Source: Candidatus Sumerlaeota bacterium (GTDB lineage: Bacteria > Sumerlaeota > Sumerlaeia > SLMS01). From it: DNA of 50,545 nt. Where the stretch lies: the NCBI GenBank assembly GCA_007133495.1, contig SLMS01000111.1, positions 1 to 50,545 on the forward strand. The letters are read 5' to 3'. Positions 1-50,545 of the stretch are shown here, in pieces. The notes under the pieces were generated by a model. That model was not told the DNA's origin. It ran no database searches and worked only from the letters and a program-made list of their open reading frames with translations. The number at the start of each line of letters is the position of its first letter. The first letter of the stretch is position 1. The position numbers and the translations under genes are program-made.

Positions 1-198
1 TATCCCCACGCACTTCTTGGACTTGCCCGTAAAACTGTCCTACAGATCACCGGCACGCTGCACCCGCCCGAAGACGTCCGCGTTCTCTGGTCGCCCGGCC
101 CGGACGGGGTTGACGGCCGCGCCGCGGTTCCTTACGACCCCACCAACGGCACCCGCAGCGCCGGGGACATCATCGTATTTCCGGAGAGGTTTCGATGA
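1..198 (+). CDS. 3' end of a hypothetical protein (open at left edge), paralogous to the next gene; pilin-like C-terminal tail
   Basis: Frame 1 reads YPHALLGLARKTVLQITGTLHPPEDVRVLWSPGPDGVDGRAAVPYDPTNGTRSAGDIIVFPERFR*; stop overlaps the ATG at 195 (ATGA). Nearly the same tail ends the next ORF. Confidence 0.8.
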   Translation, partial: YPHALLGLARKTVLQITGTLHPPEDVRVLWSPGPDGVDGRAAVPYDPTNGTRSAGDIIVFPERFR

Positions 199-2141
199 AA
201 CCGGGAAAGGTTCTTTCACGATACGGCTGGATTGGCGGCGTGGCGCTTGCGGCTCTCTTGGCGGGGTCGGTCGTTTGGAGAGCACAGCGCATTCCGCCGC
301 CGGACACGGAGACACTCCAGGCTGTAGTCAACCACTACGAATCCGAAATGCTGGAGGCGTTTGGCCCGCCATCCACGTCGCGGTATGCCGAACTCGCGTG
401 GACACTCGGCTTGCCGCTTCTGGACACAAAAGAGATCATTCGCCGGGGTGTGGTCAGTCACGAGTTTAATAATTGGGCCGGGGCACATCGGGGAGCCCTT
501 GACGAAATTGGTAGGCTTGCGGCGAGCGAAAACATCTATCCCGTGTTCATGCAGGATTCGGAGACGGGCCACACGGAGCGTTTATTTTCCGAGGGACCGG
601 ACCTTGCGCGGGCTTACCGGCTGATGGCCAACGCCGCAATGCAGGAGGAAGACTGGGACGAGGCCCTCCAGCGCCTGCGGCACTCAGCTCAATCGTCCGA
701 CCCCATCCGGTTCCGCTTCCACCTCGGCCACCTGAGTTCAGTGGTCGCCCGGGCAACCGGATATGAAGACTATTACAATATTCTGGCCTATGATCTCCCC
801 GCCACAGCGCTTGAGCAGGCCCTTTCCGACCTGCAGGGGTTGCAAACCACGGAACCCGCTTTTGACGACTGGCACCGGCTCGCCATGCAAGCGGGCAGGT
901 CTTACGGCCTTCTCCGGTATGCGGGACAAGACACGGTTCGCAATCCTCTCCCACCGGCGGTCCCACTCGATCATTCGATGAGGCATCGATATCTCGCCAA
1001 GGCGCGGACGTTTGCCGCCCTCGCGGGGGGCGATTTCGAGAGTCCGAGCCTGCGGCGGTATGCCGAGCGCCTGCGTGCGGAAATTGATCCGGAACAGCCG
1101 TTCGACGAACTCGAATGGGCCGAAGGCAGCGGAGAGAGAGCCCGCTGGACCTCCGTCCCGGCAGATGTCCGGTTCCTGCGCGAGGCCGCGGAGGCCGAGC
1201 CCGCCCTGCTCAAAGGCATGGCACTCCCGGAGCATCTGCTGGAAACCATCGACCGTTGGACACTCGCTGTCTATGTGGGCAGTTTTCCCAACTGGAGGGC
1301 GCCGAATACCGAAGTGCCGCCCCGCCTGACTCTCACGGAAGGGGAACTACTGCGCACGGCCTTCGATGCAAGATTGCAATACTCTCAAGCCGGCACCTGG
1401 CCGGAAACGGTTCTCGACGATGGCCAGTTCGAGCGCATCGTGAATGAGTATCGCGACCGCACCGACAGGCCTTACCTCCCCATCCAGTCCCGCATCATCG
1501 AAGGGGAGCTTCCGCGAGTCCATTTCAAGCTCCTGCTTCGGCGGGAACTTGGCACCGCAGCGCGCTCACCGGACGTCGAGTTGACTTTCGCCGATGACCC
1601 GTTCCGGTTCAGGCTCACGTACCCCACTGACCTCACGGCTCGTCAAATGCTTGTCCTTCGTGATGCGCTCGCCCCCTTCACCGAGAAGTTGGAGGCGAAG
1701 ATAATTCCTCCACAAGTTACTCTCCCCAGGCAGATCGGCTGCATCGTATTGCCGGAGGAGTTTCCCTGGCCAGACGATGTCAGTACTTCCGATGACGATT
1801 CCCAGTCCACGTTGAGTGTTGCGCCGCCGCCGCCCGTGGAGAGATACTGGGCCGAATACGTCGGCCCGGGCGCGCCGATGCCCTCCCCACTGACACCTGA
1901 GACGGCAGAGCACATGGCCCACGTCAGGACAACCATCGAGGATCGTGAACCGCGGTTTCGCAGATGGGCTGACGGCGTGAGGATCGTTGCCGAAGGCGTC
2001 CTTGTCCCGCCCGAAGACGTCCGGGTCCTTTGGTCGCCCGGTCCTGACGGACGGGACGGCCGCGGCAAAATTCCCTACGATCCCACTAACGGCACCCTCA
2101 GCGCCGGGGACATCATCTTGTTTCCGGAGAGCTTTCGATAA
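195..2141 (+). CDS. Hypothetical protein with N-terminal TM segment and pilin-like C-terminal tail
   Basis: 648 aa ORF; hydrophobic N-terminus (WIGGVALAALLAGSVVW); C-terminus PPEDVRVLWSPGPDGRDGRGKIPYDPTNGTLSAGDIILFPESFR. Confidence 0.8.
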   Translation: MKPGKVLSRYGWIGGVALAALLAGSVVWRAQRIPPPDTETLQAVVNHYESEMLEAFGPPSTSRYAELAWTLGLPLLDTKEIIRRGVVSHEFNNWAGAHRGALDEIGRLAASENIYPVFMQDSETGHTERLFSEGPDLARAYRLMANAAMQEEDWDEALQRLRHSAQSSDPIRFRFHLGHLSSVVARATGYEDYYNILAYDLPATALEQALSDLQGLQTTEPAFDDWHRLAMQAGRSYGLLRYAGQDTVRNPLPPAVPLDHSMRHRYLAKARTFAALAGGDFESPSLRRYAERLRAEIDPEQPFDELEWAEGSGERARWTSVPADVRFLREAAEAEPALLKGMALPEHLLETIDRWTLAVYVGSFPNWRAPNTEVPPRLTLTEGELLRTAFDARLQYSQAGTWPETVLDDGQFERIVNEYRDRTDRPYLPIQSRIIEGELPRVHFKLLLRRELGTAARSPDVELTFADDPFRFRLTYPTDLTARQMLVLRDALAPFTEKLEAKIIPPQVTLPRQIGCIVLPEEFPWPDDVSTSDDDSQSTLSVAPPPPVERYWAEYVGPGAPMPSPLTPETAEHMAHVRTTIEDREPRFRRWADGVRIVAEGVLVPPEDVRVLWSPGPDGRDGRGKIPYDPTNGTLSAGDIILFPESFR

Positions 2142-2290
2142 GATAGAGAGCAACCGGACTGCCTGCAACAAGGCAAACGCTCATGGACATACTGGGAGGG
2201 AGAATATATACTACAGAGACAGCGCCTCGATTACTTCGATCGGACAGCCTCTGCTGTATTTCACAATAGTATAGACACCCCCCTTGGAGT

Positions 2291-2334
2291 GCGGCGGCTT
2301 GCCGCCGCCTTGACGCCGCAGGCCTGCCTGCGGC
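2291..2334. repeat. Two adjacent perfect GC hairpins
   Basis: GCGGCGGC-TT-GCCGCCGC (2291-2308) and GCCGCAGG-CCTG-CCTGCGGC (2315-2334), intergenic. Confidence 0.6.
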
Positions 2335-2491
2335 CGCACCGAGTTCCGGCAGGCCACCACCCCCAACAAGCACGGGCGAACCTCATCGCCCCACGTGCAG
2401 CCAGGGCCGCGTGCCGCAAACCGTGCTTGCCACTCTCCCCGCTGCGGGCGGACTCATGGGCAAGTTTTTGCCCCGAGGCGCGCGCCCTGTC

Positions 2492-3586
2492 ATGACTCCG
2501 TGGATACTTCTCGCCCTGTTGGCCTTCGCCCAATGCCTTGCGCTGGGATTGCTGTTGATGCCATGGGCGCGGGGGCAGGGGCCGCGTCTGGGGCTGATGG
2601 ACCGTCCGGCCGCGGCACGAAAGATCCATCATAAGCCCACGCCTCTTTCCGGCGGGCTCGCCATTTTTCCGGCCTTCTGGGCGGCGCTCTGGGTGAACGT
2701 CCTCGTGGCGGTGCTGATCATCCCGGCGCTCTGGTTCCTGCCGGAGCCGGTCCGCGTGCTGGCAGGCAACGTGGTCTTGCGCCTGGACATGCTGGCGGGG
2801 GTCTTCGCCGGGTGCGCCATCATTTTCGTGCTCGGCCTGCTGGACGACCGGTACGACCTGCCCCCGCTCCTGCGCCTTGGAGTGCAGGTGGCTGCAACGT
2901 TCCCCGTTCTGGCCGCCGGCGTGAGTTTCCAGGTGGTGGACGTGTGGTGGGTGGCCTGGCCGCTGACCGTCTTCTGGCTGGTCCTGCTGACCAACAGCCT
3001 CAACTTCCTGGACAACATGAACGGGCTGACCAGCGGCGTGACGATCATCGTCTGCCTCGTCATGGCCATTATCGCACTGCTTTTCCGCGAGTGGTACATG
3101 CTGCTTATCTTCGCCATGCTGGCCGGGGCCGTGCTCGCCTTCTGGTTCCACAACTTCCCACGGGCCTCGGTCTTTCTGGGCGACAACGGCAGCACGCACC
3201 TTGGGTTTCTGCTCGGCAGCCTGGCGATCCTGACGACGTATTACGAGGAGGGCGACCCCTCCCGCCTGCCCGTGCTCATTCCGCTGCTGGTGCTGGGGGT
3301 GCCGCTTTTCGACACGCTTTCGGTGCTGTGGATACGCTGGAAGGCCCGCCGGCCGCTCATGGTGGGCGACACCAACCACCTCTCGCACCGGCTGGTGGCG
3401 CTTGGCATGAGCCGCACCGAAGCCGTGCTCTTCATCTATCTTGCCACGCTGGTGGTCGGACTAGCGGCCATTCCGCTGCGGATACTCGATTGGCGGCACG
3501 GAATGTTGCAAACTGCATTAATAGTCTTGATCTTCCTGCTACTGCACTGGCTAGAACGAGTCAGCTACCGCACGCGGAGAAGCTGA
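2492..3586 (+). CDS. Glycosyltransferase family 4, WecA/MraY-type polyprenyl-phosphate sugar-1-phosphate transferase
   Basis: DRPAAARKIHHKPTPLSGGLAIF, FVLGLLDDRYDLPP, NSLNFLDNMNGLTSG, FLGDNGSTHLGF; multi-TM. ORF extends to 2411; ATG at 2492 preferred. Confidence 0.9.
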   Translation: MTPWILLALLAFAQCLALGLLLMPWARGQGPRLGLMDRPAAARKIHHKPTPLSGGLAIFPAFWAALWVNVLVAVLIIPALWFLPEPVRVLAGNVVLRLDMLAGVFAGCAIIFVLGLLDDRYDLPPLLRLGVQVAATFPVLAAGVSFQVVDVWWVAWPLTVFWLVLLTNSLNFLDNMNGLTSGVTIIVCLVMAIIALLFREWYMLLIFAMLAGAVLAFWFHNFPRASVFLGDNGSTHLGFLLGSLAILTTYYEEGDPSRLPVLIPLLVLGVPLFDTLSVLWIRWKARRPLMVGDTNHLSHRLVALGMSRTEAVLFIYLATLVVGLAAIPLRILDWRHGMLQTALIVLIFLLLHWLERVSYRTRRS

Positions 3587-3614
3587 TGATCCTTGCTGCG
3601 AGGTACCCGTTCCC

Positions 3615-4844
3615 ATGTTCCCGTTGCCCCGTTGCTCCCGCGCCTGGCGGGTGGGAGTGCTCCTGCTCGCCGCGCCGTTGACGCTCGCCCTTCTCGCCGG
3701 TTGCGGCGCGAAAATCCGCGAGCTTGAAACCCAGGTCCAAATGCGCGACGCCCGCATCCTGCAACTCCGGCAGGACATGGCCGCCGTGCGCGAAAGGGCC
3801 GAGACTGCCGAAAACGAACTCCAACGTACCCGCACCCGCATGGCCGCCCTTGAAGCGGAGGTTGAGGATACGGGCGAAAAACTGAGTGCAGCCAGACTTG
3901 CACTCCACACAAGCCGCAACTCCACCGCCGCGGAGATGAACGGCATCATGCAGGCCTCCCTCCATCAGGAGCAGCAGCTCAAGGAGGAGGTCGAGCGGCT
4001 CGCCACCCGGCTGCAGACGCTGGAGGTGGAACTGCTCCACGAGGAGGAACGGCGCGAGGCGCTGGAGGGAGAACTCGCCGCGGCCAAGGAGGAGCTGGAG
4101 AGCTCCCGCGAGCGGGCCGACAGCCTCCTCAGCACGACACGCGAGCAGGAGCAGACCATCCGCTCCGAGCGCGAACGCCGCGAACGTCTGGCCGGACAGC
4201 TTGACGAGGCGGACGAATCGCTCAAGGCCGCCCGTTCCGAACTCCGCCAAGCGCGCGACGAAATCGCCGATCTGGAAAGCCAGCGCTCCGCCGCCCGGGA
4301 GGCCGCGGAGGAACTGCGCGAGAGCCTCGCCGCCAAGCAGTCCGAAATCGCCGAACTGGAGGCCATCCAGAAGGACTCCCCCGCCGGCGACCCCGAAGCG
4401 GCGGAAGCCGCCGAGGCAGCCTTCCGTGAAGGGCTCGCCGGGCGCATCTCCTCCCGCGCCGTCAGCGTGGAACGCGAGGACGCCCAGGTCCGCGTCCGCC
4501 TCTACTCCGACGACCTGTTCCAGACCGCCACCACCCTGCTCTCCGATGCGGGGTTGCGCTCTCTCCAGACCCTGGACGATGCTCTCGGCGAGCATCTGCC
4601 CCGGAGCATCACCGTGGAAGGACACACCGACAACGTTCCCGTGCGCAACATGCCCTACCCGGACAACTGGGAGCTGGGCGCTGCGCGCGCCTCGGAAGTG
4701 GTGCGCTGGCTGGCGGGTCAGCCGGGGCGGGACGCCTCGTTGTTCGCCACCACTTCGCACTCCTTCCATCGACCGCTCGGGGATAACCGCGAGGCTTCCG
4801 GGCGCAGGCTCAACCGCCGGGTGGAGATCGTCCTGGACTATTGA
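3615..4844 (+). CDS. OmpA/MotB-family C-terminal domain lipoprotein with long coiled coil
   Basis: Lipobox LALLAGC; long E/R/A coiled coil; ITVEGHTDNVPVRN...NWELGAARASEVVRWL...RRLNRRVEIVLDY. Confidence 0.88.
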   Translation: MFPLPRCSRAWRVGVLLLAAPLTLALLAGCGAKIRELETQVQMRDARILQLRQDMAAVRERAETAENELQRTRTRMAALEAEVEDTGEKLSAARLALHTSRNSTAAEMNGIMQASLHQEQQLKEEVERLATRLQTLEVELLHEEERREALEGELAAAKEELESSRERADSLLSTTREQEQTIRSERERRERLAGQLDEADESLKAARSELRQARDEIADLESQRSAAREAAEELRESLAAKQSEIAELEAIQKDSPAGDPEAAEAAEAAFREGLAGRISSRAVSVEREDAQVRVRLYSDDLFQTATTLLSDAGLRSLQTLDDALGEHLPRSITVEGHTDNVPVRNMPYPDNWELGAARASEVVRWLAGQPGRDASLFATTSHSFHRPLGDNREASGRRLNRRVEIVLDY

Positions 4845-5839
4845 GCGCAGAGACGGCGGCGGACCAGCCCATCGAGCAGCCCGCCGCCCCCACATCGCAA
4901 CCAGCACCGCCGGATGCCGCGGAGGAGACGTTCCGCGCGACGGTGGTGATTTTGTCCTACCACAGCGAGCAGTTCCTCGAAGGCTGCCTTGAGGCGCTCG
5001 GCCGTTCCCGCGGCGTGGAGCTGGAAATCGTCTGCGTGGACAACGCCTCGCCGGACCGCAGCCACGAAATTGCCCAAAAACATCCGCTGGTGGCGAAGGC
5101 GATCCGCTCGGAGCAAAACCTCGGGTTTTCCGGAGGCAACAATCTTGGATGGCGCGAGGGCACCGCACCTTACGTGGTGCTGATCAATCCGGACTGCCGG
5201 GTTCAGCCGGATGCCCTGCGGAACCTGCTGGCACCGCTCCGGGACGAGCCGGAGGTCGCGATCGTGGGCGCCCGGTTGCTCTATCCCAACACGAACACCC
5301 TCCAGCACGCCGGCGGCATTCTCCACCCCAACGGCATGTGCGAGCATTTCGGTGTGGACCGGCCAGATGGGGCGCCTTGGGACAAGGACCGCGACGTGGA
5401 GTACGTCACCGGCGCGCTGATTGCCTTCCGCCGGGGCGATCTGGAGGATCTCGGCGGGCTCGACGAGGACTATTGGCCCGCCTACTACGAGGAGACCGAC
5501 CTCTGCTACCGGGTGCGGCGCCAGGGGCGGAAGGTGCGCTACGCGGCCGGCGCGGTGGCCTATCACTACGAGTCGCCCGCGCTGGAGAAGCGCTCCGCCC
5601 GGCTTGTCCGCACCAGCTACCGCAGCCGGATACGCTTTATCGTGAAGAACTACGGGGTGGTGGAGTTTTGCCGCGACTTCCTGCCGTTCGAGGTACGATG
5701 GTTCTTCGGCCGGTTCGCCAGGGGGTACCGCTGGCAGACCGTGCGGTCGTATTTGTCTGGCGTCCTCTTTGCTCTGCGTTGCGTGGCCCGGTTATCGAGG
5801 CGTCCGCGCCAACCGCCGCGCGAAAAACTTCGGCGCTGA
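4841..5839 (+). CDS. Glycosyltransferase family 2 (rhamnosyltransferase-like)
   Basis: TVVILSYHSEQFLEGCLEAL, EIVCVDNASPDRS, NLGFSGGNNLGW, VLINPDCRV, DEDYWPAYYEETDLCYRVRRQG; TTG start overlapping the previous stop. Confidence 0.9.
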   Translation: MSAETAADQPIEQPAAPTSQPAPPDAAEETFRATVVILSYHSEQFLEGCLEALGRSRGVELEIVCVDNASPDRSHEIAQKHPLVAKAIRSEQNLGFSGGNNLGWREGTAPYVVLINPDCRVQPDALRNLLAPLRDEPEVAIVGARLLYPNTNTLQHAGGILHPNGMCEHFGVDRPDGAPWDKDRDVEYVTGALIAFRRGDLEDLGGLDEDYWPAYYEETDLCYRVRRQGRKVRYAAGAVAYHYESPALEKRSARLVRTSYRSRIRFIVKNYGVVEFCRDFLPFEVRWFFGRFARGYRWQTVRSYLSGVLFALRCVARLSRRPRQPPREKLRR

Positions 5840-5846
5840 AGGAAAA

Positions 5847-7634
5847 TTGCGCACTCTAAGCTCCCTCCTCCCATACGTCCGGCGCCACGCCTGGGCCATC
5901 GTCTTCGGGATACTTTTTGTCTTCCTGGCGAACTCCCTTGCCCTGACCGTTCCCATCATCATCGGCCAGACGGTCAACCTGATCGAAGAAGGCCGCATCC
6001 ACCCGGACAACCTGTTTCACCTCGCCTTCCTGGCTGTGTGCGTCGCCGGGGTGGCCGCCTGCTTCCGCTTCCTCATGCGCCGGGTGATCATCGACATCTC
6101 CCGCGAGGTCGAGTACGAGTTCCGCAACGACTTCTTCCGCAAGCTCCAGTCCCTCGACCCAAGCTTCTTCGATGCGCGCAACACCGGCGACCTGATGAGC
6201 CGCGCCACAAACGACACCGATGCGCTCCGGATGCTCATGGGCCCCGGGGTGATGTACACGGCGAACACGATCTTCAGCCTGCCCATCGCCCTCACCGCGA
6301 TGCTCTGGCTGGACTGGCGGCTGACCCTGGTCTGCATGGCGCCGATGCTGGTACTGACACCGTTGGTGCGGTACTTCGGCACCCGCACCCACCGCATGTC
6401 GCGACTGCAGCAGGACTCTTTCGGCGAGTTGACCACCACCGTGCAGGAAAACCTCGCCGGCATCCGCGTCGTGAAGGCCTACCGGCAGGAGGACTTCGAG
6501 CTCCGCAAATTTCTCGAGCGCAACGACGACTACATCGACAAGTCGCTCGAGCTGGCCCGGCTCCAGGCCATGTTCTTTCCCTCCATCCGGTTGCTGGTCG
6601 GTTTCGGGTTCACGGTCCTCCTGCTGTACGGCGGTCACCGGATCATCCAGGGGCATCTGGAGGTGGGCACGCTCCTCTCCTTCCTGCTGCTTTTCGGGAT
6701 GATTGTCTGGCCGCTCATCGCCGCCGGCTGGGTGATCAACCTGATCCAGCGGGGCATTGCTTCGCTGGAGCGCATCAACGCCATCCTGGAGTCCGTTCCC
6801 AGCGTGACCGAGCCGGAGGACGGTGCCGCGGTCGTTGTCGAAGCCGGACCGCCGAGCATCGAACTGCGCTCGCTCACCTTCCAATACGAAGGCACCCTGT
6901 GGCCGCAGTTGAAGGATATAGACCTGCACGCTCCGCCGGGCAAGACCGTCGGCATCGTCGGGCCCGTCGGTGCAGGGAAATCGACGCTGGTGAATCTACT
7001 GTCGCGGTTCTACCCTGTACCGAGAGGAATGATCTTTTTCGGGGGGAAGGATATTAACGACTGGCCGCTCTCCGAACTCCGCCGGCGTATATCTTTCGTG
7101 TTCCAGGAGACCTTTCTCTTTTCCGATACCATCGGGTGGAACATACGGTTCGGATCCGCGGATAACACGCCCCAGGACCTCGTCGAGGAAGCGGCGGAGA
7201 TTGCGCAGGTCCACAGCGACATTGGCGATCTGCCGCGCAATTATTCCACCGTGCTCGGGGAGCGCGGGGTGAACCTCTCCGGCGGCCAGCGCCAACGCGT
7301 CGCCATCGCGCGGGCGCTCATGCGCCAGGCGGATATTCTCGTGCTCGACGATACGCTCTCCGCCGTGGACACGCACACCGAGGAGGCCATCCTCGGCGAG
7401 TTGCGCCGCATCATGGAGCGCAAGACCACCTTCCTCATTTCCCACCGCCTTTCCACAGTCGCGACGGCGGACGAGATTCTCGTCCTCGATGAAGGCCGCA
7501 TCATCCAGCGCGGCACGCACAACGAACTTAATGCCCAGCCCGGGTGGTACTCGGAAATGTATAGTCGGCAGCTCTCCGAGCGCGCGATCGAGGATTACGA
7601 CGAGGAAGGCTTCGCGGAGGACCCGGCAACATGA
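5847..7634 (+). CDS. ABC exporter half-transporter (TMD-NBD), variant Walker B (LVLDD)
   Basis: Walker A GPVGAGKST, signature NLSGGQRQRVAIARAL, Walker B DILVLDDTLSAVD, H-loop LISHRLST. Start probably TTG 5847; ORF track begins at 5769. Confidence 0.9.
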   Translation: MRTLSSLLPYVRRHAWAIVFGILFVFLANSLALTVPIIIGQTVNLIEEGRIHPDNLFHLAFLAVCVAGVAACFRFLMRRVIIDISREVEYEFRNDFFRKLQSLDPSFFDARNTGDLMSRATNDTDALRMLMGPGVMYTANTIFSLPIALTAMLWLDWRLTLVCMAPMLVLTPLVRYFGTRTHRMSRLQQDSFGELTTTVQENLAGIRVVKAYRQEDFELRKFLERNDDYIDKSLELARLQAMFFPSIRLLVGFGFTVLLLYGGHRIIQGHLEVGTLLSFLLLFGMIVWPLIAAGWVINLIQRGIASLERINAILESVPSVTEPEDGAAVVVEAGPPSIELRSLTFQYEGTLWPQLKDIDLHAPPGKTVGIVGPVGAGKSTLVNLLSRFYPVPRGMIFFGGKDINDWPLSELRRRISFVFQETFLFSDTIGWNIRFGSADNTPQDLVEEAAEIAQVHSDIGDLPRNYSTVLGERGVNLSGGQRQRVAIARALMRQADILVLDDTLSAVDTHTEEAILGELRRIMERKTTFLISHRLSTVATADEILVLDEGRIIQRGTHNELNAQPGWYSEMYSRQLSERAIEDYDEEGFAEDPAT

Positions 7635-9466
7635 ATCCCGCCGAAGTCCTCGAACGAGCACGCCGCGAACGCTACCGCGCCGAGGAAAACGAGGCGCTTC
7701 AGCGCCGTGGCGACCTGCGCCAGATGAAGCGCCTGTTGCGCTACCTGCGCCCCCGCCGCAAGGCCGTCATCCTGGCGATTCTCCTCTCAACGCTGATCGC
7801 CGTGCTCACCCCCCTGCCGATGGTGCTCATCAAGGAGGCCATCGACGTCTATATCATGCCCGGGAACTACGGCGGGTTGGCGCTGATGGCGGGTCTGCTG
7901 CTGCTCTCCGCAGGGATGATCTTCTTCCTGAAAAAAACCTCCCACTATATGATCGCGAAGATCGGCCAGCACACGATGCGGGACCTGCGGGAGGAGGTCT
8001 TCAGCCACATACAGTCGCAGCCGCTCCGGTTTTTCGACCGCAACCCCGTCGGCCGGCTCATCACGCGCGTGACGAGCGACGTCAACGTCCTGAACGAACT
8101 CTTCGCCCAGGGAGTTGTGGGCATTTTCCAGCAGGTGTTCTCCCTGATTGTGATCCTTGGCGTGTTGTTCTATTTCAATTGGCAGCTTACGTTGCTGATT
8201 CTGCCGGTTATTCCGCTCATTGCCCTGGCGTCCTGGAATTTCCGCAACAATGTCTTTGTGAGCTACCGGCTCACGCGCGTGCGGCTCTCCCGCCTCAACA
8301 CCTTCATGCAGGAAAACATCACCGGCATGAGGACCGTCCAGGCGAATACCCGCGAGGACCCGCAGTTCCGCCTCTTCGACGAGCTGAACCGCGCCCACCG
8401 CGACGCGCACATCAAGACGGTCTTCCAGTACGCGTTGTTCTTCCCGATCGTGGAGGTCGCGACGACGCTCGGGCTCGCCATCGTCGTCTGGCAGGGCGGC
8501 AGGATGTTCCTCGCGCCGGAGACCGCCGCCATGGGAGCGGTGACCGTCGGCCAGTTGGCGCTGTTCGTGCAGGCGCTGGAGCGCTTTTTCCAGCCGGTGA
8601 AGGACCTGTCCGAAAAGTATAACATTGTTCAGTCCGCCATCGCCGCCAGCGAGCGCCTCTTTGTGCTGCTGGACACCAAGCCGACCATCATCGACCCCGA
8701 AAACCCCGTCCATCCCGGCCAGTCACGCGGGCGTATCGAATTCCGGGACGTGTGGTTTGCCTACAATCCCGGCGAATGGGTGCTCAAGGGGGTGAGCTTC
8801 ACCGTCGAGGAGGGCCAAACCGCCGCAATCGTCGGCCCCACCGGCAGCGGAAAGACGACGCTCATGGCCCTGCTCTGCCGCTTCTACGATATACAGAAGG
8901 GGCAGATTCTGGTGGACGGCGTGGACGTACGCGAAATGCGCCAGGCGGACCTGCGCGAGAAAATCGCCATCGTCATGCAGGACGTTTTCCTCTTCCATGG
9001 CACGGTGGCCGGAAACGTGCGCCTCGGCCGCGAGTCGATCACGGACGAGCGCATCCGCGAAGTCTGCGAGCGCACCGGTTTCGACAACGTGGTACGCCGC
9101 CTGCCCAGCGGTTACGAAAGCGGCGTCAAGGAGCGCGGCGCCACGCTCAGCACCGGTGAAAAGCAACTCCTCAGCTTCGCCCGTGCCCTGGCCTTCGACC
9201 CGCATATCCTGATCCTGGACGAGGCGACGTCCAATATAGACACCGAATCCGAGCAGCAGGTCCAACGGGCCGTTGCCACGCTCTGCGCCGGCCGAACCTC
9301 CCTCGTCATCGCCCACCGGCTTTCCACCATCCAGCGCGCCCACAAGATTCTGGTCATCCACCACGGCCACCTTGTGGAGGAGGGCACGCACCAGGAGCTG
9401 CTCCGCCGCGGCGGGCTCTACAGGCGCCTCTACGACCTCCAGTACCGCGAACAAGCGGCAGGGTGA
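7631..9466 (+). CDS. ABC exporter half-transporter (TMD-NBD), variant signature LSTGE
   Basis: Walker A GPTGSGKTT, signature TLSTGEKQLLSFARAL, Walker B HILILDEATSNID, H-loop VIAHRLST; ATG overlaps upstream stop. Confidence 0.9.
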   Translation: MNPAEVLERARRERYRAEENEALQRRGDLRQMKRLLRYLRPRRKAVILAILLSTLIAVLTPLPMVLIKEAIDVYIMPGNYGGLALMAGLLLLSAGMIFFLKKTSHYMIAKIGQHTMRDLREEVFSHIQSQPLRFFDRNPVGRLITRVTSDVNVLNELFAQGVVGIFQQVFSLIVILGVLFYFNWQLTLLILPVIPLIALASWNFRNNVFVSYRLTRVRLSRLNTFMQENITGMRTVQANTREDPQFRLFDELNRAHRDAHIKTVFQYALFFPIVEVATTLGLAIVVWQGGRMFLAPETAAMGAVTVGQLALFVQALERFFQPVKDLSEKYNIVQSAIAASERLFVLLDTKPTIIDPENPVHPGQSRGRIEFRDVWFAYNPGEWVLKGVSFTVEEGQTAAIVGPTGSGKTTLMALLCRFYDIQKGQILVDGVDVREMRQADLREKIAIVMQDVFLFHGTVAGNVRLGRESITDERIREVCERTGFDNVVRRLPSGYESGVKERGATLSTGEKQLLSFARALAFDPHILILDEATSNIDTESEQQVQRAVATLCAGRTSLVIAHRLSTIQRAHKILVIHHGHLVEEGTHQELLRRGGLYRRLYDLQYREQAAG

Positions 9467-9615
9467 GGCAAACACGGCAGTCCTGCTCCCGGCATCGCCC
9501 GGCCCTGAGGTTCCGGTTGTCACCCTCCGCACCCGCCGGGGAGAGTTCCGCGCTTTGGAGCCGCCAAACGCTCCCACGCAGCTTCCACCGCCCGAACGAA
9601 CGGAACGCGAACACG

Positions 9616-10437
9616 ATGATCGAAGAAGGAATCGACCCAAACACAGTCCTCCGCGCCGAAGGACTCGCCAAGGAGTACGGCAAGGCCCGCGTCGTCAACG
9701 GTGTGGACCTTGAACTCAACACCAACGAGGTCGTCGGGCTGCTCGGCCCCAATGGCGCCGGGAAGACCACCTCCTTCAAGATGCTCGTCGGGTTCACCGC
9801 CCCCACCGAGGGGCGCGTCTTCTTCAATGACCGCGAGATCACCCGCATGCCGATCCACCACCGGGCGCGCCTGGGGATCAGCTACCTGCCCCAGGAGACC
9901 AGCGTCTTCCGGAAGATGACCGTCCGCGAAAACCTCATGGCGGTGCTCCAAGCCCGCGGCATGAGCAAGGCGGAAATCCGGCCAAGGGCCAACCAGCTCA
10001 TCGAAGAACTCGGTATCGGGTACATCCAGCACCGCATGGCGGAGAAGCTCTCCGGCGGCGAAAAGCGCAGGGTGGAGATCGCCCGAGCCCTGATGACCCG
10101 CCCCACGTTCATCTTCCTCGACGAGCCCTTCACGGGCATCGACCCCCCCACCGTCGAGGACATCCAGAACATCATCCGATCGCTGCGTGACCGCGGGCTC
10201 GGCATCCTCATTACCGACCACAACGTCCGTGAAACGCTCGGCATCACCGACCGCAGCTACATGATGTACAACGGCGACGTGCTGGTCTCGGGCGCCGTGG
10301 AGGACATCCTCAAGAACGAGCAGATCAAGGAGAAGTACCTGACGCAGAGCATCATCGCCGACCTGGCCAAGCGCGGTACCGAGGTCCTCACCGCCGCGGG
10401 CCAGCGGGGCCACGACGAACCCGGCCAGCAGGAGTGA
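9616..10437 (+). CDS. lptB: LPS export ABC transporter ATP-binding protein LptB
   Basis: LAKEYGKARVVNGVDLELNTNEVVGLLGPNGAGKTTSFKMLVGF, YLPQETSVFRKMTVREN, LSGGEKRRVEIARALMTRPTFIFLDEPFTGIDPPTVEDIQNII; in-frame ATG 9616. Confidence 0.92.
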   Translation: MIEEGIDPNTVLRAEGLAKEYGKARVVNGVDLELNTNEVVGLLGPNGAGKTTSFKMLVGFTAPTEGRVFFNDREITRMPIHHRARLGISYLPQETSVFRKMTVRENLMAVLQARGMSKAEIRPRANQLIEELGIGYIQHRMAEKLSGGEKRRVEIARALMTRPTFIFLDEPFTGIDPPTVEDIQNIIRSLRDRGLGILITDHNVRETLGITDRSYMMYNGDVLVSGAVEDILKNEQIKEKYLTQSIIADLAKRGTEVLTAAGQRGHDEPGQQE

Positions 10438-10479
10438 CCGGCACGGCGCCGCACGCCTCTGCAAGCAAATGACATAAGA

Positions 10480-10514
10480 ACCGCCCCCGGAGAGTGACCT
10501 CGTCCGGGGGCGGT
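10480..10514. terminator. Hairpin terminator between convergent genes
   Basis: Perfect 12-bp inverted repeat ACCGCCCCCGGA / TCCGGGGGCGGT between lptB (+) and the TPR gene (-). Confidence 0.75.
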
Positions 10515-10553
10515 CTGATTAAGCGGGGCGCTTGCGGGCAGAAGACCCGCCGG

Positions 10554-12209
10554 TTACCTGATCGGTCCTCGCGTGATGGTCCGCCTGCCGGGGATGGTTC
10601 CGGGGCGGTCGGTCAGTGCGTTCAGCAGGTTCTGCGCGTCGCGCAGGCGGGAGTTCAGGTCCATGCCGGACATCGGCCCGAGCGAGGGGTCCAGCCGCAG
10701 AGCGGTCTGATAGTGGTCCACCGCGCGGCGGGCGAGGGTGATGGCCTGCTGGCGTTCGCTGATGCCGAAGGTGGCGCGCCGGCGTTCGTCATGCAGCCGG
10801 TCGAGGTGGCGGAGCGCCTCGGTGTAGTACTGCATGCCGCGCTCGGCGATCTCGCGGGCCCGCTCGCGGGTCTCGGCCGCCTGCCGACGTGCCTCGATGT
10901 CGGCCCGTTGGTAGAGTTCTTCCGCCTCTTCGAGCAGTTCGTCAAAGCGGGTGTGCTCCTCGCGGAACCTCTGGGCGATGTCGCGCGCGATCAGGAACTC
11001 ACCACGGCGATAGGCTCGATCGGCACGGGCGAGCTCGGACTCGGCCTCCTCGCGCAACACCGAGAGGGCGATCTCGTTTTCCGAGTCGTAGCGCAGCACG
11101 AGTTCGATCTCCCGGTTGGCCATTCGGGTGAGTCCCTCCTCGCGAAGCTGTTGAGCCAGAAGTGCGCGCCCGTCCCAGTCCTCCTCGCCCAGTTGAGCCT
11201 TGTCCCGCTCGTACCGCAGAGCCACCAGCGGCCCGGTATCTTCGCTGGGGAAGAGCTGGAGCAGTTCCTCGTAGCGCTCGATGGCGCGCTCCCACTGGCG
11301 CCGCTCGGTCAGTTGGCCGATCAACTCGCGGTAGGAGGTGCGGAGCATCCGGTCGTAGCCCCGTCCGGCAAAGCGTGGAACTCCGTGGACGCGGCGCAGC
11401 GGCTCGATCGCCTCCTCGTAGCGCTCGGCCTCGTAGAGCAGTTCGCCGGCGACGCGGTTGTTCTCCAGGTTCGCCGGGTCTTCCTCCAGCTTGGTCATGT
11501 AGGCTTCGAGGACCTCGGGCTTCTTCTCGGGATCGTTGCGCCAGATGCGCAGGAGCCTGTCGCGGGCCTCCTGGTTGTCCGGGTCCATTTCGAGGACGCG
11601 GAGGTATTTCTCCTCGGCCGTGCGGTAGTCGAGCCGGTCATAACGCGAGAAGCCCCAGGCAAGGTACAGGTCGCGCATTAGCCGCTGTGCGGAGGCCTGT
11701 TGGTCCTCGGTGGCCCCGGACGCCAGGATCCGGTCGAGCACCTCTTCGGCGCGGTCGAAGCGCTGCTCCTCGATCATTTCGGGAATCTGTTCGAGTTCCC
11801 GGCTGATCTGTTCCCTCATCTGGCGGGAGCGCTCCTCTTGCTGCTGTTCGATGATGCTCCGCGCCTCTTCGAGTCCCTCGCGGGCCTCCTCGTGGTCCGG
11901 GTCGGCCTCGACGGCCTGCTGGAACATTCGGAGCGCGGAGGTGTAGTTGCGCGCGCGCAGGTGCTGCCGGCCGATGCGGGTCCAGTCAGTCGCGTCGTCC
12001 TCCTCGATGATCTCGGCCACGCGGGCCATGGGGAGTTCGATGCGCCCGCTGCTGCTGATGAACGCGATGCGCTCATCGCTGCCGACAACGGGCTCGACGC
12101 GGCCCTCAAGGCGCGTTCCGTCCCGCAGGACAACGATATCGGGCAGCGCGAGTGCCGGAACGAGCAGCAGCACCACCACGCTCAGGGAAAGATGAATTGG
12201 ACTTCTCAT
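10554..12209 (-). CDS. Exported tetratricopeptide-repeat protein
   Basis: Signal peptide LSVVVLLLVPALALP; TPR-like helices (RNYTSALRMFQQAVEADPDHEEAREGLEEA; YLRVLEMDPDNQEARDRLLRI). Confidence 0.82.
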   Translation of the reverse strand: MRSPIHLSLSVVVLLLVPALALPDIVVLRDGTRLEGRVEPVVGSDERIAFISSSGRIELPMARVAEIIEEDDATDWTRIGRQHLRARNYTSALRMFQQAVEADPDHEEAREGLEEARSIIEQQQEERSRQMREQISRELEQIPEMIEEQRFDRAEEVLDRILASGATEDQQASAQRLMRDLYLAWGFSRYDRLDYRTAEEKYLRVLEMDPDNQEARDRLLRIWRNDPEKKPEVLEAYMTKLEEDPANLENNRVAGELLYEAERYEEAIEPLRRVHGVPRFAGRGYDRMLRTSYRELIGQLTERRQWERAIERYEELLQLFPSEDTGPLVALRYERDKAQLGEEDWDGRALLAQQLREEGLTRMANREIELVLRYDSENEIALSVLREEAESELARADRAYRRGEFLIARDIAQRFREEHTRFDELLEEAEELYQRADIEARRQAAETRERAREIAERGMQYYTEALRHLDRLHDERRRATFGISERQQAITLARRAVDHYQTALRLDPSLGPMSGMDLNSRLRDAQNLLNALTDRPGTIPGRRTITRGPIR

Positions 12210-12333
12210 GTTCCTGGCTCCTCGTCACGGCTTTGTTTTCGGACCGCCTTTACCGTGTGCATGGTCGTCCCAGCCGGTCTGATGGTCAAGTGAAGCATCC
12301 CCTTCTTGCGTGCAAAAAGGGAAGCTCTTCAGG

Positions 12334-12362
12334 TGGACAGGAAGCAAGAAAGGCTCCATAAT
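12334..12362 (+). promoter_or_regulatory. Putative sigma-70-type promoter upstream of first CotH-family gene
   Basis: TGGACA (12334-12339), 17-nt spacer, CATAAT (12357-12362). Confidence 0.45.
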
Positions 12363-12484
12363 ACCGGGAAGCAGCGCTCCACAGTCTCCGGTTGCACGGC
12401 GGCGCCCCATGCGTTTGCTGAGGGCCGTGTGGCCCGCAGGCTTCCCCCCACCGGTGTCACCCACATCCCCGGAGTGAGGAAGGG

Positions 12485-15400
12485 ATGACAAAGGCCATTG
12501 TCCACTTGGCCGCAGGGGCTGCGCTCCTTGCGGCAGCCACCGTGCCTGCTGCGCCGCTGGTCATCAACGAGTTCGTCGCCTCCAACCACGGCGGACACAC
12601 GGACTTCCAGGGGGATACCCCCGACTGGATCGAGCTGCACAACGCCGGCACGGAACCGGTGGCTCTGGAAGGCTGGGGGCTGTCCGACGACGCGGACAAC
12701 CCGCGCCGGTGGGTCTTCGAGCAGGGAATCGTCGAGCCCGGCGGCTTCCTTGTCGTCTTCGCCTCGGGGAAAGACCGGCAGGACGCCTTCGAACCGCATA
12801 CGAACTTCGCCATCAGTTCGGCCGGCGAGCCGCTTCTACTTACCGGCCCGGACGGGCATCTGGTGGACTTCGTGCCGGAGACGCCCCTGCCGGTAAACGT
12901 CTCCTTCGGCCGCAAACCCGACGCCGGCCAGGATTGGCTCTACTTCAAGGAGCCCACCCCCGGCGCGCCGAATACCTCCGCCGGTCACGTGGAAGTCCTC
13001 GAACCTCCCTCCTTCTCCCACGAGGGTGGCTTCCGTACCGAACCGTTCGAGCTGACCCTGGAGACGGACCACCCAGGCGCACAGATCATCTATACGCTGG
13101 ACGGGTCTGAGCCCACCCCGGACAAGATCGGCGGTTTCACCTATCACTACAAGCAACAGTACGCCGAGTTTCCGGGCGATCCGCTGGGGGAGTTGCTCGA
13201 ACGCACCATCGAGTCGCACTACTACGACGGAAAAAGCATTCCCATCGCCGATCGGAGCGATGAGCCGGACCGGATCGCCGGGGTCAACACGACGCTGCAC
13301 CGCGACACGTCAAGTTTCGAACCCCTCGGCCCGTCCTTCAAGGGTACGGTTGTCCGGGCACGCACGGTGCGCGAGGACGCGATACCGAGCAGGACTGTCA
13401 CGCATACCTATTTTGTGACACCTGATGGGCGGGACCGCTACGGCCTGCCCGTGGTGTCGCTCGCCATCCAGGAGGACCATCTTTTCGATTACGAGAACGG
13501 TATCTACGTGGCAGGAGTGGATTACGACGACTGGCGTATCGAGAACCCCGATGGCCAGTTCACTCCCGGGCCGGGTCCTGACAAGACGGCCACGGAAGAA
13601 CCGTCCCAGGGCTTCATCGGAAATTTCACACGCCGCGGCAGGGAGTGGGAGTACCCCGTTCATCTCGAATATTACGAGGCCGGTGCCCGGGCTGATCTGC
13701 GGCAGAATCTCGGCTTCCGTATTCACGGGGGCGGCACCCGTGCGGTCGCGATGAAGAGCTTCCGGCTTTACGCACGCAACGCCTACGACGATACAAATGT
13801 GCTCGACTACCCCTTCTTCGACTACCCCGGTTTCGTGGACAGCGCCGAGGGCAGGCCGATCAAGGAATTCCGCCGCATGATCCTCCGCAATTCAGGTCAG
13901 GACTATTTCCGCACCATGCTCGGCGATGGGTTCCTGCAGCGGATTCTCCGGCCTCTCGGGCTCGATTACCAGGAGTACTCCCCCGCCGTGGTCTTCGTAA
14001 ACGGCGAATTCTTCGGCATCATGAATTTCCGCGAGCGTATAGACCAGCACTACCTTGCAGCGCGCCACCTTGTTGACCCGGACGATGTGGCCATCCTCAC
14101 CCGAAACGCCGAAATCAGACACGGAGACGAGCGTCACCGGGAGGATTTTCTCGCCCTCCGCGAGTTCATCACCAACGAAGACATCGCCGGCCCTGACGCC
14201 TACGCCCATGTTGAAAGTGAGATGGATACCGGAAATTTCATCCGGTACAAGGCGGCGCAGATATACACCAGAAATCTGGACTGGCCGGGAAGAAACATAG
14301 ACTACTGGAGGAAGGCCACTCCCGACCTCAGCGAAGGCGCTCCCCCCGCCCATGACGGCCGCTGGCGGTGGATCGTGTTCGACCTTGATATCGCCATGGT
14401 GCCCGTCTTCGATCAGGACGCCTCCCACGACACACTCACCGCCGCAACGCTCGACCACAACGAACCGTGGCCAAACCCCGATTGGTCGAAGGTGAAGCTC
14501 CGCCGCCTGCTGGAGAACGAAACCTTCAGGCACGCGTTTATTAATGAGCTGGCAGACCAAAAGAACTCAATCTTCCGCCCGGCCCATTACGAACCCATCC
14601 TCGACCGCATGCACGAGCGTATAGACCCACACCTCGACGAACACCGCACCCGCTGGAGCGACAGCGCCAGGTTCTCCATTGATGACTTCAAGGAATTCGG
14701 CGAAGAGCGCCCCGCCTGGATTCGCCAGCATACGATCAACTATTTCGACCTTCCGGGCACCGCCACCATCACGCTCGACACGCCGAATCCCCGCAGGGGC
14801 ACCATCCGCATCAACAGCCTCAACATCGCCCCCCACCTCGAAGGACTGGAGGTCCCGCTCAAGCCGTTCCCCTGGACCGGCACCTACTTCCAGTCGGTCC
14901 CTGTCGAAATCGAGGCGATCCCGAAAGCCGGCTTCCGGTTCTCGCACTGGGATGGCGATCTGGGGGGTGAAGGACCCCTGGCAGTTCTCGCCCCTCTGGA
15001 GGAACTCCGCGCCACGGCCATCTTCGTGCCCGACGAGGGGTATCCCTGGGACACGGTTCTCCCCCAGCCGCACCGCCTCAGCGAGGTACACTATCGTTTC
15101 GATGCCTGGCCCGCCGGCGCCCCAGCCGGCACCTTCCCGCCAAACATCGTCTTCCGCCAGACGCCCGTGGGAGACCCGCTGCTCGCGGACGAACCGGATG
15201 GGCTTTGGGGGCATCCCTACGCTTTGGACAACCGCAGCCGGGTCATCGGGTTGAATGGCCTCGGCGCCGGTTTCATCAACACCTCCAACCCGCAGGAGGA
15301 CGGAGGGGGGTACGTGACGGGCGCGGAGCTGGCCCTGGACACGCGGGATTTGCTTTCCGCGCAGGTCGCCTTCACCGCCCGGACCGTCCTGCCGAACGAG

Positions 15401-15697
15401 CGAACCTACGCCCTGCGTCTCCAGTACCGGATCGGCCCGGAGGGGAGGTTCCACGACCTCCTCGACAGTCACGACAAGCCTGTCGAGTACATCCGCCACC
15501 CAACCCCGGGGCATGAGGAGCGCATCGGCCCCGTTGCGTTGCCGCGCGAGACCATCGGCCAGGAGTATGTTTCACTTCGATGGAAGTATTACTTCATCGA
15601 AACCGGCGCATCCGGCCCGCGGGCAATGCTGGCCATGGACGATGTCAGCGTGGAAGGAGAAGTCGTGGCCGATATGCCCTTCTGGGTGTTCAGATAG
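12485..15697 (+). CDS. Secreted lamin-tail / chitobiase-type / CotH-kinase multidomain protein, copy 1
   Basis: Signal peptide; LTD-like PLVINEFVASNHGG..DWIELHNAGTEPVALEGWGLSDD; IIYTLDGSEPTPD; CotH-like KSFRLYARNAYDD, FRRMILRNSGQDY, FVNGEFFGIMNFRERIDQHYL, NLDWPGRNIDYW, WRWIVFDLDIAM. Confidence 0.88.
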   Translation: MTKAIVHLAAGAALLAAATVPAAPLVINEFVASNHGGHTDFQGDTPDWIELHNAGTEPVALEGWGLSDDADNPRRWVFEQGIVEPGGFLVVFASGKDRQDAFEPHTNFAISSAGEPLLLTGPDGHLVDFVPETPLPVNVSFGRKPDAGQDWLYFKEPTPGAPNTSAGHVEVLEPPSFSHEGGFRTEPFELTLETDHPGAQIIYTLDGSEPTPDKIGGFTYHYKQQYAEFPGDPLGELLERTIESHYYDGKSIPIADRSDEPDRIAGVNTTLHRDTSSFEPLGPSFKGTVVRARTVREDAIPSRTVTHTYFVTPDGRDRYGLPVVSLAIQEDHLFDYENGIYVAGVDYDDWRIENPDGQFTPGPGPDKTATEEPSQGFIGNFTRRGREWEYPVHLEYYEAGARADLRQNLGFRIHGGGTRAVAMKSFRLYARNAYDDTNVLDYPFFDYPGFVDSAEGRPIKEFRRMILRNSGQDYFRTMLGDGFLQRILRPLGLDYQEYSPAVVFVNGEFFGIMNFRERIDQHYLAARHLVDPDDVAILTRNAEIRHGDERHREDFLALREFITNEDIAGPDAYAHVESEMDTGNFIRYKAAQIYTRNLDWPGRNIDYWRKATPDLSEGAPPAHDGRWRWIVFDLDIAMVPVFDQDASHDTLTAATLDHNEPWPNPDWSKVKLRRLLENETFRHAFINELADQKNSIFRPAHYEPILDRMHERIDPHLDEHRTRWSDSARFSIDDFKEFGEERPAWIRQHTINYFDLPGTATITLDTPNPRRGTIRINSLNIAPHLEGLEVPLKPFPWTGTYFQSVPVEIEAIPKAGFRFSHWDGDLGGEGPLAVLAPLEELRATAIFVPDEGYPWDTVLPQPHRLSEVHYRFDAWPAGAPAGTFPPNIVFRQTPVGDPLLADEPDGLWGHPYALDNRSRVIGLNGLGAGFINTSNPQEDGGGYVTGAELALDTRDLLSAQVAFTARTVLPNERTYALRLQYRIGPEGRFHDLLDSHDKPVEYIRHPTPGHEERIGPVALPRETIGQEYVSLRWKYYFIETGASGPRAMLAMDDVSVEGEVVADMPFWVFR

Positions 15698-15793
15698 CCA
15701 AACCCCGAGTTGCGACTTGCCTTCGCACCCGGCCGGCGGTTGACTCCCACCACCATTCCGAACCCGTTGGAGTACAGTCTTCCCCGTACCCAA

Positions 15794-18700
15794 ATGATCT
15801 TCAAAACATCCGACTCCCGCCACCATCCCGGGACTGCATGGCTGCTGCGATGCGCCGGGGCCCTTGCCTTTTCCTGGGCGATGACACAGGCACCGGCCGC
15901 ACCACTTGTTATTAACGAGTTCGTCGCCTCCAACCATGGCGGGCACATGGACGACCTTGGCGAAACCCCGGACTGGATCGAACTGTACAATCCCGGCACG
16001 GAGCCGGTGGACCTGGAAGGCTGGGGGCTTTCCGACGACGAGGACAACCCGCGCCGGTGGGTCTTCGAGCAGGGAACGGTTGAGCCGGGTGAGTTCTTCG
16101 TGGTCTTCGCCTCCGGGGAAGACCGCCAGGACGAAATCTCGCCGCATACGAACTTCGCCATCAGCTCCGCGGGCGAGCCCCTCATTCTGACCGGCCCGGA
16201 CGGGAACGTGGTGGACTTTGTGCCCGAAATCCCCGTCCCCACCAACATCTCCCGGGGGCGCAAGCCTGACGGCGGGGAGGACTGGTTCTACTTCGGCGAG
16301 CCCACCCCCGGAGCGCCGAACACAACAACGGCCTATTCGGAAATACTCGACCCGCCCACCTTCTCGCACGAGGGTGGCTTCTATACGGAGCCGTTCGGGC
16401 TGACCATCGAGGCGCCGGACCCGGACGCGGCGATCGTCTATACGCTTGACGGGTCGATCCCGGCAGTGGAAAACATCGGCGGCACTTCCTACTACTACAA
16501 GCCTGAATATCAGGAGCGGCCTCCCGACCCGCCGGGGGAGCTTTCCACACGCACAATTGAGTCCATGGAGCACGCGGGCGAGGGCATCCCAATCGTGGAC
16601 CGCTCCCCCGAACCCGACAGCCTCTCCGGCATCAACACCACCTGGCGGCGCGATGCCAGCCACTACGCACCCATCGAGGCGTCTTTCAAGGGCACTCCCG
16701 TCCGGGCCATTGCGGTGCGTGAGGGGGCACTGCCCAGCGAGGTCACCACACATACCTATTTTGTAACCGAACAGGGCCGCAGCCGCTATTCCCTTCCTGT
16801 AATTGCCCTGTCCATACAGGAGAACCACCTTTTCGATTACGAAGACGGTATTTATGTGCCGGGAATCCTTTTCGACCAATGGCGCGATTCAAATCCCGAC
16901 AGGTTCCCCACACACTCCACCTCCAGCAATTACAGGCGCCGTGGCAGGCAGTGGGAATTCCCCGCCTGGTTCGAATACTTTGAGGATGAGCCCCACGCCG
17001 CGGTCCGCCAGGGGTTGGGTGCACGCATCCACGGCGGCGGATCACGATACTTCGCACTGAAGAGCTTTCGTTTATATGCACGAAACGCCTACGACGACAA
17101 GAATACCCTCGACTATCCGCTCATTCCCGGGCTGACGGACCAGGCCGAGGGGCGGCCGATCACTGAGTTCCGGCGCTTTCTGCTCCGCAACTCCGGCAAC
17201 GATTATCCCCAGACAATGCTGCGCGACGCGTTTCTGCAAGAAATCGTCAAGCCGCTCGGGTTCGATCAACAGGGCTACAATCCCACCATTGTTTTCCTGA
17301 ACGGGGAGTTCTGGGGGATACTTAACATCCGCGAACGCATCGACCGCCATTACCTTGCGCGCCAGCACCTCATCGACCCCGAGGAGGTGGGCCTGCTTTC
17401 CAACAATGCGCAAGTCCAGGACGGTTCCTTTCAGAACCGGTGGGACTTTCTCGATCTGCGCGCTTACATTGCCCAGAATGACATGGACGACCCGGAGCAT
17501 TTCGACCACGTCGCCGAACAAATGGACATCGAAAACTTCATCCAGTACAACGCCCTCCAGATCATCATAAACAATATAGACTGGCCGGGCAACAACATTG
17601 ACTTCTGGCGCAAGCAGACTCCGGACCGGAGCAAGGGCGCTCCCGAAAGCCACGATGGCAGGTGGCGCTGGATCGTGTACGATCTCGACCTCGCTTTTCA
17701 CCAGACCGGAAGCCAGGGCCAGTATGATGTGGACTACGATATGTTGAGTCACGCCACCAAGCGCGGTGGCGTCGAATGGCCCAACCCCGACTGGTCCACC
17801 ACCATGCTGCGTAACCTGCTCGAAAGCGAGGAGTTCCGGAACGGTTTCATCAACGCCCTGGCCGACCAGATGAACTCCATCTTCCGGCCCGAAAACCTCG
17901 AACCTGTTCTGGACAGAATGCACGCACGCATCGCTCCGCATCTCGATGAACACCGCGCCCGGTGGCGCAACAGCGCTCAATGGACCACCCAGCACATGAA
18001 GGACTGGGGCCATGAGCGCCCGGGATATGTACGCCAGCACGTTCTCGATTTTTTCGATTTGCCGGGAACTGCTGAAGTCACACTCGACACCTCCACGCCC
18101 CGCCGCGGAGCCATCCGTATCAATAATCTGACTATTGAACCGCACCTCGAAGGACTTGCCGACCCCGGTCAGTCTTTTCCATGGACGGGAGTCTATTTTC
18201 AGACGGTTCCGATAGGCATTGAGGCTGTCCCCAAAGCGGGCTTTGCGTTCTCCCAGTGGGAGGGGGACCTTGCCGGCAGTCCGCGCGAAGTCACTGTCGA
18301 AACACCGGAGGAGTTATCCGCCACGGCCGTCTTCGTCCCCGATCAGGACTACCCCTGGAAGGGCATCCTCCCCGAGGCGCACGCGCTTGCAGCGGGTCCG
18401 TATATCTCCGGCCCTTGGCCGCGCAACGCTGACCCGGGAACCTACCCGCCGAACATGGTTTTCCGCCAGATTCCGGTGGGCGACCCGCTCCTTGCGGACG
18501 AACCGGATGAACTCTGGACTCACCCCTACGATCTCGAAAGCCGCAGCCGCGTTACAGGTCTATACGAACTTGGCTTTGCCTTTATCAACACGTCAAACCC
18601 CCAGGATGACGGCGGTGGGTACGTAACCGGAGCAGAATTGGCGATCGACACGCAAGGGGCCACGTCAGCCTTTGTCCGCTTCACTGCTGGAACTCTGCGC

Positions 18701-19003
18701 CCGAACTCTCGTCAGTACGCCCTGCGGCTGCAGTACCGCCTCGGTCCCGAAGGCCAGTTCCGAGACGTGCTGGATGCCGGCGGCGATCCCATCGAGTACG
18801 TCCGCAACGAAGAGCAAGGGCACGAACAGGAATTCGGCCCCATCGCTCTTCCTCAAGACGCCATGGACCAGCCCTACGTGACTCTGCGCTGGAAGTACTA
18901 CTATATCGAGACCGGCATTACCGGCCCACGGGCGAAGCTCTCCCTGCGCGACATTGAGGCTGAGGCAATCCCGGAGAACGCGCCAACCTGGGTCTGGCGC
19001 TGA
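15794..19003 (+). CDS. Secreted lamin-tail / chitobiase-type / CotH-kinase multidomain protein, copy 2
   Basis: Colinear paralog of 12485-15697: PLVINEFVASNHGG, IVYTLDGSIPA, KSFRLYARNAYDD, FLNGEFWGILNIRERIDRHYL, NIDWPGNNIDFW, WRWIVYDLDLAF. ORF track begins at 15710; ATG 15794 precedes a signal-like segment. Confidence 0.87.
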   Translation: MIFKTSDSRHHPGTAWLLRCAGALAFSWAMTQAPAAPLVINEFVASNHGGHMDDLGETPDWIELYNPGTEPVDLEGWGLSDDEDNPRRWVFEQGTVEPGEFFVVFASGEDRQDEISPHTNFAISSAGEPLILTGPDGNVVDFVPEIPVPTNISRGRKPDGGEDWFYFGEPTPGAPNTTTAYSEILDPPTFSHEGGFYTEPFGLTIEAPDPDAAIVYTLDGSIPAVENIGGTSYYYKPEYQERPPDPPGELSTRTIESMEHAGEGIPIVDRSPEPDSLSGINTTWRRDASHYAPIEASFKGTPVRAIAVREGALPSEVTTHTYFVTEQGRSRYSLPVIALSIQENHLFDYEDGIYVPGILFDQWRDSNPDRFPTHSTSSNYRRRGRQWEFPAWFEYFEDEPHAAVRQGLGARIHGGGSRYFALKSFRLYARNAYDDKNTLDYPLIPGLTDQAEGRPITEFRRFLLRNSGNDYPQTMLRDAFLQEIVKPLGFDQQGYNPTIVFLNGEFWGILNIRERIDRHYLARQHLIDPEEVGLLSNNAQVQDGSFQNRWDFLDLRAYIAQNDMDDPEHFDHVAEQMDIENFIQYNALQIIINNIDWPGNNIDFWRKQTPDRSKGAPESHDGRWRWIVYDLDLAFHQTGSQGQYDVDYDMLSHATKRGGVEWPNPDWSTTMLRNLLESEEFRNGFINALADQMNSIFRPENLEPVLDRMHARIAPHLDEHRARWRNSAQWTTQHMKDWGHERPGYVRQHVLDFFDLPGTAEVTLDTSTPRRGAIRINNLTIEPHLEGLADPGQSFPWTGVYFQTVPIGIEAVPKAGFAFSQWEGDLAGSPREVTVETPEELSATAVFVPDQDYPWKGILPEAHALAAGPYISGPWPRNADPGTYPPNMVFRQIPVGDPLLADEPDELWTHPYDLESRSRVTGLYELGFAFINTSNPQDDGGGYVTGAELAIDTQGATSAFVRFTAGTLRPNSRQYALRLQYRLGPEGQFRDVLDAGGDPIEYVRNEEQGHEQEFGPIALPQDAMDQPYVTLRWKYYYIETGITGPRAKLSLRDIEAEAIPENAPTWVWR

Positions 19004-19060
19004 ATCCTGGCTCGTTGAGCCAACTCCTTTATCCATGAAGGGCGGATTTCAAGAGACAGC

Positions 19061-22000
19061 ATGAAGACACTTCACCATACGAATGAGATAGCAAAGGCGC
19101 TCCGCGCCCTTCTCGTTCTCTTTTTTCTTTCGGCAATGGGCCCAATCCCCGGCGGAACACTTGTCATTAACGAGTTTGTCGCGTCCAACCATGGAGGGCT
19201 GGCCGACGAAACGGGGGAGACGCCCGACTGGGTTGAGCTGCACAACCCCGGCGCCGAGCCAGTCGCCCTCGAAGGCTGGGGGCTTTCCGACACGGAGGAA
19301 GACCCCCGCCTCTGGGTTTTCGAGAGTGGCTCGGTGGAACCCGGTGGGTTCTTCGTTGTGTTCGCCTCCGGCGAGGACCGGCAAGAAGTCTCCCCACCGC
19401 ACACAAACTTTGCCATCAGTTCCTCCGGCGAGCCGCTCATCCTCACGGATCCACTCGGCGAGGTGGTGGACTTCGTGCCGGAGGTTCCCGTCCCCACCAA
19501 CATCTCCCGCGGCCGCAAGCCGGACGGCGCGGAGGATTGGTTCTATTTTGACCAACCCACGCCCGGCGCGCCCAACACAACACCAGCCGCCACGGAAATA
19601 CTGGACCCTCCAACCTTCTCCCATGATGGCGGATTCTATACGGATCCCTTCGAACTCACCATTGAGACAGACGAGCCGGATGCGGAGATAGTCTATACCC
19701 TCGACGGATCCCTTCCGGACGCCGGCAACCTCGGCGGAACCACCTATCAATACAAGCAGCAGTACCGCGAGGACCGCGACGACCCGGATGGTGAACTGCT
19801 GACTGCCACCTATCAGTCCCACGCCTGGGACGGCGAGCCGCTCCCCATAGTTGACCGGTCGGAGGAACCTGACAGAACCACCGGCATCAATACGACTTGG
19901 CGGCAGGATTACAGCATCATCGCGCCGGACGGGCCGGTGTTCAAGGGCACCGTCGTCCGGGCGCGTGCCGTGAAGGAGGGTGCCATCCCGAGCGGCGTCG
20001 TCACGCACACCTACTTCGTTACGCCTGAAGGCCGGGAGCGTTACTCTCTTCCCGTCATCACTCTCGCAATTCAGGAAGACGAACTCTTCGACTACTACGA
20101 TGGCATCTACGTGGCCGGAATGGACTACGATTCCTGGCGCCCGCACAACCTCCACCTTGCTCCGAGCCACTCCTCCCCTGCCAACTACCACCGGCGCGGT
20201 TTGGAGACTGAGCGTCCTGTATTCTTTGAGTACTATCGTGAGAACGAGGAACACCCCGCTTTGCGGCAGAACCTGGGAACCCGGCTCCACGGTGGGTCCT
20301 CGCGCGTTCAACCGCTCAAGAGCTTCCGGCTCTATGCCCGCCGGGCATATGACGAAACTAACGTGGTCGATTTTCCCCTTCTCCCCGATCTGAGAGACTA
20401 CATCGAGCACCGCCCCATCACGGAGTTTCGCCGCTTCATCCTCCGCAATTCGGGGGCCGACTACTGGCGCACCATGATTCGCGATGCGTTCCAGCACCTT
20501 CTCATCCGCGATATCGGATTCGACTATCAGGAATACCAGCCCTCGATCATTTTCTTGAACGGGGAATTCTGGGGCATCCTCAATATCCGCGAGAGAATCG
20601 ACCGCCATTACCTGGCCCGCCGGCACCGGATCGATCCGGACGACATTGTTCTCCTGACCAGCAACGCGGTGCTCAAGGACGGCGAACCACATCACCGCCA
20701 GGAATATCTAGATCTCCGGACCTTCATAACTCAAAACGACATGAGAGACCCGGAAAACTTCGCTCACGCAGCCGATCAAATGGACATGGAGAACTTCATA
20801 CGGTACAACGCAGCAAAAATATACATGAAGAACACCGACTGGCCCAGCAATAATATAGACTTTTGGCGCAAGGCCACCCCCGACCGCAGCGAAGGCGCGC
20901 CTCCCACGCACGACGGCAGGTGGCGCTGGATCATGTTCGACATGGACGCGGGGTTCGGCGACGCGATGGACTACGATCACACCCACGATACCCTGAGCTT
21001 CGCCACCGAGCCCGGCGGGGTTTCCTGGCCCAACCCCGATTGGTCCACAACCATGCTCCGCAACCTGCTCCAGAACGAAGGCTTCCGGAATGACTTCGTG
21101 AACGAACTGGCCGACCGCATGAACACCATCTACCGTCGGGAGCATTTCGAGCCCCTCCTGGACGAAACCTACGGCCGCATCTTCCCACACATGAACGAGC
21201 ACCGCGAGCGCTGGCGCACCAGCGCCGGCCGTAGCCCGGAGTTCATGCGCCACTTCGGCCGTGAACGCCCCGAATGGATGAAGCTCCACACGGTGAACTA
21301 CTTCGCCCTGCCCGGCACCGCCGAAATTACACTCGATACGCCCGCCCCCCGGCGCGGCAGCATCCGGATCAGCAACCTTCTCATCGAACCTCAGCTCGAA
21401 GGGCTACCCGACCCCAACCGCCCCTTCCCGTGGACGGGGACCTACTTCCAAGGCATTCCGGTCGAGATCGAAGCCATCCCCAAGGCTGGGTACCAATTCT
21501 CCCACTGGGAGGGATATCTCACGGGGGAGGATGCCAACTTGACGCTCGAGCCCCCCGAGGAGCTATCCGCCACGGCCATTTTCCTCCCCGATCCGGACTA
21601 CCCCTGGGAGGAGCTACTCCCCCAGCCGCACCCGCTGCGCGAGGAGCCCTACGAGTTCCGCTACTGGCCGCGCACTGCCGAGCCGGGCACCCACCCCCCG
21701 GCGATGGTCTTCCGCCAGACCGCCCAGGCGGACCCTCTTCTCCCCGATCCGGGCGAAAACATCTGGAGCCATCCATACGACCTCGAAAGCCGCAGCCGCG
21801 TTACCGGTCTCCACGGTCTCGGGGCCGCCTTTATCAACACTTCCAATCCGCAGGAGGGCGGCGGAGGGTACGTCACCGGGGCGGAACTGGTCCTGGATAC
21901 CCGGGGTGTCACCGCGGCGGAAGTGTCCTTCACGGCAGGGACCATCCTGCCCAATGAGCGCACCTACGCCCTGCGGCTCCAACACCGTGTCGGCCCGGAG

Positions 22001-22255
22001 GGGAGGTTCCGCGACCTCCTCGACACCGCCGGGGACCCCATCGAATACGTCCGCAACCCCGAGGAGGGCCACGAGCAGGAATTCGGGCCGATCGCGCTCC
22101 CGGAGGAGCTTCTCGGCCAGCGATGGGTCTCACTAAAATGGAAGTATCACTTCATTAAAACGGGCGTAAGTGGGCCAAGAGCAATGCTCTCCCTGCGCGC
22201 TATTGTTGTGGAGGGCGAGCTGGCACCCGAGACCCCGGCTTGGGTGTTTCGATGA
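19061..22255 (+). CDS. Secreted lamin-tail / chitobiase-type / CotH-kinase multidomain protein, copy 3
   Basis: Colinear paralog: TLVINEFVASNHGG, IVYTLDGSLPD, KSFRLYARRAYDE, FLNGEFWGILNIRERIDRHYL, NTDWPSNNIDFW, WRWIMFDMDAGF. Confidence 0.88.
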   Translation: MKTLHHTNEIAKALRALLVLFFLSAMGPIPGGTLVINEFVASNHGGLADETGETPDWVELHNPGAEPVALEGWGLSDTEEDPRLWVFESGSVEPGGFFVVFASGEDRQEVSPPHTNFAISSSGEPLILTDPLGEVVDFVPEVPVPTNISRGRKPDGAEDWFYFDQPTPGAPNTTPAATEILDPPTFSHDGGFYTDPFELTIETDEPDAEIVYTLDGSLPDAGNLGGTTYQYKQQYREDRDDPDGELLTATYQSHAWDGEPLPIVDRSEEPDRTTGINTTWRQDYSIIAPDGPVFKGTVVRARAVKEGAIPSGVVTHTYFVTPEGRERYSLPVITLAIQEDELFDYYDGIYVAGMDYDSWRPHNLHLAPSHSSPANYHRRGLETERPVFFEYYRENEEHPALRQNLGTRLHGGSSRVQPLKSFRLYARRAYDETNVVDFPLLPDLRDYIEHRPITEFRRFILRNSGADYWRTMIRDAFQHLLIRDIGFDYQEYQPSIIFLNGEFWGILNIRERIDRHYLARRHRIDPDDIVLLTSNAVLKDGEPHHRQEYLDLRTFITQNDMRDPENFAHAADQMDMENFIRYNAAKIYMKNTDWPSNNIDFWRKATPDRSEGAPPTHDGRWRWIMFDMDAGFGDAMDYDHTHDTLSFATEPGGVSWPNPDWSTTMLRNLLQNEGFRNDFVNELADRMNTIYRREHFEPLLDETYGRIFPHMNEHRERWRTSAGRSPEFMRHFGRERPEWMKLHTVNYFALPGTAEITLDTPAPRRGSIRISNLLIEPQLEGLPDPNRPFPWTGTYFQGIPVEIEAIPKAGYQFSHWEGYLTGEDANLTLEPPEELSATAIFLPDPDYPWEELLPQPHPLREEPYEFRYWPRTAEPGTHPPAMVFRQTAQADPLLPDPGENIWSHPYDLESRSRVTGLHGLGAAFINTSNPQEGGGGYVTGAELVLDTRGVTAAEVSFTAGTILPNERTYALRLQHRVGPEGRFRDLLDTAGDPIEYVRNPEEGHEQEFGPIALPEELLGQRWVSLKWKYHFIKTGVSGPRAMLSLRAIVVEGELAPETPAWVFR

Positions 22256-22303
22256 GACACAGGCCTTTCCTGCCCCGGGGGCCAAAAAATCCGATCCGCG
22301 GGG

Positions 22304-22332
22304 TTGACAGGGACCACCGGAGCTGAAATGAT
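22304..22332 (+). promoter_or_regulatory. Putative promoter of the marR-ect-ehu locus
   Basis: TTGACA (22304-22309), 17-nt spacer, AATGAT (22327-22332), about 100 nt upstream of marR ATG 22434. Confidence 0.45.
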
Positions 22333-22433
22333 TACAGGCGAAATGAAGCGGCATCAAAATTGTTCCCACGCTGACCAGAAACGGGGAACGTGCCGCCCCA
22401 CCGGGCAGATGTCCCAAAAAGCCACGGATAGCC

Positions 22434-23084
22434 ATGTCTCGCAGCACTAACTACATACCATCAACGGCCCCGGCGGGCTCCTCCGCCGTGGTGCCGGCCT
22501 CCAGGAGGGAAGCCGGTACCGAGGGGGACCCCCCAACTACCGGGCCGGAACGGCGTGCGGAACACGGCTGCCAGCTAAGGGTTCTGCACTCCATCCGGCG
22601 AATCATCCGCTCAGTCGATCTCTACTCCAAGCAGCTCTCCGGCTGCCACGGCATCACGGTGCCGCAGTTGGTGGCGCTTTTGGCCGTGTGCGAGCACGGT
22701 TCGCTGACCGTAACCGGGCTTGGCAAGCTGGTCCACGTCAGCCCGAGCACCCTGATCGGTGTGGTGGACAGGCTGGAGGAGAAGGGGCTGGTGGTCCGCG
22801 AGCGCAGCGGGAGGGACCGCCGGCTCGTGCACCTCTACCCGACCGAGGCGGGGATGGAACTGGCCCGGAGTTCGCCCTCTCCGCTGCAGCAGGGTCTTGT
22901 GGAGGCTCTCGACGCCCTGCCCGAGGATGAGCAGGCCATGCTGGCCTCCGCTCTGGAACGCATCGTGGACCTCATGGAAACCGGAAGGCTTGGGGGCGTT
23001 CCCGTGCCCGAAGCGGCAGATGTCGGCGTCGCCGAAAGCGCATTCTGCCCGGACGAAACCACTCGACTGGAGCACGAACCTTGA
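22434..23084 (+). CDS. ectR: MarR-family regulator (EctR-like by position)
   Basis: LTVTGLGKLVHVSPSTLIGVVDRLEEKGLVVRERSGRDRRLVHLYPTEAG winged helix; stop overlaps ectA start. Confidence 0.8.
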   Translation: MSRSTNYIPSTAPAGSSAVVPASRREAGTEGDPPTTGPERRAEHGCQLRVLHSIRRIIRSVDLYSKQLSGCHGITVPQLVALLAVCEHGSLTVTGLGKLVHVSPSTLIGVVDRLEEKGLVVRERSGRDRRLVHLYPTEAGMELARSSPSPLQQGLVEALDALPEDEQAMLASALERIVDLMETGRLGGVPVPEAADVGVAESAFCPDETTRLEHEP

Positions 23085-23632
23085 CCAGCACGACGCAACC
23101 GGACAAGGAGTCCGGCACGGACATCGCATTCCGCCTTCCCAGGAGCGAGGACGGGGCCCGCATGCTGGAGCTGGTCAAGGCCAGCCCGCCGCTGGAGCCC
23201 AACACCTGCTACGCGTACCTTCTGTTGTGTCATCACTTTCGCGAGACGTGCGTGGTGGCAGAGCAGGAGGGCGAGTTGCGGGGGTTCGTGGTGGGCTACC
23301 GCCCGCCAAAGGAGCCGGACACCGTTTTCGTCTGGCAGATCGCCGTCAGCTCGAAAGCCCGGGGACAGGGACTTGGCAAACGCCTCCTCGAGCAACTCCT
23401 CGCAGCACAGCCCGAGGGCAGCGTTCGCTACCTGACCTCGACGGTGACACCAGACAACGAACCTTCCGCGCGCCTGTTCCGCTCCTACGCGGAAAAACTC
23501 GGCGTTCCGTGCGAGGAATCAAAACTCTTCGGTGCGGAAGCCTTCGGAAAAGACCAACACCACGAGGAGGAACACCTCTTCCGAATCGGGCCGCTCCCCG
23601 GCAGCGGCCGCACACCTCACACACCCCTCTAA
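23081..23632 (+). CDS. ectA: L-2,4-diaminobutyric acid acetyltransferase
   Basis: GNAT motifs: LEPNTCYAYLLLCHHFRETCVVAE, FVWQIAVSSKARGQGLGKRLLEQLL, YLTSTVTPDNEPSARLF; precedes ectBC. TTG start. Confidence 0.93.
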   Translation: MTSTTQPDKESGTDIAFRLPRSEDGARMLELVKASPPLEPNTCYAYLLLCHHFRETCVVAEQEGELRGFVVGYRPPKEPDTVFVWQIAVSSKARGQGLGKRLLEQLLAAQPEGSVRYLTSTVTPDNEPSARLFRSYAEKLGVPCEESKLFGAEAFGKDQHHEEEHLFRIGPLPGSGRTPHTPL

Positions 23633-23652
23633 GGACCAGGGAGTACACAACC

Positions 23653-24951
23653 ATGGAAATCTTCAACAGACTCGAATCCGAAGTTCGCGGCTACATCCGC
23701 TCCTTCCCCACCGTCTTCACCGAAGCGAAGGGCGCCCTCCTGACCAATGAAGAAGGCAACGAGTACGTTGACTTCTTCGCCGGTGCGGGTTCGCTCAACT
23801 ACGGACACAACAACCCCGTGCTCAAGGAGCACCTCATCGCCTACATGGAGAGCGACGGGGTCACTCACGGGCTCGATATGGCCACGGAGGCCAAGCAGGC
23901 TTTCCTCCAGACCTTCGAGGACAAAATCCTGCGCCCGCGCAACATGCGCTACAAGATCCAGTTCACCGGCCCCACCGGCACCAACGCCGTCGAGGCGGCC
24001 CTCAAGCTCGCCCGCATGGTGAAGAAGCGCGAAAACGTCATCTCCTTCACCCACGGGTTTCATGGCCTTTCGATGGGGTCGCTCGGGGCCACCAGCAACC
24101 GCAAGTTCCGCGAATCCGCCGGGATGACGCCCCCGGGCGTGACCTTCCTCCCCTTCGACGGATACCTGGGTGAGGACATCGACACGACCGAGTACCTGGA
24201 GAAAGTCCTGACGGACCCCGGCTCGGGCGTGGACCTGCCCGCCGCGGTCATCGTCGAAACCGTCCAGGGCGAAGGCGGCGTCAACGTCGCCAGCTTCGAA
24301 TGGCTGCGTTCGCTGGAGCAGGTCTGCCGCAACCACGGCATCCTGCTGATCGTGGACGACATTCAGGTGGGCTGCGGGCGCACCGGGCCGTTCTTCAGCT
24401 TCGAGAAGGCCGGCATCTCGCCCGACATCATCACGCTCTCCAAGTCGCTCAGTGGCTACGGCCTCCCGATGTCCATCGTCCTGATGAAGCCGGAACTCGA
24501 CATCTGGAAGCCGGGCGCCCACACGGGCACCTTCCGCGGCAACAACCTGGCCTTCGTGACCGCGAAGGCCGCCATCGACGAGTACTGGAGCGACGACCGC
24601 TTCACCAAGGAAGTCGAGGCAAAGGCCAAGCTCATGCGCGATTGGCTCGAACACATCGCCGAGAGCTACCCCGAAGGCGGCTTCTCCGTGCGCGGCCGCG
24701 GCATGGTCCAGGCCATCTGCACCGAGGAAGACCACAGCCTGGCGGACAAGATCACCGCCGCAGCCTTCAAGCGCGGCCTGGTCATCGAGACCTCCGGATC
24801 GAACAGCGAGGCGATTAAATTGCTGCCTTCGCTGACGATCGAGGAAGATCTGCTTGAAAAGGGCCTCCAGCTTTTGGAGGAAAGCGTTGTTGAGATTCTG
24901 GGCGTCAAGCCGGCGCCCTACAGCCGAATGACAGCAGGAGCAAAAAAGTAA
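23653..24951 (+). CDS. ectB: Diaminobutyrate--2-oxoglutarate transaminase
   Basis: MEIFNRLESEVRGYIRSFPTVFTEAKGALLTNEEGNEYVDFFAGAGSLNYGHNNP; PLP region DIITLSKSLSGYGLPM. ATG 23653 within the long 22759-24951 ORF. Confidence 0.96.
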   Translation: MEIFNRLESEVRGYIRSFPTVFTEAKGALLTNEEGNEYVDFFAGAGSLNYGHNNPVLKEHLIAYMESDGVTHGLDMATEAKQAFLQTFEDKILRPRNMRYKIQFTGPTGTNAVEAALKLARMVKKRENVISFTHGFHGLSMGSLGATSNRKFRESAGMTPPGVTFLPFDGYLGEDIDTTEYLEKVLTDPGSGVDLPAAVIVETVQGEGGVNVASFEWLRSLEQVCRNHGILLIVDDIQVGCGRTGPFFSFEKAGISPDIITLSKSLSGYGLPMSIVLMKPELDIWKPGAHTGTFRGNNLAFVTAKAAIDEYWSDDRFTKEVEAKAKLMRDWLEHIAESYPEGGFSVRGRGMVQAICTEEDHSLADKITAAAFKRGLVIETSGSNSEAIKLLPSLTIEEDLLEKGLQLLEESVVEILGVKPAPYSRMTAGAKK

Positions 24952-24952
24952 T

Positions 24953-25411
24953 ATGATCGTACGCACCGTAGAAGAAACCTTCGGCACCGACGCCGAGGTC
25001 AAAACCCCCAACTGGGTCAGCAGAAGGCTGCTGCTCAAACGCGACGGGATGGGGTACTCCGTCCACGAGACCACGATCTACGCGGGCACGGAAACCTACA
25101 TCTGGTACAAGAACCACCTTGAGGCAGTCTTCTGCGTCGCGGGCGAAGGCGAAGTGGAACTGATCCCCAGCGGCGAGAAGTTCCGCATCGTGCCGGGCAC
25201 GATCTACGCCCTCGACAAGCACGACAAACATTACCTGCGGGCCTTCAAGGACCTGCGGCTCGTGTGTGTGTTCGGTCCGGCGCTCACCGGGCGGGAGGTT
25301 CACGACGAGGAAGGTGTTTATCCGCTGATCGAGGAGGAAGAGGAGACCGTCATCGAAGAGGAAGTGACGCTGGAGAAAGACAAGCAGGGAGGTAACTCCG
25401 CCAGCGCCTGA
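24953..25411 (+). CDS. ectC: L-ectoine synthase
   Basis: MIVRTVEETFGTDAEV...TETYIWYKNHLEAVFCVAGEGEVELIPSGEKFRIVPGTIYALDKHDKHYLRA. Confidence 0.96.
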   Translation: MIVRTVEETFGTDAEVKTPNWVSRRLLLKRDGMGYSVHETTIYAGTETYIWYKNHLEAVFCVAGEGEVELIPSGEKFRIVPGTIYALDKHDKHYLRAFKDLRLVCVFGPALTGREVHDEEGVYPLIEEEEETVIEEEVTLEKDKQGGNSASA

Positions 25412-25446
25412 CTTCCCCCTCCCCGACCCCGTATCGTTGGCCGTAC

Positions 25447-25484
25447 CACGCGAGCCTGCTTCCATTGCGAAGCAGGCTCGCGTG
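25447..25484 (+). promoter_or_regulatory. Strong hairpin in the ectC-ectD intergenic region
   Basis: Perfect 16-bp stem CACGCGAGCCTGCTTC / GAAGCAGGCTCGCGTG with 6-nt loop CATTGC; no U-tract follows. Confidence 0.85.
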
Positions 25485-25524
25485 TCCCCAACAAAATCCC
25501 GAAGCCGAAGGAGGACCAGACATC

Positions 25525-26451
25525 ATGGCAATTGTCCAGGACCTGTATCCCTCGCGCCAACAGGACAAGCCTGAGATCATCGAACGGAAGGACCCGGTGA
25601 TCAACACAAGGCCGGAGGATGCAGACGGCTCCGGCCTCACTGCCGAGCAACTCCGGCAGTACGAAAGGGACGGTTTCATCGCCCTCCCGCAGTTCTTCAC
25701 CCCCGAGGAGGTCGCTGTATTCCGTAAGGAACTGACCCGGATGACGAACGACCCCGAGACCATCCGGCGGCAGGAAGCGGTGAAGGAGCCCAACAGCGAC
25801 ATCGTCCGCTCGATCTTCTGCGTGCACAAGCTCAGCTCGCTCTTCGACCGGCTCAGCCGGCACCCCCGCCTGCTCGCCATCGCCGGGCAGATTCTCGGCG
25901 GCGGCGTTTACATCCACCAGTCGCGCGTCAACATGAAGCCGGGCTTCAAGGGCCAGGGATTCTACTGGCACTCGGACTTCGAAACGTGGCACGTTGAGGA
26001 CGGTCTGCCGCGGATGCGCACGGTGAGCTGCTCGATCACCCTGACCGAGAACAACGAGTTCAACGGGCCGCTCATGCTCATTCCGGGCTCCCAGAACCAC
26101 TATATCGCTTGCGTGGGGGAGACTCCCGAGGACAACTACAAGAGTTCGCTCCGCGCCCAGAAGGTCGGTACGCCGGACGACGAAAGCCTCACCCAGCTCG
26201 CAGAAAGCGGCGGCATCAAGGCCCCCAAGGGACCCGCTGGCACCGTCCTCCTCTTTGACTGCAACACCATGCACGGCTCGAACAGCAACATTTCTCCTTT
26301 CCCCCGCAGCAACGTGTTCTTTGTGTACAACAGTATCGAGAATGCGCCGGTGGAGCCGTGGTCCGGCCAGAAGCCCAGGCCCCCCTTCATCGCCGAACGA
26401 GAGGACATCAGCCCCCTCGAACCCACTCAGAACCCGGACTTCGTATCATGA
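25525..26451 (+). CDS. ectD: Ectoine 5-hydroxylase
   Basis: GFYWHSDFETWHVEDGLPRMRTVSCSITLTENNEFNGPLMLIPGSQ plus the NTMHGS iron-ligand region; ATG 25525 after GGAGG. Confidence 0.95.
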   Translation: MAIVQDLYPSRQQDKPEIIERKDPVINTRPEDADGSGLTAEQLRQYERDGFIALPQFFTPEEVAVFRKELTRMTNDPETIRRQEAVKEPNSDIVRSIFCVHKLSSLFDRLSRHPRLLAIAGQILGGGVYIHQSRVNMKPGFKGQGFYWHSDFETWHVEDGLPRMRTVSCSITLTENNEFNGPLMLIPGSQNHYIACVGETPEDNYKSSLRAQKVGTPDDESLTQLAESGGIKAPKGPAGTVLLFDCNTMHGSNSNISPFPRSNVFFVYNSIENAPVEPWSGQKPRPPFIAEREDISPLEPTQNPDFVS

Positions 26452-27362
26452 TCCCAACACTTCTCCGCCCAGCAACAGCCGGCACGTCAGGACAGGGGCT
26501 TCTCCCTGTCCTGGCGCTATCCCTTCTCGTCCTCGGCCTTGCCGGCTGCGGCCCACGGGACGAGCGCAGCACCCTTGAGCGCATCCGCGAGGACGGTGTC
26601 GTCCGCGTCGGCTTCGCCAACGAGGCACCCTACGGCTTCACCGACACCGCCACTGGCCGTGTCACCGGCGAAGCGCCCGAAATTGCCCGTGTCATCCTTG
26701 CCGACATGGGCGTGGAGGACATGGACGGAGTCCAGACCGAGTTCGGCTCGCTCATTCCCGGGCTCAACGCCGGGCGGTTCGACATCGTCGCCGCCGGCAT
26801 GTACATCCTGCCGGATCGGTGCGAGCAGGTGGCCTTCTCCAACCCGACCTACGGCATCGGAGAGGCGCTCGTCGTTCCCGCCGGCAACCCCAAGGCTCTG
26901 CACAGCTACGAGGACATCCGCGATAACGAGGACGCCACCATCGGGGTCGTTGTCGGGGCCATTCAATGGGATTACGCCTTGGACATGGACATCCCCGAAA
27001 ATCGGATCGAGCGCTTCCCGGACCACACCAGCGCCGTCGCGGGGGTCCGTAGCGGCCGGGTGGACGCCTATGCCGGGACCGCCTTGACCGTGCAGCGCAT
27101 CATCGACCGCGACGAGACGGGCGAGATCGAGCGCGCCGACCCCTTCGAGAATCCCGTCATTGATGGCGAAGAGGTGCGCGGTTACGGCGCTTTCGCCTTC
27201 CGGCAGGAAGACCAGGACATGGTTGCCGAGTTCAACGCACGGCTTGCCGATTTCATCGGCAGCGAGGAACACCTCGAACTCGTCCGCGATTTCGGCTTCA
27301 CGGAGGAGGAACTCCCGGGGGATGTCACCGCGGAGGAACTCTGCGCCCGCGGCGAATCGTAA
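26448..27362 (+). CDS. ehuB: Ectoine/hydroxyectoine ABC transporter substrate-binding lipoprotein
   Basis: Lipobox LVLGLAGC; SBP family 3 (VRVGFANEAPYGFTD, FDIVAAGMYILPDRCEQVAFSNPTYG); adjoins ectD. Confidence 0.9.
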   Translation: MIPTLLRPATAGTSGQGLLPVLALSLLVLGLAGCGPRDERSTLERIREDGVVRVGFANEAPYGFTDTATGRVTGEAPEIARVILADMGVEDMDGVQTEFGSLIPGLNAGRFDIVAAGMYILPDRCEQVAFSNPTYGIGEALVVPAGNPKALHSYEDIRDNEDATIGVVVGAIQWDYALDMDIPENRIERFPDHTSAVAGVRSGRVDAYAGTALTVQRIIDRDETGEIERADPFENPVIDGEEVRGYGAFAFRQEDQDMVAEFNARLADFIGSEEHLELVRDFGFTEEELPGDVTAEELCARGES

Positions 27363-27383
27363 GAGGATAGCCCGCACGAGCCA

Positions 27384-28058
27384 GTGCTAGAGTCTCTCGA
27401 ATTCATTGTCCGGATACTTCCGGTACTCTTCCAGGGTCTGCTTATTACCATCCAGTTGACGCTGGGTGGTATCTTTCTGGCCATCGTCATGTCGTTCGCC
27501 GCGGGGCTTGGCAAGCTATCCAAGTTCTTTCCCCTGCGCTGGCTCTGCATTGCATATATCGAGGTCTTTCGCGGCACCTCCGCCCTGGTGCAGCTTTTCT
27601 GGTTCTACTACGTCCTGCCGTTTCTCGGCATGGATATTACGGCCTTCCAGGCGGGGGTTATTGTCCTTGGCCTGAATGCCGGCTCCTACGGGGCGGAGGT
27701 CGTCCGTGGGGCGATCCAGTCGGTTCCAAAAGGCCAGTACGAAGCGGCCATTGCCCTGAACTTCACTCCCCTGCAGCGCCTCTGGCGCATCATCATCCCA
27801 CAGGCCGTGGTCTCCATGATCCCGCCCATGGGGACCATTTTCATCGAGTTGCTCAAGAACACCGCCCTGGCCGCGCTGGTCACCCTTGGTGAGCTGACCT
27901 TCGTCGCCAGGCAAATCCGCGACGACACGCTTCGCACCACGGAGGTCTTCGGCACCATCCTCATCATCTATTTCGCCGTGGCACTTTGCATCACCGCCGT
28001 TATGCGGACAGGTGAATGGTGGTTCTCCCGCGGTCTGGACAGGGGAGGCATCCGCTAG
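27384..28058 (+). CDS. ehuC: Ectoine/hydroxyectoine ABC transporter permease
   Basis: Polar amino-acid permease motif: EVFRGTSALVQLFWFYYVLPF, AGSYGAEVVRGAIQSVPKGQYEAAIAL; GTG start. Confidence 0.88.
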   Translation: MLESLEFIVRILPVLFQGLLITIQLTLGGIFLAIVMSFAAGLGKLSKFFPLRWLCIAYIEVFRGTSALVQLFWFYYVLPFLGMDITAFQAGVIVLGLNAGSYGAEVVRGAIQSVPKGQYEAAIALNFTPLQRLWRIIIPQAVVSMIPPMGTIFIELLKNTALAALVTLGELTFVARQIRDDTLRTTEVFGTILIIYFAVALCITAVMRTGEWWFSRGLDRGGIR

Positions 28059-28061
28059 GCC

Positions 28062-28742
28062 ATGGAATGGCAATGGGACTGGGCACTTGTTGGGCATATT
28101 CTGCCGGAGCTGGCCCGCGCCTTCCGCGTGACCATCGCCGCCACCGTGTTCGGGTTCTCCCTGGCACTGGTCGGTGGATTGCTTCTGACCATTCTCCGGC
28201 GTTCGCGTTGGAAAATCATAAGCTGGCCCGCGCACTTCACCGTGGAGTTCATCCGCAGCACGCCCCTGCTTGTGCAACTCTTCTTCATCTATTTTGTCCT
28301 CCCCATCCAGTTGCCCGACTTCGGCGGGATGTTCACCTCCGCTTTCGTCACCGGTGTCTTGGCGCTGGGGCTCCACTACAGCTCCTATACCTCGGAGGTG
28401 TACCGCGCCGGTATAGACGGCGTGCCGAAAGGACAGTGGGAAGCGGCCGCCGCCCTCAACATGTCGCGTGGGAGGACGTGGACCAGCGTTGTCCTGCCAC
28501 AAGCGATCCCGCCGGTGCTCCCCGCGCTGGGCAATTACCTGATCGCCATGTTCAAGGACACGCCGCTGCTGTACGCCATCAGCGTTGCCGAAGTCCTCAC
28601 CGCGGCCTACCAGATCGGCTCGCAACGCTTCCAGTACGTCGAGGCTTTCACGATCGTGGGGGCGCTCTTCCTGATCGTCAGCCTCATTTCCGCCTGGTTG
28701 ATCCGCCGGATGGAGCGCTGGACGGCGCTTCCGGCACAATAG
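28062..28742 (+). CDS. ehuD: Ectoine/hydroxyectoine ABC transporter permease
   Basis: EFIRSTPLLVQLFFIYFVLPI, SSYTSEVYRAGIDGVPKGQWEAAAAL. Confidence 0.88.
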   Translation: MEWQWDWALVGHILPELARAFRVTIAATVFGFSLALVGGLLLTILRRSRWKIISWPAHFTVEFIRSTPLLVQLFFIYFVLPIQLPDFGGMFTSAFVTGVLALGLHYSSYTSEVYRAGIDGVPKGQWEAAAALNMSRGRTWTSVVLPQAIPPVLPALGNYLIAMFKDTPLLYAISVAEVLTAAYQIGSQRFQYVEAFTIVGALFLIVSLISAWLIRRMERWTALPAQ

Positions 28743-28758
28743 GAGACAGGTTCCCGCC

Positions 28759-29553
28759 ATGAGCGACAGCACAGAAAAACCTCCGATCATACGATTCCAA
28801 GGGCTAGAAAAAGCCTTCGGTGATCTCAAGGTACTCCAGGGTATAGACATCGACATACCCGAGGGGCAGTGCGTCAGCATCATCGGCCCGAGCGGTTCAG
28901 GCAAATCGACGCTTCTGCGCGTGCTCATGACGCTTGAGGAGCCCACCGGCGGCCGGGTCGAGGTGGAGGGCGAAAGCCTCTACACGATGAAAAGAAATGG
29001 TGAGGAAGTACCCGCCAGCCGCGCGCACATCAGCCGCATCCGCCGGAAAATATGCATGGTCTTCCAGCACTTCAATCTCTTCCCGCACATGAAGGTGATC
29101 AGAAACGTCACTGAGGCGCCCATACACGTGCTGGGCCTGTCGAAGCGGGAGGCGCGGGAGCGGGCGGAGTCCTATCTCGAAATGGTCGGCCTGTCGGACA
29201 AGTTGAACGCCTACCCGGCGCAGCTCTCTGGCGGACAGAAGCAACGCGTCGCCATTGCCCGTGCGCTGGCCATGCGCCCGAAAATCATGCTGTTCGACGA
29301 AATAACCTCCGCCCTCGACCCTGAGCTGGTTGGCGGCGTTCTCGACCTGCTCCGCGAAATCAAGGAGAGCGGCGACATGACCATGCTCATCGTCACGCAC
29401 GAGATGAAATTTGCCCGGGACAGCTCCGACCGCGTGCTGTTCTTCGATGAGGGGGTTATCCGCGAGGACAGCGATCCGAAACGTATATTCACCAATCCCG
29501 AGCACGACCGCACACGGCAGTTCCTCGACACCATACTTTCCGAGCAGGCCTGA
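28759..29553 (+). CDS. ehuA: Ectoine/hydroxyectoine ABC transporter ATP-binding protein
   Basis: GPSGSGKSTLLRVL, QLSGGQKQRVAIARALAMRPKIMLFDEITSALDPELV. Confidence 0.9.
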   Translation: MSDSTEKPPIIRFQGLEKAFGDLKVLQGIDIDIPEGQCVSIIGPSGSGKSTLLRVLMTLEEPTGGRVEVEGESLYTMKRNGEEVPASRAHISRIRRKICMVFQHFNLFPHMKVIRNVTEAPIHVLGLSKREARERAESYLEMVGLSDKLNAYPAQLSGGQKQRVAIARALAMRPKIMLFDEITSALDPELVGGVLDLLREIKESGDMTMLIVTHEMKFARDSSDRVLFFDEGVIREDSDPKRIFTNPEHDRTRQFLDTILSEQA

Positions 29554-29566
29554 ACACCCGGCAGCA

Positions 29567-30493
29567 TCAGGACTGTGCCTGCTCCCGGAGTTCCTTCCGC
29601 GCGCTTGGGATGAGCCGGAGGTATTCATCCAGCGGCTCACCTGCCGGACGCTCGGTCATCATTTTGTATATACGTCCAACGGGATAGTAGTCCAGCTCGG
29701 GAAAACGCAACGCCGCCCGGTCCACAGACTCCATTTCCGAAAAATCCCACTCCCCATCGAAGAGGCCACGCCCCACTTCGCCCAGGAACATACCCACCTG
29801 CACAAAGCGGCCTTCCGAAAGAAAGCTCACGTAGTAATGACTGCGCAGGAAACCGTCCACCTCGCGGATGCCGGTCAATGAAAGTGGTGGGCTGATGCCG
29901 TAGCGCCCCCTCCAGAACTCGCGAAACTCGCCGATGACACCCGCTACCGCCTGCGTTGCCTCCTCACCGGTCCTGCCGCGCAGCCGCTCCACGTATTCCT
30001 GCGTGGACGGCGCGGGGGCCTCGCTGATGCGCTGCTCGGCCTCAATCCGCGGAGAAAGCGACCCGTAGAACGCCGCAAGGGTAAAGCTCTTACCCGAGGC
30101 CCATTTCCGTTCCACCACGGCCATCGGGTGGAAGCGGCCCTCGGCGATGCCGCCAATGCCGGCAAGGTGCGGCCCGTATAGACGCGAGTCCGTCCACTCG
30201 CCGCCGTGGCGCCTGCGGAACTCCTCGCCCAGCAGGCACGCCGCGTCCGCCGCAAAGCTCTCGTCCAGTTCCGCATCGCGGCCCTTTTGATCCCGCAAAA
30301 GGGCAAACGCCTCGTCCGTCTTTTCGAGCACGAGTGAACGCGAGGCGGACGCGCCGGGGAAGCGGCCGTCAAGCCACTCCTCGAAGGCACCCGCGCCCGC
30401 CTGCGCCGCACCGGCGACTGAATCCGTCCCCTTGCCTCCGCCGGATTCCGTCCGGTCTTTGCCACCGATCCAGCGTTTCAGTCTGTCAAGCAT
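29567..30493 (-). CDS. Hypothetical protein
   Basis: In-frame ATG 30493 (MLDRLKRWIGGKDRTES); no family recognised. Confidence 0.7.
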   Translation of the reverse strand: MLDRLKRWIGGKDRTESGGGKGTDSVAGAAQAGAGAFEEWLDGRFPGASASRSLVLEKTDEAFALLRDQKGRDAELDESFAADAACLLGEEFRRRHGGEWTDSRLYGPHLAGIGGIAEGRFHPMAVVERKWASGKSFTLAAFYGSLSPRIEAEQRISEAPAPSTQEYVERLRGRTGEEATQAVAGVIGEFREFWRGRYGISPPLSLTGIREVDGFLRSHYYVSFLSEGRFVQVGMFLGEVGRGLFDGEWDFSEMESVDRAALRFPELDYYPVGRIYKMMTERPAGEPLDEYLRLIPSARKELREQAQS

Positions 30494-30528
30494 TCCGTTG
30501 TCCGTTTCCTGTATGGGTATCCGTAAAT

Positions 30529-30843
30529 CTAGCTTCCAATGCTCACAATGACGCGCCCGCCCTCGCGCCGGACCGGGTAGGTGAGCACTTGTCCGGGGTG
30601 CGTGGGAGACTTGCCCGTCCGTATATCGAAACGCCACCCATGCCAGGGACACGTCACGATTCCTTCCTCGTCCAGATCGCCGCTGTCCAGCGGCCCACGC
30701 CGGTGCGGGCAGACCGCGTCTATCGCAAACACCTCGTCCCCCATGCGGAAAAGAGCAATCTCCCGCCCCCCCAGCACTTTCCGGATGGCCACGCTCTTCG
30801 GGATTTCGTCAAGGTCAACCGTCAGTTCGGCCGGCATGTTCAT
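30529..30843 (-). CDS. Rieske [2Fe-2S] ferredoxin-like protein
   Basis: CPHRRGPLDSGDLDEEGIVTCPWHGWRFDIRTG has both CxH and CxxH ligand pairs. Confidence 0.92.
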   Translation of the reverse strand: MNMPAELTVDLDEIPKSVAIRKVLGGREIALFRMGDEVFAIDAVCPHRRGPLDSGDLDEEGIVTCPWHGWRFDIRTGKSPTHPGQVLTYPVRREGGRVIVSIGS

Positions 30844-31769
30844 TGTCCTCTTTTTTTTCTCCAGGATGACAGCCACTCGAACAGGTCGAACGGCTCGGGT
30901 TTCCTGCCAACAAAAAGACAATCCGCAGAAGGACGGCGCTCACGCAGGGCTTGCCGCACCTTGCCAAACAAACCGGACGGTTTGCCGCCGGCATCGCCCG
31001 GGAAGAGGCACTCCATTTCCAGGCCTCCCTCGGCGAAAATTCCGCGATAATCCGCTACGGAAAGCCGGCGCCCCGCCGGCACCGGCTTGCCAGTTGGTTC
31101 GAGTATATCGAGGCAAACACCGTCCGGCTTCAGAATGCGCCCGACCTCCCGCATCATGCGCTCGGGCCGCCGCTGCGCGGAAACACCGCCGGCCACGACG
31201 ACGGCATCGACAGATTCCTCCGCAAGCGGGATACGGCACACGTCCCCTTGCAGCAGGTCCACCTCCACACCTGCCTGCTGGGCGCGCTCCCCCGCCGTGC
31301 GCAGGCCACCCTCGCCCGCCACGATATCCAGCAGCGCCACCTTTGCCCCGCGCCGGGCAACGTCCAGCCCGAACCAACCCGTTCCGGCGCAAAGCTCCAC
31401 CACCACCTTGTTCCGCCAGCGGAAGCGCTCCCCCGCCACGTGCTCCCAGATGCGGGGATGGCTCGCCGCGGGGTCGTCCAGGGGACGGTTCGCCGCACGC
31501 GCCTCCCCGGCCAGCCAGCGAGTCTCCTCCTCGTCCAGTTGATACGGATCGGCAGACGGGAGCAGTGGCAGCACACCGTCCTCCATTGTATAGACACGCG
31601 AGCAGGCCGGGCAGCGGAAAAGCCCCTCCTCGCTGCGGTACTCCAGCGGGGCGTCGTCGTCCGGGCAGGCCAGCAGCGGCCGGAAATCCTCGCTGATGGA
31701 CCGGGCACCCTCGCCCATCAGCTCTTTCCAGAACGACGCGCCGAGGGGTTTCTTGCCGGGTGGGGTCAT
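30840..31769 (-). CDS. SAM-dependent class I methyltransferase with N-terminal zinc-ribbon (Trm112-like) segment
   Basis: CPDDDAPLEY...FRCPACSRVY; VVELCAGTGWFGLDVARRGAKVALLD. Confidence 0.87.
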   Translation of the reverse strand: MTPPGKKPLGASFWKELMGEGARSISEDFRPLLACPDDDAPLEYRSEEGLFRCPACSRVYTMEDGVLPLLPSADPYQLDEEETRWLAGEARAANRPLDDPAASHPRIWEHVAGERFRWRNKVVVELCAGTGWFGLDVARRGAKVALLDIVAGEGGLRTAGERAQQAGVEVDLLQGDVCRIPLAEESVDAVVVAGGVSAQRRPERMMREVGRILKPDGVCLDILEPTGKPVPAGRRLSVADYRGIFAEGGLEMECLFPGDAGGKPSGLFGKVRQALRERRPSADCLFVGRKPEPFDLFEWLSSWRKKRGQ

Positions 31770-31783
31770 GGCGGTAAGTGGGT

Positions 31784-31994
31784 CTATTGGTTTTCGCGGT
31801 GTTCCTCGAGCCAGGCCATCTGAATGGCTTCGAGTTTGCCTTCGGTTGATTCCTCGCGTTTGCGTGTGAAGCCCTCTATCTCCAGAACTCAGCCGAGGAG
31901 GCCGGTAAACCGTACCTGCAAGGGGGTGCTTGTCCGGAATGCGCTCGAAGAGCGCGATTCCGATTTCGTTCAGGTCGCTCCAGCCTGTCTACAT
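31784..31994 (-). pseudogene. iscX: iscX (Fe-S assembly protein) remnant: stop at codon 2, frameshift, internal stop
   Basis: Minus strand: ATG-TAG then TGWSDLNEIGIALFERIPDKHP; after a +1 shift near CACCCCC: LQVRFTGLLG*VLEIEGFTRKREESTEGKLEAIQMAWLEEHRENQ*. Confidence 0.8.
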
Positions 31995-32023
31995 GGCAAC
32001 TCCTCGTAATTATGGGCATCTGT

Positions 32024-32201
32024 TTACAGTTCGCGCGGCGGCCAGTTGAGGAGTTTAACCTTCACGTCGCCGAAAGCCCGCGCCTGGCAGCCCAGCCGGC
32101 TGTGCAATGTCGTGACTGACGACCAGCTTGTCCGTTGTGTCGAGTTCGTCGTCGCCGGCCTCCATGGCCTTGTTCAGCGGCATGAAAGTAACTGTGGGCA
32201 T
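32024..32201 (-). pseudogene. fdx: 2Fe-2S ferredoxin (ISC-type fdx) remnant lacking the Cys cluster; frameshifted
   Basis: Minus strand: MPTVTFMPLNKAMEA|GDDELDTTDKLVVSHDIAQ then shifted frame RLGCQARAFGDVKVKLLNWPPREL*; the usual CxxxxCxxC region between the halves is absent. Confidence 0.75.
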
Positions 32202-32371
32202 TTGGTCTCCCTCTTCTGAAGCTGGCACCACGAAATCGAGCGGATCCCCTGAGAGCAGAGCCGCCTTTCGCGGGCAAGTGACGAAACCACCCAGTCCGCC
32301 GAGACCTCCGGAGGGAGCAAGAGCTTCGCCAAGGTGAGGAAGAGGTGGGATGCTGCCGTACCGCGAGGCCG

Positions 32372-33694
32372 TCAGGACGGCTTTCTCGGATCGCCCTCGG
32401 TCTGCCGGGTCACCACGGGCTTGACCTTTCGGACCTCTCCGCCGCTGGCACTGCGCGCCTCGATCGGGAACTCCACCGTGCTGTCGGGCAACACCATGCG
32501 GATGCGGAAGGTCCCGTCGGGAGTAAGGCGGACTTGCTGGCCCATGAAGCTCACGTGCGCGTCCGGCTCCGTGGCGCCATAGACGATCACGTCCACACCC
32601 ACTTCGAGCCAGAAATCGCGTCCGGGGGCGGCTGCCCTGCTGCGTAGCGTTTCTTCGCCCGCGCCGCCGGTCAGCATCCCGCTGCTCAGTTCCTCGTGAA
32701 ACACGCCAGAGAACTCCCCGCTCGCCCCGCCGAGCAGCCCGCTGGAGATGCCGTACATTTGTCCGCTGAACAACCCGGCGCTCCCGAAGGGGCCTTCCTC
32801 GAGCGCCTGGCTCACCCGTTGTTGGAGCGACCGCAGGAACTCGTCGCTCCCCAGCCGCTCCCCAATCCGCACGCCGCCGGAGAGGTGGACGATTTGCTGG
32901 TACACCTCGTCGTCGATCTCGGCGAACTGTACGTCTGTTTCCTCGGAGATGCCGCGCCGCGGGATGTGCAAGGTATTGGAGGTGGCAATGGAGCGGAAAT
33001 GATCGTCTTCCACCACGCCGAGTTGCACGGCGTAGGAAGTCCCCGCCTTCGGCACACGGATGTACCAGGAGGAGGTGTAGTCGTTGATCGAAACGTCGAA
33101 AAACTCGGCGCCCTGCCCCGGCTGACCCATGGCGAGGTCGTACACCCGGAGCAGCAGGTGCTTGTCGTGCTGGCCGCGCGGGAGGCCGAAGTCCTTGCGG
33201 GTTTCGGGGCTCATCTCCCAGTAGGCGAAAATCCATTCGGGGTCGCGGGTGAGAAGGACGACCTTCGTTTCGCCGTATTCAAGAGGCAGCTCCCGCGGGT
33301 CTTCCTCCAGCCGGCGAAGTTCCTCGCGTGCGCCCGGTTCAATGGACCCGGGGTTTGATTGCACGTTGTGTGCAACTGGCCGTTCGGCGGATTGCACAGG
33401 TGTGGCCGGGGAGACCGCCTGGGTCGCGGTGGTGGCCGGTGACTTCTTGCGTGAGCCCTGTTTTCCCGCGGAGGTCTTTGTGGTCTTTGCGGAGCTGGCG
33501 GCCTTCTTCTTCGGCGCCGCTGTGCTCTTCTTCCCCGCAACCGGTGTTGGAGCGTTTTTCCGGGTCGTCTTCTTCGGAGCCGGGCTCCCGGACTTGCTCT
33601 TTCGCGCGGATTTCGGGGCGGAGGAGGCCTGCTTCTTCCCCGGCGTTGGTTTCTTGTCGGTTTGCCTGCTCTTGCTGGACTTTTCCTTCGCCAT
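32372..33694 (-). CDS. DUF4912-type protein with Lys/Ala/Pro-rich histone H1-like N-terminal tail
   Basis: Tail KKPTPGKKQASSAPKSARKSKSGSPAPKKTTRKNAPTPVAGKK; then KVVLLTRDPEWIFAYWEMSPE...HLLLRVYDLA...WYIRVPKAGTSYAVQLGV. Confidence 0.82.
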   Translation of the reverse strand: MAKEKSSKSRQTDKKPTPGKKQASSAPKSARKSKSGSPAPKKTTRKNAPTPVAGKKSTAAPKKKAASSAKTTKTSAGKQGSRKKSPATTATQAVSPATPVQSAERPVAHNVQSNPGSIEPGAREELRRLEEDPRELPLEYGETKVVLLTRDPEWIFAYWEMSPETRKDFGLPRGQHDKHLLLRVYDLAMGQPGQGAEFFDVSINDYTSSWYIRVPKAGTSYAVQLGVVEDDHFRSIATSNTLHIPRRGISEETDVQFAEIDDEVYQQIVHLSGGVRIGERLGSDEFLRSLQQRVSQALEEGPFGSAGLFSGQMYGISSGLLGGASGEFSGVFHEELSSGMLTGGAGEETLRSRAAAPGRDFWLEVGVDVIVYGATEPDAHVSFMGQQVRLTPDGTFRIRMVLPDSTVEFPIEARSASGGEVRKVKPVVTRQTEGDPRKPS

Positions 33695-34039
33695 GACGCG
33701 CGCGACTGCTCCCTGCTTCGGTTGGTTGGTTATTCGAGCGGGAAACCAAGACCGCCTCCCAGCCGGAACGCGGCCGGTCTCCCCACTCTCCGTCTCTAAC
33801 CCTGACTCTCCGGCGGCTCAAAATGCGAGGGCTATTTCCAGGCAAGCCCACGCAAACGGCATCGACATGCGTGCCACCGGCAGACTGCAATCGATTTATA
33901 CTTGGACTAAAGGGCTTATTCCGATTTCGGCACTATCGGCGGAGGACGCGGCACGATTGTGTGGGAAGGCCGGAAACCCCTTCAGTTCGCGGCCAAGTGT
34001 TCTCCAGTGGCGCTGGGCGGGCGCTCCGGGTACTGCGCG

Positions 34040-36166
34040 TTACTTCGCCGGTGGCTCCTCCAGCGGTTCTCTTGGCTCCCTGGGCTCTCTGGGCTCCCTT
34101 TGCCGGCGGCGCGGTTCGGTGCGCTCGAGGAGCATTTCGCTCACGTCAGCCCGCAGGCGCGCCCGCGCGTCGCGCCGGAAGTCCTCCACGTAGCCCTGGC
34201 GCTTGGCGTTGAGCAGGTCGCGCTCGAGTTCGCGCAGGTCCGCCATAAACTCGGTGACCTCCGGCTCCTCGACGTTACGGATGTGCGCCACGAGGACTTC
34301 GGAGACGAAGTCGCCGACGCCGCCGCGCGAGATGACCACGTCGCCCTGGCGCACCCGAAGCAGGTCCTGATCGAGCGAGGTGAAGGCGGTGAGTATTTCC
34401 GGAATCTCCTCGCGGGGGCTGTCCTCGATGTGGTCCACGTCGAGTTCCAGCTCCTCGGCCATGGCGGCGAAGTCTTCCCCGTCCTCCACGCGCTCGCGGA
34501 TGGACTCTGCCCTGGCGAGGACCGCGTCGCGGGCCTGCTCGCGCCGCACCGTGTCTTCGACTGTGGTGCGCACCTCGTCGAGGTCGCGAACGCGCTCGGG
34601 ATTGATCTGCGCGAGCCGGATGACCACCGGCCGGCCGTCATTTGTCTCCAGCAGCCCCGTCTGGTCACCCTCCCGCAGGAGCAGGCGCAACGCCTCGCGT
34701 TCGTTGGAGAGGTTGCCGATCCCGGGGATGAATGTCTGGTCCGGGGTGACCGGCTCGGCCGTGCGTACCTCTGTGTCCATTTCGCCAGCGATGCCCTGAA
34801 GCGTGGCTTGCACGGCTGCCGCTTCGACCATGCGGCCGCGCCCCTCCAGGAGCTTCTCTTCGCGCTCCTGCTGGGCTGCCTCACGCCGCTCCGCCATGAT
34901 GCGGTTGCGGAGGACCGAGCGCACCTCGTCGAAGGGCCGCTTCCCTTCCTCGGTGCGCGAGACGACCTTGGCCACGGAGAAGCCCTGTGGCGTTTCGATC
35001 ACAGGCGAGACAACGCCCTCGTCTGCCTCGTTGATGAACCGTACCCATTCCTCGCCCCAGGCGTCTATCTCGTCGCCCTGAAGGCGGTAAGGCAGCAATC
35101 CCCCGCGCAGACGGGGTTCGGGGTCCACGTCCTCCTGGATGTCGATGCCGTCGAAGTCGAGGTTACGCATGTCGTCGGAGACTTCGTTGGCGACCTCGGC
35201 GAAATCCTCGCCCTCCTCGACTATACGTTCGCGCGCCTGCGCGGCCTGCTCGCGGGCTTCCTCACGTTCCTCTTCCTCCGCGGCCGGGCCTATGGAGATC
35301 AGCAGATGGCGCACCTCGATGCCGCCTTCGGCGTATAGCTCCTGGTCGTCCGCGGGGGCCTCTTCCCACGCTTCGCGGAGTTCCTCCTCGGTGGGCTGCT
35401 CGGGCGTGGCGGGTGGCACTTCCACCGTCACGTAGTCATAGACATACTTCTCGCGCTCGATGACTTCCGAACTGCGCTCCTCGACCATCTCCTCATACCG
35501 GGCGAGGAGGACCTCCTCGTCCAGCTCTGCCTCCTCGTCCACGCGGACGGGAAGCCGGACGTAGTCGAAGGTCAGCCGCTCGTGCGAAAGCAGGTACTCC
35601 TGCCAAAGTTCCAACAGGGAGGTGCGGGCCACTCGGCTGACCGATTGCGCGGCCATGTCGGTGCGGAGCTGACCGCGGAGCATCGAGGCGTACTCGTGCT
35701 CGGTCATGCGGTTGGCCTGAAGGATGTTCTGGAGCTGCTGGCGCGTGATGCCCGCATCGCGAAGGAATTGGCGGACCTGCTCATCGGTCACGCGGATGCC
35801 CTGCCGTTCCAAGCGGTTCTGGAGCGCCACCTGCGCCACGGCGAAGTCAACCGTGTCGGGGTGACGGATCGCGCCGAATATCTGGCTCTGTATCTGGCGG
35901 AGTTGGAAGGAAGGGATGCCCGTGTAGGACGCATAAACGTTGGTGTAGTAGGATGCGGCCTCGTGCCGGGCGTTTTCCAGTTCCCGCGGGCCAAACTCGA
36001 CGCGGCCGCGGTCGGTGTGCACGGTCAGCAGCGCTCCACGCTGTACTTGGGGGGTTCCCCCCATGTCGCCAAAGCCGTAGAAGAGCACAAAGGCCGGGAT
36101 CGTCAGCCCAAGGACAACCCAAAGGCCCCATTTCATCCAGTAGGGGTTTCTCAACTTCTGAATCAT
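34040..36166 (-). CDS. Membrane-anchored SurA/PpiD-like parvulin-type peptidyl-prolyl isomerase
   Basis: Single N-terminal TM (GLWVVLGLTIPAFVLFYGFG), SurA_N-like region, paired parvulin-like segments; E/R-rich with (REP)n C-terminus. Confidence 0.8.
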   Translation of the reverse strand: MIQKLRNPYWMKWGLWVVLGLTIPAFVLFYGFGDMGGTPQVQRGALLTVHTDRGRVEFGPRELENARHEAASYYTNVYASYTGIPSFQLRQIQSQIFGAIRHPDTVDFAVAQVALQNRLERQGIRVTDEQVRQFLRDAGITRQQLQNILQANRMTEHEYASMLRGQLRTDMAAQSVSRVARTSLLELWQEYLLSHERLTFDYVRLPVRVDEEAELDEEVLLARYEEMVEERSSEVIEREKYVYDYVTVEVPPATPEQPTEEELREAWEEAPADDQELYAEGGIEVRHLLISIGPAAEEEEREEAREQAAQARERIVEEGEDFAEVANEVSDDMRNLDFDGIDIQEDVDPEPRLRGGLLPYRLQGDEIDAWGEEWVRFINEADEGVVSPVIETPQGFSVAKVVSRTEEGKRPFDEVRSVLRNRIMAERREAAQQEREEKLLEGRGRMVEAAAVQATLQGIAGEMDTEVRTAEPVTPDQTFIPGIGNLSNEREALRLLLREGDQTGLLETNDGRPVVIRLAQINPERVRDLDEVRTTVEDTVRREQARDAVLARAESIRERVEDGEDFAAMAEELELDVDHIEDSPREEIPEILTAFTSLDQDLLRVRQGDVVISRGGVGDFVSEVLVAHIRNVEEPEVTEFMADLRELERDLLNAKRQGYVEDFRRDARARLRADVSEMLLERTEPRRRQREPREPREPREPLEEPPAK

Positions 36167-36335
36167 AACGTCTTTGGTTCCTCGAAGGTGGAAAAGACCC
36201 TCCTCCCACCCGCCGGGCGGAAGCCGGGTCCCGTATTTCGCGGCAGGTAAACAGCCGCAGGGCCTGCGCCGCCGTCAACGGAGAAGCACCAGCGCGGAGG
36301 CGCGGCGGGCTCCCGGGTCCCGTTTCCTGCCTCCG

Positions 36336-36382
36336 GAGGCGCCAATAGACCACATCTTTCTGCCCAATTTTGTTGGCGCCAA
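36336..36382. promoter_or_regulatory. Paired GGCGCC-core palindromic sites in the ppiD / rrf2 divergent region
   Basis: GAGGCGCCAA (36336-36345) and perfect palindrome TTGGCGCCAA (36373-36382), centres 37 bp apart. Confidence 0.45.
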
Positions 36383-36470
36383 GGGCATCTTTATTGTTGA
36401 CCCGCCAATCTCCTGCCGTGCCCCTTGTCGCAACCAGCAGGAACCCAACCTCGAAAGCCGGTCCGTCAAC

Positions 36471-36953
36471 ATGCTCTCACTCTCCCAGACCACAGGCTAC
36501 GCCGTTCTTGCGCTTGCCTGTATGGAAGGGCCCAGTGGCTCGCCCATACTGGTGCGTGATGTTGCCAAAGCTGCAAGCATCCCCAAGCCCTACCTGTCCA
36601 AGCTGATCCATGCCTTGGCCCAGCGCGGACTGGTGACGACCAAACGGGGCTACAAGGGCGGGGTGGTGCTCGCACGTGACCCTGAACAGATTTCGCTGCT
36701 CGAGATCGCCGAGGCGGTGGAGGGCAGCGAGTGGCTCGACCGCTGCGTCCTCGGCCTTGAGGAGTGCAGCGACGAGCGCGCCTGCCCCATGCACGAGCAT
36801 TGGAAGCCGACGCGGGCGAGCATCCGCGCCGAGCTGGAGAACATCAACCTGGCCACGGTGGCGGAGTTCGAAATGCGGCGGCAGACGATCCGCCCGCCAT
36901 CGGAGGTCAGCGGCAACAACAAGCCGGGACAGAAGCCCGGCGAAACGGCCTGA
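36471..36953 (+). CDS. Rrf2-family transcriptional regulator with Cys cluster
   Basis: MLSLSQTTGYAVLALACM...IPKPYLSKLIHALAQRGLVTTKRGYKGGVVLARDPEQISLLEIAEAVEG; CVLGLEECSDERAC. Confidence 0.9.
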   Translation: MLSLSQTTGYAVLALACMEGPSGSPILVRDVAKAASIPKPYLSKLIHALAQRGLVTTKRGYKGGVVLARDPEQISLLEIAEAVEGSEWLDRCVLGLEECSDERACPMHEHWKPTRASIRAELENINLATVAEFEMRRQTIRPPSEVSGNNKPGQKPGETA

Positions 36954-37089
36954 ACCCGGCCGAGGTCAACAGTTCCCAGGCACACGGCTCCCCACCGGCG
37001 TGTGCAGCGGGGCGTTGCGGCAGTGCGACGCCCCTGTTGCACGGAGGAGACTGGCGTCTCCCCATCCATGATGCTCCGGAGGTAGCCCG

Positions 37090-38595
37090 GTGTTCGAGTG
37101 GCTGACAGATGTCGTAATGCTCTCGCGCATTCAGTTCGCGCTGACCATTATGTTCCACTATCTGTTTCCGCCGCTGACCATCGGGCTGGGTGCGCTTCTG
37201 GTCATCATGGAGGGGATGTACCTCAAGACGGGGAACCCCGTGTACGAGCAGATGACGAAGTTCTGGGTGAAGATTTTCGCCCTGACCTTCGGCCTCGGGG
37301 TGGCCTCGGGCATTGTGATGGAGTTCCAGTTCGGGACGAACTGGGCGACGTACTCGCGGTTTGTGGGGGACGTGTTCGGGTCGGCCCTTGCAGCGGAGGG
37401 CATTTTCGCCTTTTTCCTGGAGTCCGGTTTTCTGGCGATTCTCGTCTTTGGCTGGAACAAGGTCGGCCCGAAGATGCACTTCTTCTCCACCATCATGGTG
37501 TTCCTCGGGTCAATTTTCTCGGCGGTCTGGATCGTTGTGGCAAACAGTTGGATGCAGACGCCAGCGGGCTTCCATATAATGGGGTACGATGAGGCGGGGA
37601 ACTCTTTCCCGCTGGAGATGCCCTTCGTCTATGATCCGGGAGCACTGGACGGCGTGATGCCACGGGCGGAAATCACCTCGTTCTGGGAGATGGTGCTGAA
37701 TCCATCGAGCGTGGTGAGGATCCTGCATACGGTGGTCGGTTGCTTTGTCCTGGCGTCGTTCGTGGTGATGAGCGTGTGCGGTTACTATATCGTGAAGGGG
37801 CGGCACCTGGAGATGTCAAAGCGCTGCTTTGCCATCGCGCTGGCGTTCGGTGCGTTCTGGTCGGTGGTGCAGCCGTTTCTCGGGCATCTTTCGGCAGAAA
37901 TCGTGGCGGAGCACCAGCCGGCAAAGCTGGCGGCCTTCGAAGGACTCTATCAAACGGAGGAGTATTCGCCGCTCTACTTGTTCGGGATTCCGAATACGGC
38001 CGAGGAGAGGGTGGATTTTGGGGTCAAGATACCGGGCATGCTGAGCTTCCTGGTTCATGGCAGCTTCCAGGAGCCCGTGGCGGGGCTGGACCAGTTTCCC
38101 CAAGAGGACTGGCCGCCTGTTTTCATCAGCTTTACCTCCTACCATATCATGGTGGGGCTGGGGATGTATTTCATAGGGATAACGTTGCTCGCGCTGTATT
38201 TGCTGTGGCGGGGGACGCTTTTCGAGACGAAATGGCTGTTGTGGGTGTTCGTGTTTTCGGTGTTGCTCCCCTACCTCGCCAACCACACGGGCTGGATCGC
38301 GGCGGAGGTGGGGCGCCAGCCGTGGCTCGTTTACGGGATTCTGCGTACGGAGCATGGTTTTTCGAAAGCGGTGGGACCGGAAGCGGTGCTGGGCTCCCTG
38401 GTCCTGTTCATGCTGATCTACGCCCTGCTCTTCTTCATGTATGTTTATCTTCTGGACCGCAAAATCCGGAGCGGTCCGGAGGATTTCGTACATACACCCG
38501 TGAGCAAGACGCCCAAGGGGCCGGAGGACGTGGTGGAAGCCGCAACGCGGCGCGGACCCGGCCGCGGGCATCTTGCCGGAGACAAGGAGGAGTGA
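37090..38595 (+). CDS. cydA: Cytochrome bd ubiquinol oxidase subunit I
   Basis: [76 protein letters not shown] start. Confidence 0.95.
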
Positions 38596-38599
38596 TGGC

Positions 38600-39616
38600 A
38601 TGGACCTGAACACCATCTGGTTCCTCCTGCTCGGTTTTCTGATCATGGGTTACGCGGTCCTGGACGGGTTTGATCTCGGCGTGGGGGCGTTGCACCTGTT
38701 GACGAAGGGGGACGAGGAGCGCCGGCTCTCGATGAACTCGATCGGACCAGTCTGGGACGGCAACGAGGTGTGGCTGGTGACGGCGGGGGGAGCGCTTTTC
38801 GCCGCTTTCCCGCACGCCTACGCCACCGCATTCAGTGGGTTTTATCTCGCGTTCATGCTGCTTTTGTTCGCGCTGATCTTCCGGGCCGTGGCGCTTGAGG
38901 TGCGCAGCAAGGAAGAAATGCCGTGGTGGCGGAGCATCTGGGACGTCTCGTTTTCCATCTCCAGCATTCTCGCGACAATTTTGTTCGGCGTGGCGGTGGG
39001 GAACCTTGTGGTCGGGTTGCCCATCGGGGCGGACATGGAGTTCCAGGGCACGTTCTTTGACCTGCTTTCACCTTACGCGGTGCTCGTCGGCATCTTCACC
39101 CTGGCGCTGTTCATGATGCACGGTTCCATTTACCTGTACCTGAAGACAGAGGGGGACCTGCAGGCGAAGGTGAAGGAGTGGATTCCGCGGACGCTTTCAT
39201 TCTTCGTCATCATGTACATCCTGACGACGATCTTCACGCTCACGGTGTATCCGGAGATGACGGACAACTTCGAGCGGTTCTGGTGGGTGTGGGGTGTGGT
39301 GGTCCTGAAGGTGCTTGCCATCGCGAATATCCCGCGGGCCCTTTATCTTGGGCTGCCCTTCCGGGCGTTCGTATCGAGTTGCTGCGTGATTGCGGCGCTG
39401 CTGCTTGTCTTCGGGATCGGCGTTTACCCGAACATGATCGTCTCGTCGCTCGACCCCGCGTACAACCTGACGCTCTACAATGCGTCGTCCTCGCAGAAGA
39501 CCCTGACAATCATGTTCATCATCGCGCTGATAGGCATGCCGTTCGTCCTGGCGTACACGGCTTCGATCTACTGGATCTTCCGGGGTAAGGTGAAACTGGA
39601 CAAGTTCAGCTACTGA
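38600..39616 (+). CDS. cydB: Cytochrome bd ubiquinol oxidase subunit II
   Basis: LNTIWFLLLGFLIMGYAVLDGFDLGVGAL, GPVWDGNEVWLVTAGGALFAAFP. Confidence 0.95.
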   Translation: MDLNTIWFLLLGFLIMGYAVLDGFDLGVGALHLLTKGDEERRLSMNSIGPVWDGNEVWLVTAGGALFAAFPHAYATAFSGFYLAFMLLLFALIFRAVALEVRSKEEMPWWRSIWDVSFSISSILATILFGVAVGNLVVGLPIGADMEFQGTFFDLLSPYAVLVGIFTLALFMMHGSIYLYLKTEGDLQAKVKEWIPRTLSFFVIMYILTTIFTLTVYPEMTDNFERFWWVWGVVVLKVLAIANIPRALYLGLPFRAFVSSCCVIAALLLVFGIGVYPNMIVSSLDPAYNLTLYNASSSQKTLTIMFIIALIGMPFVLAYTASIYWIFRGKVKLDKFSY

Positions 39617-39867
39617 GGTGTGGCCGGCGTGGCGCTACGTTCCAAGCAAAAAGCCGGCGGTGTTTTATCGAAAAGTTGACTTGTGGGCCACCTGTGTCCG
39701 GATACGGCCTTGCCCCGGTCCCGGCGCATGGCCAGAAGAATGCGTTCGGAGCGGGCGGTATTGGCGCCCTCCCGGTGCGCTTCGCGGGGCTGCGTCGGCG
39801 CGCCACCCGGCTTTCCCCACGGCTCATGAAAGACAGGCAGGCCCAACATCCCTGATGGAGGATTTCG

Positions 39868-41307
39868 ATGTCTGAACAAGCTGGTTCCGCGGGCACAGGC
39901 GGAGCGATGCCACTGTGGCGGGCGATCAGTCTGATCGTGGCCGCGATTGCCTTTCACATCCCGTGGATTTTCACGTTCCCGGACCTGTCTGCCGAAGGGC
40001 ACCGGGTGTTCTCTGTGTTCCTTCTCGCGGTCGTGCTGTGGATAACCGAGGCGATTCCGCTTCACGCGACAGCGGTGCTGATCATCTTCCTCCTGATCCT
40101 GTTTATCAGTGACAGAGCAATAATCCCGCTGCCGGAAGAGTTCGCTCCGGACGCGGTGTCCTTCGGGCAGTATTTTGCAACGTTGGCTGACCCGATCCTG
40201 ATGCTGTTCCTGGGCGGGTTCGTCCTGGCGAATTGCGCCTCGAAATACAGTTTGGACAAGAACCTTGCTCGTGTGGTGCTGACGCCGTTCGGTAGTTCTC
40301 CGCTGTGGATCATTTTCGGGCTGATGCTGGTGACGGCGGTTTTCTCGATGTTCATGAGCAACACAGCCACGGCAGCCACGATGATGGCAGTGGTGCTTCC
40401 GATTATCCGTGCGCTGCCGCCCGGAGACCGGCTCGGAGCGGGGATTGCGCTCTCGATTCCGTTTGCGGCGAACCTCGGGGGTATCGGCACACCGATCGGG
40501 ACGCCACCGAACGCCATCGCCGTGAGTGCGCTCACGGAGCAGGGCTTCCCCATCGGCTTCTTCGAGTGGATGGTGATGATGATCCCCTTCGTGATTATCA
40601 TCATGGTGCTGGCCTGGCTTTTCATCGCGTGGTTCTTCAAGTCTGAGACGAAGTCCATCACGCTCAATATAGAATCCAGCTTCATCAAGACGCCCGCTGC
40701 GATAGTTTTCTATATCACTTTTGCCACGACTGTGCTTCTCTGGATGACCGAAGCACTCCACGGAATGAGTTCGAGCATGGTCGGGTTCCTGCCCGTGGTG
40801 GTCCTGGTTGCGACCGGTGTTTTCACGACAAAGGACCTTCAGACGATCCAGTGGCACGTGCTCTGGCTGATGGCCGGTGGTATTGCCCTCGGGGCAGGAG
40901 TACGACACTCGGGGCTGGACACCTGGCTGATCGGCCTCGTGGACTGGGAAAACATCAGCACGCTGCTGCTGGTGGGTCTGCTTGCGCTTATTGCAATCCT
41001 GATGAGCACGTTCATTTCGAACACGGCGACGGCCAACCTGATTGTGCCCCTTGGGCTGACACTCGCCGCCTCCAGCGGCGTCGCGATCACACCGGTGGAA
41101 GCGGGCGTGTTCATCGCGGTTGGCTGTTCGCTGGCGATGGCGCTGCCGGTCAGTACGCCGCCGAACGCGATTGCGTATAGTTCGGGGGTGATATCGACCC
41201 GCAACATGATGATCACGGGCAGCCTGATCGGCGTCGCCGGGTGGGTTATCTTCATCCAACTGGCACCGCATGTGTGGGAACTGCTGGGCCTTATGCCTGA
41301 ACCATGA
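39868..41307 (+). CDS. SLC13/DASS-family anion (dicarboxylate-type) transporter
   Basis: Two SNTA motifs (FMSNTATAATMM; FISNTATANLIV), NLGGIGTPIGTPPNAIAV, ALPVSTPPNAIAYSSG. Confidence 0.9.
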   Translation: MSEQAGSAGTGGAMPLWRAISLIVAAIAFHIPWIFTFPDLSAEGHRVFSVFLLAVVLWITEAIPLHATAVLIIFLLILFISDRAIIPLPEEFAPDAVSFGQYFATLADPILMLFLGGFVLANCASKYSLDKNLARVVLTPFGSSPLWIIFGLMLVTAVFSMFMSNTATAATMMAVVLPIIRALPPGDRLGAGIALSIPFAANLGGIGTPIGTPPNAIAVSALTEQGFPIGFFEWMVMMIPFVIIIMVLAWLFIAWFFKSETKSITLNIESSFIKTPAAIVFYITFATTVLLWMTEALHGMSSSMVGFLPVVVLVATGVFTTKDLQTIQWHVLWLMAGGIALGAGVRHSGLDTWLIGLVDWENISTLLLVGLLALIAILMSTFISNTATANLIVPLGLTLAASSGVAITPVEAGVFIAVGCSLAMALPVSTPPNAIAYSSGVISTRNMMITGSLIGVAGWVIFIQLAPHVWELLGLMPEP

Positions 41308-43379
41308 GCGAAGCGCCGACCTTCGGAAAGCAATGCGTTCTGTTGCTCTGCACGGCCGAGCCGGAGCAGGTCCGGCAAGCCATGAGCGAGCGTCTCAGCG
41401 AGGCGGGCGGACCATTGCTTTCCGTGGAGACGGTGACCGGGGCGGAGGAACTCCGCGAGACCCTTCAGGTTCTCGAAGAGCGCTCGGTACCGATCCCGCT
41501 CATCGTCATGGACGACGCGTTGGAAGGTGGGCGCGGTGACGACATTCTTCTCGAAATTCACGAGAATCCCCGCTACCGCGCCACCCGAAAGTTGCTTCTA
41601 TCGAGGCATTCCTCGCTCGAGGATCTCACGCGGCTGCTCAACCGGGGTGCGTTGAACACCCGGCTCAAGAAGCCGGCAGAGAACGAGGAACTGGCGGAGG
41701 CAGTCCGAAAACTGGTCACGGACTACTTTCTTGAACAGGCACCGGGAGAGGTCGAGCATCTTTCCGAGTATTTCGATCCGCGGCAGCTTTCCCATGCGCT
41801 GGTGGCTTCCGAGAGGCTCCGGCGGGACCTGGCGGCGCAACTGCGCACCCTCAAGCGGAGCTTCCTCTCCGTCACGGACCTGAGCGACGAGTGCCTCGAA
41901 GAAGAGATGATCCGCGAGATAGACAGGGTGCTGGACCGGCCGCCCCGGGAGACCACTCCCGCAGGGACCGTGATGTTCCGCGAAGGCGAGCCGGTGGACA
42001 AAATATGGATTATTATAGAGGGCAAGGTCCGGCTGAGCCGCATGGCGCAGGACAAGGAAGTGGTCATGCACATGGAGAGCGCGGGGAAGATCGTCGGCCT
42101 CCTTGCACTGGCGCAGAGGCAGACGGCCTTCTATACGTGCCGCACGGCAACGGAGCTCACCGCGCTGCCGATCACGCTCGAGCAGCTCGATCTTGCGTTG
42201 CAGGCTAGTGCTGACCTTTCCGTCTATTTCGATACGGTGCTGATCCGGACGCTCGCAACGCGGGTGCGGCGGTCTGCGGAACTGCAGGTCGAGGTGGAGA
42301 ACCTCAACACCGCGCTTTCGAAGGAGCGGGACCAGCTCGCCGAGACGCTGGACCTTCTGCAACGAACGCAGTCGCGCCTGCTCGAAACGGAGAAGATGGC
42401 GACGCTCGGCCTGCTTTCGGCGGGTATTGCGCACGAACTCAACAATCCGATTTCCGCGATTCTCCGCTCAGCCGAATATTTCGCTGAGGACCTGGAGGCA
42501 ATCCACCGACTGGTTGAAGGTGGCGAGCAACTCACCGAGCGGCTCCGCGCGGCGCGCCAGCTCAAGGCGCTCCCCACGCGCGAGGAACGCCGGTTCCGCG
42601 AGCGCCTGGGCAAAGAACTGAATGACATGGCGCTCGCCCGCCGGCTTGTCGGCATCGGTGTCTATAAGCGGGAGGAATACGAGGCCCTGTTCAGGGGGCT
42701 GCCGGCCGGGGCACGGGAGGAGCGGCTCAAGTTACTCGAGCGGGTGCATAAACTCGGCACCGGCCTGCGGAACATTCACTCGGCTGCCGAACGGGTGACG
42801 AATATCGTCAAGAGCCTCCGCTCCTACGCGCGGCCGGACGAATTTTCCCCAGCGTTCGAGGAGATACACGAGGGACTGGAGGACACGCTGCTGCTGTTCG
42901 GGCCCGGACTCAAGAACGTTCGTGTGGAACGGCGCTACGGTAAGCTGCCGAAAGTGGAGTGCCTTGCAGCGCAGTTGAATCAGGTCTGGACGAACCTTAT
43001 CTCCAATTCACTGGAGGCGATGGGAGGCAAGGGAACGCTCACGATCGAGACGGAGGCCGCGTCGGATGGGCAGCACGTCCATGTCCGCATCATCGACAGC
43101 GGGCCGGGCATTCCCAAGGAAGTACAAGAACGGATATTCGGGCTGCATTTCACGACGAAACAAGGGCGGGTGCAGTTCGGCCTTGGAATGGGGCTTTCGA
43201 TCTGTCAGCGGATTGTAAATCGTCACGGCGGGAGTATAGAGCTTGACTCCCGGCCGGGAAGGACTTGTTTCACCGTAACGCTCCCTGTCCGTTACCCCGG
43301 GGAGAGCAGGAAAAAGTTGCAGAGACCGGGCACCCCCGCGCAGGACCAACAGGAATCCAAACACGGAGAGGCTTCATGA
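41304..43379 (+). CDS. Sensor histidine kinase: receiver-like N-terminus, cyclic-nucleotide-binding-like domain, DHp, HATPase
   Basis: REGEPVDKIWIIIEGKVRLSRMAQDKEVVMHM; LSAGIAHELNNPISAIL; NQVWTNLISNSLEAM, IIDSGPGIPKEVQERIFGLHFTTK, GLGMGLSICQRIVNRHGG. Confidence 0.9.
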   Translation: MSEAPTFGKQCVLLLCTAEPEQVRQAMSERLSEAGGPLLSVETVTGAEELRETLQVLEERSVPIPLIVMDDALEGGRGDDILLEIHENPRYRATRKLLLSRHSSLEDLTRLLNRGALNTRLKKPAENEELAEAVRKLVTDYFLEQAPGEVEHLSEYFDPRQLSHALVASERLRRDLAAQLRTLKRSFLSVTDLSDECLEEEMIREIDRVLDRPPRETTPAGTVMFREGEPVDKIWIIIEGKVRLSRMAQDKEVVMHMESAGKIVGLLALAQRQTAFYTCRTATELTALPITLEQLDLALQASADLSVYFDTVLIRTLATRVRRSAELQVEVENLNTALSKERDQLAETLDLLQRTQSRLLETEKMATLGLLSAGIAHELNNPISAILRSAEYFAEDLEAIHRLVEGGEQLTERLRAARQLKALPTREERRFRERLGKELNDMALARRLVGIGVYKREEYEALFRGLPAGAREERLKLLERVHKLGTGLRNIHSAAERVTNIVKSLRSYARPDEFSPAFEEIHEGLEDTLLLFGPGLKNVRVERRYGKLPKVECLAAQLNQVWTNLISNSLEAMGGKGTLTIETEAASDGQHVHVRIIDSGPGIPKEVQERIFGLHFTTKQGRVQFGLGMGLSICQRIVNRHGGSIELDSRPGRTCFTVTLPVRYPGESRKKLQRPGTPAQDQQESKHGEAS

Positions 43380-43870
43380 GTCAGCAGATTCTCGTTCTTT
43401 GCGTCGAAGATGAACAGGAGGTGCGGGACGCGATTGTGCGCGACCTCGAACCTTTCAGTGGGTATTTTCAGGTGGAGGCGGCCGAGGACGCCACCGCCGC
43501 ACAGGAGGTCCTGGGGGAGACGCTCTCCAAGGGCGGCCTGCTCGGCCTGGCGCTGTGCGATCACCTGCTGCCCGGGGAGACCGGAGTGGATTTCCTGGTG
43601 GAGCTGAACAAGGACTCGCGCACTGCGGCCGCCCGCAAGGTCCTGATCACCGGACAGGCGAGGCTGGAGGATACAATCAGGGCGGTGAACGAAGCCGGGC
43701 TGGACAACTACATCGCCAAGCCGTGGAAGCGCGAGGAGCTGCAGGAAATCGTGAAGAAGCAGCTCACGGAGTTCGTGCTGGCGAACGTGGAGGATCTGCT
43801 TCCCTACGTGAACGTGCTGGACGGGGTACGGCTGCTGGAGGAGGTCCGCAACCGCAAGAGCGACACGTGA
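43376..43870 (+). CDS. Response regulator, CheY-like receiver
   Basis: ILVLCVEDEQEVRD, LALCDHLLPGETGVDFL, KVLITGQ, DNYIAKPWKREEL; ATGA overlap with the kinase gene. Confidence 0.9.
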   Translation: MSQQILVLCVEDEQEVRDAIVRDLEPFSGYFQVEAAEDATAAQEVLGETLSKGGLLGLALCDHLLPGETGVDFLVELNKDSRTAAARKVLITGQARLEDTIRAVNEAGLDNYIAKPWKREELQEIVKKQLTEFVLANVEDLLPYVNVLDGVRLLEEVRNRKSDT

Positions 43871-43883
43871 GGCCGGGGCGGGA

Positions 43884-44276
43884 CTACTCGTCCTCGGCAG
43901 TGAAGCCCGGAGGCAGCGGGAAGATGATATGTGGGTGACGGGCACTCTCGTTGCCGATGGAGCATAGTGGCAGTTCGTCGAGCGTGCCGATGTCGTATTC
44001 TCCCCCACCGGGGCATTCGGGCAGGTGGCGCAGGTAAAGCTCCACTCCGACCAGGTCGTCCCAATCAACCTGTGCACCCGAGGACTCATTCATCTCGATG
44101 GCCCACTGCTGCTTTGCTTCCCAGATATAGGTGAGGTTGGCCTGGCATGACCTTGCCCGGGCGGCACTTCTCGCGGCCAGGAATGCGGGGATGGCGACGG
44201 CGAGCAAAAAGCCGATAACCATCACCACGATCATCAGCTCGGTGGCTGTGAATCCCTTCCGCTGCAAATTCCGCAT
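43884..44276 (-). CDS. Type IV pilin / T2SS pseudopilin-like protein
   Basis: Prepilin signal QRKG|FTATELMIVVMVIGFLLAVAIPAFLAARSAARARSCQANLTYIWEAKQQWA with Glu5. Confidence 0.9.
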   Translation of the reverse strand: MRNLQRKGFTATELMIVVMVIGFLLAVAIPAFLAARSAARARSCQANLTYIWEAKQQWAIEMNESSGAQVDWDDLVGVELYLRHLPECPGGGEYDIGTLDELPLCSIGNESARHPHIIFPLPPGFTAEDE

Positions 44277-44336
44277 GTGGCTGAACCCGGACAAGTTGGT
44301 CTCGTGCCTGTCAGGGAGAGCAGTACCGGGGCCAAT

Positions 44337-44373
44337 CACCCTGTTTGGAGGAGTATTTCCCCTAAACAGGGTG
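44337..44373 (-). promoter_or_regulatory. Hairpin in the pseudopilin 5' leader
   Basis: 10-bp perfect stem CACCCTGTTT / AAACAGGGTG, loop able to form GGGG-AAATA-CTCC, about 60 nt upstream of ATG 44276. Confidence 0.5.
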
Positions 44374-44499
44374 GATTCCCTGCAAGTGCAGTGTTTTCAG
44401 TACAGGAGACCTGCTAGGGGTTTCCCCGTAGAAGCGCCTCGGGTGGCAATTCAGGGAGGTTCGGGAGCGTGTAGGGGCTTTCCCGATGGGTAAGCGGCT

Positions 44500-45522
44500 T
44501 CACAGGGTATGTCCCCTTGCTTTCCCAGTATTTTCACCCTGGAAACCGGGTCTTTCACGGGCGCTTGCCCGCGCGAGCCGGTCCAGCACGGCCAGCCATG
44601 CTTCCTCTCGCGGGGGGCGCTCGACGAGGATGCGCGCGGCGCCGCTTTGCTCGGCCAGCAGAAGGCTTTCGTACAGACGGCTGGCGTATTCGCGGGGCTC
44701 GCGGGGCAGAGTGATCCGGCGGGGTTCGGAATGGGCGGTATCTCCAAACTGGATGATGAAATCGGCCTCGCGGGGTTGCTCGGGCGCGCTGGCGACCAGG
44801 ACCAAGGGTACTCTGGGAGCGTAATGCCGGGGCAACATTCCGGGCGATCGGAGGGCTCCTCCGGCCGCTTCGCCGAGCAGGCGCACCCGCTCACCGAGTG
44901 CGGCGGAGAGTTCCTCGCGCGAGACGGCACCGGGCCGGAGGATGGCGGGGGCGGTGCCGGATAGATCGAGCACGGTCGATTCGATGCCGACTTCGCACGC
45001 CCCGCCGTCAAGAATTGCCGCGACCCCTGCACCAAGGAGTTCGGCGACGGCGCCCGCAGTGGTTGGCGAAAGGCGGTTGCTGCGGTTGGCGCTGGGCGCT
45101 GCGACGGGGAAGCCGCAAAGGCCAAGCAATTCGAGGGCGACGGGGTGGGCCGGTATGCGGACGCCGACGGTTGTCCCTCCGGCGAGGACCTCGGGCGCGA
45201 TTCCCTTCGCAGCGGGGAGGACAAGGGTGAGCGGCCCGGGCCAGAAGCGGTCCGCGAGCATCTGCGCCTGGCGCGGCCAGTTCCGGCACCAGCGGCGCGC
45301 CGCTTCCACGGACGGACCATGCACGATGAGCGGATTGCCGGCGGGGCGGCCTTTGAGGCGGAACACCTCGCGGACGGCGGAGGCGCTGGTGGCGTCGGCG
45401 CCGAGTCCGTACACCGTTTCCGTTGGAAAGGCCACGACGCGGCCGGAGCGCAGGAGTTCTGCGGCACGGCGCACGTCCGCGGGCTGGCCACCGTCGAGGA
45501 CGGTGGCACCGTGCTGGCTCAT
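44500..45522 (-). CDS. Threonylcarbamoyl-AMP synthase (Sua5/YrdC)
   Basis: GRVVAFPTETVYGLGADA, VFRLKGRPAGNPLIVH, RFWPGPLTLVL, VAAPSANRSNRLSPTTA, ESTVLDLSG, ILRPGAVS, C-terminal Sua5 region SPGMLPRHYAPRVPLVL. Confidence 0.95.
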   Translation of the reverse strand: MSQHGATVLDGGQPADVRRAAELLRSGRVVAFPTETVYGLGADATSASAVREVFRLKGRPAGNPLIVHGPSVEAARRWCRNWPRQAQMLADRFWPGPLTLVLPAAKGIAPEVLAGGTTVGVRIPAHPVALELLGLCGFPVAAPSANRSNRLSPTTAGAVAELLGAGVAAILDGGACEVGIESTVLDLSGTAPAILRPGAVSREELSAALGERVRLLGEAAGGALRSPGMLPRHYAPRVPLVLVASAPEQPREADFIIQFGDTAHSEPRRITLPREPREYASRLYESLLLAEQSGAARILVERPPREEAWLAVLDRLARASARERPGFQGENTGKARGHTL

Positions 45523-45609
45523 GGCTTCCCGCTTGTCATCGGCGTTCAAGTGCGCCACCTTTCGCCCGGCTGATTGCACGGCACCAAGTTTTCCAAGGTT
45601 TTTTCCTCC

Positions 45610-46692
45610 ATGCAGGATCGAATCAAACGGCTTCGCAAAAAGCTGAAGGAGCAGGACCTCGACGCGTTTGCGGTCCTGGACAGGACCAACACGTTCTACT
45701 TCACCGGCTTTCGCTGCACGTACTCCGTACTGGTGGTGGACAGCGGCCGGGCGCGCTTTATTACCGACTCGCGGTACGCGGAGGCAGCGGAAAAAGCACT
45801 GGGCAAGCCGTTTGAAGTGATCGTCCAGCCGGGGCGGGAGGTGGAGACCTTCCTGAAGTCGCTCTTCAAGAAGTCCGGCTACGGGCGCATCGGCTTTGAA
45901 GGTTCGATCACGGTGGACCAGCTTGAGCGCTTGCGGCGCCTTGCCCGCGGCTCGCGGCTGGTCAACGCCGGGGATATTCCGGCGGCGCTACGGAGCGTCA
46001 AGGATGAGGATGAACTGAAGCATATCCGGGGGGCGGTGCGCCTTTCGGAGAAGATGATGGCGCTGGCGCTGGAACAGGCGCGGCCGGGACTGCGCGAGGA
46101 CCTGCTGAGCCGGAAAATCCGCTTTGCGGCGGAGGAGCTGGGCGGCGAGGGAGAGTCTTTTCCGAACATCGTTGCCTCCGGGCCGAACTCCTCCCGCCCA
46201 CATCATCAGCCATCGGCGAGGCGCCTGCGCAAGGGCGAGCCTCTGAAAGTCGATCTCGGCGGTGTCTATAAGGGTTACTGCTCGGACATCACGCGCACGC
46301 CGGTGCTCGGCGGGAGCGCGCCGGCGGGGTTCGAGGAAATATACGAGGTGTGCCTTCAGGCGAACCAGGCGGCGGTGAAGGGGCTGCGGCCGGGCATGAC
46401 GGGCGCCGAGGTGGACGCGATCGCGCGCGAGGTGATCGCGGAGGCGGGCTACGGCGAGTATTTCGGCCATGGGCTCGGCCACGGCGTCGGCCTGGAGATA
46501 CACGAAGCGCCGACGCTGGGCCCGCGTGCCACGAAGCAGAGGCTGGAAGCGGGCAACGTGGTGACGATCGAGCCGGGTATTTATATTCCCGGACGTTACG
46601 GCGTCCGCATTGAGGATTACTGTGTAGTGACGGAGGAAGGGGCGAAGGTGCTTTCGCGCTTTCCGCGAAAATTGCAAGTCATCCCGGTCTAG
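45610..46692 (+). CDS. M24 family Xaa-Pro peptidase
   Basis: PNIVASGPNSSRPHHQPS, VDLGGVYKGYCSDITRTPVLG, YFGHGLGHGVGLEIHEAP, GNVVTIEPGIYIPGRYGVRIED. Confidence 0.93.
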   Translation: MQDRIKRLRKKLKEQDLDAFAVLDRTNTFYFTGFRCTYSVLVVDSGRARFITDSRYAEAAEKALGKPFEVIVQPGREVETFLKSLFKKSGYGRIGFEGSITVDQLERLRRLARGSRLVNAGDIPAALRSVKDEDELKHIRGAVRLSEKMMALALEQARPGLREDLLSRKIRFAAEELGGEGESFPNIVASGPNSSRPHHQPSARRLRKGEPLKVDLGGVYKGYCSDITRTPVLGGSAPAGFEEIYEVCLQANQAAVKGLRPGMTGAEVDAIAREVIAEAGYGEYFGHGLGHGVGLEIHEAPTLGPRATKQRLEAGNVVTIEPGIYIPGRYGVRIEDYCVVTEEGAKVLSRFPRKLQVIPV

Positions 46693-46725
46693 CCGGAGGA
46701 ATCGAGAAAGAGGGAATCAACGATC

Positions 46726-47091
46726 ATGCCTCACGTTATCCTGCAGGGACCGCTGGTGCCGGAGGACATCTGGCTGGCTTTCCAGCCGGAGGAATTCACC
46801 GAGGGCGGGGACCGCTACAAGGCGGAGGAGGCGTTCCTTTCCTCCGACAAGAAAGTGCTGCTGATCCGGTCGTTCACGGTCGAGCGCGGCTTCACGAAGG
46901 TGTTCTATGTCCGGGTGGCGCTGAAGGAGGGCCAGCTCAGCATCGGGCTGGACAAGCTGACGAAACCGGACGCAAGCGACGGGGTGAAGCGGCTGCTGGG
47001 TCTATACGCGTGGAAGATTCTGCAGAACGACCCGGAGACGGCGATCGCCTCGACGAATATCGAGGAGTTCGTGAGGGAGCCTGCCGGCTGA
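46726..47091 (+). CDS. Hypothetical protein, 121 aa
   Basis: Intact ORF between M24 peptidase and trmB genes, same strand; no recognised motif. Confidence 0.7.
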   Translation: MPHVILQGPLVPEDIWLAFQPEEFTEGGDRYKAEEAFLSSDKKVLLIRSFTVERGFTKVFYVRVALKEGQLSIGLDKLTKPDASDGVKRLLGLYAWKILQNDPETAIASTNIEEFVREPAG

Positions 47092-47763
47092 ATGGACAAG
47101 GCAATCAAGGCGCCGCAGTGCGATCCGCCGCTGCGGCCTGCGGAAAAAGGTGGATGGGACCTTGAAATCCCGATTGGTGATTTGCCCAAGCCGCTGGACT
47201 TCCCGCGGGTATTCGGCCGCACCGGACCCGTTGAAATGGAAGTCGGCAGCGGAAGCGGGCTTTTCCTGGCCACGGAGGCGGCCAACCGCCCGGACACGAA
47301 TTTCTTCGCCGTCGAGCGGGACGGTGCGGAGGTGCGGCGCGCGAAAGACAAGTGGCGCCGGCGCGGCCTCCTGAACGTGCGCATCGTCAAGTGCGACGCG
47401 CACTATTTGCTGGAGGAGTTCGTGCCGGACAATTCAATTGATTCGTATATCATTCTATACAGTGACCCCTGGCCGAAGAAGCGCCACCACAAGCGGCGTT
47501 TCTTCCAGCCACGCCTGCTACCAACGCTGGAGCGCACGCTCAAGCCCGGTGGCACGGTCCGCATCAAGACGGATGTGACGGTCTATTACGAGGTGATTCG
47601 TGAACTGCTCGGCGGGGCGCCGTTCCTGCGGCTGGAGCACGACCGCCGGCTCGACCGCGAGCCGGACCCCGATGACGTGCAGACGAACTATCAGCGCAAG
47701 GCAATCGAACAGGGTCACCCCATTCATGCGATGCTCTACAAACGAACCACGAGCGGTGAGTGA
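47092..47763 (+). CDS. trmB: tRNA (guanine-N7-)-methyltransferase
   Basis: VEMEVGSGSGLFLATEAA, NFFAVERDGAEVRRAKDK, YSDPWPKKRHHKRRFFQP, GGTVRIKTDVTVYYE. Confidence 0.93.
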   Translation: MDKAIKAPQCDPPLRPAEKGGWDLEIPIGDLPKPLDFPRVFGRTGPVEMEVGSGSGLFLATEAANRPDTNFFAVERDGAEVRRAKDKWRRRGLLNVRIVKCDAHYLLEEFVPDNSIDSYIILYSDPWPKKRHHKRRFFQPRLLPTLERTLKPGGTVRIKTDVTVYYEVIRELLGGAPFLRLEHDRRLDREPDPDDVQTNYQRKAIEQGHPIHAMLYKRTTSGE

Positions 47764-47781
47764 TGGGCATCCGGGCGGGCA

Positions 47782-48720
47782 TTACGGCCCGCTGCGCATG
47801 GCGGTGAGTCTGATGACGAGGGTTTCGGCCATGCCTTCCCAGTCGGGGACGTAGTCCTCCTCGCCGCTGGGGTACATGACGCGCTGGAGCCGGTGGGCGT
47901 CCTCTATCATTTCCTTGAGGGCGGGGAGGGGAAACCGCTGCGCAGCCTGGTGTATCTTTTTCGCCTTCCACGCGGGTATTTTTTCGAGCGACGGAAAGTC
48001 GGCCACCATGAGCTGTCCCATCGGCTTTCCCTCGCGCTTGCCTTCCTGCACGCAGCGGGCCTGAAAGAGCAGTTCGAGCATCTGCGAGATGGTTGAGTAG
48101 ATACGCAGGCGCGAGCCGGAATCACCGGCGGAGCGCTTCACCCAATCGCGGAAGACCTTGAGCGCGGCGGGCGCGTTGCCGTTGAGCAGGTGATCGTCGA
48201 ACTCGAACTGGATGGCTTTTTCGCGCTTGGTGATGACGGTGCCCTTGCGGTGGGCGAGCTGGACAAGGGGGGCGTCCTCGCGCAGCATTTTGCCCTTCAG
48301 ATCGTCCTCCTCGCAGACGAAAATGGCGATGTTCCCTGTGGTGGGGAGTTCGTTCTCGAGCCACTCGACGAGCACGGCCATGCGGTCCTTCTTCGCGGGC
48401 TTCCCCTTTTTCGCACCGGCCTTGGGGCGGGCTTTTCCGCGGCGGGCGCTCATGAGTTCCTGCAGATTATAGATGACGACGACGCGCTTGGAGCCGGGGA
48501 TGAAGGAGGTGGTGCCCAGCTCGTCGAGTATTTCGGAAAGGAACCTGTCCAGCGTGAGCGGCTGGTTGGCGGGGGGAGCGATTTCGGCCAGCCCGGTTTC
48601 GCGCTCCTCGCGGGAGAGGAGCTGCTCGACGAGCTGCAGACGTGCCTCGTTCACGTCCACGAGGTTGTTGCCGTGGACAAGGTAGAGCGACGAGGAGTCC
48701 TTCTGTCCTGGCGGGGTCAT
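47782..48720 (-). CDS. holA: DNA polymerase III delta subunit-like protein (HolA)
   Basis: SLYLVHGNNLVDVNEARLQLVEQLL, SKRVVVIYNLQELMS, NIAIFVCEEDDLKGKM, C-terminal KAKKIHQAAQRFPLPALKEMIEDAHRLQ; ATG 48720. Confidence 0.75.
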   Translation of the reverse strand: MTPPGQKDSSSLYLVHGNNLVDVNEARLQLVEQLLSREERETGLAEIAPPANQPLTLDRFLSEILDELGTTSFIPGSKRVVVIYNLQELMSARRGKARPKAGAKKGKPAKKDRMAVLVEWLENELPTTGNIAIFVCEEDDLKGKMLREDAPLVQLAHRKGTVITKREKAIQFEFDDHLLNGNAPAALKVFRDWVKRSAGDSGSRLRIYSTISQMLELLFQARCVQEGKREGKPMGQLMVADFPSLEKIPAWKAKKIHQAAQRFPLPALKEMIEDAHRLQRVMYPSGEEDYVPDWEGMAETLVIRLTAMRSGP

Positions 48721-48927
48721 GCGCGCCAGCCTCCGGGCGTGGGTTCCGAGGCCGGGCCAGCGGTGCGGACGAGTGTGGGCTGCGTGAGCAAGAGCGGCCT
48801 TCCTGGGGTTTCGGAGCAGGTTCATGGGCGGGCGGGGACTCCGGGCGGCGGCCCCGGTTTCCGGCTTGCCCCATCCGCGTTGCCGGGACTCCCATCTCAG
48901 CCATTCTACGCCCCGGGAGCAAACTGG

Positions 48928-49719
48928 ATGTTGCTGAAAGGGAAGAAAGTACTGGTGGCCGGAGTGGCCAACCGTTCTTCGATCGCGTGGGCGATCGCGG
49001 AGGCGATTCTGCGGGAGGGCGGGCAGGTGGCCCTGACCTACCAGAATCAGCGGCTTGAGGCGAGGGTGCGGGAGCTGGCGGAATCAGTTGACCCGAAGCT
49101 CCCCTGCTACGAACTCGACGCGTCGAACTCCGAGCAGACGGCGGCGGTGGCCGCAGAGATCGGCAAGGATTGGGGCTCGCTGGACGGGCTTGTCCACTCG
49201 ATCGCCTTTGCTCAGAAGGAAGACCTGACGCCGGGCATCCTGAAGACTTCGCTCGAGGGGTGGAACATGGCCCTTCACGTGAGCGCGTACACCCTGGTGG
49301 AGCTGACCCGGGCGATGATGCCGCTTCTCGAAAAGTCCGAGAGCGGATCGGTGCTGACCTTGACCTACGACACGGCGAAGGTTTATCCGAACTACAACGT
49401 GATGGGTATCGCGAAGGCGACCCTGGAGGCAGCGATGCGCTACGCCTGCTGGGATGCAGGCAAGCAGCAGGTTCGGGTGAACGCCGTGAGTGCCGGACCC
49501 ATCAAGACCCTTGCCGCGCGGGGAATCAGCGGCTTCGGGAAGATGTTGGAAGAAGGAGCCCGCAAGAGCCCCATGGGGCGGAACGTGGGCGCCGATGAAG
49601 TCGGCAACGCGGCGGCGTTCCTGCTCAGCCCCCATGCCAGCGGAATCACCGGACAGGTGATCTACGTGGACGCGGGGCAGAGCATCATGGGCGTTTCGGC
49701 GGCCGAATCTTCAGGCTGA
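48928..49719 (+). CDS. fabI: Enoyl-[acyl-carrier-protein] reductase (FabI type)
   Basis: VLVAGVANRSSIAWAIAEAILREGGQVALTYQ, LVHSIAFA, YNVMGIAKATLEAAMRYA, VNAVSAGPIKTLAARGI; ATG 48928. Confidence 0.93.
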   Translation: MLLKGKKVLVAGVANRSSIAWAIAEAILREGGQVALTYQNQRLEARVRELAESVDPKLPCYELDASNSEQTAAVAAEIGKDWGSLDGLVHSIAFAQKEDLTPGILKTSLEGWNMALHVSAYTLVELTRAMMPLLEKSESGSVLTLTYDTAKVYPNYNVMGIAKATLEAAMRYACWDAGKQQVRVNAVSAGPIKTLAARGISGFGKMLEEGARKSPMGRNVGADEVGNAAAFLLSPHASGITGQVIYVDAGQSIMGVSAAESSG

Positions 49720-49742
49720 GCGCCGGCGTCCCGAAAAGGCAC

Positions 49743-49765
49743 GCATCCGTTGGCATAACGGATGC
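49743..49765 (+). terminator. Hairpin downstream of fabI
   Basis: Perfect 9-bp stem GCATCCGTT-GGCAT-AACGGATGC; weak U-tract. Confidence 0.5.
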
Positions 49766-49832
49766 ATCACTCCTCAGAGCGAGCCAGGCCAAGATCGCTC
49801 AACTTTGAACTCTCATCGGGAGAACCAGTATT

Positions 49833-50159
49833 ATGGCAGGTGCTACCCAGTCCGTTTCGGACACCGATTTCGACACCAAGGTCCTCCAGTCCGACAAACC
49901 CGTTTTCGTGGACTTCTGGGCAAGCTGGTGCCCCCCCTGCAAGCGAATCGCCCCCTTTGTGGAGGAGCTGGCGACCGACTATGACGGCAAGGCTCTTGTC
50001 GTGAAGGTGGACGTTGACGAGGCAGGCCAGGTGGCCGCCCGCTACGGGATCACGAGCGTCCCGACGCTGATGGTCTTCAAGGACGGACAGCCCGTCGAGG
50101 CGCAGGCCGGTGCCGTCCCGAAGGACCACATGGCCAAGATGATCGACAAGCATCTCTGA
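49833..50159 (+). CDS. trxA: Thioredoxin, CPPC active site
   Basis: VFVDFWASWCPPCKRIAPFVEELA, VDVDEAGQVAARYGITSVPTLMVFKDGQ. Confidence 0.92.
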   Translation: MAGATQSVSDTDFDTKVLQSDKPVFVDFWASWCPPCKRIAPFVEELATDYDGKALVVKVDVDEAGQVAARYGITSVPTLMVFKDGQPVEAQAGAVPKDHMAKMIDKHL

Positions 50160-50213
50160 CCCGGGTGCTGAGCGCCTCCGCGGCCCGTATCCGGTTGACT
50201 TTCTGTTTCGGTG

Positions 50214-50242
50214 TCCCGCCATCCTTGTCGCGGATGGTGGGA
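50214..50242 (+). terminator. Hairpin downstream of trxA
   Basis: TCCCGCCATCC / GGATGGTGGGA, 11-bp stem with one G-U pair. Confidence 0.5.
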
Positions 50243-50321
50243 TACTTGTGTGTTGTGAGGACGGTGGCGCCGTTGGCGTCCGGGATGGAGTCAGGTCCAT
50301 CGGATCGGACAGGATGAGCGG

Positions 50322-50545
50322 ATGAAGTGCCCGAACTGCGCTTCCGACGACACGCGGGTGATCAATTCGCGGCCCGCGAACGGAGGGGCATCGATACGCC
50401 GGCGCCGCGAATGTCCGCTCTGCCATACCCGCTTCACGACCTACGAAATCATCGAGAAGGCGGAGATGACCGTCATCAAGCGGGACGGATCGACGGCCCC
50501 GTACTGTCGGGAACGGCTCCAGCGCGGCATCGAGAAGGCCTGCAA
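50322..50545 (+). CDS. nrdR: Transcriptional repressor NrdR, truncated at right edge
   Basis: MKCPNCASDDTRVINSRPANGGASIRRRRECPLCHTRFTTYEIIEKAEMTVIKRDGS...YCRERLQRGIEKAC; zinc ribbon and ATP-cone start. Not in ORF track because it is open. Confidence 0.93.
   Translation, partial: MKCPNCASDDTRVINSRPANGGASIRRRRECPLCHTRFTTYEIIEKAEMTVIKRDGSTAPYCRERLQRGIEKAC

Follow-up and report, generated by a model that had tools for sequence, protein, structure and literature searches.

A tandem array of divergent, putatively secreted CotH-family proteins with conserved catalytic residues and a CotH-linked C-terminal domain in a Candidatus Sumerlaeota genome

The window analysed here, a stretch of 50,545 bp that constitutes a complete contig of a Candidatus Sumerlaeota genome, carries three co-directional open reading frames, 61-65% identical, which lie in tandem on the forward strand (12485-22255) and appear from their sequences to represent a divergent, secreted branch of the CotH family in which the catalytic triad is intact, the nucleotide pocket seems to have changed and a new domain is linked to CotH. 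The best single explanation, to which we give a probability of about 0.5, is that they are exported, surface- or matrix-tethered phosphotransferases with a putative kinase activity. The genome comprises 3,733,477 bases in 344 contigs, has a completeness of 88.7% and encodes five CotH genes. The host MAG, which matches 'Bacterium CSSed165cm_369' (Sumerlaeota), originates from sediment of Cock Soda Lake, Siberia, at pH 10.1 and approximately 70 g/L salt (PMC8092238).

The array is composed of the following genes:

12485..15697, + strand: W1, CotH-array copy 1, 1070 aa, with an RBS-like AGGAAGGG ahead of the ATG
15794..19003, + strand: W2, CotH-array copy 2, 1069 aa from the likely ATG
19061..22255, + strand: W3, CotH-array copy 3, 1064 aa

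The mechanical start of W2 is a TTG at 15710, giving a protein of 1097 aa, but the ATG at 15794 is probably the correct start. The gap between W1 and W2 is 96 bp, or 12 bp if the TTG is taken as the start, and that between W2 and W3 is 57 bp. The layout described in the initial annotation, three tandem ORFs of about 1,070 aa with gaps below 100 bp, is thus borne out by coordinates, sizes and gaps, and the motifs it quoted (LVINEFVASNHGG; NLDWPGRN, NIDWPGNN and NTDWPSNN; FDLD, YDLD and FDMD) were all located in the sequence. Codon use is uniform over W1, W2 and W3, and the N-termini of all three, judged by eye, resemble signal peptides without a lipobox Cys. Scans for promoters and terminators remained at chance level.

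Each protein displays, in this order, a signal peptide, an LTD, a chitobiase/Fn3-associated domain, a CotH core, an InlB-like repeat and a C-terminal domain that has no Pfam model:

W1 12548..12874, W2 15887-16222, W3 19151-19477, + strand: LTD (Pfam)
W1 13028..13411, W2 16370-16759, W3 19625-20014, + strand: CHB_HEX_C_1 / Fn3_assoc stretch (Pfam)
13718..14722, + strand: CotH core of W1 (Pfam, profile comparison)
17024..18028, + strand: CotH core of W2 (Pfam, profile comparison)
20282..21280, + strand: CotH core of W3 (Pfam, profile comparison)
W1 14879..14968, W2 18212-18340, W3 21437-21583, + strand: InlB-like (PF18998) stretch (Pfam)
15056..15664, + strand: C-terminal domain of W1 (no Pfam model)
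18365..18970, + strand: C-terminal domain of W2 (no Pfam model)
21617..22219, + strand: C-terminal domain of W3 (no Pfam model)

The LTD, chitobiase-type and CotH domains, proposed earlier from the letters alone, were confirmed by Pfam in all three copies. The LTD (PF00932) was matched with E-values of 8e-14 to 9e-17 (52-62 bits, against a cut-off of 34.3), Fn3_assoc and CHB_HEX_C_1 overlap on one stretch (E of about 1e-5 to 1e-6), and CotH (PF08757) was found with E-values of 1.4e-43 (W1), 4.9e-49 (W2) and 4.4e-43 (W3), at 148-168 bits against a curated cut-off of 23.8 and covering almost the whole profile length. The domain previously described as repeat-like (EIEA(I/V)PKAG) is real and corresponds to PF18998, the divergent InlB B-repeat, which among W1-W3 passes its cut-off in W3 alone and also does so in several relatives. 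No NCBIfam model matched the W1-W3 proteins, and neither dockerin nor cohesin modules were matched in them by Pfam or NCBIfam.

The combination of domains that the initial annotation presented as a fusion is therefore present in every copy, but the LTD-Fn3-CotH architecture is already known and is common in relatives. Cthe_0239 of C. thermocellum, which is found among the cellulosomal proteins, consists of LTD, LTD, Fn3 and CotH (PMC6083626), and in view of this precedent of a secreted LTD-Fn3-CotH combination the LTD-CotH fusion is not new; Cthe_0239 is listed with a type I dockerin, which the window's proteins appear to lack. Proteins of Sumerlaeota and Opitutales with LTD, CHB_HEX_C/Fn3_assoc, CotH and InlB-like domains have the identical domain order and partly share the C-terminal domain.

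The window's CotH proteins are, as judged by profile comparison, a remote branch of the CotH family, and all 11 members of the branch match PF08757. A diverse profile built from 29 CotH domains of Sumerlaeota and one Opitutales genome found B. cereus CotH (5jd9/5jda) with E=2.7e-42 over 305 residues. Since a profile made from the branch only reached 5jd9, its sole match in the PDB, at E=0.0042, the branch is distant from Bacillus CotH; when the PDB was searched by sequence, neither a single window protein nor the three-sequence profile gave a match. In the profile alignment the N-x-D-x4-N motif falls on the Bacillus sequence NFDGFVHN and the D-x-D motif on DYD, which places the catalytic positions of W1 as follows:

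14279..14296, + strand: catalytic loop of W1, D599-x4-N604, equivalents of PKA D166 and N171
14381..14389, + strand: W1 D633-L-D635, with the metal-binding Asp, D633 being the equivalent of PKA D184

CotH is known to retain equivalents of PKA D166, N171 and D184 (review, PMC12189002), and in B. subtilis CotH the replacements D228Q and D251A inactivate the enzyme (PMC7821199). D599 and D633 of W1 align with these inactivation-sensitive residues D228 and D251, and N604 with the counterpart of PKA N171. The homologous core of approximately 300 residues thus shares with Bacillus CotH the catalytic D and N, the metal Asp and an identical D-x4-N spacing. The stretch from catalytic loop to metal Asp measures 34 residues in the window, 11 more than the 23 residues that separate NFDGFVHN and DYD in 5jd9/5jda and, equally, D228 and D251 in B. 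subtilis.

Conservation of these positions, as expected from the initial annotation, was found in W1, W2, W3 and their orthologs, and extends well beyond them. Among 264 well-filled columns of the 29 diverse domains, D599, N604 and D633 occupy conservation ranks 4, 2 and 1 (p of about 1.3e-6 for three preset columns), and all three residues of the D/N/D triad occur in 68 of 74 unique CotH domains from two phyla, with the metal Asp present in 74 of 74. A full-length AlphaFold2 model based on six sequences had a pLDDT of 39, too low to place the catalytic residues.

The adenine pocket differs. In Bacillus CotH the adenine is sandwiched by Tyr142 and Trp245 (review, PMC12189002). At the Tyr142 position, around which the alignment is uncertain, the window's CotH branch has A, G or V, while Trp245 is replaced by F or Y in the window and by V in one relative. 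The same tendency is seen in the wider class to which the window's proteins belong, defined by a DWPxN motif and a spacing of 31-38 residues to the metal Asp: D, V, A, T or G takes the Tyr142 position in 20 of its 22 domains, although the alignment there is not firm, and Y or F the Trp245 position in 16 of 22, whereas 30 of the 37 domains in the 'other' class, from which the DW motif is absent, carry Y, F or W at the Tyr142 position. The Tyr142 aromatic of the adenine clamp therefore looks lost from the window's branch. Because its counterpart appears to be missing, the use of ATP is not assured; this apparent loss is nevertheless a warning and not a disproof, since the Tyr142 alignment is not firm and the model with pLDDT 39 is not usable for the core.

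The last 210 or so residues of W1-W3 form a conserved C-terminal domain that was not noted in the initial annotation. Scanning 21 members against Pfam (E up to 1) gave nothing, and a sequence search of the PDB gave no match. Proteins from Sumerlaeota and from the phylum of the Opitutales genome also carry the domain, which is near-strictly linked to CotH. Across 13 Sumerlaeota genomes it was found in 13 complete ORFs, every one of which has CotH as well, two more matches being truncated by contig ends; in 145 genomes of the other phylum this holds for 12 of 12 strongly matching ORFs, the sole exception over the approximately 157 genomes of the two phyla being one marginal match (E=9e-4). This linkage speaks against a role as a general sorting signal. 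The domain was modelled as a beta-sandwich (pLDDT 76, pTM 0.79), and in a fold search its best neighbours of known structure included many carbohydrate-binding and adhesin-like jelly rolls (CBM4, CBM16, CBM6, CBM22 and gingipain K1/K3), together with those of viral capsids, all with TM <0.5 and taken as an indication of fold class only. At that level the domain is predicted to be a jelly roll resembling CBM4/16/6/22. Over the 21 sequences, 19 columns do not vary, and Arg accounts for five of these.

By protein, the closest public relative is Candidatus Sumerlaeota CSSed165cm_452, and the sister genome possesses a syntenic locus with two CotH copies compared with three in the window. W3 is the ortholog of the second of these (70%; 100% support), and W1, W2 and the first copy are roughly equidistant. 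Between the sister genomes, identity is 59-70% for the CotH proteins, while it is 74-93% for most syntenic flanking genes and 65% for the MarR gene; the CotH paralogs in the array diverge fast. CotH is present in 25 of 40 Sumerlaeota genomes and in 29 of 145 genomes of the phylum of the Opitutales genome, with up to 14 copies each. One distant CotH locus was found on viral contigs; a DNA scan for the consensus motif gave none.

The genes surrounding the array are of an ordinary metabolic kind. Upstream lie ABC transporters together with a divergent TPR gene, and downstream a MarR-ectoine-uptake cluster. The latter raises the question of whether the array belongs to this osmolyte cluster and acts in the salt response, as MarR, ectoine-synthesis, PhyH and ABC transporter genes lie directly downstream in an order kept in the sister genome. 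The ectoine cluster, however, opens with its own MarR regulator, and other CotH genes of the lineage adjoin unrelated genes, such as trpE at another CotH locus in the genus. A survey for co-conserved neighbours, suggested by the initial annotation, yielded no non-CotH partner: over 11 CotH loci the sole clear repeat was trpE with its adjoining genes, via within-genus synteny. We consider a link between the array and ectoine very improbable and have set it aside.

In Bacillus, CotH belongs to the spore coat and has CotB/CotG as substrates, in contrast to the window's core, which sits in a predicted secreted multi-domain protein. Spo0A_C was not found in the array's own genome, at its completeness of 88.7%, or in three relatives, four Sumerlaeota genomes altogether (B. 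subtilis served as positive control), in agreement with the earlier remark that nothing hints at sporulation. The remark that no CotB/CotG-like substrate gene is adjacent likewise holds: none was found near the array, nor was any SKR-rich repeat gene, and the window contains a single Ser/Lys/Arg-rich protein, a DUF4912 protein with no signal peptide, encoded 10 kb from the array.

In the mechanism that we infer, each protein would be exported by Sec, and a CotH-fold atypical-kinase core would be held between beta-sandwich binding modules, with LTD and chitobiase/Fn3-like modules at the front and the InlB-like and new CBM-like domains at the rear. These modules would anchor the core at the cell surface or in the extracellular matrix, where it may move phosphate from a nucleotide to protein or glycan via the D-x4-N / D metal site. 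Within the array, paralogs become more numerous and diverge rapidly, presumably to serve different targets. The earlier proposal of exported paralogous CotH kinases stands as regards exported-type CotH paralogs that keep D/N/D; an active kinase is not established, and the clamp does not appear intact. Counting against phosphotransferases are that no extracytoplasmic ATP source was identified, the absence of a substrate gene, the apparent loss of Tyr142, the change of Trp245 to F/Y or V, the E-value of 0.0042 of the branch profile and the lack of a confident core model. Fam20C and Fam20B are eukaryotic Golgi enzymes, and Fam20B is a kinase-fold enzyme that phosphorylates glycan; these secretory-pathway kinases offer an analogy for an extracytoplasmic location. 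CotH is distantly related to Fam20C (PMC7821199).

The conserved D/N/D set, combined with a clamp Tyr replaced in the window's class and mostly aromatic in the 'other' domains, could also mean that the core keeps its metal site but uses another nucleotide pocket or donor, performing a different transfer, such as AMPylation or glutamylation, or glycan phosphorylation as in Fam20B. Kinase-fold proteins with AMPylation or glutamylation activity exist, SelO and SidJ being precedents, and the accessory domains look like carbohydrate-associated folds. We regard this as possible but unlikely: with the poor alignment near Tyr142 another residue may supply the clamp, and no direct sign of any alternative donor was seen. 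A similarly doubtful explanation is that the proteins are surface adhesins or scaffolds without enzymatic activity, in which the CotH fold acts as a binding module beside the LTD, chitobiase-like, InlB-like and CBM-like domains. Many of the modules are of binding type, the fast divergence is like that of surface proteins, and cellulosomal CotH proteins are described as having an unclear role, structural or regulatory (2025 review, PMC12484212), with plant-wall binding suggested as well (PMC8665504). A pure scaffold would, however, not be expected to keep three catalytic positions as top columns 1, 2 and 4 over two phyla. More speculatively, and in our estimation improbable, the N-terminal-LTD CotH branch may be a class of its own of secreted kinase-fold transferases, in which the catalytic metal site was retained and the nucleotide pocket remodelled for another donor, and whose CotH-linked, CBM-like C-terminal domain, with its five invariant Arg, would present a particular matrix substrate that is acidic or phosphorylated.

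The array is a real, ordinary-to-interesting family expansion, and its C-terminal domain by itself would merit a new family model. Little is known of bacterial phosphorylation beyond the cytoplasm, including which donor and substrates secreted CotH proteins use. With its conserved catalytic site, apparently altered adenine pocket and CotH-linked, Pfam-less domain, the window's branch offers a clear biochemical test.

The tandem CotH genes of the window are followed, on their 3' side, by a cluster for ectoine synthesis and import, which is consistent with the saline soda-lake habitat. A cytochrome bd-like pair recognised by eye further downstream suggests oxygen tolerance.

Window 22434-29553, + strand: MarR regulator, ectA-position gene, class-III aminotransferase (ectB-like), ectoine synthase, PhyH (ectoine hydroxylase-like), solute-binding protein, two permeases and ATPase
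Window 37090-39616, + strand: two cytochrome bd oxidase-like genes, subunits I and II
Window 32372-33694, - strand: DUF4912 protein

The N-terminus of the DUF4912 protein is strongly Lys/Ser-rich, with S/K/R making up 57% of 40 residues, and the protein has no signal peptide.

A second CotH locus adjoins trpE on two contigs.

L042 (G001:C208), 3-4739: trpE-side CotH locus
L043 (G000:C88), 6840-10979: trpE-side CotH locus

In the sister genome this locus is likewise a tandem array, its upstream copy being truncated by the contig end. Between L042 and L043 the CotH genes are just 44% identical, compared with 85% for trpE.

LTD/CotH-like proteins also occur on viral- or phage-labelled contigs (locus L097, IMGVR_UViG_3300012148_000139; phage-collection records MT838813, MT835546, MT837413 and MT839184), where the DNA may be bacterial and misassigned, or the genes may be carried by phage.

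A second DWPxN-like CotH class (L018, L031, L033, L037, L054, L062, L067 and others) is distinguished by a short spacing of 24-25 residues and by a W-D-(A/S)-E motif that replaces D-x-D, and it too is missing the Tyr142 aromatic. Judged from these motifs, CotH may comprise several catalytic subclasses.
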